A stretch of 64,000 nt of DNA, from the NCBI GenBank assembly GCA_024655945.1, contig JANLFK010000001.1, forward strand, positions 1-64,000, given 5' to 3'. Position numbers and translations under genes: made by a program. The stretch is from a candidate division KSB1 bacterium (lineage in GTDB: Bacteria > Zhuqueibacterota > Zhuqueibacteria > JANLFK01 > Oleimicrobiaceae). A model generated the notes under the pieces. The model saw only the letters and a list, made by a program, of their open reading frames with translations. It was not told where the DNA came from and searched no databases. How positions within the stretch are numbered: position 1 is the first letter of the stretch; every line of letters starts with the position of its first letter. Below are positions 1 to 64,000 of the stretch, one piece after another.

Positions 1-1
1 C

Positions 2-436
2 GATCTCGGCAAACTGCATGTCGTATTCTCCCGGACCGCGGGCGCGCGGAAGGTCACCGGGTTCGTCACGGAAGATGCGAAGATGAGCGCTCGCGAGATT
101 CTCGCGGCGTATTCCCAGCGCTGGTCCATCGAGGTTGCCATCAAGGCGGCGAAGCAACTGCTTGGGCTCGGCCAATACCAGAACGGCGCATACCATGCGG
201 CAGTTATACACCTGCATCTCGTCTGGTTCGCCTTTGCCCTCCTGACCCACGTCGCAATCAGTTGCGAAGGTGCACAAGGAAAAAAGAAGAGAGAACCGGT
301 TGCTTCCCGTTCTATAGGGCAGCTCCAAGATGAACTCCGGCGGATCGTTTGGGAGGACACCGCCGATTATCTCAAGAGCGTACAAAGCACGGGTGCGCTC
401 ATACGGGAGCTGGACATACTCCTATGTCCCTCGTGA
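2..436 (+). CDS. Transposase C-terminal part (partial, cut by window start)
   Basis: The frame is open from base 2 to the TGA at 434-436, so the gene begins before the window. The visible 144 residues include a YSQRWSIEVAIK stretch followed by LGLGQYQN, the tyrosine/arginine-rich end of the catalytic domain of IS4/IS701-superfamily DDE transposases; the Glu in SIEV is a plausible third catalytic acid. It would catalyse movement of the insertion sequence. The stop lies within about 20 bp of the break in the methylmalonyl-CoA mutase gene, so the IS right end is probably around 440-458. Exact family and terminal repeats cannot be fixed because the left end is missing. Confidence 0.75.
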   Translation, partial: DLGKLHVVFSRTAGARKVTGFVTEDAKMSAREILAAYSQRWSIEVAIKAAKQLLGLGQYQNGAYHAAVIHLHLVWFAFALLTHVAISCEGAQGKKKREPVASRSIGQLQDELRRIVWEDTADYLKSVQSTGALIRELDILLCPS

Positions 437-444
437 AAATCCAG

Positions 445-1053
445 TCAAGTTGAGTCTTTGAGTATATCGTTCTGGATGGTTCCGGTCAGTTGCCGGGAAG
501 GGACGCCTTGTTTCTCGGCCACGGCACTGTACATGGCCAACAGGATGGAGGCGGGCGCGTTGATGGTCATGGAGGTAGAGATACGATCCAGTGGTATGCC
601 CGAGAGGCTGACCTCCATGTCGCGCAATGAGTCGACCGCTACCCCGCACCTGCCGACTTCCCCCTTAGAGCGTGGGTGATCGGAATGGTACACCATGAGC
701 GTCGGCAGGTCAAAGGCGACGGACAACCCCGTTTGTCCGTGGGCCAAGAGGTAGTGGAAGCGCTCGTTGGTCTGTTTCGCCGAGCCCAGGCCGGCAAACT
801 GTCGCATGGTCCACAGCTTGCCGCGATACATCGCGTCGCGCACCCCGCGCGTGAAAGGGAACGAGCCCGGGAAGCCAATGTCCTTTTCATAGTCGAGATG
901 CTGAATGTCAAGTGGGGTGTAAAGAGGCTGGACGGGGGTACCTGAGACGGTGATGAACTGCCTGTCGTCTGCACACGGCGACTGTGCTGCTCGTGCAGCC
1001 CACTCTTCCTTGCCCTGCGCGACCTTGTCGATAAGATCCTGACTGAAATCCAC
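445..1053 (-). pseudogene. Methylmalonyl-CoA mutase large subunit, N-terminal remnant
   Basis: Reads about 200 residues that match the start of the B12-dependent mutase catalytic (TIM-barrel) chain: the QPLYTPLD and [12 protein letters not shown] segments, then the RQFAGLGSA and [12 protein letters not shown] stretches and finally GTIQNDILK, all family hallmarks. Family members run to about 500-700 residues, with the cobalamin domain at the C terminus or on another subunit. Here the frame breaks straight after NDILK and stops a few codons later, next to the transposase gene. I infer an IS insertion that removed or displaced the rest of the gene. The mutase interconverts succinyl-CoA and methylmalonyl-CoA in propionate metabolism. 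The start codon follows a GGAGG-type ribosome site. As it stands the product cannot be active. Confidence 0.85.
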
Positions 1054-1448
1054 GCGCCCTCCTGCTTATGGGACCTGCCCCTCAAGGGATCCGGATGCGC
1101 TGGTGATGTTCAGTCGCAGACGCTGCAGCTTTGAGGGTACCCAAAACCTCAAAGCAGCAGTCTTGTGGACTCATCCCCGTCCCCATTGGCTGAGCGAATT
1201 GGCGCCGCTGTTTCTGGCTCTCACGCCTATGCGCCTCAACGAGGCAACGGCAGCCGCTTGCCCTGCCTACAGAGCCCTGTAGCACCACACTTGCTCCGCG
1301 CTTTGGCCCTCACTTGTCGCGGTCAAGTGGCCCTGCGGCGTCGGCGCTTGCCTACCCGGGACGATCAGCATCGGAGGCTGCCCTCGTACCCTCGCTCCCG
1401 AAGCGGGCGTGCCCCGCATGCCCGTACCGCTAAGGCGGATCATCGGCC
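1054..1448 (-). promoter_or_regulatory. Long structured leader of the broken mutase gene
   Basis: About 395 bases lie between the predicted transcription start and the mutase start codon, with no convincing reading frame. The clearest element is an inverted repeat with arms at 1123-1136 and 1147-1160 (13 of 14 bases pair, 10-base loop). It has no U run, so it is not a simple terminator. A leader this long before a B12-dependent enzyme gene invites a riboswitch reading, but I could not find the conserved B12 box, so the class is unknown. Confidence 0.35.
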
Positions 1449-1454
1449 TGCCCT

Positions 1455-1482
1455 AAGATAACAAATCTCGAGAAAAAGTCAA
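1455..1482 (-). promoter_or_regulatory. Sigma70-like promoter toward the mutase gene
   Basis: On the - strand TTGACT (1482-1477) and TATCTT (1460-1455) are separated by 16 bases. It faces the mutase remnant and lies back to back with the + strand promoter at 1542-1570. Confidence 0.5.
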
Positions 1483-1541
1483 GAGGAACAATGAAGCAGA
1501 CTCAGTTTTAGCCTGACGGCTCCATTGGCCAACCTTTTTTC

Positions 1542-1570
1542 TTGACATTTTCGGCGGTTTTTCTTATAAT
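1542..1570 (+). promoter_or_regulatory. Perfect consensus sigma70 promoter
   Basis: TTGACA at 1542-1547 and TATAAT at 1565-1570 with exactly 17 bases between them, preceded by an A/T-rich tract. The predicted start near 1577 coincides with the first base of a 7-bp hairpin. No gene begins for another 620 bases. Confidence 0.8.
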
Positions 1571-1576
1571 GGCAAT

Positions 1577-2100
1577 GCTGAATACCATTCAGCTGCCGTG
1601 GACCTTATGCCAGGCGGCTCCGGCGGGCAGGCGGAGCTGCAAGGACAACCATGGCGATAGCGCCGGACTGGGCAGGGTGAAACCCATTCGTGGCAAACCG
1701 GTGATGGCCGGGGGAATGCTACAGTAACTGAGCCCGCGCCAAGGGAGGTAGATGCCTTCATGTGCCAGGTGCCTCCGGGGAAGGTGAAGACCATCAGCGA
1801 AACACGCGCCGCTCTGGCGAGGCGGCAGGGGGCGAGCCTCGGCTGTCCCCTGACCACCGGCATTTTTGCCTGGGTGGCCGCACACGCTGCTAAGGAAAAC
1901 AGAGCCACTGGCGCACGCGAGGTCGCGACTCACTGGTGCACGCTCAAGGCGCCACCGGTGCTGAGCGACAAGTATCCTGGGGGAACTGAACACCGCAAAT
2001 TTCTTCCTGACAGAAAAGGCCTCGTCATAATCGGAAGGGGAAAGAACTACGGCGGTGTTGTTTTCCCCTTGCGCCAAGTGTTGCCCAAGCGAGGCCTTCG
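1577..2100 (+). ncRNA. Candidate structured RNA or long leader, unassigned
   Basis: The stretch after the consensus promoter has no ORF I can support but contains several strong helices. There is a 5'-terminal hairpin (1577-1583 with 1587-1593). Stacked helices follow: 1596-1601 with 1649-1654, 1603-1606 with 1641-1644, and 1614-1621 with 1633-1640. Near the 3' side are nested 9-bp stems: 2016-2024 with 2090-2098, enclosing 2035-2043 with 2062-2070. I looked for signatures of RNase P RNA, tmRNA, SRP RNA and the cobalamin riboswitch and found none. It may be a free RNA or the leader of the thioesterase gene at 2200. The 3' end is a guess. Confidence 0.4.
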
Positions 2101-2199
2101 CGACAGGTGGTCCCGAAGAGAGGCAAGCTCACGCGGGGCTCCATATTGGCTGGAAGAGAGGGCGCAGCCGACACGCCACTGACTGAGGAGGCGAGTACC

Positions 2200-2655
2200 A
2201 TGCCAAGGGCCGACATCCGAGCGCTGAGGCACTATCTGTTCATGGTCGACTTGAAGGTGCGGATCACCGACCTCAACTACGGCGGGCACTTGGGCAACGA
2301 CCGCCTGCTCGGGCTCCTCCATGAAGCGCGCGTCGCCTTCTTGGCCAGCAATGGTTGGTCAGAAATGAATTGCGCGGGCGTCGGTCTCATCATGGGCGAC
2401 GCAGTGCTACGCTACCAGGGACAGGCCTACGCTGGTGACATTCTCCGTTTTGAGGTCGGCATTGGTGAGCCGCGGCGCTGCGGTTTCCGCCTCTACTACC
2501 GGGTCACCCGTCCAGCGGACGGCGCCGCCATCGCCCTCGCCGAAACAGGCATGGTCTGTTTCGACTACCGAGAAGGCAAGATGTGCCCGCTACCGGCGCC
2601 GGTGAAGGATTTGTGCACGAGCTCCCTTGGGACCGGGGAAAGGGCAGATCCATAG
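2200..2655 (+). CDS. Hotdog-fold acyl-CoA thioesterase (4HBT family)
   Basis: A 151-residue protein of the usual length for the YbgC/FadM branch of hotdog thioesterases, which hydrolyse acyl-CoA thioesters in the cytoplasm. The segment VRITDLNYGGHLGND near residue 20 corresponds to the conserved D-x-(N/M)-x-H-x-N region around the catalytic acid of this family, with the usual downstream GEPRRCGF and ALAETGMVCFD strands. I chose the ATG at 2200 because GAGGAG lies 9 bases upstream; the frame is open further upstream but without a better start. It follows the consensus promoter at 1542 with a 620-base leader. The natural substrate cannot be read from the sequence. Confidence 0.75.
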   Translation: MPRADIRALRHYLFMVDLKVRITDLNYGGHLGNDRLLGLLHEARVAFLASNGWSEMNCAGVGLIMGDAVLRYQGQAYAGDILRFEVGIGEPRRCGFRLYYRVTRPADGAAIALAETGMVCFDYREGKMCPLPAPVKDLCTSSLGTGERADP

Positions 2656-2946
2656 TGCGACCCAACTCTGCGCGGGCAGTGGGAGGGACGCCACTGGGAG
2701 CGAGCGTATCCCGAAGATGAAGGGGGAAGAATGCCTCAGTGCGGCAAACAAGCCCGATCGACGGGAGCGGCCCATCTCAGGTGCAAGCGGTCGCTGCTCC
2801 GGGGCATGACGCCGCGGCGTTCTCCGTGCCGCCCTTGCGTACGACGCTGCCGACGGCAGACGGGAATAGAAACCTTAGCGACCAGGGTGAACTGTTTCAA
2901 GTCGCAGGATCACGACGGCCGGTAGAAGAATGCGGAGGACAGCCTT

Positions 2947-4833
2947 ATGAAGCCAGGCACAAAGCTGCTCCAGCAATGGCTCACCGAAGCCCACTTCCAG
3001 AGGCTGCGACGCATCCGGAATCCTGCTCTCCACGAGTTTGTTGCAGAGTTCGTAGAGCTCTGTGCGCCGGACAGCGTCTTTGTGAGCACAGGGTCAGAGG
3101 AGGATCGTCGCTACATCCGGCAGGCGGCGCTTCGCAACCGGCAAGAGGCCAGGTTGGCCATTGCGGGGCACACCATCCACTTCGATAGCCAAGCCGATCA
3201 GGCTCGCGACAAACGGGAAACACAGTTTCTGCTGCGTGTTGGTGAAAACCTTGGCCCGGAAATCAATTCATTAGAAAAAGCCGGCCTGGAGGAGATGCGG
3301 CTTCTTTTGCGCAACTCAATGACAGGGAGGCAGATGTTCGTGCTTTTCTACTGCCTGGGCCCAGTCGGATCGCCATTCAGTATCCCATGTGTCCAGATTA
3401 CCGACTCGGCGTATGTGGCGCACAGTGAAGACCTCCTCTATCGGCCGGGGTATGAAGAGTTTGTGCCGCTTGGTGAGCAAGCGCAGTTGTTCAAAGTAGT
3501 GCACTCGCAAGGCAGGCTCGAACAGGGGGGACTTGGCCTGCAGGTAAGCGCGGACATCGCCAAGCGCAGGGTCTACATCGATCTCGAAAACGAAGTCATC
3601 TACAGTGTGAACACGCAGTACGGGGGCAACAGCATCGGGCCGAAAAAGTTGGCAATGCGGCTGGCAATTCGCCGCGCCTCGCGCGAGGGTTGGCTCACCG
3701 AGCATATGCTCATCGTAGGCGTGCGCGGCCCCAATGGGAGGGTCAGTTACTTGACGGGGGCATTCCCCTCGCTGTGCGGAAAAAACCTCCACCGCCACCG
3801 TGCCGGGCGAAACCATCCTGGGCGATGACATCGCCTATCTGCGCCTCGTGGGTGGCCGGGTACGGGCAGTCAACGTGGAAAAGGGGATGTTTGGTATTAT
3901 CGATGGAGTCAACTCCCTGCACGATCCTCTCATCTGGAAGGTCTTGCGCAACCCAGGAGAGGTGATCTTCTCCAACATTCTGGTCACAGAAGGGGGGAGG
4001 TCTATTGGAACGGCATGGACGGTGAGTGTCCGTCCAAAGGGGTGAACTACGCGGGTGAATGGTTTCCAGGGAAGAGAGACGGGGACGGAAAGGAGATCCC
4101 ACCGTCCCACAAGAATGCCCGCTTCACCTTTGACCTCCACCTGCTCGATAACCTTGATCCCCATGTGGACGACCCGGAAGGAGTGCCGATTGCTGGGGTA
4201 ATTTGTGGAGCAAGGGATTCCGACACCTGGGTGCCCGTAGAAGAGGCCTTTGACTGGGAACATGGCATCGTCACCAAAGGGGCTGCACTGGAGTCAGAGA
4301 CGACTGCTGCTACCTTGGGGCAGGAGGGTGTCCGCGCCTTCAACCCCATGTCCAACCTGGACTTCCTCTCCATTCCCATTGGTCGCTACATTCAGGACAA
4401 TCTCGACTTTGGCGCCAAGGCGATGAGGCCGCCACGTATCTTTTCGGTGCACTATTTCCTGCGCGGGGAGAACGGCGAGTTTTTGAACGACCGGGCCGAC
4501 AAGCGCGTGTGGTTGAAGTAGATGGAACTCCGGGCGCACGACGAGGTGGGTGCCATTGCAGGGCCGACGGGACTCTTACCTCGCTACCAAGACCTGCGCC
4601 TCTTGTTCAAACAGGACCTCGGCCGCGACTATTCTGTTGAGGCCTACCGCGAGCAGTTTGCGGTACGTGTGCCAGAGAGCCTCGCCAAGATCGACCGTCT
4701 GTTCAAGATCTACAGCGAGCGCGTCCTGGACACACCTCCTCGGGTGTTTGAGCTCCTCAACCAGCAGCGACAACGACTGGAGGAAGCCAGAAGCACCTAT
4801 GGCGATAGGATCCCGCCCGATGCCTTGCAGTAG
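2947..4833 (+). pseudogene. pckG: GTP-type phosphoenolpyruvate carboxykinase, broken by three lesions
   Basis: PEPCK interconverts oxaloacetate plus GTP with PEP, CO2 and GDP. The pieces together give about 630 residues, a full-length GTP-type enzyme, including TQYGGNSIGPKKLA, the P-loop GAFPSLCGKTSTA with its reactive Cys, and the C-terminal VHYFLRGENGEFL region. The reading frame shifts at the A run 3780-3785 (six A where five would keep the P-loop in frame). It shifts back at the G run 3992-3997 (six G where seven would restore a YWNGMDGECPSKG reading). An in-frame TAG at 4519-4521 replaces the tryptophan expected in VWLKWMELR. The ATG at 2947 follows GGAGG. Both indels sit in homopolymers, so sequencing error is possible for them; the TAG is harder to explain that way. 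Confidence 0.88.
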
Positions 4834-5011
4834 ACGGGTTGCGCTGGCGCTTGGCCGACTCGCCCGCGGCCTCTTCCCAATTTCGGCAAGGCGTTTTCGT
4901 CCTTTTCCCAAAACTGGGAATGAGCGTGGGGGCGCGCAACACGATGGGGTGGGCTTGCTTGTCAACGCATTGTAAATCTTGACGCCGCGCGGGCGCCTGG
5001 CGTGCAGGGGT

Positions 5012-5026
5012 TGGCACGGTGTTTGT
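5012..5026 (+). promoter_or_regulatory. Weak sigma54-like -24/-12 element before the hdr operon
   Basis: TGGCAC, five bases, then TTGT resembles the TGGCAC-N5-TTGC consensus, with GT where GC is usual at -12. It lies about 80 bases upstream of the HdrC start. No activator gene is visible nearby. An ordinary sigma70 promoter is not obvious in 4834-5105. Confidence 0.25.
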
Positions 5027-5105
5027 GGAAACTTTGGCCCACGGGCACGGCCGTGGGATCAGGCTGCGCACGACAAGATGTGGGCAAACCAAAGGGAAGG
5101 AGAGG

Positions 5106-5588
5106 ATGGCGGCGCACCAGGTCACAGCCGACGTAGAAGCGGTTCGAGGGCGCCTTTCCCCCGAGAGGGTCGCGCAGCGCGGCGGCCTTTCGTTGACGGG
5201 TCGCGCGGTCAATAGCGAATTTGTGGCGCGGGTGCGCAGCCTCAGCGGCGTCGATCCGCGGGAGTGCTACCAGTGCGGCAAGTGCTCTTCAGGCTGCCCG
5301 GTGACTCCCGAGATGGACCTCATCCCCAGCCAAGTCATCCGCCTTTTGCAATTGGGCCAGGAGCAGGAGGTGCTTGGCTGCAAGACCATCTGGCTGTGTG
5401 CCTCGTGTTTCCAATGCTATTCCCGCTGCCCGAAAGGGATCGACTTTTCCCGGCTGGCTGAGGCCTTGCGCATGTTGGCCATGGCGGCAAAGGTCGAGTA
5501 CCTGGCACCAGAAGACCTCCCAAAAGAGGTTCTGGCAGAGGCGCCGCAACAGGCGCTGGTCAGCGCTTTCCGCAAATACGGCCTGTGA
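5106..5588 (+). CDS. hdrC: Heterodisulfide reductase subunit C-like, two [4Fe-4S]
   Basis: A 160-residue soluble protein with two complete four-cysteine motifs: C54, C57, C60, C64 and C98, C101, C104, C108, each ending in CP. This is the HdrC pattern; it wires HdrA to the catalytic HdrB subunit. The ATG at 5106 is preceded by an AAGGAGAGG stretch. An in-frame upstream start exists at 5019 but lacks a ribosome site. It is the first gene of a run of nine closely packed genes. There is no membrane segment, unlike the membrane-bound HdrE/DsrM-type partners, so a cytoplasmic complex is indicated. Confidence 0.88.
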   Translation: MAAHQVTADVEAVRGRLSPERVAQRGGLSLTGRAVNSEFVARVRSLSGVDPRECYQCGKCSSGCPVTPEMDLIPSQVIRLLQLGQEQEVLGCKTIWLCASCFQCYSRCPKGIDFSRLAEALRMLAMAAKVEYLAPEDLPKEVLAEAPQQALVSAFRKYGL

Positions 5589-5601
5589 CGAGGGACGGTG
5601 A

Positions 5602-6522
5602 ATGAAGCTCTCGTACTACCCAGGATGCACCCTCAAGGATAAGACACCTCATCTAGACACGACCGCCAAAGCGGCGGCCAGTAAACTGGGCATAGAGCTC
5701 CAAGAGCCCGAACCATGGACTTGCTGCGGCGCCACCTACCCGCTAACCGAAGAGAAGATTGCCAACCTCGTCCCCCAAATCCGCATTCTGCGCAATGTGC
5801 GCCAGGCTGGTCACAGACAGGTAACCACCACCTGCGCTTTCTGCTACAGCACACTGAAAAGGGCCAATCGCGCCGTTGCGCTGGACCCGCTGCGCCGGCA
5901 GAGGGTCAACGCCTTCCTGCGCGACGACGAGCCGGTGCGCCCATACAAAGAAGCACCCTCTGCCCAACCTGACTATGAGGGCGAGGTGGAGGTGGTGCAC
6001 CTGCTCGAGGTCTTCCGCGACGGCATCGGGTGGGAAAAGTTGGCCAAGGCGACCAAGCACAGGCTGGCAGGCTTGAAAGTGGCCCCCTACTACGGCTGCA
6101 AGTTGCTGCGCCCGCCCAAAGAGGTGGAATTCGACGACCCCGAGAACCCGACACTCTTCGAGCAGTTCTTGCACGCCTTGGGCTGCGAGGCGGTGGACTT
6201 TCCCTTCAAGAGCGAGTGTTGCGGTTCCTACCTGTCGCTTTCGGCGCCAGAGGCGGCAACGCGCCTTTCGTACCTGACCCTCAAGTCAGCGGCCAGTTGT
6301 GGGGCCGAAGTGGTGGCGCTGAGCTGCCCGCTGTGCTACTACAACATGGACCTGCGCCAGCGCCAAATTAGCAAGTCCTACCCTGGATTCCAACAGGTGC
6401 CGGTGATGTTTTTCACCCAGCTCCTGGCACTGGCCCTGGAAATCGATGCGAAGATCCTCGGCCTGGATCTCCACTATGTGGACGTAAGGCCTTTGCTGCG
6501 ACAAAAGAACTTACTCCAGTAG
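5602..6522 (+). CDS. hdrB: Heterodisulfide reductase subunit B-like (CCG domains)
   Basis: The 306-residue chain has two cysteine-rich CCG domains. The first uses C9, C41-C42 and C78-x-x-C81. The second, near residues 175-250, shows a lone Cys, then SECCGSY, then SCPLCYYNM. In methanogen HdrB these two sites bind the noncubane [4Fe-4S] clusters that reduce the CoM-S-S-CoB disulfide. Both sites are intact, so the active site is conserved even though a bacterium is unlikely to use CoM/CoB; the real disulfide or electron acceptor is unknown. It starts 13 bases after HdrC with a GGGACGG ribosome site. Confidence 0.88.
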   Translation: MKLSYYPGCTLKDKTPHLDTTAKAAASKLGIELQEPEPWTCCGATYPLTEEKIANLVPQIRILRNVRQAGHRQVTTTCAFCYSTLKRANRAVALDPLRRQRVNAFLRDDEPVRPYKEAPSAQPDYEGEVEVVHLLEVFRDGIGWEKLAKATKHRLAGLKVAPYYGCKLLRPPKEVEFDDPENPTLFEQFLHALGCEAVDFPFKSECCGSYLSLSAPEAATRLSYLTLKSAASCGAEVVALSCPLCYYNMDLRQRQISKSYPGFQQVPVMFFTQLLALALEIDAKILGLDLHYVDVRPLLRQKNLLQ

Positions 6523-6530
6523 GGTGAGCG

Positions 6531-8483
6531 ATGAAACGAATCGGCGTGTTCGTCTGCCATTGTGGCCACAACATTGCTGGTGTGGTTGACGTTAAGAAGC
6601 TGGCCAGTGAGTTGGCAAAGTACCCGGGTGTAGCCTACGCCACGGACTATATCTACATGTGCTCGGAGCCCGGACAGGCGCTAGTGCGTGAAAAGATCAA
6701 AGAATTGAACCTGGAAGGTGTGGTTGTAGCCGCCTGTTCGCCGACCCTGCACGAGTTGACCTTCCGCACCGCTGCGACAATGGCAGGCCTGAACCCGTAC
6801 CAAGGGGAAATCGCCAACATTCGCGAGCAATGCAGCTGGGTCCACTCCGATGGGGCCCAGGCCACCGCCAAAGCCTTCAAGATCGCAAAGAACATCATCG
6901 AAAAGGTGCGTTACAACCAGGCCTTGGAGCCTGTTCGAGTGCCCATCACGCCGCGGGCACTGGTGATCGGCGGCGGCATCGCCGGCATTCAGACGGCACT
7001 GGACATCGCCGATGCCGGCTACGAAGTGATCCTTGTGGAGCGCGAGCCCTCCATCGGCGGGCACATGATTCAGCTCTCGGAGACCTTTCCCACCTTGGAT
7101 TGCTCGCAATGCATCCTTACCCCTAAGATGGTGGCCGTGGCCCAACACCCCAAGATCAAGCTGATGCCCTACTCGGAAGTGGAGGACATCTCTGGATACA
7201 TCGGCAATTTCAAAGCCAGGATCAGGCGCAAGGCCGCTTATGTCGATTGGGAGGTCTGCACCGGCTGTGGTGTGTGCGTGGAAAAGTGCCCGAAAAAGGT
7301 GCCCTCGGAGTTCGAGCGCTTCTTGGGCATGCGCAAGGCCATCTACACGCCGTTTCCTCAAGCAGTGCCCAACAAGCCGGTCATCGACCGTGCCAACTGC
7401 ACCTACTTCCTGAAAGGGACATGCAAGGCCTGCGAACAGTTCTGCGAGGTGAAGGCCATTCGTTGGGACCAGGAAGACCAGTATTTCGAGGAGTCAGTGG
7501 GCGCGGTCGTGGTGGCCACCGGCTACGATACCTATCCCATCACTAACCTTGGCGAGTATGGCGGTGGCAAGATAAAGGACGTCATCGACGGGTTGGCGTT
7601 CGAGCGGCTGCTTTCCGCCTCCGGTCCCACTGCTGGGCAGATTCGCCGCCCTTCTGACGGGGCTGTGCCCAAGGAAGTGGTCTTTGTGCAATGTGCCGGT
7701 TCGCGCGACCCCGAATTGCACAAAGCCTACTGTTCGAAGATCTGCTGCATGTACACCACCAAACATGCGATGCTCTACAAGCACGCAGTGCCAGACGGTC
7801 AGCCGTATGTTTTCTACATTGACATGCGCACCAATGGCAAAGGGTACGAGGAGTTCTATCAGCGTGCCATTGACGAGGAGGGGGTAATCTTCCTGCGCGG
7901 CAAGGTAGCCAAGATTTTCCAGGAGGGCGACAAGGTGATGGTCTGGGGCGCCGACACGCTGACCGGCCGCAAGGTGGAGATTGCTGCCGACATGGTGGTG
8001 CTGGCAACCGCCATCATTCCCAGCGTGGGCACCGACGAGCTTGTCAAGCGCATCAAGGTGGGGTGCAGCGACGGTGGGTTCCTGCTGGAAGCGCATCCGA
8101 AGTTGCGGCCGGTGGAAAGCATGACCGCCGGCTTCTTCCTGGCCGGTTGTGCTCAGGCTCCCAAGGACATCCCCGAGGCCGTTGCGCAGGCCAGCGGGGC
8201 GGCCAGCAAGGTCATCGGCGTCTTCTCGCAAGAGGCGATGGCCCACGAGCCAACTATCGCCTTTGTGGACGAGGATCTCTGCAGCGGCTGCCATATGTGC
8301 ATCCCCGTGTGCCCATACGAGGCCCGCGAATTCGACAAGGAAAAAGGGATCGCCGTCGTCAAAGAGGCCTTGTGTGAAGGGTGCGGTGCCTGTGTGGCCG
8401 CCTGTCCGTCTGGGGCAACGCAGCAGCGCAACCTCACTGACGTCCAGATCGAGGAGATGGTCACCGTCAGCCTGATGGAGTAG
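6531..8483 (+). CDS. hdrA: Heterodisulfide reductase subunit A, bifurcating flavoprotein
   Basis: HdrA carries the FAD at which electrons from hydrogenase are split between a high-potential (HdrB) and a low-potential (ferredoxin) branch. The 650-residue chain begins with an N-terminal domain containing VCHCGHN (C9, C11). It then has an FAD-binding GGGIAG at 147-152 and the LDCSQC segment at 189-194. A ferredoxin motif follows (C243, C246, C249, C253), then a second cysteine group (C290, C298, C301, C305). Two canonical CxxCxxCxxxCP motifs lie near the C terminus. Length and motif order match full-size methanogen-type HdrA. It starts 8 bases after HdrB behind GGTGAG. Confidence 0.9.
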   Translation: MKRIGVFVCHCGHNIAGVVDVKKLASELAKYPGVAYATDYIYMCSEPGQALVREKIKELNLEGVVVAACSPTLHELTFRTAATMAGLNPYQGEIANIREQCSWVHSDGAQATAKAFKIAKNIIEKVRYNQALEPVRVPITPRALVIGGGIAGIQTALDIADAGYEVILVEREPSIGGHMIQLSETFPTLDCSQCILTPKMVAVAQHPKIKLMPYSEVEDISGYIGNFKARIRRKAAYVDWEVCTGCGVCVEKCPKKVPSEFERFLGMRKAIYTPFPQAVPNKPVIDRANCTYFLKGTCKACEQFCEVKAIRWDQEDQYFEESVGAVVVATGYDTYPITNLGEYGGGKIKDVIDGLAFERLLSASGPTAGQIRRPSDGAVPKEVVFVQCAGSRDPELHKAYCSKICCMYTTKHAMLYKHAVPDGQPYVFYIDMRTNGKGYEEFYQRAIDEEGVIFLRGKVAKIFQEGDKVMVWGADTLTGRKVEIAADMVVLATAIIPSVGTDELVKRIKVGCSDGGFLLEAHPKLRPVESMTAGFFLAGCAQAPKDIPEAVAQASGAASKVIGVFSQEAMAHEPTIAFVDEDLCSGCHMCIPVCPYEAREFDKEKGIAVVKEALCEGCGACVAACPSGATQQRNLTDVQIEEMVTVSLME

Positions 8484-8485
8484 AT

Positions 8486-8890
8486 ATGTTCGAGCCAAAG
8501 ATTATCTGCTTCCTCTGCAAGTGGTGCACGTACGCCGGCGCTGACCTGGCCGGCACCTCGCGCATGAAGTATGCGCCCAACGGGATCAACATCCGCTTTC
8601 TCTGTTCCAGCCGGGTGGATCCCCAGCACGTATTGTGGGCTTTCAAAAGCGGCGCCGACGGTGTCTTCCTGGGCGGATGCCATCCGGGAGATTGCCATTA
8701 CCAGGAAGGCAACTACAAGACCTTGCGTCGCGTCACCCTCATGAAGAAGATGCTGCAACAGTTGGGTATCGAGGATGGCCGCCTGCGCCTCGAGTGGATA
8801 TCGGCTGCACAAGGGCGGAAGTTCGCCCAGACTATGGATGAGTTCACCGCGCAGATCCGGGCCTTGGGGCCACTGAAGTTGCAGTTGTGA
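8486..8890 (+). CDS. mvhD: MvhD-like hydrogenase/Hdr linker, [2Fe-2S]
   Basis: A 134-residue protein with cysteines at 8, 11 and 14 (FLCKWCTYAG), a CSSRVDP segment, and GGCHPGDCHY. These are the features of MvhD, which passes electrons from the NiFe hydrogenase MvhAG to HdrA. It starts 2 bases after the HdrA stop, which implies coupled translation. In methanogens MvhD sits with MvhG and MvhA; here two fumarate-reductase-like genes separate it from them. Confidence 0.9.
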   Translation: MFEPKIICFLCKWCTYAGADLAGTSRMKYAPNGINIRFLCSSRVDPQHVLWAFKSGADGVFLGGCHPGDCHYQEGNYKTLRRVTLMKKMLQQLGIEDGRLRLEWISAAQGRKFAQTMDEFTAQIRALGPLKLQL

Positions 8891-8906
8891 CAAAGGAGGC
8901 TTCGGA

Positions 8907-9650
8907 ATGGCTGAGGGCAGTGCCCAACAGAGAAGCGACCTGGTGCCCATCTACATCATGGGCAAGAAATATGAGGTTCCCTCCAGTCTGACCATCCAAA
9001 AGGCGTTGGAGTACGCCGGCTATCAGCTCATTCGTGGCTGTGGGTGCCGAGGTGGCATTTGCGGCGCCTGCGCCACCGTGTATCGCAAGCCCGGGAGCTA
9101 CCGCATCGAGGTGGGTCTGGCATGCCAGACGGTCGTCGAGCCAGAAATGTACCTGACGCAGATCCCGTTTTTCCCGGCCAACAAGGCGGTCTACGATTTG
9201 GAGAAGCTGCGTCCGCTGGGCGGCGAAGTGGCCAAACTTTATCCGGAGATATTCAAGTGCATTGGCTGCAACACTTGCACGCGCAGCTGCCCAATGGACA
9301 TCGAGGTGATGCAGTACATTTCCGAGGCCATCCGCGGCAATATCGAAGCCGTGGCCAAACTGTCTTTTGACTGCGTCATGTGCGGCCTGTGCGCGGCGCG
9401 CTGCCCAGCAGAGGAGGTGCAGTACAACGTGGCCATCCTCTGCCGCCGCCTTTACGGGAAGTACATCGCGCCCCGTGCCGAACATCTTGCGCAGTGCGTC
9501 AAGCAGATCGAAGAGGGGAGCTACGAGGCCGACCTGCGCGAGCTGATGAAGGCGCCCAAGGACGTGCTGAAGAAGCTGTACGGGGAGCGCGAAGTCGAGC
9601 CGGACATGGCCGACGAGTTCTGGGTGCCGCAGGATACACGGCACCTGTAG
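8907..9650 (+). CDS. SdhB/TfrB-like iron-sulfur protein
   Basis: The 247-residue chain has an N-terminal [2Fe-2S] site of the SdhB type (C47, C52, C55, C73). Two ferredoxin motifs follow: C118, C121, C124, C128 and C156, C159, C162, C166. SdhB and FrdB have one [4Fe-4S] and one [3Fe-4S] cluster; here both motifs keep the second Cys, so two [4Fe-4S] clusters are expected. The N-terminal half of methanogen thiol:fumarate reductase TfrB is built similarly. That protein carries its HdrB-like CCG part in the same chain; here that part is absent and HdrB is a separate gene. An AAAGGAGG site lies just upstream of the ATG. It probably carries electrons to the flavoprotein encoded next. Confidence 0.8.
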   Translation: MAEGSAQQRSDLVPIYIMGKKYEVPSSLTIQKALEYAGYQLIRGCGCRGGICGACATVYRKPGSYRIEVGLACQTVVEPEMYLTQIPFFPANKAVYDLEKLRPLGGEVAKLYPEIFKCIGCNTCTRSCPMDIEVMQYISEAIRGNIEAVAKLSFDCVMCGLCAARCPAEEVQYNVAILCRRLYGKYIAPRAEHLAQCVKQIEEGSYEADLRELMKAPKDVLKKLYGEREVEPDMADEFWVPQDTRHL

Positions 9651-9731
9651 CCACGCACCTTGCCAAGGGCGGCAAGGCCGGCTGGAGGGTGCCGCCGCCA
9701 CGCCTACATCTGTGGTCACAGGAGGTTGAAT

Positions 9732-11402
9732 ATGCCATATACGCCCGAGTTGCGAGAACTGATCAAGGTCGTCGAGAAGACTCGTCCGGCGCGTGTGGAG
9801 AGAAAGAAGAGAGGGGAGGAATTCCCTGCCATTCCCGTCGAGAAACGTGCGGAAATCCTCCGCAAGTACCACCCAGACTACATCGAAGGGACGCGACGAG
9901 AGCTGAAGGTGGGGCCAAGCAAGGGATACGCCATCACCCACGAATACGCCGACCTGTTGGAGGCGCGCAGCAGGATCGACCCGAAGCGCTTTCCCCTCAG
10001 CGAGGTCCACTACCAGACCGACGTGCTCATCATCGGCGCAGGGGGCGCAGGGAATGCCGCCGCGCTGATGGCGCACGAACGTGGCGCGCGCGTCATCATC
10101 GCCACCAAGCTGCGCAATGGCGACGCCAACACTATGATGGCGGAAGGTGGCATCCAAGGGGCGAGCAAGCTAGAGAAGGACTCGCCCTACTACCACTACT
10201 TGGACGTCATGGGTGGCGGCCACTTCACCAACGACCCGGAGCTGGTCTACACGCTGGTGACCGAGGCGCCGAAGGTCTTGGCATGGCTGGAAAGCCTGGG
10301 CATGATGTTCACCAAGTTCCCGGACGGTAGGCTACAGTCCATGCACGGTGGTGGCACCTGCCGCAAGCGGATGCACTACGCCGGCGACATCACCGGAGCA
10401 GAGATCATGCGTACCCTGCGCGACGAGGTGCGCAACCACCCGGAGATCAAGGTGCTCGAGTTCAGTCCGGCGGTCGAATTGGTGCTCAACGAGCATGGCC
10501 ACTGCGCCGGCGCGATCCTCTACAACTTGGAGACCGAGGAGTACCACCTGGTCAAGGCCAAGGCGGTCATCTTAGCTACCGGTGGCAGCGGCCGTCTGCA
10601 CGTGCAAAAGTTCATGACCACCAACCACTACGGTGCCACCTTCGACGGCGTCGTCCTCGGCTACCGGGCTGGTGTGCCCATCTGCTTTCTGCATACGGTG
10701 CAGTACCACCCGACCGGTGCAGTGTTCCCAGAGCAGGCAGAAGGGCTGCTCATCACCGAAAAGTTCCGCGGCGCCGGTGCAAACCTGGTGAACATTGATG
10801 GCGAGCAGTTTGTCTACGAGCGCGAACCCCGCGACGTGGAGTCCGCCTGCGTGATCCGGGAGTGTTCCCCGGAGGTCAACAAGGGCATCCGGACGCCCAC
10901 CGGAAAGGTGGGTGTGTGGCTCGACTCGCCGATGATTGACCTTCTCATGGGAGAGGGTACCGTCAAGAGGGAATTCCCGGGGAAGGCTATCCTGTTCCGC
11001 CGTTTCGGCATCGACATCTCCAAGGAACCGATGCTCATCTACCCGACCTTGCACTACCAAAACGGCGGGCTGGAAATCAACAAGTGCGAGACCTGCGTGC
11101 CGGGCCTGTATGCGGCAGGTGAGGTGACCGGCGGCGTGCACGGCGAAAACCGCCTCATGGGCAACTCACTGCTTGATGTGACCGTCTTCGGCCGGATTGC
11201 CGGCGTGAGCGCGGCTGAGTACACAAAAAGCGGGCCCAAGGACGGCGCTCTGACCCTCGACCACGTGGTGGCCTACCACCGCGAGTTGCAAGAGGCAGGC
11301 ATCGTCACAGACCGCGTGGCACCCATGTTGCTCCCCGATTACTCGAACCCAGAAGTGCGCAAGAGACAACTGACCTCTGTCTACCACGGCACGCTGCGGT
11401 AG
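9732..11402 (+). CDS. Fumarate reductase/TfrA-like flavoprotein
   Basis: A 556-residue member of the FrdA/SdhA/L-aspartate oxidase family, with about 95 extra residues before the FAD motif GAGGAG (102-107). Residues expected to bind dicarboxylate are present: HPTG at 326-329, the Arg of FRGAG (346), H441 in HYQNGG and R474 in ENRLMGNS. The position of the FAD-linking histidine of membrane FrdA is Asn133 (ANTMMAEGG), as in L-aspartate oxidases, so FAD should be non-covalent. No membrane anchor genes follow. I chose the ATG at 9732 because GGAGG lies about 7 bases upstream. Likely reaction: fumarate to succinate, though another unsaturated acid or the reverse direction is possible. Confidence 0.8.
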   Translation: MPYTPELRELIKVVEKTRPARVERKKRGEEFPAIPVEKRAEILRKYHPDYIEGTRRELKVGPSKGYAITHEYADLLEARSRIDPKRFPLSEVHYQTDVLIIGAGGAGNAAALMAHERGARVIIATKLRNGDANTMMAEGGIQGASKLEKDSPYYHYLDVMGGGHFTNDPELVYTLVTEAPKVLAWLESLGMMFTKFPDGRLQSMHGGGTCRKRMHYAGDITGAEIMRTLRDEVRNHPEIKVLEFSPAVELVLNEHGHCAGAILYNLETEEYHLVKAKAVILATGGSGRLHVQKFMTTNHYGATFDGVVLGYRAGVPICFLHTVQYHPTGAVFPEQAEGLLITEKFRGAGANLVNIDGEQFVYEREPRDVESACVIRECSPEVNKGIRTPTGKVGVWLDSPMIDLLMGEGTVKREFPGKAILFRRFGIDISKEPMLIYPTLHYQNGGLEINKCETCVPGLYAAGEVTGGVHGENRLMGNSLLDVTVFGRIAGVSAAEYTKSGPKDGALTLDHVVAYHRELQEAGIVTDRVAPMLLPDYSNPEVRKRQLTSVYHGTLR

Positions 11403-11457
11403 GCGAAAAGGAAGGTTTGTCGGCGCAGTGGCACCATCTCAGCGAGGGAAAAAGGTC

Positions 11458-12435
11458 ATGGCCAAACCAAAGGTTGCATTTTACTGGAACGCTTCCTGCG
11501 GCGGCTGCGAGGAGGCCGTCGTCGACCTGGCCGAAGACATCCTCAAGGTCGTGGAGGCGGTCGACATCGTCTTCTGGCCGGTGGCTTTAGACTTCAAGAA
11601 GGCCGATGTGAAGGCGATGGGCGACGGGGAGATCGCCGTCTCGTTCATCAACGGCGCCGTGCGCACGGAAGAGCAAGAAGAGATGGCCAAGTTGTTGCGG
11701 CAAAAGTCGCAGTTGGTGGTGGCGTTCGGCTCCTGCGCCCACTTGGGAGGAGTCCCCGGCCTGGCGAACTTCTGGGACCGCGAGAGCATCTTCGCCCGCG
11801 TCTACAAGGAGGTGCCCTCCGTGGTCAATCCAGAGCAGGCGTTGCCCAAGACGCGGGTTGAGACACCGTACGGCGAGCTCCACCTCCCGGAATTCTACGA
11901 CACCGTGCGCACCCTTGACCAGGTGATTGACGTCGACTACTACCTGCCGGGATGCGCGCCGCCTCCGGACCTCATCATGAACGCGGTGACGGCAACCCTC
12001 AAAGGTGAATTGCCCGAAAAAGGCGAGGTACTTGCGCCTGCGAAGGCCTTGTGCGACACCTGCGCACTGAACGAGACCAAGCCGGAAAAGATTTCCATCA
12101 AGGAGATCAAGCGCGTCTCCTTGGTGCCCTACGATACGACCAAGTGTTTCTTGGCGCAAGGGATTATCTGCTTAGGCCCGGCAACGCGCGGCGGTTGCGG
12201 CGAACGGTGCATCAATGCCAACATGCCCTGTCGCGGCTGCTTTGGACCGACCAAGGGCGTGATCGACATGGGCGCGAAATTTCTCTCGGCGCTGGCGTCC
12301 ATCGTCGATGCCAATGACCCCGCAGAAGTGGAGAAGATCATGGACAGCGTGATTGACCCGGCAGGGCTGTTCTACATGTACAGCTTGCCCAAGTCCATCC
12401 TCCGGCGCAAGAAGATGGAGGCTGCACATGACTAA
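11458..12435 (+). CDS. mvhG: F420-non-reducing hydrogenase small subunit-like
   Basis: A 325-residue NiFe-hydrogenase small subunit of the cytoplasmic group 3 (MvhG) type. The N-terminal NASCGGCEEAV (C14, C17) supplies ligands of the proximal cluster. Further cysteines in FGSCAHLGG, LPGCAPPP, LCDTCAL and the C-terminal CGERCINANMPCRGCFGP region serve the other clusters. There is no Tat signal peptide, consistent with a cytoplasmic enzyme. I prefer the ATG at 11458 behind AAAAAGG to the GTG at 11428. Its 3' end overlaps the large-subunit gene by 8 bases. Confidence 0.9.
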   Translation: MAKPKVAFYWNASCGGCEEAVVDLAEDILKVVEAVDIVFWPVALDFKKADVKAMGDGEIAVSFINGAVRTEEQEEMAKLLRQKSQLVVAFGSCAHLGGVPGLANFWDRESIFARVYKEVPSVVNPEQALPKTRVETPYGELHLPEFYDTVRTLDQVIDVDYYLPGCAPPPDLIMNAVTATLKGELPEKGEVLAPAKALCDTCALNETKPEKISIKEIKRVSLVPYDTTKCFLAQGIICLGPATRGGCGERCINANMPCRGCFGPTKGVIDMGAKFLSALASIVDANDPAEVEKIMDSVIDPAGLFYMYSLPKSILRRKKMEAAHD

Positions 12436-13885
12436 GCGAGTGACTATTGACCCTATTACCAGGCTGGAAGGCCACGGCAAGATCGAGATCTTCCTGAACG
12501 ACGAGGGGAACGTCGACAAGGCGTTCTTGCAAATCCCGGAGTTGCGCGGTTTCGAGAAGTTTGCCGAGGGACGCCTGGCCGAGGAGATGCCGCGCATCAC
12601 CCCAAAGATCTGCGGCGTCTGCCCCACCACGCACCACATGGCCTCAGGAAAGGCGCTGGACGACCTGTACAAGGCAGACCCTCCGCCGGCAGCGAAGAAG
12701 ATCCGGGAGCTGATTAACTCGGCCTTCATGGCCGAAGACCATGCCCTGCACTTTTTCTTCTTGGGCGGGCCCGATTTCATCGTCGGGCCCAAGGCCCCGC
12801 CTGGACAACGCAACATTCTCGGCGTCATCCAGCAAGTCGGTCTGGAAGCCGGCAAGACCGTGATCGACATCCGCAAGCGGTTGCGCAGCGTCATCACCAA
12901 GCAGGGCGGCCGGGTCATCCATCCTGTGTGCAACCTGCCGGGTGGGGTCTCCAAAGGTGTGTCCAAGGAAGACCGCGAGGAATACATCCAGATCGGCAAA
13001 GACGCGGTGGCCTTTGCCCAGTTCGCCCTGAAGGCCTTTGACGACATCGTGCTGAAGAACAAGGCCTACCTCGACGTGGTGGTGGGCGATGTGTACAAGC
13101 ACACCACCTACTACATGGGGCTGGTCGACGAGAAGAACCGCGTCAACTTCTACGACGGCATGGTCAGAGTCGTGGACCCGACTGGCAGGGAGTTTGTCAA
13201 GTTCAAGCCGCGCGAGTATCTTGCCCACATAGCCGAACACGTGGAGCCGTGGAGCTACATCAAGTTCCCCTATCTCAAGGCCATTGGCTGGAAAGGCTTT
13301 GTGGATGGCGTCGACAGCGGCGTCTACCGTGTTGCCCCTCTGGCGCGCCTCAATGCCGCCGATGGCATGGCCACCCCTCTGGCGCAGGCCGAATACGAGA
13401 GGATGTTCGCGACTTTAGGCAAGCCTGCGCACAACACCCTGGCCTATCACTGGGCGCGCCTGATCGAGCTGCTCTACGCTACCGAACGCTTCTTGGAGCT
13501 GGCGCAAGACGAGGAAATCCTCGACCCCAACATCCGCACGATACCCACGGAGACGCCCACCGAGGGAATCGGCGTGGTTGAGGCACCCCGTGGCACCCTG
13601 TATCACCACTACCAGACCGACGAGCGCGGGGTCATCACCAAAGCGAACCTCATTGTGGCGACGGTGAACAATGCCGCGGCTATTGCCATGTCCATCGAAA
13701 AGGCAGCCAGGGGGCTGATCAAGGGAGGCGAAGTGTCCGAAGGCCTGTTGAACATGGTGGAGATGGCCTTCAGGGCCTATGACCCCTGCTTTGCCTGTGC
13801 CACGCACTCCCTGCCGGGCGAGACGCCGCTGGAGGTGAATATCCACGACCACCGGGGTGAAGTGCTGCGCACCCTTCGCAGATGA
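12428..13885 (+). CDS. mvhA: F420-non-reducing hydrogenase large subunit-like (NiFe)
   Basis: A 485-residue catalytic subunit. The two NiFe-binding motifs are complete: KICGVCPTTHH (C62, C65) and DPCFACATH (C454, C457, H460). A 25-residue tail follows H460, the kind removed by a maturation endopeptidase, whose gene is next. The ATG at 12428 overlaps the small-subunit gene. Together with MvhG and MvhD it should oxidise H2 and feed HdrA. Sequence style fits group 3c (Mvh-type) hydrogenases; formal grouping would need a phylogeny. Confidence 0.9.
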   Translation: MTKRVTIDPITRLEGHGKIEIFLNDEGNVDKAFLQIPELRGFEKFAEGRLAEEMPRITPKICGVCPTTHHMASGKALDDLYKADPPPAAKKIRELINSAFMAEDHALHFFFLGGPDFIVGPKAPPGQRNILGVIQQVGLEAGKTVIDIRKRLRSVITKQGGRVIHPVCNLPGGVSKGVSKEDREEYIQIGKDAVAFAQFALKAFDDIVLKNKAYLDVVVGDVYKHTTYYMGLVDEKNRVNFYDGMVRVVDPTGREFVKFKPREYLAHIAEHVEPWSYIKFPYLKAIGWKGFVDGVDSGVYRVAPLARLNAADGMATPLAQAEYERMFATLGKPAHNTLAYHWARLIELLYATERFLELAQDEEILDPNIRTIPTETPTEGIGVVEAPRGTLYHHYQTDERGVITKANLIVATVNNAAAIAMSIEKAARGLIKGGEVSEGLLNMVEMAFRAYDPCFACATHSLPGETPLEVNIHDHRGEVLRTLRR

Positions 13886-14337
13886 AGACGCTCGTCCTGG
13901 GGATGGGTAACACCCTCCTTGCAGACGACGGCGTGGGCATCTACATCGCACGGGAGCTCAGCCGTCGTCTGCAAGGGCGGGAGGTAAACGTCAAAGAGAC
14001 ACAACTGGCAGGATTCTACCTCGCGGAGCTGTTGGAGGGTTACGAGCGGGCGATCATCGTCGACTCGGTGCGCACGGGTCGCTGCGCCCCGGGCACGCTC
14101 CAGTGGTTCACTCTTGACGAGCTGGGGCAGCCGACCAGTTTCCTTTCCGCCCACCACATCGGCCTGCGCAGCGCGCTTGACCTTGCAGGCCGCATGGGAA
14201 TCCCGGTGCCGCAACTTATCGAAGTGCTGACGGTCGAGGTAGCTGACACCGGGACCTTTGCCGAGCAGTGCACTACTGCTGCCGTGCGCGAGGCAATTCC
14301 CCGGGCCGTTGAACAGGTCCTAAGCCGCCTCTCCTGA
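13882..14337 (+). CDS. Hydrogenase maturation protease (HycI/HyaD family)
   Basis: A 151-residue protein starting with the family signature LGMGNTLLADDGVG. The Asp in DDGVG, the DSVRTG segment and the histidines of SAHHIGL are the places where this family binds nickel. It trims the C-terminal tail of the large subunit after Ni insertion. Its ATG overlaps the stop of the large-subunit gene (ATGA), so the two are probably translated together. This is the last gene of the operon. No hyp accessory genes are in the window. Confidence 0.88.
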   Translation: MKTLVLGMGNTLLADDGVGIYIARELSRRLQGREVNVKETQLAGFYLAELLEGYERAIIVDSVRTGRCAPGTLQWFTLDELGQPTSFLSAHHIGLRSALDLAGRMGIPVPQLIEVLTVEVADTGTFAEQCTTAAVREAIPRAVEQVLSRLS

Positions 14338-14417
14338 AGTCCGGGCCAGACAGGCCAGCTCTATCATCAATGGTTACCTGCGGCCTCTCATTTCCCCACC
14401 CCTGGCCCAAAATGACC

Positions 14418-14446
14418 TTGCGTTTCCCGTGCGAATTTTGTATAAT
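14418..14446 (+). promoter_or_regulatory. Sigma70 promoter before tRNA-Arg
   Basis: TTGCGT (14418-14423), 17 bases, TATAAT (14441-14446). The predicted start near 14453 lies 60 bases before the tRNA. Confidence 0.65.
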
Positions 14447-14512
14447 TGTCGCCGGCAAGGGAAGCGTCGTGCGGCACCAACTTGCCGACAACACTTGCTG
14501 TTGAGCTCAAGC

Positions 14513-14587
14513 GCCCCTATAGCTCAGTACGGATAGAGCAGTGGTTTCCTAAACCATGTGTCGCAGGTTCAAGTCCTGCTAGGGGCA
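14513..14587 (+). tRNA. tRNA-Arg (anticodon CCT)
   Basis: It folds as a full cloverleaf. The acceptor stem GCCCCTA pairs with TAGGGGC, the D arm is GCTC/GAGC, the anticodon stem GTGGT/ACCAT carries loop TTCCTAA, and the T arm is GCAGG-TTCAAGT-CCTGC. The CCT anticodon reads AGG. The 3' CCA is not encoded. Confidence 0.92.
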
Positions 14588-14622
14588 CCGAGGAAAGAAG
14601 CGACCATAGCCTGGGAGCAAGC

Positions 14623-15297
14623 ATGCTGAAACCGAAGAAGCGCCTGACACGACGGGAGATCAAAGAAGACAAGTTCGTCACCACCTACGCCAAGGTCACC
14701 AAGTACCTGCAGGAAAACAGCAAGTTCGTCATCGGGGCTGCCGCAGCTGTCGTCATCATCATTTTGGCTGCGGGGCTGATTCGTGCGGGGCGACGCGCAG
14801 CAGAAGGAAAAGCCGCCGTCGAGCTGGCACGCGGGCTCGGTGCGTACCAGCGCATGGATCTGACCTCGGCCACCGACATCCTGCGCAGCGCCGTCGAGGA
14901 CTATGGCGGGACGAAGAACGGCAGCCTGGCCTTCCTGCACCTCGGTAATGCGCTCTACGAGCAGGGCCAGTCTGCGGAAGCAATGAGGTACTACGCGAAG
15001 GCGGCGCGGAAAGTGCGCAAGGTCCGCTTCTTGGCAGCTGCTGCCGATGCGGCCGTGGCAGAGTGCTTGGAGCAACAGAAGGACTATGCAGCGGCCGCCC
15101 AACATTACGAAGAAGTCGCCAAGGGCTTCGAAGAAGAACTGTCGGCCCCGAAGTACCTTCTGGCAGCCGGGAGGTGCTACGCACTCGCGGGCCAGCGGGA
15201 CCAGGCCGAGCGGGTCTTGCGCCTCCTGTTGGACAAGTACCCAGACGCCCAGGAAAAGACGCAGGCACAGCTTGTGCTGGGGGAAGTGCGCCGATAG
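14623..15297 (+). CDS. Membrane-anchored TPR protein
   Basis: A 224-residue protein. It has a basic N-terminal stretch, one transmembrane helix at about residues 38-58 (rich in A, V and I), and then TPR-like repeats visible as LAFLHLGNALYEQG, AAQHYEEVAKGF and YLLAAGRCYALAGQ. This is the layout of YfgM-type or tol-pal/BamD-like periplasmic repeat proteins, which act as chaperone or scaffold parts; I cannot assign one. It lies 36 bases after tRNA-Arg and shares its promoter. The ATG at 14623 follows GGGAG. Confidence 0.7.
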   Translation: MLKPKKRLTRREIKEDKFVTTYAKVTKYLQENSKFVIGAAAAVVIIILAAGLIRAGRRAAEGKAAVELARGLGAYQRMDLTSATDILRSAVEDYGGTKNGSLAFLHLGNALYEQGQSAEAMRYYAKAARKVRKVRFLAAAADAAVAECLEQQKDYAAAAQHYEEVAKGFEEELSAPKYLLAAGRCYALAGQRDQAERVLRLLLDKYPDAQEKTQAQLVLGEVRR

Positions 15298-15321
15298 GAA
15301 GGGGGGCGTGGATAAAAGTTC

Positions 15322-15350
15322 TTGCATCTTAGGCAAGATTTTCATATATT
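15322..15350 (+). promoter_or_regulatory. Sigma70 promoter for rimP-nusA-infB
   Basis: TTGCAT (15322-15327), 17 bases, TATATT (15345-15350), in an A/T-rich island. The start predicted near 15357 is directly ahead of the hairpin at 15359-15387. Confidence 0.65.
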
Positions 15351-15358
15351 TTTGTCGC

Positions 15359-15387
15359 AAGTGGGTCGAAGCCAGACCCACTTTTTT
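15359..15387 (+). terminator. Intrinsic terminator or attenuator in the rimP leader
   Basis: A perfect 9-bp stem, AAGTGGGTC with GACCCACTT, encloses a 7-base loop and runs into six T. It lies between the promoter at 15322-15350 and the rimP start at 15406. It can end transcription from the TPR gene upstream, or attenuate the rimP-nusA operon itself. Confidence 0.75.
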
Positions 15388-15405
15388 GTTGACCATGGTG
15401 AGCCA

Positions 15406-15855
15406 ATGACGAGCGCAGAAGACATTCGCGCATTGGTCGAGCAAGCGCTGGCAGGGCAGGAGGTTGACCTCATCGACGTCGAGCTCAAGGGACGTCCAGG
15501 ACGGCAGGTCGTCCGCGTATTCGTCGATGTTGACGGGGGCATAACTCTTGCCCGCTGCGCGGAGCTGAGCCAGAAGATCTCTGACCTGCTGGATCGCAAG
15601 GACCCTATCCCGACGAGCTATACCTTGGAGGTCTCCTCTCCAGGGCTCGACCGGCCTTTGCGTTCCGAGCGCGATTTTCAGCGTAATCTCGAGCGAACGC
15701 TGAAAATCGACTATCAGGAAGGGGAGAGCTCGCGCACTCTTGTCGGCGTGCTCAAGCAGGTCGGTCCCGGGAACATCGTGATCGACTGCAAGGGGGAGTT
15801 GCGCACCTTGGAGCTCAAGGACGTCCGTCTGGCCAAGGTGCAGCCCAGGTGGTGA
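15406..15855 (+). CDS. rimP: Ribosome maturation factor RimP
   Basis: A 149-residue protein that assists late 30S subunit assembly in the cytoplasm. The N-terminal domain has the family pattern LIDVELKG followed by VVRVFVDVDGGITL. The SSPGLDRPL signature lies near residues 82-90 and an SH3-like C-terminal domain follows. Length is typical. The ATG at 15406 follows GGTGAG. It heads the conserved rimP-nusA-infB cluster, 48 bases before nusA. Confidence 0.92.
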   Translation: MTSAEDIRALVEQALAGQEVDLIDVELKGRPGRQVVRVFVDVDGGITLARCAELSQKISDLLDRKDPIPTSYTLEVSSPGLDRPLRSERDFQRNLERTLKIDYQEGESSRTLVGVLKQVGPGNIVIDCKGELRTLELKDVRLAKVQPRW

Positions 15856-15903
15856 GACTACCTTTGCTTTGGAAGGGAATCAGGTGTAGAGGGTGTTCTT
15901 GGT

Positions 15904-17151
15904 ATGAAGAGCGAAATCGTTGAAGCCTTTGCCGAAATGGCCAAAGAACGCAACATGGACAAGGAGGTTTTGGCAGAGATCATCGAGTCGGTGTTCATGG
16001 GCATGATCAAGAAACGCTTTGGCACCACCGACAATTTCGACATCTTTGTCAATTTCGAAAAGGGCGAGATTGAGATATATCAGAACAAGAAGATCGTGGA
16101 GGAAGTGACCGACGAGGTCTGCGAGATCGACTTGGAATCGGCCCGCAAGGTAGAGCCCGATTTGGAGATCGGCGACGACTTTGTGGAGATTGTCGACCCG
16201 CGCAGCTTTGGCCGGCGTCTCATCCTTTCTGCGCGCCAAAACCTCAGCCAGAGACTCAAGGAGTTAGAGAAGGAGTCCACGTACCAGGCGTTTTCGCAGC
16301 GGATCGGGGAGATCGTCAGTGGCGACATCCGCCAAGTGACGGTACGCGAAGGCGTCTACCTGGTGGTGGACCGTACCGAGGTGCTGATGCCCCCCTCGGA
16401 ACAGATCCCGACCGAGCACTACCGGCGCGGCGACACCATCAAGGTGCTTGTGAAGAAGGTAGAGCAAACGACCAAGGGCCCGCAGGTCATCGTCTCGCGG
16501 GCAGATGACCGCTTCCTCATCCGTCTGTTCGAACTTGAGGTACCCGAGATCAGCGATGGCATCATCGAAATCAAGGCCATTGCCCGAGAGCCTGGGGAGC
16601 GCACCAAGATCGGCGTCTATTCCACCGACAAGCGCATCGACGCGGTGGGCGCGTGCGTGGGCATGAAAGGCATCCGCATCCAGTCGATCGTCAAAGAGCT
16701 CAACAACGAGAAGATCGACATCATCAACTGGAGTAGCGAGCCGGAGATTTTCGTCAGCCGCGCACTGAGCCCGGCCAAGCCGTCGCGGATCATCTTGGAT
16801 GAGGACAACAAGACGGTGATCGCCATGTTGCCTGACGACCAGATCTCCTTGGCCATCGGCCGAGGAGGGCAAAACAGGCGCTTGGCATCGAAACTCACGG
16901 GCTACGACATCCAGCCGGTGAAGGAGTCGGAATACAAAGACTTGGTCAAGTTGGAGCGGCTCAAAGATCGGCCACTCACGACGGTGGCTGAGCTGCGCCC
17001 CTCGGTGGTGCGCAAACTGCTGAGCGCGGGCCTGCAGAACGTGCGGGACGTGCTGGAGTCTGACGTCCAGGGGCTGATGAATATTCGTGGCATCGGACCA
17101 AAGACTGCGGAGGAGATAGTGGCCGCAGTTACCAAAGAATTGAACGAGTAG
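15904..17151 (+). CDS. nusA: Transcription termination/antitermination factor NusA
   Basis: A 415-residue RNA polymerase-binding factor controlling pausing, termination and antitermination. The N-terminal RNAP-binding domain is followed by an S1 domain (about residues 135-200) and two KH domains; the second contains the AIGRGGQNRRLASKLTGYDI signature. A helix-hairpin-helix pair (NIRGIGPKTAEEI) ends the chain. It lacks the longer acidic repeats of proteobacterial NusA. The gene sits between rimP and infB, as in many bacteria. In E. coli NusA represses its own operon, which makes the terminator in the rimP leader notable. Confidence 0.94.
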   Translation: MKSEIVEAFAEMAKERNMDKEVLAEIIESVFMGMIKKRFGTTDNFDIFVNFEKGEIEIYQNKKIVEEVTDEVCEIDLESARKVEPDLEIGDDFVEIVDPRSFGRRLILSARQNLSQRLKELEKESTYQAFSQRIGEIVSGDIRQVTVREGVYLVVDRTEVLMPPSEQIPTEHYRRGDTIKVLVKKVEQTTKGPQVIVSRADDRFLIRLFELEVPEISDGIIEIKAIAREPGERTKIGVYSTDKRIDAVGACVGMKGIRIQSIVKELNNEKIDIINWSSEPEIFVSRALSPAKPSRIILDEDNKTVIAMLPDDQISLAIGRGGQNRRLASKLTGYDIQPVKESEYKDLVKLERLKDRPLTTVAELRPSVVRKLLSAGLQNVRDVLESDVQGLMNIRGIGPKTAEEIVAAVTKELNE

Positions 17152-17200
17152 GCGACACCCGGCTGTGGAAGAGGTGCTATACGCAAGGAGTGCGCAGGCG

Positions 17201-19822
17201 TTGAGTACCAAGAGGCGAGTATATCTGGTTGCCAAGGAATTCAACATTTCGAACGAGGCGCTGATCGATTTCCTGCAGCACCTGAAGTTCGATATTCGCA
17301 ACCAGATGAGTGTGGTCACTGACGAGGCGTACGCGGAGGTCGTCAAGAAGTACGGCAAGACCGCGCACGTCTCGGATGCCGACCGCGAATTCCGCAAAAT
17401 GCTCCGCGACAAGAGGTTGCAGGAGGAGCAAAAGTGGGCGGCGGCACGCCTGGAGCTCCAGGAACGCATCAAGGCGGTCAGCCAGCTCGCCAAACGCAAG
17501 CCGCGTTTGCGCAAGCTGGTTGAGGAACCTGTGGCACCTACCCCTGCCGTGGAAGGTGCGCCTGTCCAGGCAGAAGAGCCTCGTCCTGCGCCAGCTGCGC
17601 TGCAAGAAGCGGCTGCAGAAGCCAAGGAGGTGGCACCCCCGAAGCCCGCGCACCGCCGGGTGCGCATCGTTGAGCTGCCGGTGACCACCGAGCCAGCAAG
17701 GCGTCCGCCAGAGGTCGTGGAAGAGCCAAAGGTTGAGGAAGAGAAAGTTGAAGAGGCCGTAGCAGCACCGCCCGTCGCAGAGGCAGCTGAGGCTCCGCCC
17801 CAGGTGGAAGAGGCGAAGCCAAAGAAAAAGAAGAAGCGCAAACGGCAGAAGCGCGTTGCCGAGGCTGAAGAGGAGGCGGTTCCCCTGCCTCCGGTCGAGG
17901 AGGCCAAGAAGGAAAAGCTCCGCAAGCGTCAGAAGCGGCGGAAGCCCCAATTCACCGAGGAGGAGATCGAGAAGAGCATCCGCGACACGCTGGCGCGCAT
18001 GGCGGATGTGGGGCGCAAGCGACCCCGCCGGCGCGCCCAAGAGGAGGAACTCGAAGTCCTGCCCGAGCGCAAGGTCATTCGCGTGGCCGAGTACGCCTCG
18101 GCCGCTGAGCTGGCCGACCTGCTCGGTGTGGAGCCTGCCGAGGTGATTGGCAAGTGCTTGCGCCTGGGCATTATGGCTTCCATGAATCAGCGGCTCGACA
18201 TGGACACCATCGTCCTGGTCGCCTCTGAGTTCGGCTATGAGGTGGAGCAGGTGGAGGAGTTTGGCGCCGATCTATTAGAGGCGATGGAAGAGGAACAGGA
18301 CGAAAAGGACCTTGTGCCACGACCGCCGGTAGTCACCATCATGGGCCACGTGGACCATGGCAAGACCTCGCTGTTGGACCGCATCCGCCAGAGCAATATC
18401 GTCGCGGGCGAGGTTGGGGGCATCACCCAGCACATTGGCGCCTACGAAGTGATGGTCAATAGCAAGGCCATCACCTTCCTCGATACCCCTGGGCACGAAG
18501 CCTTTACGGCGATGCGTGCGCGCGGGGCACAGGTCACCGACATCGTCGTGCTCGTTGTCGCCGCCGACGATGCTGTCATGCCCCAGACGGTGGAGGCCAT
18601 CAACCACGCGAAGGCGGCTGGCGTCCCGATCGTGGTGGCGATCAATAAAGTGGACAAGCCTGGGGCGAATCCGGACCTCATCAAGCAGCAGTTGGCTGAC
18701 CACGGGGTGCTTGTGGAAAGCTGGGGCGGCAAGCACCAGTGCGCCGAGATCTCGGCCAAGACCGGCCAGGGCGTAGATCGCCTGCTGGAGATGATCCTCA
18801 TCGAAGCCGAGCTCCTCGAGCTGCGGGCCAATCCGAAACGCCTGGCGCGTGGCGTCATCATCGAAGCGCGCCTGGACAAAGGCAAAGGGCCGGTTGCCAC
18901 GGTGTTGGTGCAGGATGGAACGCTCCGTGTCGGCGCCCCGTTCGTCGCCGGGCAGGTGGCTGGGCGCGTGCGCACCATGTTCGACGAGCGCGGCAAAAAG
19001 ATCACCGAGGCAGGACCATCCTGCCCAGCGCAGGTACTTGGCTTTGCCGAAGTGCCGCAGGCGGGCGACAAGTTTGTGGTGGTCAGTTCCGAGCGCGAGT
19101 CGCGAGAGATTAGCCAGCGCCGGCAGCAACTCCATCGCGAGCAAGAGGCGCGGTGCATGCGCCACAAGACTCTGGACCAGATCTCCAAGGAAATCCGCGA
19201 CGGCAGGGTGAAGCAGCTGCGGGTCATCATCAAGGCCGACGTGGACGGCTCGGTGGAAGCGCTCACCGACGCCCTGATGAAACTCAGCACGGGCGAGGTC
19301 GCCGTCGACGTGGTGCACAAAGGCGTGGGGGCAATCTCCGAGTCGGACGTGCTCCTTGCCTCGGCCTCTGACGCGATTATCATCGGCTTCAACATTCGTC
19401 CCACAATCGAGGCGCGTGAGCTTGCGGCCAAGGAGGACATCGATATCCGCCTGTACAACATCATCTACGATGCCGTGGAGAACGTCAAAGCTGCTCTGGA
19501 GGGCATGCTCGAGCCTGTCTTCACCGAGAAGCTCAGCGGCACTGCCGAAGTACGACAAACCTTCCGGGTGCCCAACGTGGGCGTGGTCGCGGGATGCTAT
19601 GTACAGAGCGGCAAGATTTCACGGAGTGACCGCGCCAAGATCTATCGCGCCGATCGGCTCATTTACGAAGGAAAGATCGCCTCGCTGAAGCGCTTCAAAG
19701 ACGACGTACCTAAGGTCGCTGCCGGCTTTGAATGTGGCATTGCCATTGAGAACTTTAGCGACCTGCACGAGGGCGACATCATTGAGACCTACGAAGTCAT
19801 CAAGACGGAACGCAAGCTGTAG
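17201..19822 (+). CDS. infB: Translation initiation factor IF-2
   Basis: An 873-residue GTPase that brings initiator tRNA to the ribosome. The short N-terminal IF2_N motif (RVYLVAKEFNISNEALIDFL) is followed by a low-complexity Glu/Ala/Pro/Lys linker to about residue 300. The G domain has GHVDHGKT, DTPGHEAF, NKVDKPGA and SAKTGQG, and the C-terminal fMet-tRNA domains follow. I chose TTG at 17201, giving the usual start MSTKRRVYLVAKEF, because AAGGAG lies 10 bases upstream; a GTG at 17165 is the alternative. It continues the nusA operon. Confidence 0.94.
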   Translation: MSTKRRVYLVAKEFNISNEALIDFLQHLKFDIRNQMSVVTDEAYAEVVKKYGKTAHVSDADREFRKMLRDKRLQEEQKWAAARLELQERIKAVSQLAKRKPRLRKLVEEPVAPTPAVEGAPVQAEEPRPAPAALQEAAAEAKEVAPPKPAHRRVRIVELPVTTEPARRPPEVVEEPKVEEEKVEEAVAAPPVAEAAEAPPQVEEAKPKKKKKRKRQKRVAEAEEEAVPLPPVEEAKKEKLRKRQKRRKPQFTEEEIEKSIRDTLARMADVGRKRPRRRAQEEELEVLPERKVIRVAEYASAAELADLLGVEPAEVIGKCLRLGIMASMNQRLDMDTIVLVASEFGYEVEQVEEFGADLLEAMEEEQDEKDLVPRPPVVTIMGHVDHGKTSLLDRIRQSNIVAGEVGGITQHIGAYEVMVNSKAITFLDTPGHEAFTAMRARGAQVTDIVVLVVAADDAVMPQTVEAINHAKAAGVPIVVAINKVDKPGANPDLIKQQLADHGVLVESWGGKHQCAEISAKTGQGVDRLLEMILIEAELLELRANPKRLARGVIIEARLDKGKGPVATVLVQDGTLRVGAPFVAGQVAGRVRTMFDERGKKITEAGPSCPAQVLGFAEVPQAGDKFVVVSSERESREISQRRQQLHREQEARCMRHKTLDQISKEIRDGRVKQLRVIIKADVDGSVEALTDALMKLSTGEVAVDVVHKGVGAISESDVLLASASDAIIIGFNIRPTIEARELAAKEDIDIRLYNIIYDAVENVKAALEGMLEPVFTEKLSGTAEVRQTFRVPNVGVVAGCYVQSGKISRSDRAKIYRADRLIYEGKIASLKRFKDDVPKVAAGFECGIAIENFSDLHEGDIIETYEVIKTERKL

Positions 19823-19848
19823 TCTGTGGTGCGAATGGCGAGCGCGGT

Positions 19849-20130
19849 ATGTTTGTCGGCCTTTCCCAGTTTGAGCTGTTCATCCCCGACAGCGGGTCGC
19901 TGAAATCGAAGCGATTCGTGCTCAGCAGCCTCAAGGCACGGCTGCGCAACCGCTTCAACGTGAGCGTTGCCGAAGTAGGCGACACGGAAAAGTGGCAACG
20001 GGTGACTCTCGGCGTAGTGACCATTGCCAATGAGCAGCGCTTTGTCGATGAGATGCTGGCAAAAATCTACAACTTTGTCGAAGGCGAGAGGCAAGTACAA
20101 ATACTGGGCTACCGCTCAGAAATACTCTAA
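19849..20130 (+). CDS. ylxP: DUF503 (YlxP-like) protein
   Basis: A 93-residue protein with the DUF503 pattern: a starting hydrophobic beta strand, SLKSKRFVLSSLKARLRNRFNVSVAEVG, then a KWQRVTLGVVTIAN strand. Members usually lie between infB and rbfA, as here, and are thought to take part in ribosome or translation functions, but no activity is firmly established. It lies 26 bases after infB and 8 before rbfA. Confidence 0.85.
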   Translation: MFVGLSQFELFIPDSGSLKSKRFVLSSLKARLRNRFNVSVAEVGDTEKWQRVTLGVVTIANEQRFVDEMLAKIYNFVEGERQVQILGYRSEIL

Positions 20131-20138
20131 GGCAGCCA

Positions 20139-20501
20139 ATGCACCCTTCGTACAAGAGATCGTTGCGGGTCGGTGAGCTTGTCAAGCGGGAGCTCAGCGC
20201 CATTATTCTCCGGCACGTGAAGGATCCCGGGGTCGGAGAGATGACCATCACCGAGGTCACCGTGAGCGATGATTTGCGCCTGGCCAAGGTCTACGTTGCC
20301 ACGCTCAATGACCCTGTGGCCCGCGAAGCGACGATGCAGGCGCTGCAGCGGGCTGCGGGCTTCTTACGCAGTCAACTGGGCGCCCGCATCAAAGTGAGGT
20401 ATACACCCGAACTGCGCTTTGTGTACGATGACACTCTTGACCGCGCCGACCGCATCGAAGCACTCCTGCGCAGAGCAGGGGAAAGCAGTACAGAGGACTG
20501 A
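20139..20501 (+). CDS. rbfA: 30S ribosome-binding factor RbfA
   Basis: A 120-residue cold-shock ribosome maturation factor that binds the 30S subunit near the 5' end of 16S rRNA. The RVGELVKRELSAIIL helix, the DLRLAKVYV strand and the C-terminal VRYTPELRFVYDDTLDRADRI signature are all present. The reading frame lies between ylxP and truB, the usual order. Confidence 0.93.
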   Translation: MHPSYKRSLRVGELVKRELSAIILRHVKDPGVGEMTITEVTVSDDLRLAKVYVATLNDPVAREATMQALQRAAGFLRSQLGARIKVRYTPELRFVYDDTLDRADRIEALLRRAGESSTED

Positions 20502-20508
20502 GCCCTTT

Positions 20509-21180
20509 GTGCCGGAGCAAGGGGTAGTCCTGAACATCAACAAGCCCATTGGCTGGACCTCTTTCGATGTGGTGCAGCTTGTGAGGAAAACGCTCGGCGT
20601 TCGGCGCGTGGGGCACAGCGGAACGCTTGACCCTTTCGCCGAGGGGGTGCTTCTGGTCTGCGTGGGCGCGGCCACGAAAAGGGTACCGGAGCTCATGGCT
20701 CTGCCCAAGGTCTACACCGGCACAATGGAACTGGGCTTGGAGACCGATACCTTGGACGTCAACGGGAGGGTAGTGAGGCGTGCTCGCCCACGAACCAGGT
20801 TCCGGCGTGCAGAGTTGGTGCAAGCCATGGGGCAACTGGTGGGGGAAATCAAGCAGGTGCCGCCAATGTACTCGGCCGTGAAGGTCGGAGGTAAGCGGCT
20901 CTACGAACTGGCGCGGGCGCACCAGGAAGTGGCACGCGAGGCGCGCACCGTCGAGGTGTATCGCTTCGCACCTGTCCGCATCGAACACCCCTTCGTGAAG
21001 TTCGTTGTGGAATGCGGCAAGGGGACCTACGTGCGAAGCCTCGTCGCAGAAGTCGGCAGGTATCTGGGCTGCGGCGCTACCCTGAAGACACTGCAGCGGG
21101 CCGCGATCGGACCCTTTCGCATAGAGCAGGCCATTGGAGTAGACGAAATACGCAATCTGCATTTTCGGCCATCAGGATAA
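20509..21180 (+). CDS. truB: tRNA pseudouridine-55 synthase TruB
   Basis: A 223-residue enzyme that makes pseudouridine 55 in the T loop of tRNAs. The NKPIGWTSFDVV opening and the catalytic GHSGTLDPFAEGVL loop, with its Asp, lie near residues 30-50. KQVPPMYSAVKVGGKRLYE and VECGKGTYVRSLV follow. The C-terminal PUA domain is short or absent, as in many bacterial forms. I chose GTG at 20509 because it begins just before the conserved NKPIGW segment; an earlier start at 20419 would overlap rbfA. Confidence 0.92.
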   Translation: MPEQGVVLNINKPIGWTSFDVVQLVRKTLGVRRVGHSGTLDPFAEGVLLVCVGAATKRVPELMALPKVYTGTMELGLETDTLDVNGRVVRRARPRTRFRRAELVQAMGQLVGEIKQVPPMYSAVKVGGKRLYELARAHQEVAREARTVEVYRFAPVRIEHPFVKFVVECGKGTYVRSLVAEVGRYLGCGATLKTLQRAAIGPFRIEQAIGVDEIRNLHFRPSG

Positions 21181-22131
21181 ATGGAGATAGTACGTAGCGT
21201 TCCGCCATCAGGGTTTTTACAAAGCTCTGTCGTGACCGTTGGCACTTTCGATGGGGTGCACGTCGGCCACCGCGCCATCATCCAGAGGACGCTGGCGCGG
21301 GCAGCGCGCAAGGATCGGCCCGCCGTGGTGGTCACTTTCGAACCCCACCCGCAGCTGGTGGTGCGCAGACCCGATCGCCCCGGGATCCATCTTCTCTCCA
21401 CGTTCCAGGAGAAGGCAGGCCTGTTGGAGGGGATCGGCGTGGAATTCCTGGTGGCGCTTCCCTTCACAGAAGGCTTGGCGGAGTACGGCCCCGCGGAGTT
21501 CGTCCAGCGTGTCCTTTGTCAGAGCCTCGGTGCATCGGATGTGGTGGTCGGTTATGACCACACCTTTGGCAAGGGCCGCTCGGGCACCATCGACACGCTC
21601 CGCACCCTGGGGGCAAAGCTACATTTCGAGGTAGAAGTGGTGGATAAGGTCGTGGTGGATGGGGCACCGGTGAGTAGCACGCGCATCCGCCAACTTCTCG
21701 CGCAGGGGAACGTGCTGGCGGCAGCCCGCCTGTTGGGGAGGAACTACACGGTGCGCGGCACAGTGGTGAGCGGAAGGGGACTGGGGCGGCAGCTGGGGTA
21801 CCCCACTGCTAACATCCGCCCACCCAAGGACAAGCTGATTCCGCAATCGGGCATCTACGCGGTGCGGGTTGAGATCGGCGAGTGCACAAAACGAGGGATT
21901 CTCAACATCGGTGTTCGCCCCACCTTCGGCGGGGCGACCGAGGTGCCGGTCCTCGAGGTGCACATCTATGACTATGACGGAGAGCTCTACGGCGAGGAGA
22001 TCGGCGTCGAGTTTCTTGGCCGCATCCGCGGCGAGCGCCGTTTCGATTCGGCCCATGATTTGGCGCGTCAGATAGAAGCAGATGTGATGGCCAGTCAGGC
22101 ATTTTTCGAGAACACGGAGAGGAGAGACTAA
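21181..22131 (+). CDS. ribF: Bifunctional riboflavin kinase/FAD synthetase
   Basis: A 316-residue enzyme making FMN and then FAD. The N-terminal nucleotidyltransferase domain has [15 protein letters not shown] (GxFDGxHxGH) and SSTRIRQLL. The C-terminal flavokinase domain has [14 protein letters not shown]. The ATG directly follows the truB stop and the gene's stop overlaps the rpsO start, so translation is probably coupled along truB-ribF-rpsO. Confidence 0.93.
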
Positions 22132-22400
22132 TGCCCCTGACAAAAGAACAGAAGGCAGAACTCATCAGCAAGTACGGCAGTAAACCTATAGACTCGGGGC
22201 GCACGGAGGCGCAGATTGCCCTCATGACCGCGCGCATCAAAGAGCTCACCGCGCACTTGGAGACGCATGTCAAGGACCACCACTCCAGGCGCGGCCTCAT
22301 GATGCTGGTGGGCAAGAGGCGGCGACTTCTCGACTACCTGCAGCGCAAAGACGTCGAACGCTACCGTCGTCTGATCGAGGAGCTCGGCATCCGCAGGTAG
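22131..22400 (+). CDS. rpsO: 30S ribosomal protein S15
   Basis: An 89-residue primary 16S rRNA-binding protein. The [32 protein letters not shown] and LGIRR motifs identify it. The start shares one base with the ribF stop (TAATG) and has a GGAGAG ribosome site. rpsO before pnp is the common bacterial order. Confidence 0.95.
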
Positions 22401-22415
22401 GACGAAAAGCGCGTC

Positions 22416-22449
22416 CCCACTTGCGCGGCTAATTGCCTTGCCAAGTGGG
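22416..22449 (+). promoter_or_regulatory. rpsO-pnp intergenic hairpin
   Basis: An 8-bp perfect stem (22416-22423 with 22442-22449) contains an inner GGC/GCC pair (22427-22429 with 22435-22437). No U run follows, so it is not an intrinsic terminator. In E. coli the pnp leader has an RNase III-cleaved stem used in pnp autoregulation; this hairpin sits in the same place. Confidence 0.6.
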
Positions 22450-22517
22450 AAAAGCTGCCCGTGCGCGGTGGCGGCAAGGGGGATGCGCTCCCCGAGGGAG
22501 TAGTTGACGGAGGAAGA

Positions 22518-24596
22518 ATGGTTGTACGCAAGGAGATGGAGCTTGGGCATTCCAAGCTCATCATAGAAACTGGCAAGTTAGCAAAACAGGCTGACGGCGC
22601 AGCGTGGGTGCAGTTTGGCGATAGCGTCATTCTGGCCACAGTTGTGGCGGGCAACCGGCCTGTGCCGCCCCAGGGCTTTTTCCCGCTGTCGGTAGACTAT
22701 CGCGAGAAGGCCTACGCAGCAGGAAAAATCCCTGGTGGCTTCTTCAAGCGCGAGGGCCGCCCCAGCGAGACGGAGGTGCTCAACGCTCGCCTGGTCGACC
22801 GGCCTCTGCGCCCTCTTTTCCCGGAGGACTTTCCTCACGAAGTGCAGGTCATCGTTTGGGTCCTGTCGGCGGACAGGGAAAACGATGCCGATATTCTGGG
22901 CATAATCGGCGCTTCTGCGGCACTGACGATCTCGGATGTTCCGTTCAATGGCCCGGTGGGCGCCGTGCGAGTGGGAAGGCTGCGAGGGCAATTCATCGTC
23001 AACCCGACATTCGCTCGACTGGAGGAGAGCGACCTCGACCTGGTGGTGGCTGGCACAGAAGAGTCGGTCATCATGGTAGAAGGCGAAGCGCGCGAAATTC
23101 CGGAAGACGACCTGCTGGCGGCGCTTGACTTTGGCCACACTCACATCAAGGCAATCGTCGAGCTGCAGCGGCAGTTGGCTGCCGAATGCGCCAAGCCGAA
23201 ACGGGAGTACGAGCGCAGTGAGCCCGAGCAAGCGCTCGTTGAGCGGGTGCAGACGTTGCTCGGCAATAGGCTCGAGGAGGCGCTTCGCGAGACCGATCGC
23301 AGCAAGCGCAGCGAAGCCTTGGATGCAATCAAGAATGAAATCGTCGAGGCGCTGGCAGAGGAGTTTCCCGAAAGCGAGCCGGTCATCACCAAGCTCATCG
23401 AAGAGCGGGTCAGAGAGATTGTGCGGACGATGATCCTGACAGAGGATCGGCGTCTGGACGGCCGTCGACCAGACGCGATCCGCGAGGTGACCTGCGAGGT
23501 CGGCGTGTTGCCGCGTGCCCATGGCTCGGCGCTTTTCACGCGCGGGCAAACACAAGCATTGGCTGCCACCACGCTCGGCACCAAAATGGATGAGCAGAAG
23601 ATCGACGACCTGGAAGGTGAGTTCTGGAAGAGCTACATGCTCCACTACAACTTCCCGCCGTTTTCGGTTGGAGAAGTGCGCCCAGTACGCGGCCCAAGCC
23701 GGCGTGAGATCGGCCACGGCAACCTGGCAGAACGGGCGTTGAAGCCGATGATCCCCAGTGACGAGGTCTTCCCTTACACCGTGCGCATCGTCTCGGACAT
23801 CCTGGAGTCCAACGGCTCTTCCTCGATGGCCACGGCGTGCGCCGGTTCGCTCTCGCTGATGGACGCTGGCGTGCCAGTGAAGGGCGCTGTTGCAGGCATC
23901 GCCATGGGCCTGGTGAAAGGTGACGAGCGCACGGTCATTCTCACCGACATTCTCGGCGAAGAGGACCACCTGGGCGACATGGATTTCAAGGTGGCGGGCA
24001 GCCGTGCCGGTGTCACGGCCTTCCAGCTGGACATCAAGACCGCCGGCCTATCACGCCAGGTGCTGCAGGAGGCGCTCCATCAGGCACGGGCCGCCAGGTT
24101 GCGCATCCTCGACATCATGGACAGCGTGTTGGACCGGCCGCGGCCAGAGCTCTCGCGCTACGCGCCGCGCATCGTGTCCTTCAAGATCCCGGTGGATGCC
24201 ATCGGCACAGTCATTGGCCCAGGAGGCAAGACCATCAGAGAGATTATCCAGAGCACTGGCGCCACAATTGACATCGAGGACGATGGCACCGTCCTCATCG
24301 CTTCTGTTGACCCGGACGCCTGTAACGAGGCTCGCCGCATGGTAGAAGCACTCACCGCAGAGCCAGAGGTGGGCAAGACCTATGTCGGCGTGGTCAAGAA
24401 GATCACTAACTTTGGTGCCTTCGTGGAAATCCTTCCTGGCAAGGAAGGCCTCCTCCACATTTCGCAAATCTCCAATCGTCGTGTGGAAAGGGTGGAGGAT
24501 GTTCTGAAAGTGGGAGAGAAGGTTGAGGTGAAGTTGCTGCGCATCGAAAGCGATGGCAAGCTCGACCTCAGCCGCAAGGCGCTCCTCAAAGACTAA
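22518..24596 (+). CDS. pnp: Polynucleotide phosphorylase
   Basis: A 692-residue 3'-to-5' exoribonuclease that uses phosphate. Two RNase PH-like domains flank an alpha-helical domain. The second core contains [29 protein letters not shown] and [18 protein letters not shown], which holds the metal-binding acids. A KH domain ([15 protein letters not shown]) and an S1 domain ([19 protein letters not shown]) end the chain. I chose the ATG at 22518 behind GGAGGA. Confidence 0.95.
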
Positions 24597-24638
24597 CGAA
24601 GCCGAGCAACTGAACGGGAAGGAGATAGAGTCAGCAGT

Positions 24639-25922
24639 TTGAAAGAGCCCTACGCACGTTCGGTCCTCACCAATGGGCTGCGGGTGGTGAGCGAGCATAT
24701 GCCGGCTGTCCGCTCCGTGGCCTTGGGAGCCTGGGTGGAGACCGGTTCCCGCGACGAGACGCCCCCCTTGAAGGGCGTCTCTCACTTTCTGGAGCACATG
24801 CTTTTCAAAGGCACCAAGAGGAGGACTGCACGCCACATCGCTGAGGCCCTGGAGGACGTTGGTGGAAGCCTGAACGCGTACACCTCCAAGGAATTCTCCT
24901 GCTACACTGCCCACGTGTTGGACGAACATCTGCCACTGGCTGTGGATGTGCTGGCCGACATTCTGCAGAACTCCCTGTTGGCAGAGAGCGACATCGAAAA
25001 GGAAAAAGAGGTCATCCTCCGCGAGATGGATCACTCCCGAGAGATGCCGGAAGATGTGATTTTTGACTATCTCTACGAGGACGTCTATCCTGACCACCCC
25101 CTTGGCCACCAAGGGTACGGCGAAGAGGCGACCGTGAAAGGCTTCGCACGACGCCATCTCGCCGACTACCTGCAATCCCACTACACCAAGGGGCGCATAG
25201 TTGTCGCTGCGGCCGGGAATGTCAGTCACGCACAGCTTGTCGAGTTGGTGGAGCGCGGATTCTCGAACCTGCCGGAGAACGACCGTCCTCAGCGGCAACC
25301 GCCTGTCAAGCCGCCGTGCGGCCACGTGCGGCAACAGCAATGCGCGCAGGTGCACGTCTGTATCGGCGGTCGTGCCTATCCTTACGCCGACCCACGCAAG
25401 TTTGCGCTTCTGGTGCTGGATACAATTTTGGGCGCAGGCATGAGCTCGCGGCTCTTCCAGCGTGTCCGGGAGGAACACGGCGCAGCCTACGCCATCTATT
25501 CTTTCGTCGACTTTTTCAGCGATACTGGTCTGCTGGGCGTCTATTTTGCCACCGAGCAGAATAAGGTGGCGCTGTGCACGGACCTCGTCCTGGCCGAACT
25601 AAGGACGCTTTGCAAGAACGGCATCCCCGAAGACGAACTCATCCGCGCCAAGTCGCAGCTCAAAGGTAACCTGGTGCTTGCCCTCGAGAATACCTCGAGC
25701 CGCATGAGCAGGTTGGCAAAACTCGAAATCTACTTGCAGTCCTTCTGTTCTTTGGAAGAGACCATCTCCCAGATCGAGGCAGTCACGGTGCAGGATGTTC
25801 ACCAAGTGGCGGCAGAGCTGCTCGCCGAGGACAGACTCATCCTCACGCGTCTCGAGCCCAAGCGGCGCAAGTGGCGGCCATCGCGTACAAGCCCTGAGCT
25901 ACCCTCGCTTCCGGGGGAGTGA
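24639..25922 (+). CDS. M16 family zinc metallopeptidase
   Basis: A 427-residue inverzincin. The HFLEHMLFKGT segment at about residues 49-59 carries the HxxEH zinc site, and the downstream Glu in ESDIEKEKEVILREM completes it. The second half is the usual inactive domain with LDTILGAGMSSRLFQRVRE. Proteins of this type lie next to pnp in many bacteria and degrade peptides or process precursors; the substrate is not known. No signal peptide is seen. The start is uncertain: I took TTG at 24639 behind GGGAAGGAG at some distance. Confidence 0.85.
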   Translation: MKEPYARSVLTNGLRVVSEHMPAVRSVALGAWVETGSRDETPPLKGVSHFLEHMLFKGTKRRTARHIAEALEDVGGSLNAYTSKEFSCYTAHVLDEHLPLAVDVLADILQNSLLAESDIEKEKEVILREMDHSREMPEDVIFDYLYEDVYPDHPLGHQGYGEEATVKGFARRHLADYLQSHYTKGRIVVAAAGNVSHAQLVELVERGFSNLPENDRPQRQPPVKPPCGHVRQQQCAQVHVCIGGRAYPYADPRKFALLVLDTILGAGMSSRLFQRVREEHGAAYAIYSFVDFFSDTGLLGVYFATEQNKVALCTDLVLAELRTLCKNGIPEDELIRAKSQLKGNLVLALENTSSRMSRLAKLEIYLQSFCSLEETISQIEAVTVQDVHQVAAELLAEDRLILTRLEPKRRKWRPSRTSPELPSLPGE

Positions 25923-26686
25923 GAGTGACCACCCTGGCCTACCACCTGGTCGATGGCAAGTTCTACGCCGGGGTCACGCGGGTCACGCCGCGCGCCTTCG
26001 CCCGGCAGATGAAGTATCTGGCCGACCATGGCTTCACCTCGTGCCTTCCCTGCGCGGACAATGACACAGCCTCGATGGAAAAGCGCGTGTGCATCACCTT
26101 TGACGATGGCTATGAATGCGTCTACAGCAATGCGTTTCCAATCCTGCAACGGCACGGCTTTCGTGCCTGCGTTTTTGCAATTGCGGGGTACGTGGGCAAG
26201 AGCAACGCGTGGGACGTGCGCCTTAGCGCACCAGTGCGTCACCTGAGCTGGCAGCAGCTTTCCGCCCTGGCAGCGGCCGGATGGGAGGTCGGCTCGCATT
26301 CGCTCTCGCACCTGCCGTTGACCTGGGTGGGCACGGCTCGACTGCGCTCGGAGCTGAGGGACTCGAAGGCATTGCTGGAGGATCGGCTTGGCAGACCCGT
26401 GCGCTTCTTCTCATATCCGTTCGGCGTCCTCTCTGAGGGAGTTGTCGCGGCGGTGCAGGAGGCTGGCTACAAGGCCGCCTATGGCATGTACCTTTCCAGA
26501 GAGTTGAGCAAGCCAAGCTTGCGACCTTTCAATCGGGAGCGAAGGGCTGTTTACCTTCTTGATAGTCTCAAGTGCTTTGTCAGGAAAGCGGAGGGCACGG
26601 GGGAGGCTTTCCGGCTTTTCACCGAAAGGCTGGTGAGTTTCGCCTCGCGAGGGAGCGTTTTGCTGATGGCCTCAAAAATCACTTGA
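25919..26686 (+). CDS. Polysaccharide deacetylase (NodB domain)
   Basis: A 255-residue carbohydrate esterase 4-like protein. The ITFDDGYE motif provides the catalytic Asp and first metal Asp, and SHSLSHL gives the two metal-binding His; FFSYPFG is the conserved late motif. Such enzymes remove acetyl groups from peptidoglycan or other amino sugars. There is no clear signal peptide in this reading. GTG at 25919 overlaps the M16 stop, so the two genes are co-translated. Confidence 0.82.
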   Translation: MRVTTLAYHLVDGKFYAGVTRVTPRAFARQMKYLADHGFTSCLPCADNDTASMEKRVCITFDDGYECVYSNAFPILQRHGFRACVFAIAGYVGKSNAWDVRLSAPVRHLSWQQLSALAAAGWEVGSHSLSHLPLTWVGTARLRSELRDSKALLEDRLGRPVRFFSYPFGVLSEGVVAAVQEAGYKAAYGMYLSRELSKPSLRPFNRERRAVYLLDSLKCFVRKAEGTGEAFRLFTERLVSFASRGSVLLMASKIT

Positions 26687-26711
26687 CTATTTCCCCACAA
26701 TTTGCTATAGT
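26683..26711 (+). promoter_or_regulatory. Sigma70 promoter for the MerR-type gene
   Basis: TTGACT (26683-26688), 17 bases, TATAGT (26706-26711), overlapping the end of the deacetylase gene. It should drive the regulator gene and tRNA-Pro(GGG). Confidence 0.7.
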
Positions 26712-26748
26712 TACATCGGCATCAGGTAGCGGACTCCGAGGCGTGGGG

Positions 26749-27210
<462 letters not shown>

Positions 27211-27215
27211 CGCGC

Positions 27216-27252
27216 GGCCCGCACCTGCACTTGTCGCAGGCGCGGGCCTTTT
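27216..27252 (+). terminator. Intrinsic terminator after tRNA-Pro(GGG)
   Basis: GGCCCGC (27216-27222) pairs with GCGGGCC (27242-27248), with an inner CCTGC/GCAGG pair, followed by TTTT. Confidence 0.8.
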
Positions 27253-27337
27253 CTCAACTGCACACCGACGCCAACCGTTGCGGACGGTGAGTGGCGAAGA
27301 AGAAGCCAAAGGTTGAGCTCCGAGGGCAAGATTTGGG

Positions 27338-27366
27338 TTGCATCTTGTCTTTGAATAGAGTAAATT
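27338..27366 (+). promoter_or_regulatory. Sigma70-like promoter before the GT2 gene
   Basis: TTGCAT (27338-27343), 17 bases, TAAATT (27361-27366). Confidence 0.5.
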
Positions 27367-27379
27367 TACAAAGCGAGCT

Positions 27380-28213
27380 GTGGCTTGTCACGTTGCGGTT
27401 GAGAGCCCTGTGCGTCCCGCTCATCGGCAGCGCGGCTGGATGGGGTGGCACGGGCGCCCCGTGAAGTGCGGCTCGGCACATGCTGGGGCTGGGGGAGAAG
27501 ATGAGGTTCGCATCGCAGCAGTCATACCTGCGCTCGATGCTGCGCCCACCCTTGCGGAGGTCGTATGTCGGTTGCGTGCAACTCTTGGCGGCGTTCCTAT
27601 ATGCGTGGTAGATGACGGTTCCACGGACGGGACCCCGCGGGTGGCGGGCGAACTTGGTTGCATGCTGGTTCGGCATCCGCAAAACTACGGCAAGGGCGCA
27701 GCGTTGCGGTCCGGTTTTCTCGCAGTGCAGAGAGCGGCGGACCTCATCCTCACGATTGATGCCGACGGGCAGCACGACCCGCGAGAGGTGCCACGCTTCT
27801 TGCAGCGGCTCCGCCAAAGTGGCCTGGACATTGTCGTGGGAGATCGCATGTCGCGCCGTGGGGCGATGCCCCGCGACCGCTACTTGAGCAACCGTCTGAG
27901 CTCGGCTGTCCTGTCCGTTGTGGCCGGCGTCGCTATCCGGGACAGTCAGTGTGGGTTTCGTCTATTCCGGGCGAAGGTCCTCGAGAAAATCTCGCTGACG
28001 ACGACCTATTTCGAGACGGAAAGCGAGTTTCTGGTAAAGGCGGCGTGGGCGGGCTTCAAAATCGGAACGGTTTCGATTGCGGCGACCTACGCCAGTCAGA
28101 GAAGCCACATCTCGCGGTGGCGTGATACGCTGCGTTTCCTGAAATTGATGATTGCCTTACTGAGAGAACGGTCCGGACTGGGTCAAACAAAGTGCAGAAC
28201 GGAGAAAGAGTAG
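27380..28213 (+). CDS. GT2 glycosyltransferase (dolichol-P-mannose synthase-like)
   Basis: The core has the GT-A pattern: IAAVIPALDAAPTLAEVV, then VVDDGSTDGT, LTIDADGQHDP (DxD metal site) and QCGFRLFRAKVL. It would transfer a sugar from a nucleotide donor to a polyprenyl phosphate or other acceptor at the membrane. The start is unclear. The 43 residues ahead of the conserved core look unlike the family. Possible starts are GTG 27380, ATG 27440 and GTG 27461, none with a good ribosome site. An ATG at 27501 behind GGGGGAG is one base out of frame. Confidence 0.75.
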   Translation: MACHVAVESPVRPAHRQRGWMGWHGRPVKCGSAHAGAGGEDEVRIAAVIPALDAAPTLAEVVCRLRATLGGVPICVVDDGSTDGTPRVAGELGCMLVRHPQNYGKGAALRSGFLAVQRAADLILTIDADGQHDPREVPRFLQRLRQSGLDIVVGDRMSRRGAMPRDRYLSNRLSSAVLSVVAGVAIRDSQCGFRLFRAKVLEKISLTTTYFETESEFLVKAAWAGFKIGTVSIAATYASQRSHISRWRDTLRFLKLMIALLRERSGLGQTKCRTEKE

Positions 28214-28215
28214 CG

Positions 28216-28845
28216 GTGGGGGTCCTGGGCGCCGAGGAATCGGCCAAGCGCAAGGCCGCAAACCCGATCCGCAGGCTTTATGATTGGGTGCTGAAATGGG
28301 CTGAGACGCGTTACGGCTGGCTGGTTCTGGTTCTTCTCGCGTTTGCCGAGTCCTCGTTCTTCCCGGTGCCTCCCGACGTGTTATTGATTGCGCTGGCATT
28401 GGCCGTGCCGAAGCGCGCGTTCCAGTACGCAGGCTCTGCGACCGCGGCCTCGGTCATCGGCGGGCTTGGGGGGTACGGAATTGGCATCGCGCTCATGGAA
28501 GCAATTGGCTGGAGGATAGTGCACTTCTATCATGCAGAGGAGCTCTTTCGACGGCTTTTTGACACCTTCAACCAGTACAGCTTCTGGGCGGTCTTGTCGG
28601 CGGCCTTGACGCCCATCCCATATAAGATCTTCACCATATCGGCAGGGGCTGCGGGCTCGCCGCTCGCGAGTTTCGTGATAGCGTCGATTCTCGGCCGCGG
28701 GATGCGTTTCTTTGCAGTGGCTGTCCTGCTGTATGTGTGGGGAGAGAAAGTGAGAACGTTGATCGATCGGTATTTCAACGCCGCAACGGTGGTGTGCTTG
28801 CTGCTTCTGATCGGCGGCTTTTTGCTTCTCAAGTACGTCGTGTAG
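28216..28845 (+). CDS. VTT/DedA-like (YqaA-type) membrane protein
   Basis: A 209-residue integral membrane protein. FAESSFFPVPPDVLLIALAL near residues 45-65 and the later ALTPIPYKIFTISAGAAG are the two re-entrant motifs of the VTT/SNARE-associated (DedA superfamily) domain. Several hydrophobic helices are visible. DedA-type proteins move lipid carriers such as undecaprenyl phosphate across membranes, which fits the GT2 neighbour, but the role here is inferred. I chose GTG at 28216 behind GGAGAAAGAG; an earlier GTG at 28192 overlaps the GT2 end. Confidence 0.8.
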   Translation: MGVLGAEESAKRKAANPIRRLYDWVLKWAETRYGWLVLVLLAFAESSFFPVPPDVLLIALALAVPKRAFQYAGSATAASVIGGLGGYGIGIALMEAIGWRIVHFYHAEELFRRLFDTFNQYSFWAVLSAALTPIPYKIFTISAGAAGSPLASFVIASILGRGMRFFAVAVLLYVWGEKVRTLIDRYFNAATVVCLLLLIGGFLLLKYVV

Positions 28846-28851
28846 GCAGAT

Positions 28852-28929
28852 CGGGGCGTAGCGCAGCTCGGATAGCGCGCCTGCTTCGGGAGCAGGAGGT
28901 CGGCGGTTCAAATCCGCCCGCCCCGACCA
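28852..28929 (+). tRNA. tRNA-Pro (anticodon CGG)
   Basis: The acceptor CGGGGCG pairs with CGCCCCG, the anticodon stem CCTGC/GCAGG carries loop TTCGGGA, the T arm is GGCGG-TTCAAAT-CCGCC, and CCA is encoded. The acceptor stem is identical to that of the Pro(GGG) tRNA 1.7 kb upstream, but that one lacks the encoded CCA. Confidence 0.93.
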
Positions 28930-28930
28930 C

Positions 28931-28976
28931 GGTTCAATCCCCGGTGAGCGCGACCGGAGGGTTGAACCTTTTCTTT
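28931..28976 (+). terminator. Intrinsic terminator after tRNA-Pro(CGG)
   Basis: GGTTCAA (28931-28937) pairs with TTGAACC (28962-28968), with an inner CCGGT/ACCGG pair, then TTTTCTTT. Confidence 0.85.
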
Positions 28977-29007
28977 AAGGTGCAGATATTGACACCAGGA
29001 GGTTGAT

Positions 29008-31467
29008 GTGAGCAGGAAAGGTGGTTATCCATTCGCCGAGATCGAGGAAAAGTGGCAGCGGAGGTGGCAGGAAACCGGCCTCTACCGCACCGACATGTCC
29101 AAGACGGAAAAGAAGCTCTATTGCCTGGTGATGTTCCTGTATCCGTCTGCGGACAAGCTGCACATCGGTCACTGGTACAACTATGCGCCTACCGACAGCT
29201 GGGCACGTTTCAAGCGGATGCAGGGTTACAATGTTTTTGAGCCCATGGGATACGACGCATTCGGCCTGCCTGCCGAGAACTATGCCATAAAGAAGGGCGT
29301 ACATCCGGCAATTAGCACCGCGGAGAACATCCGCTACATTCGCAAGCAACTTGAGCGCTTCGGCGCAATGTACGACTGGGAAAAGGAAATCGACACCAGT
29401 TCCCCGCGGTACTACAAATGGACCCAGTGGTTCTTCCTAAAGCTTTATGAACATGGGCTGGCCTACAGGGCCAAGGCACCCGTGAACTGGTGCCCGCAGT
29501 GCAGGACCGTGCTTGCCAACGAACAGGTGATCGATGGTCGCTGCGAGCGTTGCTCGACTGAGGTCACTCGCCGCGACCTCGAGCAGTGGTTTTTCCGCAT
29601 CACCAACTACGCAGAGCGCCTCCTGGAAGGTCACAAGAGACTGCAGTGGCCGGAGAAGACCATCACCATGCAGCGCAACTGGATTGGGCGCAGCGAAGGC
29701 GCTCAGATTCGCTTCCCCGTCAAAGGTCATGATGCCGCCGTCGAGGTGTTCACCACGCGTCCGGACACCCTGTTCGGGGCCACCTACATGGTGCTTGCCC
29801 CGGAGCATCCTTTGGTCGAGATGGTCACCACAGAATGGCAACGGGATCAGGTCCGGGACTACGTGGAGTGGTGCCGCAGAAAGAGCGAAATCGAGAGAAC
29901 CAGTACTGAAAAGGAGAAGACGGGCGTTTTCACCGGCGCCTTCACCATCAACCCGATAAATGGCCGTGACATTCCCATCTGGATTGCCGATTATGTGTTG
30001 CTTTCGTACGGCACTGGCGCGGTGATGGCGGTGCCAGCCCATGATCAAAGGGACTATGAGTTTGCCGTCAAGTATGGACTGCCGATCGTCCAGGTCGTCG
30101 CACCTCCAGAGGGCGAGCTCTTGCCCACGGACCGTGCTTACGAAGGGCCAGGGGTGCTCGTCAATTCCGGTGAATTTTCGGGTATGGACTGGGAACTTGG
30201 CGGCAAAGCAATCGTGCAGGCTTTGCAGCGTCAAGGGATGGCGGACTTTAGGGTCACCTACAAGCTTCGGGACTGGCTGATTTCCCGGCAGAGGTATTGG
30301 GGTGCGCCGATTCCCATTGTCTATTGCGAAAAGTGTGGCATAGTCCCTGTTCCCGAAAGGGATTTGCCGGTACTCCTCCCACAGAACGTGAAGTTTACCG
30401 GCCAGGGTGAGTCGCCTCTGGCCACCGTACCCGAGTTCGTCAACACGACGTGCCCGCAGTGTGGTGGAGCCGCCCGCCGCGAAGTGGACACCATGGACAC
30501 CTTCGTCTGCTCTTCGTGGTACTTCCTAAGGTTTCCCAGTCCGCACTGCGACGACCGCCCCTTCGACCCAGAGATCGCGGACAAATGGCTGCCCGTGGAC
30601 CAGTACGTCGGTGGTGCTGAGCACGCTGTTATGCATCTGCTGTACGCGCGCTTTTTCACTATGGCTCTCAAAGACATGGGCCTGGTCAAATTCGACGAGC
30701 CTTTCGTGCGCCTGGTCCATCAAGGCATTATTACCAACCGCGGCGCCAAGATGTCCAAATCGCACGGCAACGTAATTAACCCGGAACCGTACCGCGATCG
30801 CTACGGGTCGGATACCTTCCGCATGTTCATGATGTTCATGGGAGACTACACCGAGGGCGGCGACTGGAGCGACGAAGGCATCGCCGGTGTATATCGTTTC
30901 CTGAACCGAGTCTGGCGGCTTGTGCAAATGTTCCGCGAGCGGCCGCCGCGTGGCAACGAGAGCGAGCGGAGCAGCGAGTTGCTTCACCTCCAGCATCGTA
31001 CGGTCAAGGCCGTGACACAGGACCTGGAACGATTCCATTTCAACACAGCCATCAGCCGGCTCATGGAATTTGTCTCGGGTATCTACTCGTACATCGAACA
31101 GGTGCCCGTCGAGCAACAGAATGAGCAAGTGTTGACTGGAGCGGTGCGGACACTGATACAATGCTTGGCGCCATTTGCGCCGCACCTCGGCGAAGAGCTT
31201 TGGGAACAGATTGAGGGAGCTTATAGCGTGTTTGATTCCGGGTGGCCGATCTACGACGAGAAGTTAGCCACGCGGGACATGGTCACTGTGGTCTTTCAGG
31301 TCAACGGCAAGCTTCGCTCCTCGGCGTCTGTGCAGCGCGGTTCATCCGAAGAGGCGCTCAAGGAGCTGGCGCTGCGTGATGAGCGCGTGCGTAAGTTTGT
31401 TGGTGAGAAGAGTATCCGTCGAGTAGTCGTCGTACCGGACAAGTTAGTAAATGTGGTGGTGGGTTGA
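29008..31467 (+). CDS. leuS: Leucyl-tRNA synthetase
   Basis: An 819-residue class I synthetase that charges tRNA-Leu. HIGH-type motif LHIGHWYNY lies near residue 50, followed by GYDAFGLPAENYAIK. The CP1 editing domain holds TTRPDTLFGATYMVLAPEHP and GTGAVMAVPAHD. KMSKS appears as GAKMSKSHGNVINP near residue 590. GTG at 29008 is the start, five bases after AGGAGG. It has the bacterial length and ends convergently with the - strand locus. Confidence 0.95.
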   Translation: MSRKGGYPFAEIEEKWQRRWQETGLYRTDMSKTEKKLYCLVMFLYPSADKLHIGHWYNYAPTDSWARFKRMQGYNVFEPMGYDAFGLPAENYAIKKGVHPAISTAENIRYIRKQLERFGAMYDWEKEIDTSSPRYYKWTQWFFLKLYEHGLAYRAKAPVNWCPQCRTVLANEQVIDGRCERCSTEVTRRDLEQWFFRITNYAERLLEGHKRLQWPEKTITMQRNWIGRSEGAQIRFPVKGHDAAVEVFTTRPDTLFGATYMVLAPEHPLVEMVTTEWQRDQVRDYVEWCRRKSEIERTSTEKEKTGVFTGAFTINPINGRDIPIWIADYVLLSYGTGAVMAVPAHDQRDYEFAVKYGLPIVQVVAPPEGELLPTDRAYEGPGVLVNSGEFSGMDWELGGKAIVQALQRQGMADFRVTYKLRDWLISRQRYWGAPIPIVYCEKCGIVPVPERDLPVLLPQNVKFTGQGESPLATVPEFVNTTCPQCGGAARREVDTMDTFVCSSWYFLRFPSPHCDDRPFDPEIADKWLPVDQYVGGAEHAVMHLLYARFFTMALKDMGLVKFDEPFVRLVHQGIITNRGAKMSKSHGNVINPEPYRDRYGSDTFRMFMMFMGDYTEGGDWSDEGIAGVYRFLNRVWRLVQMFRERPPRGNESERSSELLHLQHRTVKAVTQDLERFHFNTAISRLMEFVSGIYSYIEQVPVEQQNEQVLTGAVRTLIQCLAPFAPHLGEELWEQIEGAYSVFDSGWPIYDEKLATRDMVTVVFQVNGKLRSSASVQRGSSEEALKELALRDERVRKFVGEKSIRRVVVVPDKLVNVVVG

Positions 31468-31558
31468 GGGTCGGGAAAAGGGGAGCGGGCCGATGTAACA
31501 TAACGCGTGTTATAGTGCACTGCGTCCTGCTTCACTAACCCCTCCCCTCCTCAGCAAT

Positions 31559-32452
<894 letters not shown>

Positions 32453-32604
32453 CGTTTCAGCTCCTGCTCATCATCCCTGTCTGCGATTGGTTGCAATGCG
32501 CGAGAGCTCGCCCAAGCGGGCTCGCCAGGCTCATATCTGCAACCACCACACCGAAACGACCCGCTCGCGCCTATACCCACTCGGTGACCGAGCGCTCGTA
32601 CTCC

Positions 32605-33864
32605 TTACGGCTGGGTTGTCCGCAGCCTGTAGAGCACTTCTCCGGCCTTTTCCACGAGCAGCACCCCGTCCTGCTCCCGGTTCCGCCACTCATCGAGGTC
32701 AATTGTTCGCCAGTCGCGATACCCAAGGTTAATCTGCCTGCAGGTATCTTCGGGAATGGCGGTCGCGAGAGACACGTTGATTCTGGGCCGCTCTACGCCA
32801 CCCTCGTAGCTGCCCGCCCCTTTCACATGCGTCGAGTGCGCGAGCACGCCACGCGGGACGTCACTAAAGCGTTCCATCTGTGCCAGATAATAGTCGCGAA
32901 CGTGATAGCCAATCCGTCGCAATGTTGCGCCGTGTGTGTATGAGATTTCCGAAATGTGCGGGGCACAGACGATGAGCTCTCCCCCGTCGGCCACCACAGG
33001 CTCCAGCTTGTACATGACCTTACCTGCCACCCAGAGGTCCTCGTAGTTGGGAGGCGCAATGCCCAGCACCCGAGTGTAGGGCCCATCGACGTAGCGAATG
33101 TGGACCCTCGCCGACAGATCAGCCGCCCTCGACCAAGCCTCCTCATTGTCTCCCACATAGAGGCCCTTGAGCGCACCCTGGTGGTACACCATGTTGAAGT
33201 ACAACCGAGGCACGGGCAGAAAGGAAGCAGCGCGATCAAGCAGTCTTCTTATTGGATTGTCCCTAATGCCATTTAGAACAAGATTTGTGATGATTGCTGA
33301 AAGCCAATGAAAAAAGCTAATGAACTCTGCCCCTGAGACCCCTGGGAAAAGGTACTTGTTCCCCCCAGAAAACCCGGCGACTTCGTGGGGGACGACAGGA
33401 CTTAGAATGAGAAGCAAATCATAGTCGAAAAGCGCGCTCGCGACGGTGACTCGGGCCGCTTCTTTCAGTAGTCCCCCAGAGATTTCCCCGATCTCCTCTT
33501 TGGAGATGGTGCCGATAAGGCTCAATTGATCGGCCTTGTCGTAAGCATGGTTGATGAAGCAGATGTCTTTGTAACACGTCTGCACCTCTGAGGTCGATAC
33601 ACCGACGCGCTCAGCAATCCTATCCGCGCTGAGGGGCTGGTGCGTCCCCAGCGCAATCATGAAGTCAAGGGACTTCACTGTGGGTCGCACCGCCTCGAGA
33701 AGGAGCCTGAAGAACAGCGGAATGGGCGCATTGCGAGTGAGGTCCGGGATTATCACGAGCACGCGCTTGTTCGCCAACTGCAGCTGCGAAAGCGCATCGA
33801 GGGCTATCTCGCGAACCTCTTTTTCCGAAAGGAACCCTTCGGGATCTCCCCTTCCGATGAGCAT
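32605..33864 (-). CDS. LarA-family nickel-pincer racemase/epimerase
   Basis: A 419-residue DUF2088/LarA-type protein. Key residues of lactate racemase can be matched: D41 and R44 (PDLTR), H75 (LGTHQ), H160 (VPHEVAGF), the pincer-binding lysine K170 (SGGNK) and H186 (FFHWL). The family inverts the carbon bearing the hydroxyl of 2-hydroxy acids, using a nickel-pincer nucleotide made by LarB, LarC and LarE, which are not in this window. Position next to 6-phosphogluconate dehydrogenase and a uronate reductase suggests a six-carbon aldonate such as gluconate/mannonate. I chose the ATG at 33864 behind GAGGAG; a GTG at 33888 would overlap gnd. Confidence 0.8.
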   Translation of the reverse strand: MLIGRGDPEGFLSEKEVREIALDALSQLQLANKRVLVIIPDLTRNAPIPLFFRLLLEAVRPTVKSLDFMIALGTHQPLSADRIAERVGVSTSEVQTCYKDICFINHAYDKADQLSLIGTISKEEIGEISGGLLKEAARVTVASALFDYDLLLILSPVVPHEVAGFSGGNKYLFPGVSGAEFISFFHWLSAIITNLVLNGIRDNPIRRLLDRAASFLPVPRLYFNMVYHQGALKGLYVGDNEEAWSRAADLSARVHIRYVDGPYTRVLGIAPPNYEDLWVAGKVMYKLEPVVADGGELIVCAPHISEISYTHGATLRRIGYHVRDYYLAQMERFSDVPRGVLAHSTHVKGAGSYEGGVERPRINVSLATAIPEDTCRQINLGYRDWRTIDLDEWRNREQDGVLLVEKAGEVLYRLRTTQP

Positions 33865-33875
33865 GGTCTCCTCTT

Positions 33876-35285
33876 TCAGTCTGTCCACACGGTGTGAAAT
33901 ACGCCCGGCTTGTCGACTCGTCGGTACGTGTGTGCTCCAAAGTAGTCGCGCTGCGCCTGAATCAAATTGGCAGGCAATACCGCGCTCCGGTAGCCATCGT
34001 AGTAGGCAAGGGCACTACCCAGAGCCGGACAAGGGATTCCGTTCTCCACCGCCCGCACAATAACTTCCCTCCACGCTTGTTGGCAACTGTGCAGCGCCTC
34101 GCGGAAATACGCATCCAGCATTAGATTGGCCAGGTCGGATGCTCTTTGGTAGGCTTCCCTGATCCTGTCCAGGAACTGTGCGCGAATGATGCAGCCCGCC
34201 CGCCATACGGAAGCGATCGCGCCAAAATCGAAATGCCACCAGTAGTCGCGGTCGGCAGCCCGCATTATCTGGAAGCCTTGAGCATAGGAGCAGATTTTTG
34301 CCGCGTAAAGAGCCTGGCGTATCTTCTCGATGAACTCGTCCCTGTCCTTCGCAGGAACAGGTCTTGGGCCAGATAGCTGGTCCGCGGCCCGTACGCGTTC
34401 TTCCTTCAAGGCGCTCAGCATGCGGGCCAAGACCGCCTCGGCAATTGTCTGCGCCGGCACACCGAGGTCAAGAGCGGCCTGGCTGGTCCACTTCCCTGTC
34501 CCCTTCTGCTCTGCAGTATCTAGAATGAGTTCAACCAGCGGTTTGCCCGTTTCCTCATCTCTCTTGCGCAACACCCGGGCGGTGATTTCAATCAAATAGC
34601 TCTTGAGGGGGCCAGCGTTCCAGTTTTCAAAAACAACAGACATCTCTTCCGCGCTGAGGGCGAGGAGCCGCGCCATGAGGAAATACGCCTCGCTGATCAT
34701 CTGCATGTCGGCGTACTCTATGCCGTTGTGCACCATCTTGATGAAGTGCCCAGCGCCGCCAGGCCCGATCCAGGTACAACACGGGGTTCCATCGTCGGCC
34801 TTCGCGGCGATAGCCTGAAGCATCTCGCGGAGATGGGGCCACGCTAGGGGGTTGCCTCCCGGCATGATGGCTGGGCCCCAAAGGGCTCCTTCTTCACCAC
34901 CGCTGATGCCGCTGCCAACGAAAAGTATGCCTGTCCCCTCAAGCTCTCTTAGGCGGCGTTCGGTATCCAGGAAGTGGCTGTTCCCGCCATCGATGAGGAT
35001 GTCCCCGGCGGCAAGCTGCCCTCTCAGACTGCTGATGACGGCGTCGATCGCCTGGCCTGCCGGCACCATTATGAGGATCTTCCTGGGGACCTCCAGGTGC
35101 ACAACAAACTCCTCGAGCGTGGGGTAAGCGGCAGCCTTCTTGCCCGCTACTTTGCGGCTGAACTCCAGCCTCTTCTTCTCATCAAGGTCAAAGCCGGCGA
35201 CGGAGTAACCGTGGCGCTCCAGGTTCAAAGCAAGGTTCTGGCCCATTACTCCCAGGCCAATCACGCCAATGAGGTGCTTGTCCAT
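33876..35285 (-). CDS. gnd: 6-phosphogluconate dehydrogenase, decarboxylating
   Basis: A 469-residue oxidoreductase turning 6-phosphogluconate into ribulose 5-phosphate, CO2 and NAD(P)H. The N-terminal Rossmann motif is IGVIGLGVMGQNLALN. The catalytic region contains GSGISGGEEGALWGPAIMPGG, GAGHFIKMVHNGIEYADMQ and, in the C-terminal domain, KGTGKWTSQAALDLG. Full family length. It sits inside the uronate run rather than with pentose phosphate genes, which is the argument for a gluconate branch. The ATG follows AAAGAGG. Confidence 0.93.
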   Translation of the reverse strand: MDKHLIGVIGLGVMGQNLALNLERHGYSVAGFDLDEKKRLEFSRKVAGKKAAAYPTLEEFVVHLEVPRKILIMVPAGQAIDAVISSLRGQLAAGDILIDGGNSHFLDTERRLRELEGTGILFVGSGISGGEEGALWGPAIMPGGNPLAWPHLREMLQAIAAKADDGTPCCTWIGPGGAGHFIKMVHNGIEYADMQMISEAYFLMARLLALSAEEMSVVFENWNAGPLKSYLIEITARVLRKRDEETGKPLVELILDTAEQKGTGKWTSQAALDLGVPAQTIAEAVLARMLSALKEERVRAADQLSGPRPVPAKDRDEFIEKIRQALYAAKICSYAQGFQIMRAADRDYWWHFDFGAIASVWRAGCIIRAQFLDRIREAYQRASDLANLMLDAYFREALHSCQQAWREVIVRAVENGIPCPALGSALAYYDGYRSAVLPANLIQAQRDYFGAHTYRRVDKPGVFHTVWTD

Positions 35286-35306
35286 CTTTTGCCTCTTTCT
35301 TTTCCC

Positions 35307-36086
35307 TCAGATAGTCATTGCTGAGAACCCGCCGTCCACGCGAACGATCGCCCCGGTGACGAAAGACGAGGCCTTCTCTGAAGCCAGCCACAGCACTGCT
35401 CCGGCAAGTTCTTCCGGTTCGCCGAACCGCCTCATCGGCGTGTGACTGAAGATGGCCTTAGTGCGGTCCTCGGTGAGCAGTCTCCGATTCTGCTCCGCCG
35501 GGAAAAAGCCCGGGGCAATTGCGTTAACACGCACCCTGTGCGGGGCCCACTCCCTTGCCAGAGACTGCGTCAGATTGTTCACTCCGGCCTTGGAAATGCT
35601 GTACGTGAAAACTTTCGACAGCGGAGGTCCAGACGAGGCCGAAGAGATGTTGATGATGCTCCCCCCTTCTCCCTGCTCGATCATCTTCCTGCCAAAAATC
35701 TGGCAAGCGAGAAACATGCTCTTCAGATTGACGTCGAGAATCTTGTTCCACTCTTCTTCGCCAATCTCGAAGAACGGCGTGGCAGAGTTTATCCCTGGCG
35801 CGTTGATGAGGATGTCAACCCGGTGGAAGGCCTCTTCAACTGCCTGGGCCGCGGCTGCCAGGTCGCTCTTGTTTGCGGCATCTGCGCGCAGCGCGATGGC
35901 CTCCCTGCCCAGCGCAGCTATCTCGGCGGCTCGTGCCGAAGCTTTCTCCAAGTCCAGGTCAACCACGACCACTCTCGCACCGGCCTTTGCCAGAGCCAGG
36001 CACATGGCACCGCCGAGCACACCACCTCCGCCGACGACGACCGCAACCTTGCCGTCCAAACCGAACAAATCCTCGAGGTAACCCAT
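35307..36086 (-). CDS. SDR oxidoreductase, probable fructuronate reductase
   Basis: A 259-residue short-chain dehydrogenase. The cofactor loop reads VVGGGGVLGGAM in place of the usual TGxxxGxG. The catalytic Ser lies in NISSASSG and the Tyr and Lys in YSISK. The Asp of VVVDLD after the second strand hints at NAD(H). The stop-to-start gap from uxaE is three bases. In that position it most likely reduces D-fructuronate to D-mannonate; a gluconate 5-dehydrogenase or KduD-like role cannot be excluded. The ATG follows GGAGAG. Confidence 0.75.
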   Translation of the reverse strand: MGYLEDLFGLDGKVAVVVGGGGVLGGAMCLALAKAGARVVVVDLDLEKASARAAEIAALGREAIALRADAANKSDLAAAAQAVEEAFHRVDILINAPGINSATPFFEIGEEEWNKILDVNLKSMFLACQIFGRKMIEQGEGGSIINISSASSGPPLSKVFTYSISKAGVNNLTQSLAREWAPHRVRVNAIAPGFFPAEQNRRLLTEDRTKAIFSHTPMRRFGEPEELAGAVLWLASEKASSFVTGAIVRVDGGFSAMTI

Positions 36087-36089
36087 GTT

Positions 36090-37337
36090 TCACTCTCCGA
36101 CAAAAAGAGGTCGAATATGACGCTGCAGAAGGTTCTTCGTCACGTTGGCCGAAATGGTATCCTCATGCTTCAACACGAGGGCGGTGTAGCGGGTTCCCAT
36201 CTCTGCGGGTATCTTGTAGGCCACATGAAGTAGCTGCCGAAAATCCGCATTAAAACGAGCGTTCCCTGGGTCATTTCGCAAGGCAGATAGGAACTCTTGC
36301 TCGCTCCACCGGTCTACTTCCGCCGGGTCAGGCAGTTTCTGGGGAGCAATCCTCGTGACTGCCGAGTAAGGCGTGACCAATTCTTCAAGCCGCTGGTAGG
36401 CTTTGCGGTAGACCTCCTTTGCGGCAGTGAGGCCGTCGCTGCCGACCTCTGCCAGCCCTGCCAACTCCTCAAGCCACGTTGTCCCCGCGGTCTTAATGTG
36501 CAGGCCCGCATCGTACCTGAGCAGGGCCTCCCTAATCGGCCCGTAGAGGGAAAACTTGTCGCTTCCAGAATGCAGACTCAACTTCAGAGTCTTTGGAAGA
36601 GCGAACTCCCCGATTGCCAACTGCAGAGTCTCGAGCATGAGAGCAAAGTGTCGCGCACAATCCTCCACGTTCCCCTCATAGTCCACGCCCTTGTAGAGCT
36701 TTCCGGGGAACCTCGGCGCAATGGTGGCAAGGGGGATCCCTCTCCGCGCCACCTCCGAAAGCAGGAAGAAGAGTTCGACAGGATGTTGCGGCTCAGCGGT
36801 CTCGTCCATGGACAACTCAAGGACAAAAGGCGCGCCCTTCCTGTGGAGGGCTATCAGACGGTAGACCTCTTCCGCCTCATCGATGGCGGCCAAGTAGCGG
36901 CGACCGATCTGCTCCAACTCGGCCCTCGTTATGTGGAACCGCGCGCCGCTGGAGATTGTCAGTTCGCCCAGGTATTTCTCATTGCGTCTCAGAAAATCCT
37001 CGAGGCGGCCGGGCAGTGGTGGTTTGCCTATCTGCTCGGCTACATCAATCGTGAAAAAGTCGCAGTATTGCACAAAGAAGGTGACGCTCTTGGCCGTGAC
37101 ATGGTCAGCGTCGACGAAGTAAGGCCCTTTCCACGCCAGGGCCTGCACGGCCTCATCTGCTTCTTTCCGCGTTTCTGCAGGCGTGCTGCCGACAATGAGG
37201 TGCTCCCGGTAGGACTTGTTCCACACCGGCGTGATCTCCACACCCAGCGCCCGGGCTTCGATCACGGCCTGGAGAAGCGCCTTCCCTTGCAAACCGAAAC
37301 GGTCTCCGAGACCGAATGAGTATTTTCCCAGCTCCAT
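36090..37337 (-). CDS. uxaE: Tagaturonate/fructuronate epimerase
   Basis: A 415-residue protein starting MELGKYSFGLGDRFG, the opening of the UxaE family, with FVDADHVTA, LELSMDE, SLHSGSDKFSLY and GLHIKTAGTTWLEEL further on. UxaE converts D-tagaturonate to D-fructuronate in organisms that lack tagaturonate reductase; this joins the galacturonate and glucuronate routes. Conserved His and Asp residues in these segments probably hold a metal. I chose the ATG at 37337 behind AGGTGA; an in-frame start at 37364 is possible. It lies directly after uxaC. Confidence 0.85.
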   Translation of the reverse strand: MELGKYSFGLGDRFGLQGKALLQAVIEARALGVEITPVWNKSYREHLIVGSTPAETRKEADEAVQALAWKGPYFVDADHVTAKSVTFFVQYCDFFTIDVAEQIGKPPLPGRLEDFLRRNEKYLGELTISSGARFHITRAELEQIGRRYLAAIDEAEEVYRLIALHRKGAPFVLELSMDETAEPQHPVELFFLLSEVARRGIPLATIAPRFPGKLYKGVDYEGNVEDCARHFALMLETLQLAIGEFALPKTLKLSLHSGSDKFSLYGPIREALLRYDAGLHIKTAGTTWLEELAGLAEVGSDGLTAAKEVYRKAYQRLEELVTPYSAVTRIAPQKLPDPAEVDRWSEQEFLSALRNDPGNARFNADFRQLLHVAYKIPAEMGTRYTALVLKHEDTISANVTKNLLQRHIRPLFVGE

Positions 37338-37374
37338 GTTCGTTTCACCTATTGCGCCGCACATTCTCTGCCCT

Positions 37375-38790
37375 TCAGAGTTTGTACGCCTGCTTCGGGA
37401 GATCGTAGGCCAGGGCGCGGCTCAGCCTCTTGGCTTGGTCCATGTCGATTATCTTGCGCGCCACCAAACCAGCTAAGAAGTTGCAGTCCATTCGCCGCGC
37501 CAGGTCATGTCGAGCCGGGATGGATGGAAAGGCCCGGGTGTCATCGTTGAAGCCCACCGTGTTGTAGAAGCCGGCCGTCTCGGTCACCATCTTCCGGAAG
37601 CGCATCATTCCTTCGATGCTATCGTGGAACCACCAGGGAGGCCCAAGGCGCATTGCAGGGTAGTGCCCGGCCAAGGGAGCCAGCTCCCTGGAATAGGCCG
37701 ACTCATCCAATGTGAAGACAATCAGTGTCAGGCGGGTGTCATTCCCGTATTTGTTCAATAGTTCGTGGAGGTTTCTGGTGTACTCTGTTGCCACTGGGAT
37801 GTCACACCCCTTGTCCGGACCAAAGCGGCGAAAAACAAACTGGTTGTGGTTGCGAAAACAGCCGGGATGGATCTGCATTACCAATCCGTCCTCGATGCTC
37901 ATGCGCGCATATTCCATCAGCATGTGCGCCGTGAATTGCGCAGCGTCCTGGGCTGTTGCCTTTCCTTTGAGGGCACGTTGAAAGATGACCTCAGCCTGTC
38001 GCCGGCTCAGCTCATGCGTAAGGGGAGTCTCAACGGCATGGTCGGTGGATACGGCCCCCATTGACTTGAAAAAACGTCTCCGTTCTTCCAGCGCTTCGAG
38101 GAACTTCGCATACGCAACTATTTCGATGCCGCTCACCTCACTCAGCTTGCCGATGTTCTCCCTCCACCCTTTCGCCAAGAGGTCGGTCACTCCGTCCGGC
38201 CGAAAACAGGGAATTACTCTGCCCTGCCAACCCGACTCCCTGATCCTGCGGTGGTGTTCAAGCGTATCGGTTGCCGCATCAGTGGTGGTGAGCACCTCTA
38301 TGTTGAATCGCTCGAAGAGAGAACGAGGCAAGAACTCCGGACTGCGCAGCTTCTCCGACATCTCATCGTAGATCTGCATCGCGGAACTGCTGTCCAGCTT
38401 CTTGCTGACCCCAAACACCTCTGCGAACACGTACTCGAGCCACAGGGAAGTGGGCGTACCCGCAAACAGGAAATAGTGATCGGCGAAACGCTGCCAAATC
38501 TTGCGGTGGTCGGTCTCCACAGGCGTTCCGTCCACAGTGGGGATGCCCAGCCACTCCAGTGGGATGCCCTGCGAATAGAGCATGCGGAAGATGTAGTGGT
38601 CCGGCATAAGGATCAGCTCCGTGGGGTCAGGGAAAGGACGGTTCTCGGCGAAAATGCGCGGGTCCACATGGCCATGCGGGCTGACTATGGGGAGGTCCCT
38701 GACGCCGTCGTAGAGCGACCGCGCGATTTTGCGTGTCTTCCGATCCGGGTCGAAGAAGCGGTCAGCAGCAAGCGTCCTTTTTTTCCTCAT
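37375..38790 (-). CDS. uxaC: Uronate isomerase
   Basis: A 471-residue member of the amidohydrolase superfamily that isomerises D-galacturonate to D-tagaturonate and D-glucuronate to D-fructuronate. The metal-binding SPHGHVDP (HxH) lies near residue 40. VLTTTDAATDTLEHH and FNDDTRAFPSIPARHDLARR near the C terminus are family signatures. Length is typical. I chose the ATG at 38790 behind GGGAGAA over an upstream start at 38862 that overlaps the TRAP permease gene. Confidence 0.92.
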   Translation of the reverse strand: MRKKRTLAADRFFDPDRKTRKIARSLYDGVRDLPIVSPHGHVDPRIFAENRPFPDPTELILMPDHYIFRMLYSQGIPLEWLGIPTVDGTPVETDHRKIWQRFADHYFLFAGTPTSLWLEYVFAEVFGVSKKLDSSSAMQIYDEMSEKLRSPEFLPRSLFERFNIEVLTTTDAATDTLEHHRRIRESGWQGRVIPCFRPDGVTDLLAKGWRENIGKLSEVSGIEIVAYAKFLEALEERRRFFKSMGAVSTDHAVETPLTHELSRRQAEVIFQRALKGKATAQDAAQFTAHMLMEYARMSIEDGLVMQIHPGCFRNHNQFVFRRFGPDKGCDIPVATEYTRNLHELLNKYGNDTRLTLIVFTLDESAYSRELAPLAGHYPAMRLGPPWWFHDSIEGMMRFRKMVTETAGFYNTVGFNDDTRAFPSIPARHDLARRMDCNFLAGLVARKIIDMDQAKRLSRALAYDLPKQAYKL

Positions 38791-38848
38791 CGATTCTCCC
38801 GAAAGTGTCCTGGCATCATGTTGAGCGAGCAGCCAGGGGTTCAGGTGG

Positions 38849-40147
38849 TCAGTGGTATCCAAAGAGCTTGGGCAAGGACAAGCTGAGCCAGGGCACGTAG
38901 GTGACGATGAGCAAGACGACGATCATGCCCAGATACAACGGCACCAGCGTGCGCGTGATGCGGGCAATGCTCGTGTTGCCCACGCCACATCCCAAGAAGA
39001 GCACCGAGCCGACCGGCGGAGTACACAGGCCTATGCAAAGGTTCAGAACCAAGACAATGCCAAAGTGGAGCGGACTCATGCCAAGGCGAACGACCACGGG
39101 CAAGAAGATCGGCGTGAAGATAAGGACTGCCGGGGTCATGTCCATGAACGTGCCGACGATGAGCAAAACAATGTTGATGATGAGCAAGATAGCTACTTTG
39201 CTGTCGGTGAGAGCAATAAGGGCCGCACTGACATTCTGCGGAATATTTTCGTAGGAAAGAATCCAGGACATTCCCGAGGAGGCTCCAATCAGCAGCATGA
39301 CGATGGCAGTCGTCTCAACCGTCTTGAGGAGGATCTGCGGCAGCTCGCGCATCCTCACTTCTCGATAGAGCGCCACCGAGAGGACGAAGGAGTAGAGGAC
39401 GGCAATCCCGCTTGCTTCCGTAGCAGTGAAAAAGCCGGCGATAATGCCGCCGATGACGACGACAATGAGCAGGAGGCTGGGAATTGCATCCAAAAGTCTA
39501 CGGAGACCCTCGAGGACTGCGACCTTCTCGCCGACCGGGTACTTCTTAACTACCGCAATTGCCCCAGCCACGGCGATCAGACCTAAGCCCAAGAGAATCC
39601 CGGGCAGGTAACCGGCGATGAAGAGAGCCGCGATGGACACACCTCCACTGGCCAATGAATAGACAATCAGCACGTTCGATGGGGGGATGAGCAGCCCCGT
39701 GGTCGCTCCTGTCACTGTAACTGCGGTGCTAAAGTTGACGTCATACCCCTCCCTCTTCATGGTCGGAATCATGAAGCCACCGATTGCTGAGGTGGCCGCA
39801 GCCGCGGATCCGGAAATGGCCCCAAAAAACATGCAGGCGAGGATGTTGACGTACGCCAACCCTCCGGGGAGCATCCCTACCAGGGCCTTAGCGAGGTCAA
39901 TGAGGCGCCTGGCAATCCCCCCTCTGCCCATAAGCTGACCGGACAGGATGAAAAAAGGAATGGCCAACAGCGTGAAGCTGTTGATCCCGGTGGCCATACG
40001 CTGGGCAACGGTCGTGAGAGCCGGCAGGGGGCTGATGGTGAAGAGCATCGTCAAGGTTGTCGCGATACTGATGGCGATCGCTATGGGCACGTTCATAGCG
40101 AGCAGAAGAACAAAGCTCACCACCAGCGTTACCACCGACAGATCCAT
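38849..40147 (-). CDS. dctM: TRAP transporter large permease
   Basis: A 432-residue inner-membrane protein with about 12 hydrophobic segments. IPFFILSGQLMGRGGIARRLIDLA and ISGSAAAATSAIGGFMIP are typical DctM motifs, as is IGLCTPPVGSVLFLGC near the end. It is the ion-driven channel of a tripartite carrier for acidic sugars. A GGAGGGAG ribosome site lies eight bases before the ATG. dctQ and dctP are upstream in the same direction. Confidence 0.93.
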   Translation of the reverse strand: MDLSVVTLVVSFVLLLAMNVPIAIAISIATTLTMLFTISPLPALTTVAQRMATGINSFTLLAIPFFILSGQLMGRGGIARRLIDLAKALVGMLPGGLAYVNILACMFFGAISGSAAAATSAIGGFMIPTMKREGYDVNFSTAVTVTGATTGLLIPPSNVLIVYSLASGGVSIAALFIAGYLPGILLGLGLIAVAGAIAVVKKYPVGEKVAVLEGLRRLLDAIPSLLLIVVVIGGIIAGFFTATEASGIAVLYSFVLSVALYREVRMRELPQILLKTVETTAIVMLLIGASSGMSWILSYENIPQNVSAALIALTDSKVAILLIINIVLLIVGTFMDMTPAVLIFTPIFLPVVVRLGMSPLHFGIVLVLNLCIGLCTPPVGSVLFLGCGVGNTSIARITRTLVPLYLGMIVVLLIVTYVPWLSLSLPKLFGYH

Positions 40148-40191
40148 TGCGTAGACTCCCTCCTCTGTTCTGCCGCCCTCAGGTGCATTCC

Positions 40192-40704
40192 TTAGGTGGG
40201 TTCCCCGACCTGACTGTCAACAGCAGGGGCTCGCTCTTCACGCAACGCTTCCACGATGAAATGAAGGGCGAAGTAGATCATGAGAAAACCCGAAATCGGC
40301 AGTACCGAGTAGACGTACCCCATTGGCACCCCCAGGGCGGTAGACACCTGTCCGAGAGTGAAGGTGAGCTGTACCAAACGTACCCCGCCAACCACCATCA
40401 CGAACAGGGCGAAGAAAAGTACCGAAAGGTTTATCGCCACCTCAAGAATTCTCCTTTTGGTGCCTGTCAGCTTTGTGGCCAGCACGTCGATGCCTAAGTG
40501 TGCCTTGGTGCGGTACGCATAGCTGGCCCCAAGCACACCGACCCACATCAGCTGAAACCTGGCCAGCTCCTCGGTGTACGAACTGGGATTGCGAAGTATG
40601 AAGCGCGTGAACACCTGCCATGTCACATCAAGCACCATGGTCGCCATGAGGAAACTCAGGAAAATGCCGAGGGCGTTGGTGATGCATTTGGTCAACTTTG
40701 TCAT
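40192..40704 (-). CDS. dctQ: TRAP transporter small permease
   Basis: A 170-residue protein with four transmembrane helices and the DctQ segment YTEELARFQLMWVGVLGASYAYR. The start is the ATG at 40704 with GGGAGAG upstream; the frame stays open further upstream but that part reads as Gly/Ala-rich nonsense. The gene begins 11 bases after the dctP stop. Confidence 0.9.
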   Translation of the reverse strand: MTKLTKCITNALGIFLSFLMATMVLDVTWQVFTRFILRNPSSYTEELARFQLMWVGVLGASYAYRTKAHLGIDVLATKLTGTKRRILEVAINLSVLFFALFVMVVGGVRLVQLTFTLGQVSTALGVPMGYVYSVLPISGFLMIYFALHFIVEALREERAPAVDSQVGEPT

Positions 40705-40715
40705 TGCAGCTCTCC

Positions 40716-41687
40716 CTACTCGACCCGTTGAATTTCCTGAATCAGGTCGTAAACAGGCGTCCCTCTGTACGAAGCGTACATCTCCTGCACGGCCTGCCGG
40801 AACGCAGCCTTGTCCGGGTGCAGCACCTGAACCCCGGCCTTTTGCACCTCCCGCAAGGCCTCCGCCGAGGACTCCTGCCAAAGCCTTCGCTGGTAGTCCA
40901 CCGACTCGTCCACCGCCTCCTGCAACCACTTTTGCTCCTCTGGTGAAAGGCTCCGCCACACCGTGGTGCTCATCAGGAGAATGTCGGGGATTGATGTGTG
41001 CTCGTCCAGGCAGTAGTACTTGCAGACTTCGTAATGACGCGAGAAGTAGAAGCTGGGCGGGTTGTTTTCTGCTCCGTCCACTACACCCTGTTGGAGGGCG
41101 GTGTAGAGCTCACCCCACGGGATCGGTGTTGCCGAACCACCCAGCGCCTGTATCATTCTGAAGGAAGTTGGGCTATTCATGACGCGAATCTTGAGCCCGC
41201 GGAGGTCGCCTGGCTGCATAATCGGGACTTTCTTCGTATAGAAGCTGCGGCTGCCAGCGTCGTAGTAGCACATGCCGCGGAGCAGGAACCTCTCCCCTGC
41301 CAGCAGCAATCTCCTGCCAATGTCGCCACGCAGCAACTTCCAGCGGTGTTCGTCGTCCCTGAACACGTATGGAATGCCAAATACCTCCATCTCAGGAACG
41401 AAGGCCTCCAAGGGGGCGGTGGACACTTTGGTCATGGACAAGCTGCCGATCTGCAGTAACTCGATCAGTTCCCTCTCGTCGCCCAACTGCCCGCTTGGGT
41501 AAATATCAACTCTGAGCCGCCCGTGGGACTTTTCGGCGACGCGTTCGGCCATGTACATCATGCCCTTGTGCACGGGGTGGTTAGTGTCCAGGGCGTGCGC
41601 AAGTTTCAGGACGCGCGTCCTCCCGCCGGACTGCGAACAAGAAATGAGGAGAGCTGCAATTAAGACAAGCAGCAGACCACGTCTCAT
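40716..41687 (-). CDS. dctP: TRAP transporter substrate-binding lipoprotein
   Basis: A 323-residue DctP-family solute receptor. The N terminus MRRGLLLVLIAALLISC is a lipoprotein signal with cysteine 17. Typical features are LAHALDTNHPVHKGM, GLKIRVMNSPTSFRM, whose arginine contacts the substrate carboxylate, and ALQQGVVDGAENNP. Context points to galacturonate or an unsaturated digalacturonate as ligand. The ATG at 41687 follows AAGGAAG. Confidence 0.9.
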   Translation of the reverse strand: MRRGLLLVLIAALLISCSQSGGRTRVLKLAHALDTNHPVHKGMMYMAERVAEKSHGRLRVDIYPSGQLGDERELIELLQIGSLSMTKVSTAPLEAFVPEMEVFGIPYVFRDDEHRWKLLRGDIGRRLLLAGERFLLRGMCYYDAGSRSFYTKKVPIMQPGDLRGLKIRVMNSPTSFRMIQALGGSATPIPWGELYTALQQGVVDGAENNPPSFYFSRHYEVCKYYCLDEHTSIPDILLMSTTVWRSLSPEEQKWLQEAVDESVDYQRRLWQESSAEALREVQKAGVQVLHPDKAAFRQAVQEMYASYRGTPVYDLIQEIQRVE

Positions 41688-41840
41688 GGTGGTGCTTCCT
41701 TTGGACAAAACGACCCGGGCCATGCGGTCTCAGAGTTCCGCTGCGGGGACTCAAAACAAGTGGGAGAACCGACCTTGCACCAATCCTCTTGGCATTTGCA
41801 CCCGGCGTGCACGTCGGGATGCAAGCCGTGATGAAATCGT

Positions 41841-42602
41841 CTAACGCGCCAACCATCCACCGTCCACCGCCACCGTGTAGCCGTGCATGTAGGACGAGGC
41901 CTCGGATGCCAAGAAAACGACCACACCTTTCAGGTCCTCTGGTTCGCCCCATCTTCCTGCAGGGATCCGCTCGAGAATTGCCTTGCTGCGCAGGGGGTCA
42001 GCACGCAAGGGAGCCGTGTTGTCGGTGGCCATGTACCCTGGGGCAATCGCGTTGACATTGATGTGGTGGGGAGCGAGCTCATTGGCCAGCAGGCGTGTCA
42101 AACCCATCACCGCGCTCTTTGAGGCTGTGTATGACGGCACAAGGATTCCCCCTTGAAAAGAAAGCATCGAGGCAATGTTGATGATTTTTCCCCCTCTCCC
42201 CTGCTGAACCATCACCTTTGCCACCGCCTGGGTGAGGAAAAAGAGCGTGCGCACATTGACGTCCATCACCTCATCCCAGTCCTTCAGTTCGAATTCAAGC
42301 ACCGGGGCGCGCCTGATGATACCGGCGTTGTTGACCAGTATGTCAATGGACCCCATGTGCTCCAAGGCCTGTCTCACGATGGGGTCGACGCTTTCGATCT
42401 TTCGCAAATCCGCTGTCACCGCGGTGCACCGTCTGCCCAGCTCCTCGATGTGCCGTGCGGTCTGTGCCATGTCCAGGACATCTACAACCACCACGTCGGC
42501 CCCTGCTTCGGCCAGGCCGATGGCCATGGCCTGCCCCAGTCCACGTGCAGCGCCGGTGACAATGGCGACTTTCCCGTCCAGGCGAAATTTGTCAAGAATC
42601 AT
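41841..42602 (-). CDS. kduD: 2-keto-3-deoxygluconate-forming SDR (KduD-like)
   Basis: A 253-residue short-chain dehydrogenase with cofactor loop TGAARGLG, VDVLD after the second strand, catalytic Ser in IASMLSF and YTASK. Length, start (FRLDGKVAIVTG) and neighbour kduI support 2-dehydro-3-deoxy-D-gluconate 5-dehydrogenase, which reduces the KduI product to KDG. I chose the ATG at 42602 over the TTG 15 bases upstream. No KDG kinase or aldolase is in the window. Confidence 0.85.
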   Translation of the reverse strand: MILDKFRLDGKVAIVTGAARGLGQAMAIGLAEAGADVVVVDVLDMAQTARHIEELGRRCTAVTADLRKIESVDPIVRQALEHMGSIDILVNNAGIIRRAPVLEFELKDWDEVMDVNVRTLFFLTQAVAKVMVQQGRGGKIINIASMLSFQGGILVPSYTASKSAVMGLTRLLANELAPHHINVNAIAPGYMATDNTAPLRADPLRSKAILERIPAGRWGEPEDLKGVVVFLASEASSYMHGYTVAVDGGWLAR

Positions 42603-42633
42603 CTCTCCCTCACACAATGGCTTGTTTGGCGTG

Positions 42634-43464
42634 CTACCTCAGCCTTGCCATTTCAACGGCATCCATATCCTCGAAGGCCTGATTCTCGCCGCCCATAGCC
42701 CAGCAGAAGGAATAGGGCCCAGTGCCCACGCCAGCGTGGATGGACCAGCTTGGCGAAATGACCGCCTGGCGATTGGCAACCACGATGTGGCGTGTCTCTT
42801 CAGGCTCGCCCATAAAGTGGAAAACGCGCGTCTCCTCAGCCATGTCAAAGTAGAGGTAGATTTCGGTGCGTCTTTCATGAGTGTGCGGAGGCATGGTATT
42901 CCAGTTTGACCCCTGTGCAAGCACCGTGACACCCATCACCAACTGGCAGCTCTTGATCCCACCTGGATGAATGTATTTGTAGATCGTCCGCTCGTTGCAG
43001 GTGGCCGCCTGACCAAGGTACACCGCCTCGGCCTCTTCCATCGCCATCTTCCTGGTAGGGAGAGCCGCATGGGCAGGGAAGCTGAGTAAGTAGAAGGCAG
43101 CCGGGTCCTCTGGGCGTTCGCTTTCAAATGAAACGTCTCTCGCCCCCTGGCCGATGTAAAGCATGTCCTTGTTGTGCAACTCGTAGATCTCCCCATCCAC
43201 GGTGACCATGCCGGTCTCACCCGCGTTGAGAACCCCGACCTCGCGGCGCTCGCAAAAGTAGCTTGCTGCCAGTTCCTTCGATGCACCGAGGCGGAGTGGT
43301 CTCGTCACCGGCACGGCGGATCCGATTACCGCCCTGTCGACTTCGGAATAGAGCAAGACAACTTCCTCAGGCACAAAGAGGGTGTCCACGAGGAAAGAGT
43401 CTCGTGTCTCCTCGGTGGTCATCCGCCGGAAGCGAATCGGGTCAGCAGGATAGCGTATCTCCAC
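42634..43464 (-). CDS. kduI: 5-keto-4-deoxyuronate isomerase
   Basis: A 276-residue cupin enzyme that turns the unsaturated uronate released by lyases (DKI) into DKII. The metal-binding PPHTHERRTEIYLYFDM stretch near residue 190 has the His-x-His...Glu set, and SPSWSIHAGVGT completes the site. I chose GTG at 43464, giving MEIRYPADPIRF like other KduI proteins, behind GGAGGAG; the longer frame starting at 43479 would place the ribosome site inside the gene. Confidence 0.92.
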   Translation of the reverse strand: MEIRYPADPIRFRRMTTEETRDSFLVDTLFVPEEVVLLYSEVDRAVIGSAVPVTRPLRLGASKELAASYFCERREVGVLNAGETGMVTVDGEIYELHNKDMLYIGQGARDVSFESERPEDPAAFYLLSFPAHAALPTRKMAMEEAEAVYLGQAATCNERTIYKYIHPGGIKSCQLVMGVTVLAQGSNWNTMPPHTHERRTEIYLYFDMAEETRVFHFMGEPEETRHIVVANRQAVISPSWSIHAGVGTGPYSFCWAMGGENQAFEDMDAVEMARLR

Positions 43465-43554
43465 AAGTATCTCCTCCAAGCTAACAGGCTGTCGTCGCGG
43501 GGAGCCAATCGGACCCGAAGGGGTGTTGCTCTGCTCCCCTTCCGCATACCGCTC

Positions 43555-44805
43555 TCAGTACGTCACTACCACAGGGTTGGCCAATCTTTCCACCATCTCG
43601 TCCAGGTACCTGACAAACTCCGCTTTCGTTTTGATCCCCGAGGGCTCTCCCTCCCAGGCAGCCAAGAAAGCGTAGCCCAGCCTGCCGTTCTCAGGGCGCA
43701 ATACTACCACGTGACTGTGCTCATCTTCTGCGTATTCGACAAGGTCCTTTGTTCTGAAAAGCACTGCCAACCCGAGGCTATCTCCTGCAAGGCTCTGTCT
43801 ACCGTAGGTGGCCATGAATGCCCAGTCCCCTTTGCTGCCCGAACGCAACAGTTCTGCCGAAGGGTCCTTAACGATTCCTGTGCACAGGTTGGGCGCGTCA
43901 CCAGAAATGTGCACCCGGTGGGTGGTTATGCGGCTGCCAGCCGCTATCCCGAGTTCCGACACCAGATCATAGGACTTGCCGCCTACCTTCCAGCCGAAGT
44001 ACCTGGTCCTGATGAGAGATCGCACCGGTCCGTTGAGCACAACTTCGCATGTGACGCTGTCTGTCGTGCTCACGCGCTGTGCCTTGCCATCAAGCCATAT
44101 GCCGAGAGAGCCGATGCCCAACGATTCGCCCACCTTAAGGATATCCATGCCCCAGTCGGCCATCCGGTGATAGGACTCAAATCCATCCTGGCCCACGTCT
44201 TGGAGGATCATCTTAGGGACCTTTTTCCCGAAGACATCGATCGCATTCCTCCAATCCAGATAGAAGCGGTATCCGACCAAGTCAGATTCCCAACCAGGGC
44301 CTTCGTAGCGGATGAATTCGGAATGGTCGGTGTGCTCCTGTGGTACACGCAACGAGCGCACGTTCACAAAATGGCCGCCCAGGTACTTGCGCCCGACGAA
44401 CTGTCCGCCAGTCTTGACGGAGAGCTCTGCCTGTGTTCTTTTCGCGTAGGTCCGCTCTCGGGAACCTTCTGGCGCGTACCATAGGTGCAACTCTCTCTTG
44501 CCGCTTGCCGGCAAGTCCAGCAGGGCGGTGATGTTCTCCGATTGTCCATCTCCGTCCAAATCATCCGCCTGGCTTGGCATCTCTCTTCCAGCACAGAACA
44601 CCATAAAGGCCATGGGATTGAAATCTGGGGCCTTTTCCCGGATGCGGCCGATGTCAAGAGTTAGCAGTTCGTCGCTGCGGGGGAGCGCAGTCGGGTTCTG
44701 GACCTGCAGGCCAACCGACTTCGGGTAGAGGCGTTGCAAGTCGGACCTGGCGCACGTCACACACGCCAACAAGGCTACCCCCAGCGCAATCGTCAACGAC
44801 CGCAT
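43555..44805 (-). CDS. DUF4861 secreted protein
   Basis: A 416-residue protein with a signal sequence (MRSLTIALGVALLACVTC, possibly a lipoprotein). Tryptophan- and glycine-rich beta segments follow, such as YEGPGWESDLVGYRFYLDWRNAIDVFG and YHRMADWGMDILKVGESLG. These fit DUF4861, found in polysaccharide loci of Bacteroidetes-type bacteria and often beside kduI. No catalytic activity is established to my knowledge. The calcium-loop-like DDLDGDGQSEN near residue 80 is worth noting. The ATG at 44805 follows GGAGG. It has its own candidate promoter at 44942-44970. Confidence 0.7.
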   Translation of the reverse strand: MRSLTIALGVALLACVTCARSDLQRLYPKSVGLQVQNPTALPRSDELLTLDIGRIREKAPDFNPMAFMVFCAGREMPSQADDLDGDGQSENITALLDLPASGKRELHLWYAPEGSRERTYAKRTQAELSVKTGGQFVGRKYLGGHFVNVRSLRVPQEHTDHSEFIRYEGPGWESDLVGYRFYLDWRNAIDVFGKKVPKMILQDVGQDGFESYHRMADWGMDILKVGESLGIGSLGIWLDGKAQRVSTTDSVTCEVVLNGPVRSLIRTRYFGWKVGGKSYDLVSELGIAAGSRITTHRVHISGDAPNLCTGIVKDPSAELLRSGSKGDWAFMATYGRQSLAGDSLGLAVLFRTKDLVEYAEDEHSHVVVLRPENGRLGYAFLAAWEGEPSGIKTKAEFVRYLDEMVERLANPVVVTY

Positions 44806-45154
44806 GGTTTTCCTCCCTGTATCGTAGCCCTCTCGGGACAGCCGCTTGTGACCACGGCTTCGCGTCTCCTCCGCACCGCCCACAGTTTCTTGCCCCATAG
44901 AAGGCAGCCACCCAGGCACCAGACCGTTCGGGTACTCATCAAATGTAGCAAAACTCAATTTGCCAAGCAATGGGCGGCGCTACGAGCCCAGAAGCTCAGA
45001 CAATGCCCAGCGACACCACCACCCCGCCGCAAAACCTCCTGACACCATGACTCGGCGTACTCTCCAGGGGGCGGTTTGTGCCCCTCAACCTTTTCGACAG
45101 GAAGGCACAGGAACGCGCTCCTCTTCCCGACTGCTCCCGGGCGCCAAGCCGGCT
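44806..45154 (-). other. Intergenic gap between PL9 and DUF4861 genes
   Basis: 349 bases without a supported gene. It holds the candidate promoter at 44942-44970 and a leader of about 130 bases. I see no convincing intrinsic terminator after the PL9 gene. Confidence 0.5.
44942..44970 (-). promoter_or_regulatory. Candidate promoter for the DUF4861-kduI-kduD unit
   Basis: On the - strand TTGCTT (44970-44965), 17 bases, TACATT (44947-44942). Confidence 0.4.
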
Positions 45155-47230
45155 TCACCGGAGCAAGAGAAGCCTCTGCACTCTGAGATTCTTCCCCGTG
45201 CAAAGCCGGCAAAAATAGGCCCCCTGGGGAAGGGCCCCTGTGTCCCAACTTACAGAGTACGTGCCCTGCTGGTGGGGGCCTTGCGCGAGCACGGCCACTT
45301 GCCTTCCGCTCACATCGAACACTCGCACATCCACGTAGCCTGGTGTGGCAACTTCATACCGGATGGTGGTTGAGCCGGAGAAAGGATTCGGGTAGGCCTC
45401 CACCAGGTCTAATGTTGTGGGCGCGGCGATGTCGGCGTTCACAACTCCTTGCGACGTCGACCCGACCAGAACAAGGTACATGGCCGCCGCGTCTGTGCCA
45501 TCCTTAGAATTGCGCCCGAGGTTGACCTTCTCTCCGGGCTGAGTAAGCCTGCGGAACAAGGCCAACGTCTCCTGCGAGCCCCCTGCGCCAGTGAGAGTGA
45601 TGGTCAGACCGGTAGATTCATATTCCTGCAGCCATTCAGGTTTCGCGGCAATGCGGGCCGAATGTGCCACGTGCACCTCGCATGCCTCTTCGGCAACAAA
45701 CTCGGCCAGTGTGAGCAGATAGTTTTTGGTCCGCGAACCAGGGGACGTCTGAATCCATTCCCAGACGCGCAATCCCTCGGGAACCGAGAGCACGGTTGTG
45801 GTCCCGTCGCCATACGGGTCGATGCCCTGCGCGAAATCGGAACGTACGCCCCAGTCCTGCGCGTTCTCCACATCGTAGACGAGGAGCTCCCTGATCCGTG
45901 CGCCTGAGCCGCGCTCGACAAACGGCTCATGCCACTCGCCCCCTTCGACCTCGTAGGCGCCAATGTCAGGAGCACTCCCGCAATAAGGCTGCCCAGAGAG
46001 GACCCCACGATCCACAACCGCACTACTCGGCCTTGGCCTGAGGAGCTCGACCTCTGGCAGGGAGCCGTCTCTGTGCCGCGCCGACTTTGCGAGCTGGGTG
46101 TCGATGCTGAGAAACACATCCTCATTGAGCGGCACCCCAATTTGCCAGCTGTTCCCGGCCACCACTGCAGTCGGCGGCACCGTGGCCAGCACCGAAGAAG
46201 TTACGCTGAGGTTGTTCACGAATACCGACTGACCTCGAATTGGGTCTCTTGGAAAGTAGAAGTTCCTGCCGTTGTTGTAGGCAGTGTTGTGCAGCAAGGT
46301 CAAGGCACCTGTGTTGTTGTTGTGGTCGAAGCCTTTCGACTGTCGAGCCGGGCCGAGGTTGTCGAAGGCCAGGCAGCGCACAACGACATGGTCGCCAGGC
46401 ACATAATCGCCACCCAATTTGAAGCCGTTTCCGTCCCCGCCAAAGTTCGCGGGATTCCCGAACAGCGCTGGGTCGCCATTGTGGAACGCCCAGCAGTTCT
46501 CTACGACGATCCTGTTGGCTGCGCGCCAGAAGTCAAAGCCGTCGTCTGCGTTTTCCCAGGCGCGGCATCCGTAGAAATAGTTGCCCGGGAGGATGTCAAA
46601 CTTTGCTCCGAACCCGTCTGCGTTTTCGCCTGCGGTAATCCTGTCAAAGTTCCAAAAGCTGTCGCAGTTCTTGATGAGGTTGTGGGAAGCATTTCCGGCC
46701 ATGTGAATGCCGGTGTCGCGGTTGCCGTATGCCGTCACCTGCTCCAGCTTGTTGTAGCTCCCGTCCATGCGGATGCCGTTGTGTCCGGCATAGCGCACGG
46801 TGATTCCGATGACATGCCAGTACCAACCATTGAGGCGTATGCCGTTCTGACTCCCTTCTTCTGCCTGCCCCGAGAAATCAAGCACTGGCGTCTCTCCCGG
46901 GTAGGCGACGACGGTTATTGGCTTTTCTGCCCTGCCGTGGCGGGAGATCTTGATGGTCGCATTGTGGTAATAGACCCCTCCGCGCAGCACGAACACATCG
47001 CCGGGCAGCGCCTGATTGGTGGCGTAGTCAAGCGTTGCCCAGGGTTGATCCAGCGTGCCCGGATTGCTGTTGTCCCCTTGCGGGGCGATGTAGAACACTC
47101 TGTCGCCCTCGGGAATCTCGCCCCAATACACGTGTAGCCCAGAAGGAGGCTCCTGTGCTCGGGCCACTACGAGCAGAAACAAGAAACTCAACACGACAAG
47201 CGACGGTACACGGCGATGGGAAGACTTCAT
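45155..47230 (-). CDS. PL9 pectate lyase with sorting domain
   Basis: A 691-residue secreted beta-helix enzyme. A signal peptide covers residues 1-25. The catalytic part carries what match the PL9 calcium acids: D205 in NADGFGAK and D229, D230 and D233 in ENADDGFDFW. The base lysine would be K271 in DGNGFKLGG. PL9 enzymes cleave polygalacturonate by beta-elimination, giving unsaturated ends that KduI/KduD finish. The last 85 residues begin with AYPNPFSGSTTIRYEV and end in LLLLR, a type IX-like sorting domain, so it is probably sent to the cell surface. Confidence 0.85.
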   Translation of the reverse strand: MKSSHRRVPSLVVLSFLFLLVVARAQEPPSGLHVYWGEIPEGDRVFYIAPQGDNSNPGTLDQPWATLDYATNQALPGDVFVLRGGVYYHNATIKISRHGRAEKPITVVAYPGETPVLDFSGQAEEGSQNGIRLNGWYWHVIGITVRYAGHNGIRMDGSYNKLEQVTAYGNRDTGIHMAGNASHNLIKNCDSFWNFDRITAGENADGFGAKFDILPGNYFYGCRAWENADDGFDFWRAANRIVVENCWAFHNGDPALFGNPANFGGDGNGFKLGGDYVPGDHVVVRCLAFDNLGPARQSKGFDHNNNTGALTLLHNTAYNNGRNFYFPRDPIRGQSVFVNNLSVTSSVLATVPPTAVVAGNSWQIGVPLNEDVFLSIDTQLAKSARHRDGSLPEVELLRPRPSSAVVDRGVLSGQPYCGSAPDIGAYEVEGGEWHEPFVERGSGARIRELLVYDVENAQDWGVRSDFAQGIDPYGDGTTTVLSVPEGLRVWEWIQTSPGSRTKNYLLTLAEFVAEEACEVHVAHSARIAAKPEWLQEYESTGLTITLTGAGGSQETLALFRRLTQPGEKVNLGRNSKDGTDAAAMYLVLVGSTSQGVVNADIAAPTTLDLVEAYPNPFSGSTTIRYEVATPGYVDVRVFDVSGRQVAVLAQGPHQQGTYSVSWDTGALPQGAYFCRLCTGKNLRVQRLLLLR

Positions 47231-47268
47231 CGTTCCTCAGCGCATGTTGATTTCGCAGCCAGTGGGTA

Positions 47269-47309
47269 CAAAAGTGCCCCCCTCGCTCACGCTCGCATGC
47301 GAGGGGGGC
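47269..47309 (-). terminator. Strong terminator after the large repeat protein gene
   Basis: An 11-bp perfect stem (47309-47299 with 47286-47276 on the - strand) is followed by ACTTTTG. It separates the repeat-protein gene from the PL9 gene. Confidence 0.75.
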
Positions 47310-47316
47310 CTTTGCG

Positions 47317-50300
47317 TTACTTCATCACCACCAGCTTTCGCACCTGGGTAAACGAACCTGCGCTAAGCCGGCAGTAGTACACGCCGCTGGTGACGTCCGC
47401 AGCCTTCCACACAACCGCATAGACACCCGGGCCCTGTTTGGCATTCACAAGCTGTGCCACTGTGCGTCCGCTTGCGTCGTACACCGTCAAAGTCACCTGA
47501 GCGCTCGTGGGCAACATGTAGCGAATCGTGGTTACGGGATTGAACGGGTTCGGGTAGTTTTGCAAGAGCGCAAAGTGCGTGGGTACCTCCGGTTCCCGCT
47601 CTGCCACGCCGACGCTCACCTTGAGACTGCCTCCCTCAAAGGAGATTGAACCGTTGGGACCCAGCACGAAGGGAATGGTGTTGTCGAACTCGCCCGCGAC
47701 CAGGTGCAGCACACCGTTGATCGTAGTCGCCTGCGAGAGAACCACCCCCTGGGGGTTGGCAATCGTCAAGTCGTTCACCACTGTGGGCATCGCCATGCTG
47801 GTCACCTGCTTGGTGGCTCCATTGAAAGTGTAATTGGCCGCAGTGCTCAGCGTCACCGCCTCGCCGGGCACTGTCCCCAAAAAGCCCGCCACACCATCAC
47901 CGTGCGCGGTTGCCAGCGTTGCGCCAGCATTCAAGACAAAGATGCCGTTGCCTGCCAACACGCTCTGCCCCACGTCCAACGTGGTGCCGAAGCTCACCTC
48001 GATGGGTAGGTTCAGAATGTTGTTGCCCTCGCCTAACGTCAGCTTCTGCACCCCGGCCTTTGCGAACACAAACTTGGCATTACCGGCCGTCGGGTTGGAG
48101 TTCTGCGTGGTGGCATTGGACATAGAAAAATCGCCCTCGTACAGGTACCAGGTCGTCGTGCCCGAACCATTCCCCTGGGAGCCGCGAGCAATGGAAAAGT
48201 TCCCACCGGTCACCACCACATTGCCGTAGTGGTGCACGATAAACGTCGTCAGCGCATTGCTCGTCCCCTGCACCGAGAACTGACCCGCCTCCACGACTAC
48301 GTCGCCCTTGACAGTGATGATCGAAGTGTCAGACGCCGCAGCAGTGCTCATCTGCCAGCGGTAGGCCCCTGTGTTCACCACGCGGATATCGCCACCGATG
48401 GTGATGTTATCCCAGCCCATGTCGCGGTTGCGCCCCAACTCCGGAGTGTTGAACACCACGTGATAGAAATTCTGGTTGCGATTGCCCGGTGCGTCCTGCT
48501 TCGTCCCCGTCAGCAAAAAAGTCGAACCCTCCTGCCACGTCGCCAGCGGCACACTCCCCCCATCCCGCGCGTGCTCGTAGGTGCTGCCATCGCCAAACGT
48601 CAACGAGCCGCCTGTGACCTCCACCATGCCGTTGTCCTGCACCTTGAGGTAACCGCCAATCTCCACAGGAATGTCCACCCGCACCGTGTCGGTGCCATCA
48701 ACGGTGATCTTCTCTGTGCCCCTCGGCGCACTCGGCACCGCCATCCACCGATCTACCACCAACCCCTCCCAGGTCGAGGCCTGACTCCAATCGCCCGACT
48801 TGACCGAGCGGTATTCCGTCACCACCAACGGCACCTTCAAACTGCCGCCCTCGTACGAAATCTGACCCTGCGGACCCAGCACGAAGGGAATGGTGTTGTC
48901 GAACTCGCCCGCGACCAGGCGCAGCACACCGTTGATCGTAGTCGCCTGCGAGAGAACCACCCCCTGGGGGTTGGCAATCAGCAGATTGCCCACCAGCGTC
49001 GGCATGCGCGTACTGGTCACCTGCGCCACCGTTCCGTTGAAGCCATAGCTCGAGCCCGCCGGCAACGTCACCGTGCCCGTCACATCCCGGAAAACTTCCT
49101 CAACCCCACCGGCAAGCGCCGTCACCAACGTCGCCCCCTCATTCAGCAGAAAAATGCCCGCTCCCGCCAGCCGGCTCTCCCCCATGTCCAGGCTCGTGCC
49201 ATCCCTGACCTCAATCGGCAACGCCGTCAGCGTGTTCCCTGCACCAAGCCGCAAGTGCTGCGTCCCCTGCTTGGCAAACACAAACTTTGCCCCTCCAGGG
49301 GTCTGCGTCGAACTCTGGGTGGTGGCGTTGGCCATGGCAAAGTCGCCCTCGTACAGGTACCACGTCGTTGTGCCGTTCGGCTGCGAACCCCGACTGATGG
49401 AGAAGTTACCGCCCGTCACTGCGATATTGCCGTAATGATGGACAATGAAGGTGGTGTTCGCCGTGCTCGTGCCATGCACCGCAAACGCTCCGCCCTCGAC
49501 GATGACATCCCCCAGCACGGTGATGACCGAGGTGTCACCCGCAGCAGTCGAGCTCATCTGCCAGCGGTAGGCCCCTGTGTTCACCACGCGGATATCGCCA
49601 CCGATGGTGATGTTATCCCAGCCCATGTCGCGGTTGCGCCCCAACTCCGGAGTGTTGAACACCACGTGATAGAAATTCTGGTTGCGATTGCCCGGTGCGT
49701 CCTGCTTCGTCCCCGTCAGCAAAAAAGTCGAACCCTCCTGCCACGTCGCCAGCGGCACACTCCCCCCATCCCGCGCGTGCTCGTACACTGAGCCAGCAGC
49801 GAATGCTAGCGAATCGCCCCCTGCAAAGGCGCCACGGTTGACGACTGTTCCTTCGACGACTCCTTTGGGCGCGGTGATGAGGCCAAGAGTGTCCACCCTC
49901 ATGAGGGCACCCGGCGAGACAGCAAGTTGCGACGTCCACACAGTGTCGTTGAACGACACACCCTGCGGGTTGACCACGCCCAGAAAACGTGTTGAGTCCG
50001 GGAGAAGACCGCCAGCAACCTGCGGTTCGCTGCCGTTGAAGACATACCCGGCCGCCTTGCTCAGCTCCTTGTCCCCAGAGGTGCCAATGGCCTCGTCAAG
50101 ACCTCCCGGGACAGCAGTCTGCAGGGTCGCGCCTGCGGAAAGCACGAACTTGCCATTCCCGCCCAGTCTTGAAAGGCCCATGTTCAAGGTCGCGCCGCTG
50201 TCAACCTGCACAGGCAGGCCGCCCCCGCCATAGGTGACGTTTTCCAGCACGAGATTGTGCACTCCGCCTGTCTTGGCGAAAATGAACGTTGCCCGCCATG

Positions 50301-51102
50301 GATTGGAATTCTGCGTGGTGGCATTGGACAGCGAGAAGTTGCCCTCATGCAGGTACCATTTGGTCCAGCCGGTGCCGGTCTGGCCACCCTGGCTGCCTCT
50401 GCTGATGGCAAATGTGCCTCCGGTCACCACGATGTCGCCGTACTGGTGCACCTCCACCTGCGTTGCGCTGCTCGTCCCCTGCGTCTCAAATTGACCGTTC
50501 TGTACGATCACATCGCCATGGACGGTCACGGTGCCCGAGGTGCCACCAACCAGTCGCCAGCGCCCCGAACCAGTGTTGAGGACGAGGATGTCCCCACCGA
50601 TCGTCTTCCCCGCGAGGTCGAGGTCCAAATTGCTGCTCAGTCCAGGTGTGTTCAGGACGATGTGCCAATAGTCCTGCCCTCTGTTCGCAGGGGCTGCGCT
50701 GGTAATGCCGGTAAGAAGAACCGTCGACCCTTCCCCCCAGGTAGCCTGGGGTATGCTGCCGCCATTGCGGGCATGCTCGTACTGCCCTCCACCCAGAAAC
50801 GTCAGCGAGCCGGTGGTGACTTCGACGCTCCCGGTCTCCTGCACCTTGAGGTTGCCGCGGATCTCGACCGGCACATCAATGCTCACCACGTCCGTACCCT
50901 TGACCGTGATGTTCTCCGTGCCCACTGGTGGCGCGCTTGCTGCAATCCACTGCGTTCCGTCAAAGACTTCCCACGTAGCAGTCTCGCTCCAATTTCCTGT
51001 GGTGGCAGAGCGGTAGTCTCCCACCTGCTGGGCCGTAACAAGGCCAGCAAAGGCCATCACAACAACGGCCGACAACCAAAGTGCGTACCTCCTGTTTCTC
51101 AT
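47317..51102 (-). CDS. Large secreted repeat protein with sorting domain
   Basis: A 1261-residue protein with a signal peptide ending near AQQVGDY. The header GNWSETATWEVFDGTQW recurs later as GDWSQASTWEGL and opens beta-rich units resembling G8-like surface modules. Three units of about 350-400 residues follow one another; the second lacks the header. Recurring phrases are YEHARDGGSVPLATW, TIGGDIRVVNTGAYRW and VTGGNFSISRGSQ. The C terminus (NYPNPFNPVTTIRY to RKLVVMK) is a type IX-like sorting domain. It is probably a surface adhesin or carbohydrate-binding scaffold; no enzyme motif is seen. The ATG at 51102 follows AAAGGAGG. Confidence 0.75.
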   Translation of the reverse strand: MRNRRYALWLSAVVVMAFAGLVTAQQVGDYRSATTGNWSETATWEVFDGTQWIAASAPPVGTENITVKGTDVVSIDVPVEIRGNLKVQETGSVEVTTGSLTFLGGGQYEHARNGGSIPQATWGEGSTVLLTGITSAAPANRGQDYWHIVLNTPGLSSNLDLDLAGKTIGGDILVLNTGSGRWRLVGGTSGTVTVHGDVIVQNGQFETQGTSSATQVEVHQYGDIVVTGGTFAISRGSQGGQTGTGWTKWYLHEGNFSLSNATTQNSNPWRATFIFAKTGGVHNLVLENVTYGGGGLPVQVDSGATLNMGLSRLGGNGKFVLSAGATLQTAVPGGLDEAIGTSGDKELSKAAGYVFNGSEPQVAGGLLPDSTRFLGVVNPQGVSFNDTVWTSQLAVSPGALMRVDTLGLITAPKGVVEGTVVNRGAFAGGDSLAFAAGSVYEHARDGGSVPLATWQEGSTFLLTGTKQDAPGNRNQNFYHVVFNTPELGRNRDMGWDNITIGGDIRVVNTGAYRWQMSSTAAGDTSVITVLGDVIVEGGAFAVHGTSTANTTFIVHHYGNIAVTGGNFSISRGSQPNGTTTWYLYEGDFAMANATTQSSTQTPGGAKFVFAKQGTQHLRLGAGNTLTALPIEVRDGTSLDMGESRLAGAGIFLLNEGATLVTALAGGVEEVFRDVTGTVTLPAGSSYGFNGTVAQVTSTRMPTLVGNLLIANPQGVVLSQATTINGVLRLVAGEFDNTIPFVLGPQGQISYEGGSLKVPLVVTEYRSVKSGDWSQASTWEGLVVDRWMAVPSAPRGTEKITVDGTDTVRVDIPVEIGGYLKVQDNGMVEVTGGSLTFGDGSTYEHARDGGSVPLATWQEGSTFLLTGTKQDAPGNRNQNFYHVVFNTPELGRNRDMGWDNITIGGDIRVVNTGAYRWQMSTAAASDTSIITVKGDVVVEAGQFSVQGTSNALTTFIVHHYGNVVVTGGNFSIARGSQGNGSGTTTWYLYEGDFSMSNATTQNSNPTAGNAKFVFAKAGVQKLTLGEGNNILNLPIEVSFGTTLDVGQSVLAGNGIFVLNAGATLATAHGDGVAGFLGTVPGEAVTLSTAANYTFNGATKQVTSMAMPTVVNDLTIANPQGVVLSQATTINGVLHLVAGEFDNTIPFVLGPNGSISFEGGSLKVSVGVAEREPEVPTHFALLQNYPNPFNPVTTIRYMLPTSAQVTLTVYDASGRTVAQLVNAKQGPGVYAVVWKAADVTSGVYYCRLSAGSFTQVRKLVVMK
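47657..47764 (-). repeat. 108-bp direct repeat with 48872-48979
   Basis: Matches 48872-48979 with one mismatch, offset 1215 bases (405 codons). It encodes the NPQGVVLSQATTINGVL to FDNTIPFVLGP stretch at unit ends. Confidence 0.85.
48346..48579 (-). repeat. 234-bp direct repeat, copy 1
   Basis: Identical base for base, as far as I can compare, to 49552-49785. The offset is 1206 bases (402 codons), so the repeat is in frame within the large repeat protein gene. Confidence 0.9.
49552..49785 (-). repeat. 234-bp direct repeat, copy 2
   Basis: Second copy of the repeat at 48346-48579. Flanking sequence on both sides diverges quickly. Confidence 0.9.
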
Positions 51103-51177
51103 GACGGCATCCTCCTTTGGTTGGTGCGCTTGCAATGTGCATCCCTGCACTTTCCGATGAGCCGTGGAGCCAGGGAC

Positions 51178-52737
51178 CTACCTCTGCATTAGCATCCTTC
51201 CCATCTTCACCGAGCTGCCGGCCTGCACCCGGTAGAAATAGATGCCCACCGGAAGTCCGCGTGGCTCCCACGTCAGTTCATGAATACCCGGCTGTATCTT
51301 GCCCTCCCACAGGGTGGCAACTTCTTGCCCGAGAAGATTCAATACCTTTACGCTCACCTGGCTCGCACTTGGCAGGCCAAAGCGGATCGATGTCCACCCC
51401 CGCAAGGGGTTCGGATAGTTCTGTTCGACAAAGAAGGTGCGCGGAATACTCCCTTGTCTGGAGGATACTCCCACGGCAACCTTCAGGCTTCCCCCCTCGA
51501 AGGAGATTGTGCCGGTGTGCCCCAAGGTAAAGGGGATGGTGTTGTCAAACTCGCCGGCCATCAGCCGGAGCACGCCGTTGATCGTCGTCGGTTGGGAGAG
51601 CGTCACACCGGCAGGGTTGTTGATGACCAGGTCGCCAACGACTGCGGGCATGCGGGTGCTGGTAATCTGAGGCACCGTGCCGTTGAAGCTGTAGCTCGAC
51701 CCGTCGGCCAACGTAATTGTCCCCGTGGTGCCCTGAAAGATCTCGGCGACGCCGCCTGCCAGGGCAGTTAAGAGCATGGCTCCCTCATTCAGGACAAAAA
51801 TGCCGCTTCCGCCGAGCTTGCTCTCCCCCATCTCCAGTGTCGTGCCTTTGGCAACTTCGATCGGCAGGGCCGTCAAGGTGTTGCCGGGTCCCAACGTCAA
51901 ACGTTGTACGCCATTTTTGGCGAAGACGAACTTTGCCCCGCCAGGAGTCTGGGTGGAGCTTTGCGTGGTGGCATTCGACATGGAGAAATCGCCGGCGTAC
52001 AGGTACCAGGTGGTCGTCCCTCCTGGCTGAGAACCGCGGCTGATGGAAAAGTTCCCGCCGGTGACAGTGATATTGCCATGGTGGCGAACGACAAATGTGG
52101 TCTGGGCGTTGCTGGTTCCCTGCACGGCAAATGCTCCTCCCTCCACGGTCACGTCGCCCAGCAGCGTCACGACGGCGGTGTCGGTGGCCAAAGCGGTCGT
52201 CAGATACCAGCGTGCCAGACCTGTGTTGACCACCCTGATGTTCCCCCGGATCGTCACCCCGTTAAGGTTCATATTCAGATTGGAGGCCTGCGCGGGTGTG
52301 TTGAACTCGATGTTGTAGTACCCTTGATTGCGATTCTCCGGGGCGACGGACACGGTGCCGGTCATGAGAAGCGTAGAACCGTCCTCCCAGATGATGGTCG
52401 GGATTCTACCCCCATCGCGGTCGTGCTGGTAGATGCCCCCATTGCCGACACGCAGATTGCCACCGTCGTTGACAACTCCCTGGTTCACCAGCCGCCCGGT
52501 GATGGTGACCGGCACATTCACGTAGACCGAGTCTGTGCTCCGCACGGTGATTGTCTCGCTCCCAGTGGGCGGGGTGCCTGTTGCCAACCACGTGGTGCCG
52601 TTGTAACGTTGCCACGTCTGTGCACTGCCCCAATCACCACTTGCCTTCGTGCGAAAGTCACCGACAGATTGCGCCAGCGAGGACACGCCTACTGCCGAGA
52701 GAAGCAAACAACACAGCACCAACGTGTCACGTCTCAT
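51178..52737 (-). CDS. Single-unit relative of the large repeat protein
   Basis: A 519-residue secreted protein with a signal peptide (MRRDTLVLCCLLLSAVGVSS), one header (SGDWGSAQTWQRYNGTTW), one beta-rich unit and a type IX-like C-terminal domain (NYPNPLRGWTSIRF to GRMLMQR). Phrases such as VTGGNFSISRGSQPGGTTTW and TQTPGGAKFVFAK match the middle unit of the large protein almost word for word, so the two genes arose by duplication. It lies upstream of the larger gene in the same direction. Function unknown, probably surface-exposed. The ATG at 52737 follows AGGAGG. Confidence 0.75.
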   Translation of the reverse strand: MRRDTLVLCCLLLSAVGVSSLAQSVGDFRTKASGDWGSAQTWQRYNGTTWLATGTPPTGSETITVRSTDSVYVNVPVTITGRLVNQGVVNDGGNLRVGNGGIYQHDRDGGRIPTIIWEDGSTLLMTGTVSVAPENRNQGYYNIEFNTPAQASNLNMNLNGVTIRGNIRVVNTGLARWYLTTALATDTAVVTLLGDVTVEGGAFAVQGTSNAQTTFVVRHHGNITVTGGNFSISRGSQPGGTTTWYLYAGDFSMSNATTQSSTQTPGGAKFVFAKNGVQRLTLGPGNTLTALPIEVAKGTTLEMGESKLGGSGIFVLNEGAMLLTALAGGVAEIFQGTTGTITLADGSSYSFNGTVPQITSTRMPAVVGDLVINNPAGVTLSQPTTINGVLRLMAGEFDNTIPFTLGHTGTISFEGGSLKVAVGVSSRQGSIPRTFFVEQNYPNPLRGWTSIRFGLPSASQVSVKVLNLLGQEVATLWEGKIQPGIHELTWEPRGLPVGIYFYRVQAGSSVKMGRMLMQR

Positions 52738-52837
52738 GTTATGCCTCCTCAAAAGCTTTGAGCCGAAAGAGGCGCCGTGCGCGCCAACTGCTTTGCCCGA
52801 TTTGCAACCACGTTTTCTCAGCCGGCGGTCACGCAGC

Positions 52838-54322
52838 CTATCGCCTCCACGGAATCTGGTACGCAAGCTGGCCGAGAGCAATCCAGCGACGCTCGCTGTT
52901 CTTGCTGATCGCGCTTGACCAGATGTCCTGGTATTTCATGAGCGAGTTCTCCACCGCCAAATCCACACGGAGGCCGCCGTAGATCAGGCTTGCGCCGCAC
53001 GAGTAGACCGAATAGGTGACCGGCTCACCCGGAAGCTGATTGCCTTCTGGTTCGAAGACCTCGGCCTCATTCCTCATCCCCGCGCGCACTGCCAGCCAGG
53101 GCAAGGCGCGCAGCTCGAACCCTACTCGGAATGGGGAACTCGATAGCCAGGGGGAACTCTCCTTTCCGAAGGGGTCCACGTAGCGCGCGGACTTGTAGGG
53201 GCGAAGCTCGTATTCAAAGCCTAAGATCAGCCATTCCTTCGGAGTGATCGACAGACCTGCGCTCCCTCGCCAGGGTAGCTGCAGTCGGTCCTTTCCCTCT
53301 GCGTGCAGGCCCGCCACCAGCGCGGCATTGGCGACCTCATTCAGCCCGACACTCTCTACCTCGGCCGACAATTCCCTCTTAATTTTGGCAGGAGGTCTGA
53401 CCGTCAGGCCAAGGCTGGCATGGCTGCCGGTCAATAGCCAGCTTAATGCAACTTCCTGACCCTTGAAGCGGGACGTGCCACTCTTGCGCAACCGCCACCC
53501 CACGGAATCAGCACGGAATGCGTTCGCAAAGAAGGTCAGTCTGCCCCTGCCCACATACTTCTCTTCGTCGTCGCTGCTTCCCCGTAAGAGCAGGGCGCTG
53601 ACGCCGAAGGCGGAACGCAACTTCTCCACCCGCGCCGCTAAAGCGAGCCCATAGCCCCGGATCGCACCGTTGCGCGAGCGGACGGTCTGATACCAGTCGA
53701 CGACGAGAGGATTGTCGTCGGACGGGCGCATTGTCGGCAAGGGTCGTTGGGAAAGGATGGACGGCGAAAGGACATTGTTGTGCTGGTAGAAGTGGCTGAG
53801 GTCTGCGTATTGGACCGCGCCCAATCCTGCGCAAAACTTCACTGCAGACACCTGAAAAGGCACGGCCGCAAAAAAGTGAAGCGGGTACTGGCTGCTGCTG
53901 GAACGTGACCAGTTGGGGCCAATGTCATCGTACGGCCGCTGCACCGTGTCTGCCGCGGTAAATCCCGGAAGTTCAGGGTTCGGGTCGGGGATGCGGCTGG
54001 TCAGCCCTTCCAGCAGCAAGCTGAGATTGGCATAGTACCTCACCGGGGCATAGTTTTGCTTCTGCTCCTGGTGATGCGAAAGCGCAGCCCCGCCCACCGA
54101 CACGCGCAGGCCAGCAAGGCTCGCCAGCACTGCCGGGTTGTTGAACATCGAAGCTACATCCTGGGTGGCAACTGTCACACCGCCCATCGCTCTGCTGGCC
54201 ACCGAGTGCAGCTGGCAGTGGTCTACACCCTGGAAGGTGAGCTGTCCGCCATACCCCTGCCCCAGCGCCAAGCGTGCCGTCAAAGCAAGGATCAAAGCCG
54301 GGACAAGCTTGAGTTGTTTCAT
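52838..54322 (-). CDS. Outer-membrane beta-barrel protein
   Basis: A 494-residue protein with a signal peptide (to ARLALGQ). The start SRAMGGVTVATQDVASMFNNPAVLASL is typical of the FadL/PorV-like barrels of FCB bacteria. Alternating hydrophobic strands continue to the C terminus. Its ATG overlaps the stop of the preceding PorV-like gene (ATGA), so the pair is co-translated. It may be a partner in secretion or a transport barrel; I cannot tell which. Confidence 0.7.
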   Translation of the reverse strand: MKQLKLVPALILALTARLALGQGYGGQLTFQGVDHCQLHSVASRAMGGVTVATQDVASMFNNPAVLASLAGLRVSVGGAALSHHQEQKQNYAPVRYYANLSLLLEGLTSRIPDPNPELPGFTAADTVQRPYDDIGPNWSRSSSSQYPLHFFAAVPFQVSAVKFCAGLGAVQYADLSHFYQHNNVLSPSILSQRPLPTMRPSDDNPLVVDWYQTVRSRNGAIRGYGLALAARVEKLRSAFGVSALLLRGSSDDEEKYVGRGRLTFFANAFRADSVGWRLRKSGTSRFKGQEVALSWLLTGSHASLGLTVRPPAKIKRELSAEVESVGLNEVANAALVAGLHAEGKDRLQLPWRGSAGLSITPKEWLILGFEYELRPYKSARYVDPFGKESSPWLSSSPFRVGFELRALPWLAVRAGMRNEAEVFEPEGNQLPGEPVTYSVYSCGASLIYGGLRVDLAVENSLMKYQDIWSSAISKNSERRWIALGQLAYQIPWRR

Positions 54323-55362
54323 GGCAGAATCATTCTCGCGCTAATGCGTTGCACGTTGCCCAGGTAAGTGCCCATATCGCCATAACTCCAGTCAAGTAGC
54401 AGACGGACACCTTCTGCAGCGAACTTGAAGCCTGCGCCCAAAGTCAGGCCGTCGAAGTCATAGTTGAACTTGTAACCGGCGCGCAGGGCGAGTACCCCGC
54501 GGATCTCGTACTCGCCCCCCAGGTGCACCTGTTGCTCGTAGTCATTTGGGTGGAAAATGTCCACGACCACGCCGAGCCGATGCTCTTCCTGGTTGCCCAC
54601 AAGCAAGCCATCGCGCCCGACCAGGTCGGCTGCGACTCCGAACCGGAAAAGCAGCGGAACCGGGTGCGCTTCCTTGGCGAACCTGATGTCCGCACCAAAG
54701 TTCTGCACTGCGGAGCCAAGGTGAATGGAACGGTAGCCGGTGTTGTAGCGAATCCCGAAATCGAAAAGCAGACCGTCTGCCCACGTCTTCACGTCCTCAT
54801 ACACGCCGGGCCGAACCATGGCTGTCACCTGTCGTTCGCTGAAAAGCGATTGGTAAACGAACTTCGTCCCTATTCCCACCGAAAACTTGTCCGTCAGATC
54901 ACGGCCATAAGAAAGGCCAACCACACACGCGAAAGGTCGAAAAGTCCGCCCGGTGAGCCCCGGATGCTCGGGATCGTTTATGAACGGCCGCGCATTGCTG
55001 GTCTCTTCAAATTCGCCGAAATCGACGTACTGCAGTTGCGCTCCTATGGCCCCACTGCTTCCCACCGGCGTGGCGAAGCCGAGTGCCCCCTGCTGCGCGT
55101 CGAAAAGCCAGTTCACGTAGCCGGTGAAAAACTCCGGACTCTCGACCCTCGCCACCCCGGCAGGATTCCAAAAAACTGCCTCAGAGCCAGTTGCCCACAC
55201 GGAGTAAGCTTCGCCTAAGGCAGCTCCCCGCGCCGAGGGGATGACCTTGAGAAACTGCATCGAGGTGCTGCCTACCTTCTGCGCGTAGGAGGAACCCCAC
55301 CACAAAACGGCGGCCAACAGCAAAACAAGCGTGCCGATTTTTCGCTTCGGACAGTTTCTCAT
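54319..55362 (-). CDS. PorV/PorQ-like outer-membrane protein
   Basis: A 347-residue barrel with a signal peptide ending at SSYAQ, then SMQFLKVIPSARGAALGEAYSVWATGSEAVFWNPAGVA, the PorV/UPF0164 opening. The chain ends RISARMILP. PorV is the outer-membrane shuttle of the type IX secretion system, delivering sorting-domain proteins to the attachment complex. Three such cargo genes lie just downstream and one upstream, so a link to their export is likely though not shown. Confidence 0.75.
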   Translation of the reverse strand: MRNCPKRKIGTLVLLLAAVLWWGSSYAQKVGSTSMQFLKVIPSARGAALGEAYSVWATGSEAVFWNPAGVARVESPEFFTGYVNWLFDAQQGALGFATPVGSSGAIGAQLQYVDFGEFEETSNARPFINDPEHPGLTGRTFRPFACVVGLSYGRDLTDKFSVGIGTKFVYQSLFSERQVTAMVRPGVYEDVKTWADGLLFDFGIRYNTGYRSIHLGSAVQNFGADIRFAKEAHPVPLLFRFGVAADLVGRDGLLVGNQEEHRLGVVVDIFHPNDYEQQVHLGGEYEIRGVLALRAGYKFNYDFDGLTLGAGFKFAAEGVRLLLDWSYGDMGTYLGNVQRISARMILP

Positions 55363-55381
55363 CGTCGTCTTTCCACCGAGG

Positions 55382-57598
55382 TTAGTGGATTACCACAAAC
55401 TTTCCGCTAGAGCGGTCGCCCGTGTCGAGATCTTCGACTACAAAGTAGTAGACCCCGGACGCAATCAGCTGGTTGTTGACGCTTAGTTGATACCACGGGT
55501 TGCCGAAGGTCTCCCGTTCGTGTCTGATGGTCTTCACCAGCTGCCCGGAATAGGAAAAGATGCGAATGATGCAGCGCTTCGTCAGGCCCATGAACTGGAC
55601 TCTATCGCCAATTTCACCAACGGGATCTGAGCCGCTCAGTCCGCTGGTAACGATGAGCGGATTGGGAACCACGTAGACTTTCCCCAATCGCTCCTTTGGC
55701 GGCGCCTGCGTTTCGTGCAGGGTGAGATTGGTCATCCCGCTCTTGCCGCCCAACTCATCCACGGACAGCACCGCGTAAGCGACGTTATCCCCGAGATTGC
55801 TGTACGGGTCCAAAACAGCATACTCGCCCTTTTCGAAATACCTTGGGTCCCTGATGCCCACCGAGTCGATGACCGTCCACGGCCCGAGTGGATGTGGCGC
55901 GCGTAGCACCAAGTAGTGGCTGAGCCGCGCACGGAGCCGTCGACAGTTAAATTCTTCCACCTGCGGGCCCCAGACGATTCGGTTGGCCGCTGCGTGCGTG
56001 TCTTCGACTCTTATGGCGGGAGCCGGGAAAGGAATTGGCACCGTATCGTACCTGCCCTTGGGCGCAGCCTCTTCCGGTTTGTACTGCAGCGTGTCGTACT
56101 TCACCAGCGGCCGCCCGGTGTACATCTGAATGGCCCTATCTGCGACGTCGCGGATGGAAACGACACCCGGCGTGACATACCAGGGCAGCGGGTGATTCTG
56201 CAGATAGGTGCTGCCGATGTAGTTCTTGGTGCCCAAGTAGCTGTACTGCAGCGTGTCGTACCAGCTGGGCACAGGGTTGAAGTAGAATCCCGCATCCACG
56301 CCACCCCGAACGTTGCCACCCAGGTCCTTGTACTTCCGGTCGTCGGCAACTCCGGGCCCATACCCCGCCGCTTCTGCGACGGCAAAATACATCGTCTCGT
56401 TGGGAGGAAGGAGATAGGGGTAGAAACCATAGGCTCGCGCCGCCGGCTGCCACCACGAAAGGTTTGCCGAGGTCTTGGTGCGGCCTTTCCAGTACGACCA
56501 GAGGAGTGGTTCGAATTGTGTGCAGAAGCGGGTCGAGTCCTCGGTGCCCTGCCAGATTCCCGTCTTGCGGCGCAAAGTGGGGTCCATCCATGTCGCTGTT
56601 TTCGCCTCTGGCGGAAGGTTGCCGTTCTCATAGCGGAGCAGGAAAGGTTGCTTTGCCTTGCCGTTCTCGTCCCACATGCCTGCACTGTCGCCGGTCGCCA
56701 GGAAGACCTGCTGGGTCTGGTCCCTTCGGCACAAATGCTCATAGTCATAATGCAACACCACAATGCCGACCGCCTGAGGCGAATTGAGGCCCCCGCGATT
56801 GCCGGGGGTTGACCACTCCTCGAAAAAGACCGGATCGGGAAGGCCCTCCCGCTCGTGATTGTAGCTCATCCAACGCTTGAGGTCGAAGCGGGCAAAATGG
56901 TCACCCAGGCCAGCCGGAGGTTGCCCGCGAAAGGCGCTCTCCGTCCAGCTGCCGTGGTTGCGTTGGTAGCCAAACATGGACGGGGCGAACGTGTTTGCAA
57001 AGGTGACGAACAGGTCCTTGATCGTGTCGCCCGTCACGTTCTGAAACTCGTACTCGTAGATGATGAAACTGTCGTAACCAGGCCAACTCCATGCCCGGCT
57101 TGTGCGCGTCACGCGGACGCCAACAGGAGTGTCCCAGCCAGCGATGATAATCTCCTCGGCCTCGTCGGGGTCGAATGAAGGGTTGAGCGAACCATCGCCG
57201 AGCAGCGGAAAGTTCTCGATCCTCTGGATGTCCAGGGGGATGCTGTACACCCCGACGACAGGCACTGGGTCGCCGCTGCTGTTTGATACGGCGCCGCAGA
57301 AAGCATACTTGCGCCCACCTGGTCGCGTACCGGCTATCCAAATTCCACTGCCGAAGGAGTTGTGCTGGCCAGGGTAGTTTGTCCTCTCCAGAACAATCCG
57401 GGAGTACGGGGGCCACTCCATGCAAGGCATGCCGGGCTGTATGGTGCCGCCAGCGCTGTAGGCCCGCCCCAGCTCTCCAGTATTGAAGACGGTTTGATGA
57501 AGCATACCCCGGGAGTGCACCCGCCAGTCACGCTGTTGACCGGCCGTTTGGCCGGCACCCAACAAGAGAGAAAGGATGAGCACCTGAGCGCGTTTCAT
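55382..57598 (-). CDS. Secreted protein of unknown function with C-terminal FlgD-like domain
   Basis: A 738-residue protein with a signal peptide (MKRAQVLILSLLLGAGQTAG). The body has no enzyme motif I recognise, but phrases such as VFNTGELGRAYSAGGT, GSGIWIAGTRPGG and FDPDEAEEIIIAGWDTPVG recur in large secreted proteins of FCB-type genomes. The last 90 residues (VYVVPNPLIVTSG to SGKFVVIH) look like a FlgD/type IX-type sorting domain. It lies 18 bases after the TonB receptor gene and ahead of the PorV-like gene. Confidence 0.65.
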   Translation of the reverse strand: MKRAQVLILSLLLGAGQTAGQQRDWRVHSRGMLHQTVFNTGELGRAYSAGGTIQPGMPCMEWPPYSRIVLERTNYPGQHNSFGSGIWIAGTRPGGRKYAFCGAVSNSSGDPVPVVGVYSIPLDIQRIENFPLLGDGSLNPSFDPDEAEEIIIAGWDTPVGVRVTRTSRAWSWPGYDSFIIYEYEFQNVTGDTIKDLFVTFANTFAPSMFGYQRNHGSWTESAFRGQPPAGLGDHFARFDLKRWMSYNHEREGLPDPVFFEEWSTPGNRGGLNSPQAVGIVVLHYDYEHLCRRDQTQQVFLATGDSAGMWDENGKAKQPFLLRYENGNLPPEAKTATWMDPTLRRKTGIWQGTEDSTRFCTQFEPLLWSYWKGRTKTSANLSWWQPAARAYGFYPYLLPPNETMYFAVAEAAGYGPGVADDRKYKDLGGNVRGGVDAGFYFNPVPSWYDTLQYSYLGTKNYIGSTYLQNHPLPWYVTPGVVSIRDVADRAIQMYTGRPLVKYDTLQYKPEEAAPKGRYDTVPIPFPAPAIRVEDTHAAANRIVWGPQVEEFNCRRLRARLSHYLVLRAPHPLGPWTVIDSVGIRDPRYFEKGEYAVLDPYSNLGDNVAYAVLSVDELGGKSGMTNLTLHETQAPPKERLGKVYVVPNPLIVTSGLSGSDPVGEIGDRVQFMGLTKRCIIRIFSYSGQLVKTIRHERETFGNPWYQLSVNNQLIASGVYYFVVEDLDTGDRSSGKFVVIH

Positions 57599-57616
57599 AT
57601 GCCCTTCTGCGATGGT

Positions 57617-60481
57617 CTAAAAATCGAACACTACTCCGAAGTTGAACGCCCGCGGGCTGTTCTCATAGATGAGGAAAGACTGGTCTATGCTGAACGGCCC
57701 CTGCCTTCCTTTGTCCCACCAATAACGCACACCGTTTTCCTTGTCGTCGATGGGGTACTTCTCGTAGTACTGCAAAGGTAGATTTGGATTGGTCGGTGTG
57801 GGACGCCGAAACAAGTAATCGTAGTTGAGTACCCTGTTGTTGAACAAATTGAATACCTCCACGTAGAACCTGGCCGGTGCGCCAAAGAAGTTGCGTATGG
57901 TCTTGGTAAGACGTAGGTCGGTGTTGTACTCCGAGGGCGCGCGTTTCACGTTGATAAGCCTGATGTCTGCAGGCGACGTATATGGTCTGCCACTGCGGAT
58001 TGAGGAGTAGACCGAAACAGCTACATCTGCAAACGGCCGCATGTTGAGAATCGACGGCCCGCAGGTGCGGGCAGTGCTGTAGCCGATGGTGACCACCACA
58101 TTATGGGTACGGTCGAAATCAAGGAGGATATCACGCGTCGGCACGTTGGTCAGGTCAGTCGTGACCACCTTCGAGGTATCGCGATTGAATATCGGCGTCG
58201 CCGCCGTAGCTGTGGCGCTCTTGCCAGTGGCGTAACCGTACTGGTAATTGACCGAACCTGTGAGGGCACCCTTGCGCTTGTGAAGCATAATGCGAAAACC
58301 GCGGATGTCGGCATAGTCGAGGTTGAAGTAAGAGCTGACCTGGTAGCCGGCTCGCTGGTCTATGAAATTGGCCTGTTGCACCAGGTTCTTCACGTCCTTG
58401 TAGTAGCCGCTCACGTCGACGGTGAAACCTTCACCAAGGGCCTGCACCACGCCCACGTCGTAGCTGTTGGTTGTCTCGGGCTCCAGCCGCGGGTTGCCCA
58501 AGATCACCGGGTTGTTCAGCCTCTGCCCGAGTCTGCTTGAGACCATGTACTGGAAGGCGGGCCGCTGCATAAAGGCCCCGTAGTTGAGATGAAACACAGT
58601 GCTGGCCGAGACGGGAAACGAAAAGCCTAAGCGCGGTTGCAGTCGTGTGTAGGTCGGTGCCTTTTTCCTTTCCCCCTTTGCGGGGTCAAACCGTCCCAAA
58701 GAATCGGCACCCCCAAACGGCGTGTACAGGTCGGTGTAGTAGTCGATCCCGGAATGCCACAAGTCAAACCTGAGGCCCACGTTCGCTATCAGCCCTTCGA
58801 ACTCCATTTTGTCCTGCACGTAGAGGGCGGCTTCGAACGGGTGTGCCGTATAGCGCTCTACCAGTCGGTTGGAGCGCACATTGAGAAAGTTGGCGACATC
58901 CAGAAAGTACGAATTGACCTGAAAGCCACCGTTGAGAAGATGTGCTTTAGTTGTCTGACTGGTGAGCGCACCCTCAAGAGAGAGCGTCCGTGTCTTTTCC
59001 TTCGTGAATGAATCGTAGCCGAGCTGATAGTTCAACATGTCAGGGGAGTTGTTGTTGGGAAAAGAAATGGTGCCGACCACCCAGTTGAAGTCGACAGAGT
59101 CGGGGAATGTGTCGGGCACTGGCGTTGCGCCCACTCTGTTGCTGGTGAAGAGGGAGTTCAGCTTGAGTTCGTAAAAAGTGCTCTGGCTGAGCGTCTTGGT
59201 AAAACGGGCTCCGACCTGGGTGTTGGCTCTCTTGCGCAGGCGGGTGCCCGTGATCCTGTCCCACAACCAGCGCTGGTAGCCACTCACGCTGTTCGATCCC
59301 GGAAAGACGGCCTCCGAGAGGCGAGAAAGGCCACCGCTGAGGCGCAGCGTGCTGGCGCCACCGAGGTCGGCTACCAGGTTGCCCATCGCCTGGTACTCGG
59401 TGTTTGCTTGCTCCGTCGGAAAGACCGGCCATTCACGTTCGGCGCGCAGGGCCAAAAACATCCTCATCCTTTGGTTGACAGGGCCTCCACTGGCTGCTTC
59501 CACCGAGTAATCGACCTCGTTTCCATACGACCGACCCAGGTCACGCCGGCTCTGCCTCCACAGCGCCTGCGCCACCGCCAGTTGCACCAGCGTGTCGCCC
59601 GCGAAACTGTTGGTGAGCCCCGAAGCCATGGTGCCGTAGTAAGGCTGAGCGTGCTCTGCGCTGGGGTCGCCCGTGCGCCACACGTGTTCGTCCCGCAGAA
59701 GTCTGAGGTAGGCGTTCGCATTCGGGTCGTAGACGCTTGGCCCAAAGTGCTTGCGACCAGGAGCGCGGAAGCGCGACTCCACCCTCGTACGCCAAAGGTG
59801 CGAATCGCCTTCCTTCATCGAGATGTTCACGACGCCGGATTGCGCGTTCCCGTACTGGGCGCCAAAGCCACTGGTGATGACCTCGACTTCCTCTACACCG
59901 CTCATTATGGGGAGGAAAGCCGAGCTGCGGTCCAGCGGGTTGACGATTCCCAGCCCCTGCAGCAGATAGTACTCCTCCCCTTGCCGTCCACCACGGAAAT
60001 GCCCATCGACTATATCTGCCGCCAGGCCGATAACGTCGCCGATGTCCCTAATTCCTGGCAACATCTGCACCTCGTCGAAGCGGACGATCGCGCTGGTAGA
60101 GGTCTTGTCACGTTCGACGTCCGGTCGGGTCGCCTGGACCACAATCTCCCCCAGTTCCAGCACCGTTTGCGGCAGCGCAAAGTCAACCGTCGTCGTCTTG
60201 CCGGCATTCACTATGACGTCCACCACGACGGTTGGCTTGTAGCCTATCATCGACGCACGGAGAGAATAGCGCCCGGGTGCAACGTTGAGGATGTAGTATT
60301 CGCCCTTGCCGTCGGTGGCGGCTCCCATGGTGGTCCCGACGATGACCACATTGGTGCCGGGCAAAGGCCCGCCGGTGCCTGCATCCGTCACCCTGCCGGC
60401 AATCTTGCCCACGGTCTGCGCGGAAAGCGGCATGACGCACCAGAACAGTGCAAATCCCACCAGCCAGTGTCTCGCGGCCAT
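57617..60481 (-). CDS. TonB-dependent outer-membrane receptor
   Basis: A 954-residue receptor. A signal peptide to PLSAQ is followed by a carboxypeptidase-regulatory-like domain (GKIAGRVTDAGTGGPLPGTNVVIVGT), then a plug (ADIVDGHFRGGRQGEEYYLLQG) and a long beta-barrel ending in a C-terminal Phe. No SusD-like gene is beside it, so it is not a classic SusCD pair. It probably imports oligogalacturonides, or an unrelated ligand such as a cofactor. I prefer the ATG at 60481 because the GAGGTGG site touches the GTG at 60493. Confidence 0.85.
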   Translation of the reverse strand: MAARHWLVGFALFWCVMPLSAQTVGKIAGRVTDAGTGGPLPGTNVVIVGTTMGAATDGKGEYYILNVAPGRYSLRASMIGYKPTVVVDVIVNAGKTTTVDFALPQTVLELGEIVVQATRPDVERDKTSTSAIVRFDEVQMLPGIRDIGDVIGLAADIVDGHFRGGRQGEEYYLLQGLGIVNPLDRSSAFLPIMSGVEEVEVITSGFGAQYGNAQSGVVNISMKEGDSHLWRTRVESRFRAPGRKHFGPSVYDPNANAYLRLLRDEHVWRTGDPSAEHAQPYYGTMASGLTNSFAGDTLVQLAVAQALWRQSRRDLGRSYGNEVDYSVEAASGGPVNQRMRMFLALRAEREWPVFPTEQANTEYQAMGNLVADLGGASTLRLSGGLSRLSEAVFPGSNSVSGYQRWLWDRITGTRLRKRANTQVGARFTKTLSQSTFYELKLNSLFTSNRVGATPVPDTFPDSVDFNWVVGTISFPNNNSPDMLNYQLGYDSFTKEKTRTLSLEGALTSQTTKAHLLNGGFQVNSYFLDVANFLNVRSNRLVERYTAHPFEAALYVQDKMEFEGLIANVGLRFDLWHSGIDYYTDLYTPFGGADSLGRFDPAKGERKKAPTYTRLQPRLGFSFPVSASTVFHLNYGAFMQRPAFQYMVSSRLGQRLNNPVILGNPRLEPETTNSYDVGVVQALGEGFTVDVSGYYKDVKNLVQQANFIDQRAGYQVSSYFNLDYADIRGFRIMLHKRKGALTGSVNYQYGYATGKSATATAATPIFNRDTSKVVTTDLTNVPTRDILLDFDRTHNVVVTIGYSTARTCGPSILNMRPFADVAVSVYSSIRSGRPYTSPADIRLINVKRAPSEYNTDLRLTKTIRNFFGAPARFYVEVFNLFNNRVLNYDYLFRRPTPTNPNLPLQYYEKYPIDDKENGVRYWWDKGRQGPFSIDQSFLIYENSPRAFNFGVVFDF

Positions 60482-60606
60482 CAGCTTGTCCACCCACCTC
60501 GGTTAACAGGTCACTGCATTTGCTTCAGGGAGTCTGACCAACCTATTGAACACCACACTTTCCCTCGTTGGTTCCGCTTAAGCGCGTTGTTTTTGCTCAC
60601 CCGCTT

Positions 60607-61818
60607 CTATCGCGGGGACAATCTTCCCACCTCCGCACAGGCAGCCAAGAAGGGCCCCAGCCCCTTTCCATCGTTTGGCACAATCGGCTCCATGTAGACA
60701 TAGTACTCAAAGCTTCCGTCACGGATCTTGTCGGGGTAGTCTCCGCCCAGGCCTGCACTTTTGCAAATTCTGAGGAGATTGTAGTTTCCGGCGGAATCAT
60801 GGTAGACCATGTGCTCAACCAGGCCCTGAAACCCCTTTTTCACCGTCTGAAGATATGAGCGATCGATGTAACCCATGCGAATTGCCTTGGCCAGGGAGTA
60901 GACGAACATCGCGGAGGCGGAGGCCTCGAGGTAGTTCCCCGCGCGTTCACTCTGGTCAAGCACTTGCCACCACAGGCCAGTATGTGCATCTTGGTAACGG
61001 CGCACCGCACCGGCAAGTTCCCGCAGAGAGTTTAGCAGCAGTCCCCGCCCCGCATTGTTCTCCGGCAGAAAGTCGAGCACGTCCACCAAGGCCATCACAT
61101 ACCACCCGAGCGCGCGTCCCCAATGGCACTGCGACAACCCAGTGCTCGGGTCGGCCCAGAATGCCTGACGCGATTCGTCCCACGCGTGGTAGTAGAGTCC
61201 GGTGTTCTTGTCTTTGAGATTTCCCGCGATCAGGCTGAACTGGTGGACAACATCGTCGAGGGCCTGCGGTTCAGCCAAGAGCGTGGCGTATTCGGCGTAG
61301 AATGGCTGAGCCATATACAGCCCATCCAGCCACATCTGGTGCGGATAGATTGCCTTATGCCAGAATCCTCCCGAGGGCGTTCGCGGGTGTGTCTTAAGCT
61401 GTTCTCTCACCATGGCAGCCGCCTGCTTGTACTTCTGTTCGCCGGTCTGCCGGTAAAGGAAGAGGAGCATTCGCCCTTCTTGAACATAGTCGAGGCTGTA
61501 TTTCTGCGGAGCGTAACCGGCAATCTGGCCGTCATCGCCGACCACGCGATCAACGGTCATCTTGATGTAGTAAAGATACCGCTCGTCTCCCGTGAGGCGC
61601 CATAGCTCCTCAAAGCCACGCAACACGGTACCGGTCACATAGTCCCAATCACCATAGCCGCCCGGGTGTCGCTTCATGATCGTTTCGGCGAAACGGGTCC
61701 CCAATAAGACTGCTTCACCGTTCCAGGGATTGCTTTGGTGCTCACAGGCGAACAGGCCGAGCATCAGCATTGCGATGGCGATCGCACGAGGGGTTTTTAC
61801 CTGCTGTTCTCCTTTCAT
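60607..61818 (-). CDS. GH105 unsaturated rhamnogalacturonyl/uronyl hydrolase
   Basis: A 403-residue protein with a lipoprotein signal (LGLFAC, Cys25). It has GH105/GH88 features: YGDWDYVTGTVLRGFEELW, HQMWLDGLYMAQPFYAEYA, whose Asp is the catalytic candidate, and SQCHWGRALGWYVMALVDVLDFLP. Such enzymes remove the unsaturated sugar left by pectate or rhamnogalacturonan lyases. It lies between PL1 and the TonB receptor, which fits periplasmic trimming. The ATG at 61818 follows GAGGAG. Confidence 0.87.
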   Translation of the reverse strand: MKGEQQVKTPRAIAIAMLMLGLFACEHQSNPWNGEAVLLGTRFAETIMKRHPGGYGDWDYVTGTVLRGFEELWRLTGDERYLYYIKMTVDRVVGDDGQIAGYAPQKYSLDYVQEGRMLLFLYRQTGEQKYKQAAAMVREQLKTHPRTPSGGFWHKAIYPHQMWLDGLYMAQPFYAEYATLLAEPQALDDVVHQFSLIAGNLKDKNTGLYYHAWDESRQAFWADPSTGLSQCHWGRALGWYVMALVDVLDFLPENNAGRGLLLNSLRELAGAVRRYQDAHTGLWWQVLDQSERAGNYLEASASAMFVYSLAKAIRMGYIDRSYLQTVKKGFQGLVEHMVYHDSAGNYNLLRICKSAGLGGDYPDKIRDGSFEYYVYMEPIVPNDGKGLGPFLAACAEVGRLSPR

Positions 61819-61880
61819 CAAACTCCTCGCACTCGGAACCAGTAGATGTGACCTGTCCTGAAACGGTCCATCACCATGAT

Positions 61881-63227
61881 TCACTTTGCCCTCTGTTCGG
61901 CCCCGACCTGCTGCAGCGATAGGCATAGGTAGTTCAGATAGTCCTCGAGGTTGGTGTAGCCATCCCCGTCGGGATCGGCGCTGCTGTCTTTGGCCTCGAG
62001 GGGGTCAAGCCCGTGCTCGACCTCCCATTGGTCAGGCATGCCATCGTGATCGCTATCGGCCGGTGGCGTTCCGCCGCGCAGCTCCGGCCAGCCGCCGACT
62101 TCAGCCTGCGAGTCGATGAGGCCCCGGCCTCCTCTGCCGAACCGCGCCTTCCCGCTTGCCACTTCTTCCACAATGCGGGCGTCCACGGCATCTCTGCGCG
62201 GCAGCACAGCACCTGCCTGAGCAAGCACCAGCATGTAGGCTTGCTCAGCCGTATGCGTGACCACCGGGGCCCAAGGAAACGGCTTCTCCGCCCTCACCTT
62301 CTGCCAGAACTTGCCTTGGACTCCTCCTGCCCAATTATCGGCCGTGACCTGGGGGAACCCGAATACAAAGTTGTCGGCCACATACCAGCTCCCTTCATCG
62401 TCCCAGGGCTCCACGATGCGGCTCTTTGGCCCTGTGGCCGGGCCGAACTTGTAGTAGTTGGCGACCACGTTCTGGCGCCCTCGCTCACCACCATAAGCGC
62501 TTTGGCCGCCCCAATTGTAGATAACGTTGTTGCGGAAGTCGACAAGCTCCCGCTCCGGTTGGCGGTGATAACGGCTGCCGTTGAAACGCGGATTGCGGCT
62601 CGAATGGTGCGCGAGCAAATTGTGGTGGAAGGAAGCCCCTTTCCCTCCCCAGATGCCGCCGTAGCCATGGGGGCCCTTATGGTGGTAGGACCGACGTAGA
62701 CTCTCGGCGATGATGCACCACTGCACCGTGCTGTTCTCGTTGTCCCGAACCGTGAGGACTTCGTCGGTCGCCCAGCTAAACGAGCAGTGGTCGATGATCA
62801 GCTCCTTGCGGAACATGGCGCTCAGGGCATCGCCCTCGATGCGATTGTCGTCGCCCATGCGGCACCTGAGGAAGCGGATGACCACGTTGTCAGCCTCGAT
62901 GAGCACCGGGTAGCCGCGCACACAAATCCCGTCGCCTGGTGCCGTTTGTCCGGCTATCGTCACGCTGTCATGAGAAACGACGAGCGGCGACTGCAGGGTG
63001 ATTGTCCCTCCGACGCGAAACACTACGGTGCGCGCGCCCGGCTGCTCTAGCGCTTCTCGGAGACTCCCCGGACCTGAGTCAGCTAAGGTGGTAACCTCGA
63101 TGACCCGCCCGCCCCGACCTCCTACCGTGAACCGCCCGAATCCTTCGGCCCCGGGGAAGGCCAGCGTTTGTGCGCACAGCGGTGCCACCCAAGCCACCCA
63201 ACTCAGCAGCCCATAGACGGTTCTCAT
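61881..63227 (-). CDS. PL1-like pectate lyase
   Basis: A 448-residue secreted enzyme with a signal peptide to PLCAQ. The right-handed beta-helix opens with FPGAEGFGRFTVGGRGGRV and GSLREAL. IDHCSFSWATDEVLTV carries the catalytic-face acids and HHNLLAHHSSRNPRF the central histidines and arginine of the pectate lyase superfamily. A C-terminal calcium-loop segment (DSDHDGMPDQWEVEHGLDP, DPDGDGYTNLEDY) may bind Ca2+ or act as an anchor. There is no type IX sorting domain. It cleaves polygalacturonate. The ATG at 63227 has only a weak ribosome site. Confidence 0.82.
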   Translation of the reverse strand: MRTVYGLLSWVAWVAPLCAQTLAFPGAEGFGRFTVGGRGGRVIEVTTLADSGPGSLREALEQPGARTVVFRVGGTITLQSPLVVSHDSVTIAGQTAPGDGICVRGYPVLIEADNVVIRFLRCRMGDDNRIEGDALSAMFRKELIIDHCSFSWATDEVLTVRDNENSTVQWCIIAESLRRSYHHKGPHGYGGIWGGKGASFHHNLLAHHSSRNPRFNGSRYHRQPERELVDFRNNVIYNWGGQSAYGGERGRQNVVANYYKFGPATGPKSRIVEPWDDEGSWYVADNFVFGFPQVTADNWAGGVQGKFWQKVRAEKPFPWAPVVTHTAEQAYMLVLAQAGAVLPRRDAVDARIVEEVASGKARFGRGGRGLIDSQAEVGGWPELRGGTPPADSDHDGMPDQWEVEHGLDPLEAKDSSADPDGDGYTNLEDYLNYLCLSLQQVGAEQRAK

Positions 63228-63243
63228 CAGTGCTGCGTCCTTC

Positions 63244-64000
63244 CTACTCCGCCACAGCGGCGCGGTGAGAGTCCTCAGCGGCCATGCGCACACCATTCAG
63301 CGTCACGTCCTTCAGCACGAGTCCTTTCACATGCTCCAACACATTGCCCCTTTCTACACCATCGAAGCGGCAGGATTCGAGAAACAGACCCTTCACCGGG
63401 GAGCGCTCGTAGGCCTTGATGAACAGCGCGTACTGGCTTTTCTTGCTCGTTACATTCGAAAGGTGGATGTTCCTCGTCACCGGCGTGTGCGGGCCGACGT
63501 CGCCTTCCCCGTAATAGAAGAAAATGTGCACGACGGTCTCCCTCACTTCCCCGATCTGCACATTGCGCATGAAGACGTTCTCAATCACGCCACCGCGCAA
63601 GGAGTTCGTCTTGATGCGCAGCGCGCGATCGAGGTTCGGGCTGTCCATGGTGCAGTTTTCCACAAACACGTTGCGGCAGCCGCCACTGGTCTCGCTGCCA
63701 ATGACCACGCCCCCGTGGCCGTCTTTCATGGTGCAGTTCCGAACGATGATGTTTTCGCTCGGCGTCGCCACCCGCCTGCCGTCGGCATTTCGCCCGGACT
63801 TGATGGCGACGCAGTCGTCACCCGTGTCGAAGTAACAATCCGTAATCAAGACGTCCCGCGACGACTCCGGGTTGCAGCCGTCGTTATTGGGGCCGGGACT
63901 CACCACCTTCACCTTGCGGATCGTGACGCTCTCGCAGAGCACCGGGTGCATGACCCACATCGGCGATCGCTCGAGTGTCACCCCCTCAATCAGGACATTC
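63244..64000 (-). CDS. GH28 polygalacturonase, C-terminal part (partial)
   Basis: The frame stays open to the window end, so the N terminus is missing. The 252 visible residues hold the GH28 catalytic set: NNDGCNPESS (N-x-D), GDDCVAIKSG (two Asp), GHGGVVIGSE (His) and RIKTN. It hydrolyses alpha-1,4 galacturonan bonds. It lies 16 bases ahead of the PL1 gene and is the most upstream visible gene of the pectin locus. Confidence 0.92.
   Translation of the reverse strand, partial: NVLIEGVTLERSPMWVMHPVLCESVTIRKVKVVSPGPNNDGCNPESSRDVLITDCYFDTGDDCVAIKSGRNADGRRVATPSENIIVRNCTMKDGHGGVVIGSETSGGCRNVFVENCTMDSPNLDRALRIKTNSLRGGVIENVFMRNVQIGEVRETVVHIFFYYGEGDVGPHTPVTRNIHLSNVTSKKSQYALFIKAYERSPVKGLFLESCRFDGVERGNVLEHVKGLVLKDVTLNGVRMAAEDSHRAAVAE

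Follow-up and report, generated by a model that had tools for sequence, protein, structure and literature searches.

The window, a 64,000-nucleotide stretch of DNA from a candidate division KSB1 bacterium, carries a locus for pectin use. On the minus strand, a GH28-like frame is followed by PL1, GH105, a TonB-dependent receptor (TBDR), a secreted protein of 738 residues, a PorV-like and a FadL-like outer-membrane barrel, two beta-helix repeat proteins, PL9, a DUF4861 protein and KduI (Table 1). The gene calls and coordinates of the preliminary description of this DNA were correct. The GH28-like frame lies at the end of the window and matches the middle-to-later part of its family alone. The part that follows the pectin enzymes (32605-44970) holds KduI and, downstream of it, a short-chain dehydrogenase that is perhaps KduD, a TRAP transporter, UxaC and UxaE, as well as a 6PGD-like dehydrogenase and a LarA-like protein.

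Table 1. Features of the pectin locus, in order along the minus strand. Cut-offs of the models for type A C-terminal domains (CTDs) are 27 bits (PF18962) and 23 bits (TIGR04183).
Feature	Coordinates	Strand	Evidence and remarks
Pectate lyase (PL1 in the preliminary description)	61881..63296	-	Pectate lyase 9buj, 262.9 bits; no Pfam family at E 1e-5; no sorting CTD found
GH105/GH88-type unsaturated uronyl hydrolase	60607..61926	-	PF07470 369.8 bits; no sorting CTD found
TonB-dependent receptor (TBDR)	57617..60493	-	Cassette gene 1; N-terminal carboxypeptidase-regulatory-like domain; CarboxypepD_reg 72.4 bits, OMP_b-brl_3 52.8 bits
738-aa secreted surface protein	55382..57598	-	Signal peptide, sandwich-like N domain, fibronectin-III-like domain, PorZ/PorU-like CTD
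CTD of the 738-aa protein (class T738)	55385..55681	-	99.6 bits against profile A1, whose 22 rows include this tail
PorV/PorQ-family outer-membrane barrel	54319..55362	-	NF033709 202.3 bits (cut-off 90)
Second, FadL-like outer-membrane barrel	52838..54322	-	Toluene_X 20.4 bits (under 29.7); BamG family 32.1 bits (under 250)
Secreted beta-helix protein, type A CTD, ~519 aa	51178..52737	-	Listed as a 567-aa frame, 51178-52881; PF18962 27.7 bits, TIGR04183 34.4 bits
Longer repeat protein (1277-aa frame), type A CTD	47317..51150	-	PF18962 32.1 bits, TIGR04183 43.8 bits
PL9 pectate lyase, type A CTD	45155..47230	-	Pectate lyase 1ru4, 253 bits; PF18962 34.3 bits, TIGR04183 38.2 bits
KduI and DUF4861 protein, later pectin-use steps	42634..44970	-	NF002091 415.6 bits; PF16153 337.9 bits

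The presence of type IX cargo in the locus, suggested previously, is borne out by PL9 and both repeat proteins, whose type A CTDs score over the cut-offs of PF18962 and TIGR04183. Four proteins had been credited with sorting domains of this kind; these three keep theirs as type A, and the tail of the 738-residue protein falls in a separate class, called T738 here. PL1 and GH105 had been described as lacking a sorting domain, in agreement with our searches. The two repeat proteins belong to the same family, with stretches that are 44-65% identical. Judging from the sequence, the true starts of the long repeat frames are probably further downstream than listed, near position 52737 for the 567-residue protein. 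A model of the beta-helix protein (pLDDT 79.3) shows numerous short strands of the kind seen in a beta-helix, and an Ig-like CTD. Foldseek returned no match for it at E<=0.001; a second fold comparison listed, at Z 8.6-13.1, autotransporter passengers, phage tailspikes and Ig-like matches to the CTD. Both repeat proteins (47317-52737) are kept in relatives of the pectin locus.

The 738-residue protein matched no Pfam family at E<=0.001, and neither PF18962 nor TIGR04183 was listed for it at that threshold. The type B tail model TIGR04131 was likewise unlisted in an NCBIfam search at E<=0.001, in a library whose holding of that model is unconfirmed. Residues 631-737 of the protein gave a weak match to the end of PorZ (23.7 bits; cut-off 260). 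In an AlphaFold model of moderate confidence (mean pLDDT 64.1), the N-terminal part was most like the sandwich domain of dextran dextrinase 9ju0 (Z 19.3 over 258 residues, 3.4 A) and also like the sandwich domains of GH116 and GH94 enzymes (Z about 14-18); Foldseek TM-scores were low (query TM 0.25 or less). In our reading the protein is probably glycan-binding; fold likeness alone shows neither function nor binding.

Profile searches with T738 tails found 25 of them in the genome over 80 bits, followed by a gap to 56, 47 and 37 bits. To build the profile, tails were gathered from 35 stretches selected mainly for their PorV-family genes, and the search profile itself contains 22 of the 25 as rows; the whole-genome search added one from outside these stretches (C4:74935), with no PorV gene near. 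None of the 25 coincides with any of the 85 type A (PF18962) matches in the genome. The two classes are distant relatives (hhalign probability 97.2), and two of ten other T738 proteins matched TIGR04183 at E<=0.01, under its cut-off. A signal-peptide-like hydrophobic stretch, identified by a crude measure, lies near the start of 22 of the 23 T738 proteins with enough sequence, the frame of the remaining one being cut by the end of the available sequence.

That the two barrels form a coupled outer-membrane pair, one of them PorV-like, was recognized earlier and stands: their genes (54319-55362 and 52838-54322) overlap by 4 nt, and the first belongs to the PorV/PorQ family (Table 1). Its scores against the equivalog models for PorV (NF033710, 70.8 bits; cut-off 250) and PorQ (NF033711, 91.2 bits; cut-off 220) rule it out as canonical PorV or PorQ. 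Four cassette barrels that we scanned elsewhere are, like that of the window, members of the PorV/PorQ family far under both equivalog cut-offs. Further PorV copies, for which a search had been suggested, do exist: the genome contains 37 PorV-family matches, of which 28 are over the cut-off. Among genes elsewhere in the genome, one comes close to the PorV threshold over nearly its full length (C13:72820-73791, 238.8 bits against 250), and another approaches that of PorQ (198 against 220 bits).

The distribution of these barrels follows one class of CTD. A PorV-family match lies directly 3' of 21 of the 25 T738 genes, 'directly' meaning within 400 nt on the same strand, as opposed to only one of the 85 type A genes (odds ratio 441, p 1.4e-17), a linkage that is flattered because the profile tails came from stretches chosen round PorV genes. 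The single type A exception is a PorU-like protein. All 21 barrel partners are among the 23 best of the 37 PorV-family matches. Of the four unpaired T738 genes, the first is a tandem duplicate inside a cassette, the second follows a second TBDR, the third lies 7 kb off, and the fourth has no PorV-family match in its vicinity. A TBDR stands directly 5' in 17 of the 21 pairs, which gives at least 17 copies of a TBDR-T738-PorV cassette. In the other four pairs, one T738 frame runs up to the limit of the sequence, one is the later member of a tandem in which the earlier member comes after a TBDR, one is separated from its TBDR by an intervening gene, and one is a short broken frame for which no TBDR was found. 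Thus the PorV-like barrel of the pectin locus is paired with the 738-residue protein and not with the lyase set, and the TBDR at 57617-60493 belongs to the same unit. The proposal that this barrel serves lyase and scaffolds as one dedicated display set is not supported here, since its pairing with the 738-residue protein recurs beside TBDRs throughout the genome. As PorV for all four cargo proteins it was likewise rejected, on account of the different CTD class of its partner and the genome-wide linkage with T738. Among ten neighbours of other cassettes that were scanned, we found one GH16 enzyme with malectin, one CBM9-like protein, one laminin-G-like protein and one solute-binding ABC component; the other six showed no such link.

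The PorV-like barrels might simply be generic importers of the FadL type, with which the neighbouring genes merely co-travel, and have no type IX role here. The family does fall in the FadL superfamily, TbuX and TodX being among the PDB matches of a profile (A2) whose first row is the barrel at 54319-55362, and a FadL-like gene follows it in the pectin locus. However, PorV (6h3i) was by far the best match of that profile (E 1.4e-35, the next 3e-7), and the barrels associate with one CTD class and not with the 85 type A matches. We consider a generic importer improbable.

We favour a reading, to which we give a probability of about 0.55, in which every such PorV/PorQ-like barrel carries and anchors one surface protein as its private partner, and this protein serves the adjoining TBDR, an arrangement resembling SusCD built from type IX parts. 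It draws on the T738 tail itself, which resembles the CTDs of PorZ and PorU rather than those of ordinary cargo, by sequence comparisons that are weak in bits. Among all PDB chains, the T738 profile matched PorZ (E 2.3e-5, 27.6 bits) and PorU (E 0.0081, 19.4 bits); the remaining matches at E<=1 were two unrelated chains (0.27 and 0.36); ordinary cargo CTDs were absent at that threshold. A control profile of 20 type A tails from the same genome had FlgD as its best match, and the type IX chains that it matched were 8glj, PorU, 8glk and the gingipain and mirolase CTDs, with PorZ at E 0.18 only. The PorZ or PorU model was also matched C-terminally by nine of ten other T738 proteins, all far under the cut-off. 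Retention of the tail on the protein would fit the report in PMC11285876 that the CTDs of PorZ, PorU and PorA are not removed and that processed Porphyromonas gingivalis CTDs are shorter: from the PNP motif to the end, T738 tails have a median length of 95 residues against 83 for type A, with overlapping ranges. The same source describes the mirolase CTD, a cleaved form, as having PorZ and PorU as its nearest structural relatives. Consequently, resemblance to PorZ and PorU is by itself no proof of retention, and this report led us to lower our confidence in the private-anchor reading from 0.6 to 0.55. In the C-terminal strand, 19 of 24 T738 tails have a lysine, three an arginine and two a threonine; in a cryo-EM structure presented in PMC10994853, the C-terminal lysine bonds PorV.

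The mirolase case also lends itself to the opposite view, that the PorV-like barrel is only a transient shuttle. It would take the 738-residue protein from SprA to the attachment complex of PorU, hand it over there for removal of the CTD, and be reused, like PorV in its known cycle. PorV is known to carry type A CTDs (PMC12618676), to which T738 is distantly related, and PorU is encoded in the genome. A recycled carrier, though, needs no private copy for each cargo, yet there are 21 pairs, and PMC12618676 sets PorV, in excess or recycled, against the stoichiometric shuttles of type B proteins. The greater length of T738 tails, with the overlap given above, and the match of their profile to PorZ and PorU instead of ordinary cargo speak against the shuttle as well. 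We regard it as unlikely, if still the most serious competitor of a private carrier and anchor.

The cassette is not peculiar to this genome. The T738 CTD was found at E<=1e-18 in 68 of the 69 phylum genomes searched (at least 80% complete). In 24 genomes, our own and 23 relatives, there were 6-31 T738 tails each at E<=1e-15 and 11-37 PorV-family genes at E<=1e-20, the two counts being correlated (r 0.93). We sampled 59 regions of the relatives from the top-scoring matches, giving 66 rows that represent 65 distinct tails, one having been seen twice. A PorV-family gene lay directly 3' of 55 of the 65, was absent from that place in nine and was cut off by a contig end in one. Three of the nine are inner members of tandem runs that end in PorV, one has the barrel gene at 502 nt, and none was found for five. 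A TBDR lay directly 5' of 47 of the 65 tails; another 13 were cut or had too little sequence, and five were without one. The pectin cassette itself is conserved: the order TBDR, 738-residue protein, PorV-like barrel, FadL-like barrel and beta-helix protein is kept in five genomes (L115, L116, L117, L119 and L120) and partly in a sixth (L118). In these five, the orthologues of the 738-residue protein are 72-79% identical and the syntenic FadL-like barrel, which is present in part in L118, 50-57%. A PL9-like match follows downstream of the cassette in four of the five; the sequence of L117 ends before that point. A search with the PorV-like protein as single query gave six named relatives, three from candidate division KSB1, two labelled 'bacterium' and one 'Ignavibacteriales'.

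The frequent company of a TBDR allows another scenario, in which the TBDR itself exports the CTD protein and passes it to the PorV-like barrel; Oar is such an exporter for the Myxococcus protease PopC. Besides the position of the TBDR directly 5' of most pairs and of most relatives' tails, the stronger partial co-variation is consistent with this: over 58 triplets, PorV had a partial r of 0.55 with the TBDR and 0.29 with the CTD. Co-variation was considered as a proof of contact between CTD and PorV and discarded as indecisive; because the cassette is inherited en bloc, which dominates the signal, it does not single out this pairing. Against export by the TBDR stand the presence of an SprA gene, the type IX character of the CTD, and the degradative enzymes and solute-binding proteins at these loci, which suit import. 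There seems to be little room for this scenario.

The preliminary description linked its reading of the CTDs to the type IX core genes, in the absence of which these domains would serve another system. This absence does not hold for the translocon and the sortase. The SprA/Sov translocon of the genome scores 891.4 bits for the whole frame (cut-off 200), and the PorU sortase 890.6 bits (cut-off 420; C1:416010-419285). Motor and ring components went unrecognized, a point that, like the co-variation described above, weighs against a simple form of the private-anchor reading: GldL and GldM gave zero matches in the genome and GldN none in 68 genomes, in searches where no positive control matched either. 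These misses are no proof of absence, and the three proteins may be either very divergent or replaced. The contrast of clear SprA and PorU with unrecognized Gld proteins was noted in the genome (C5:73521-79742, L054) and, as regards GldN, in the phylum. Two PorU-like C25 proteases of ~1600 residues (L047:9284-15170 and L054:13687-19539) are each directly followed by a PorV2-like barrel gene, scoring 113 and 97 bits against a cut-off of 325. Given these two beside the full PorU, the bacterium may have several sortase complexes. SusD (PF07980) gave zero matches in the genome, in a search where a Bacteroides control matched.

With these components, import at the pectin locus would most likely proceed as follows. 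The 738-residue protein would pass through the outer membrane via SprA, the type IX translocon, and its PorZ/PorU-like CTD would be recognized by its own PorV/PorQ-like barrel. The sortase would leave the CTD in place, and the barrel would remain as the membrane anchor. The anchored protein, probably glycan-binding, would thereby be held beside the TBDR, as SusD is on SusC. As ordinary type A cargo, PL9 and both beta-helix proteins would be exported by the general PorV/PorU route, to cleave or bind pectin outside the cell, and its breakdown would be completed by PL1, GH105 and the catabolic genes.

Extended to the whole phylum, the idea becomes more tentative, and we judge it somewhat less likely than not. 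Its members would possess SusD-free glycan importers, each composed of a TBDR and a type IX-exported protein whose uncleaved CTD is plugged into a private PorV/PorQ-type barrel, with no lipid anchor. This could be a second, independently assembled SusCD solution, for which the PorV family would have multiplied into about 20 specific carrier-anchors per genome. Most knowledge of how type IX cargo is sorted comes from a few Bacteroidota, whose type A cargo reportedly shares one PorV. Genomes with 11-37 PorV-family genes, many of them in fixed association with one CTD class and a TBDR, make a natural data set for studying cleavage versus retention of CTDs and the specificity of their carriers. 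They also suggest how KSB1-type bacteria might import large glycans without SusD, and would let annotators distinguish genuine PorV and PorQ among the many barrels labelled 'PorV/PorQ family'. In the open-access literature searched, we met no description of a PorV family that is multiplied and paired with both a distinct CTD class and a TBDR, and a word search of the main texts of KSB1 genome papers found mention of neither SusD nor TonB.

Several known systems share parts of this arrangement. In the SprA-PorV-substrate complex, PorV loops bind the CTDs (PMC10994853). SprA and the PorV family are present here too, but the family has many members per genome, and GldL, GldM and GldN went unrecognized by searches in which no positive control matched. 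In Flavobacterium johnsoniae, as presented in PMC12618676 and PMC9143113, proteins with type B CTDs have cognate PorP/SprF shuttles encoded by linked genes, the specificity of the pair setting the final location, whereas type A CTDs are reported to share one common PorV. The barrel genes described here are similarly linked to cargo genes; both the CTD class and the barrel family are different. As in the SusC-SusD systems of Bacteroidota, a TBDR adjoins the gene of a surface protein in a polysaccharide-use locus. Unlike in those systems, no PF07980 SusD was found in the genome, the TBDR is far under the SusC/RagA cut-off (56.7 bits against 368.25), and a barrel, not a lipid, would hold the partner. 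The attachment complex of P. gingivalis resembles the proposed KSB1 pairs in that a barrel of the PorV/PorQ family holds a surface protein whose CTD stays uncleaved. The reported pairs in that complex are PorZ with PorQ and PorU with PorV, and the cognate barrel may protect the CTD from cleavage (PMC10202324). The scanned KSB1 barrels differ from these in lying far under the PorV and PorQ cut-offs, and in place of PorZ-PorQ and PorU-PorV a single genome here encodes 21 pairs, mostly beside a TBDR.
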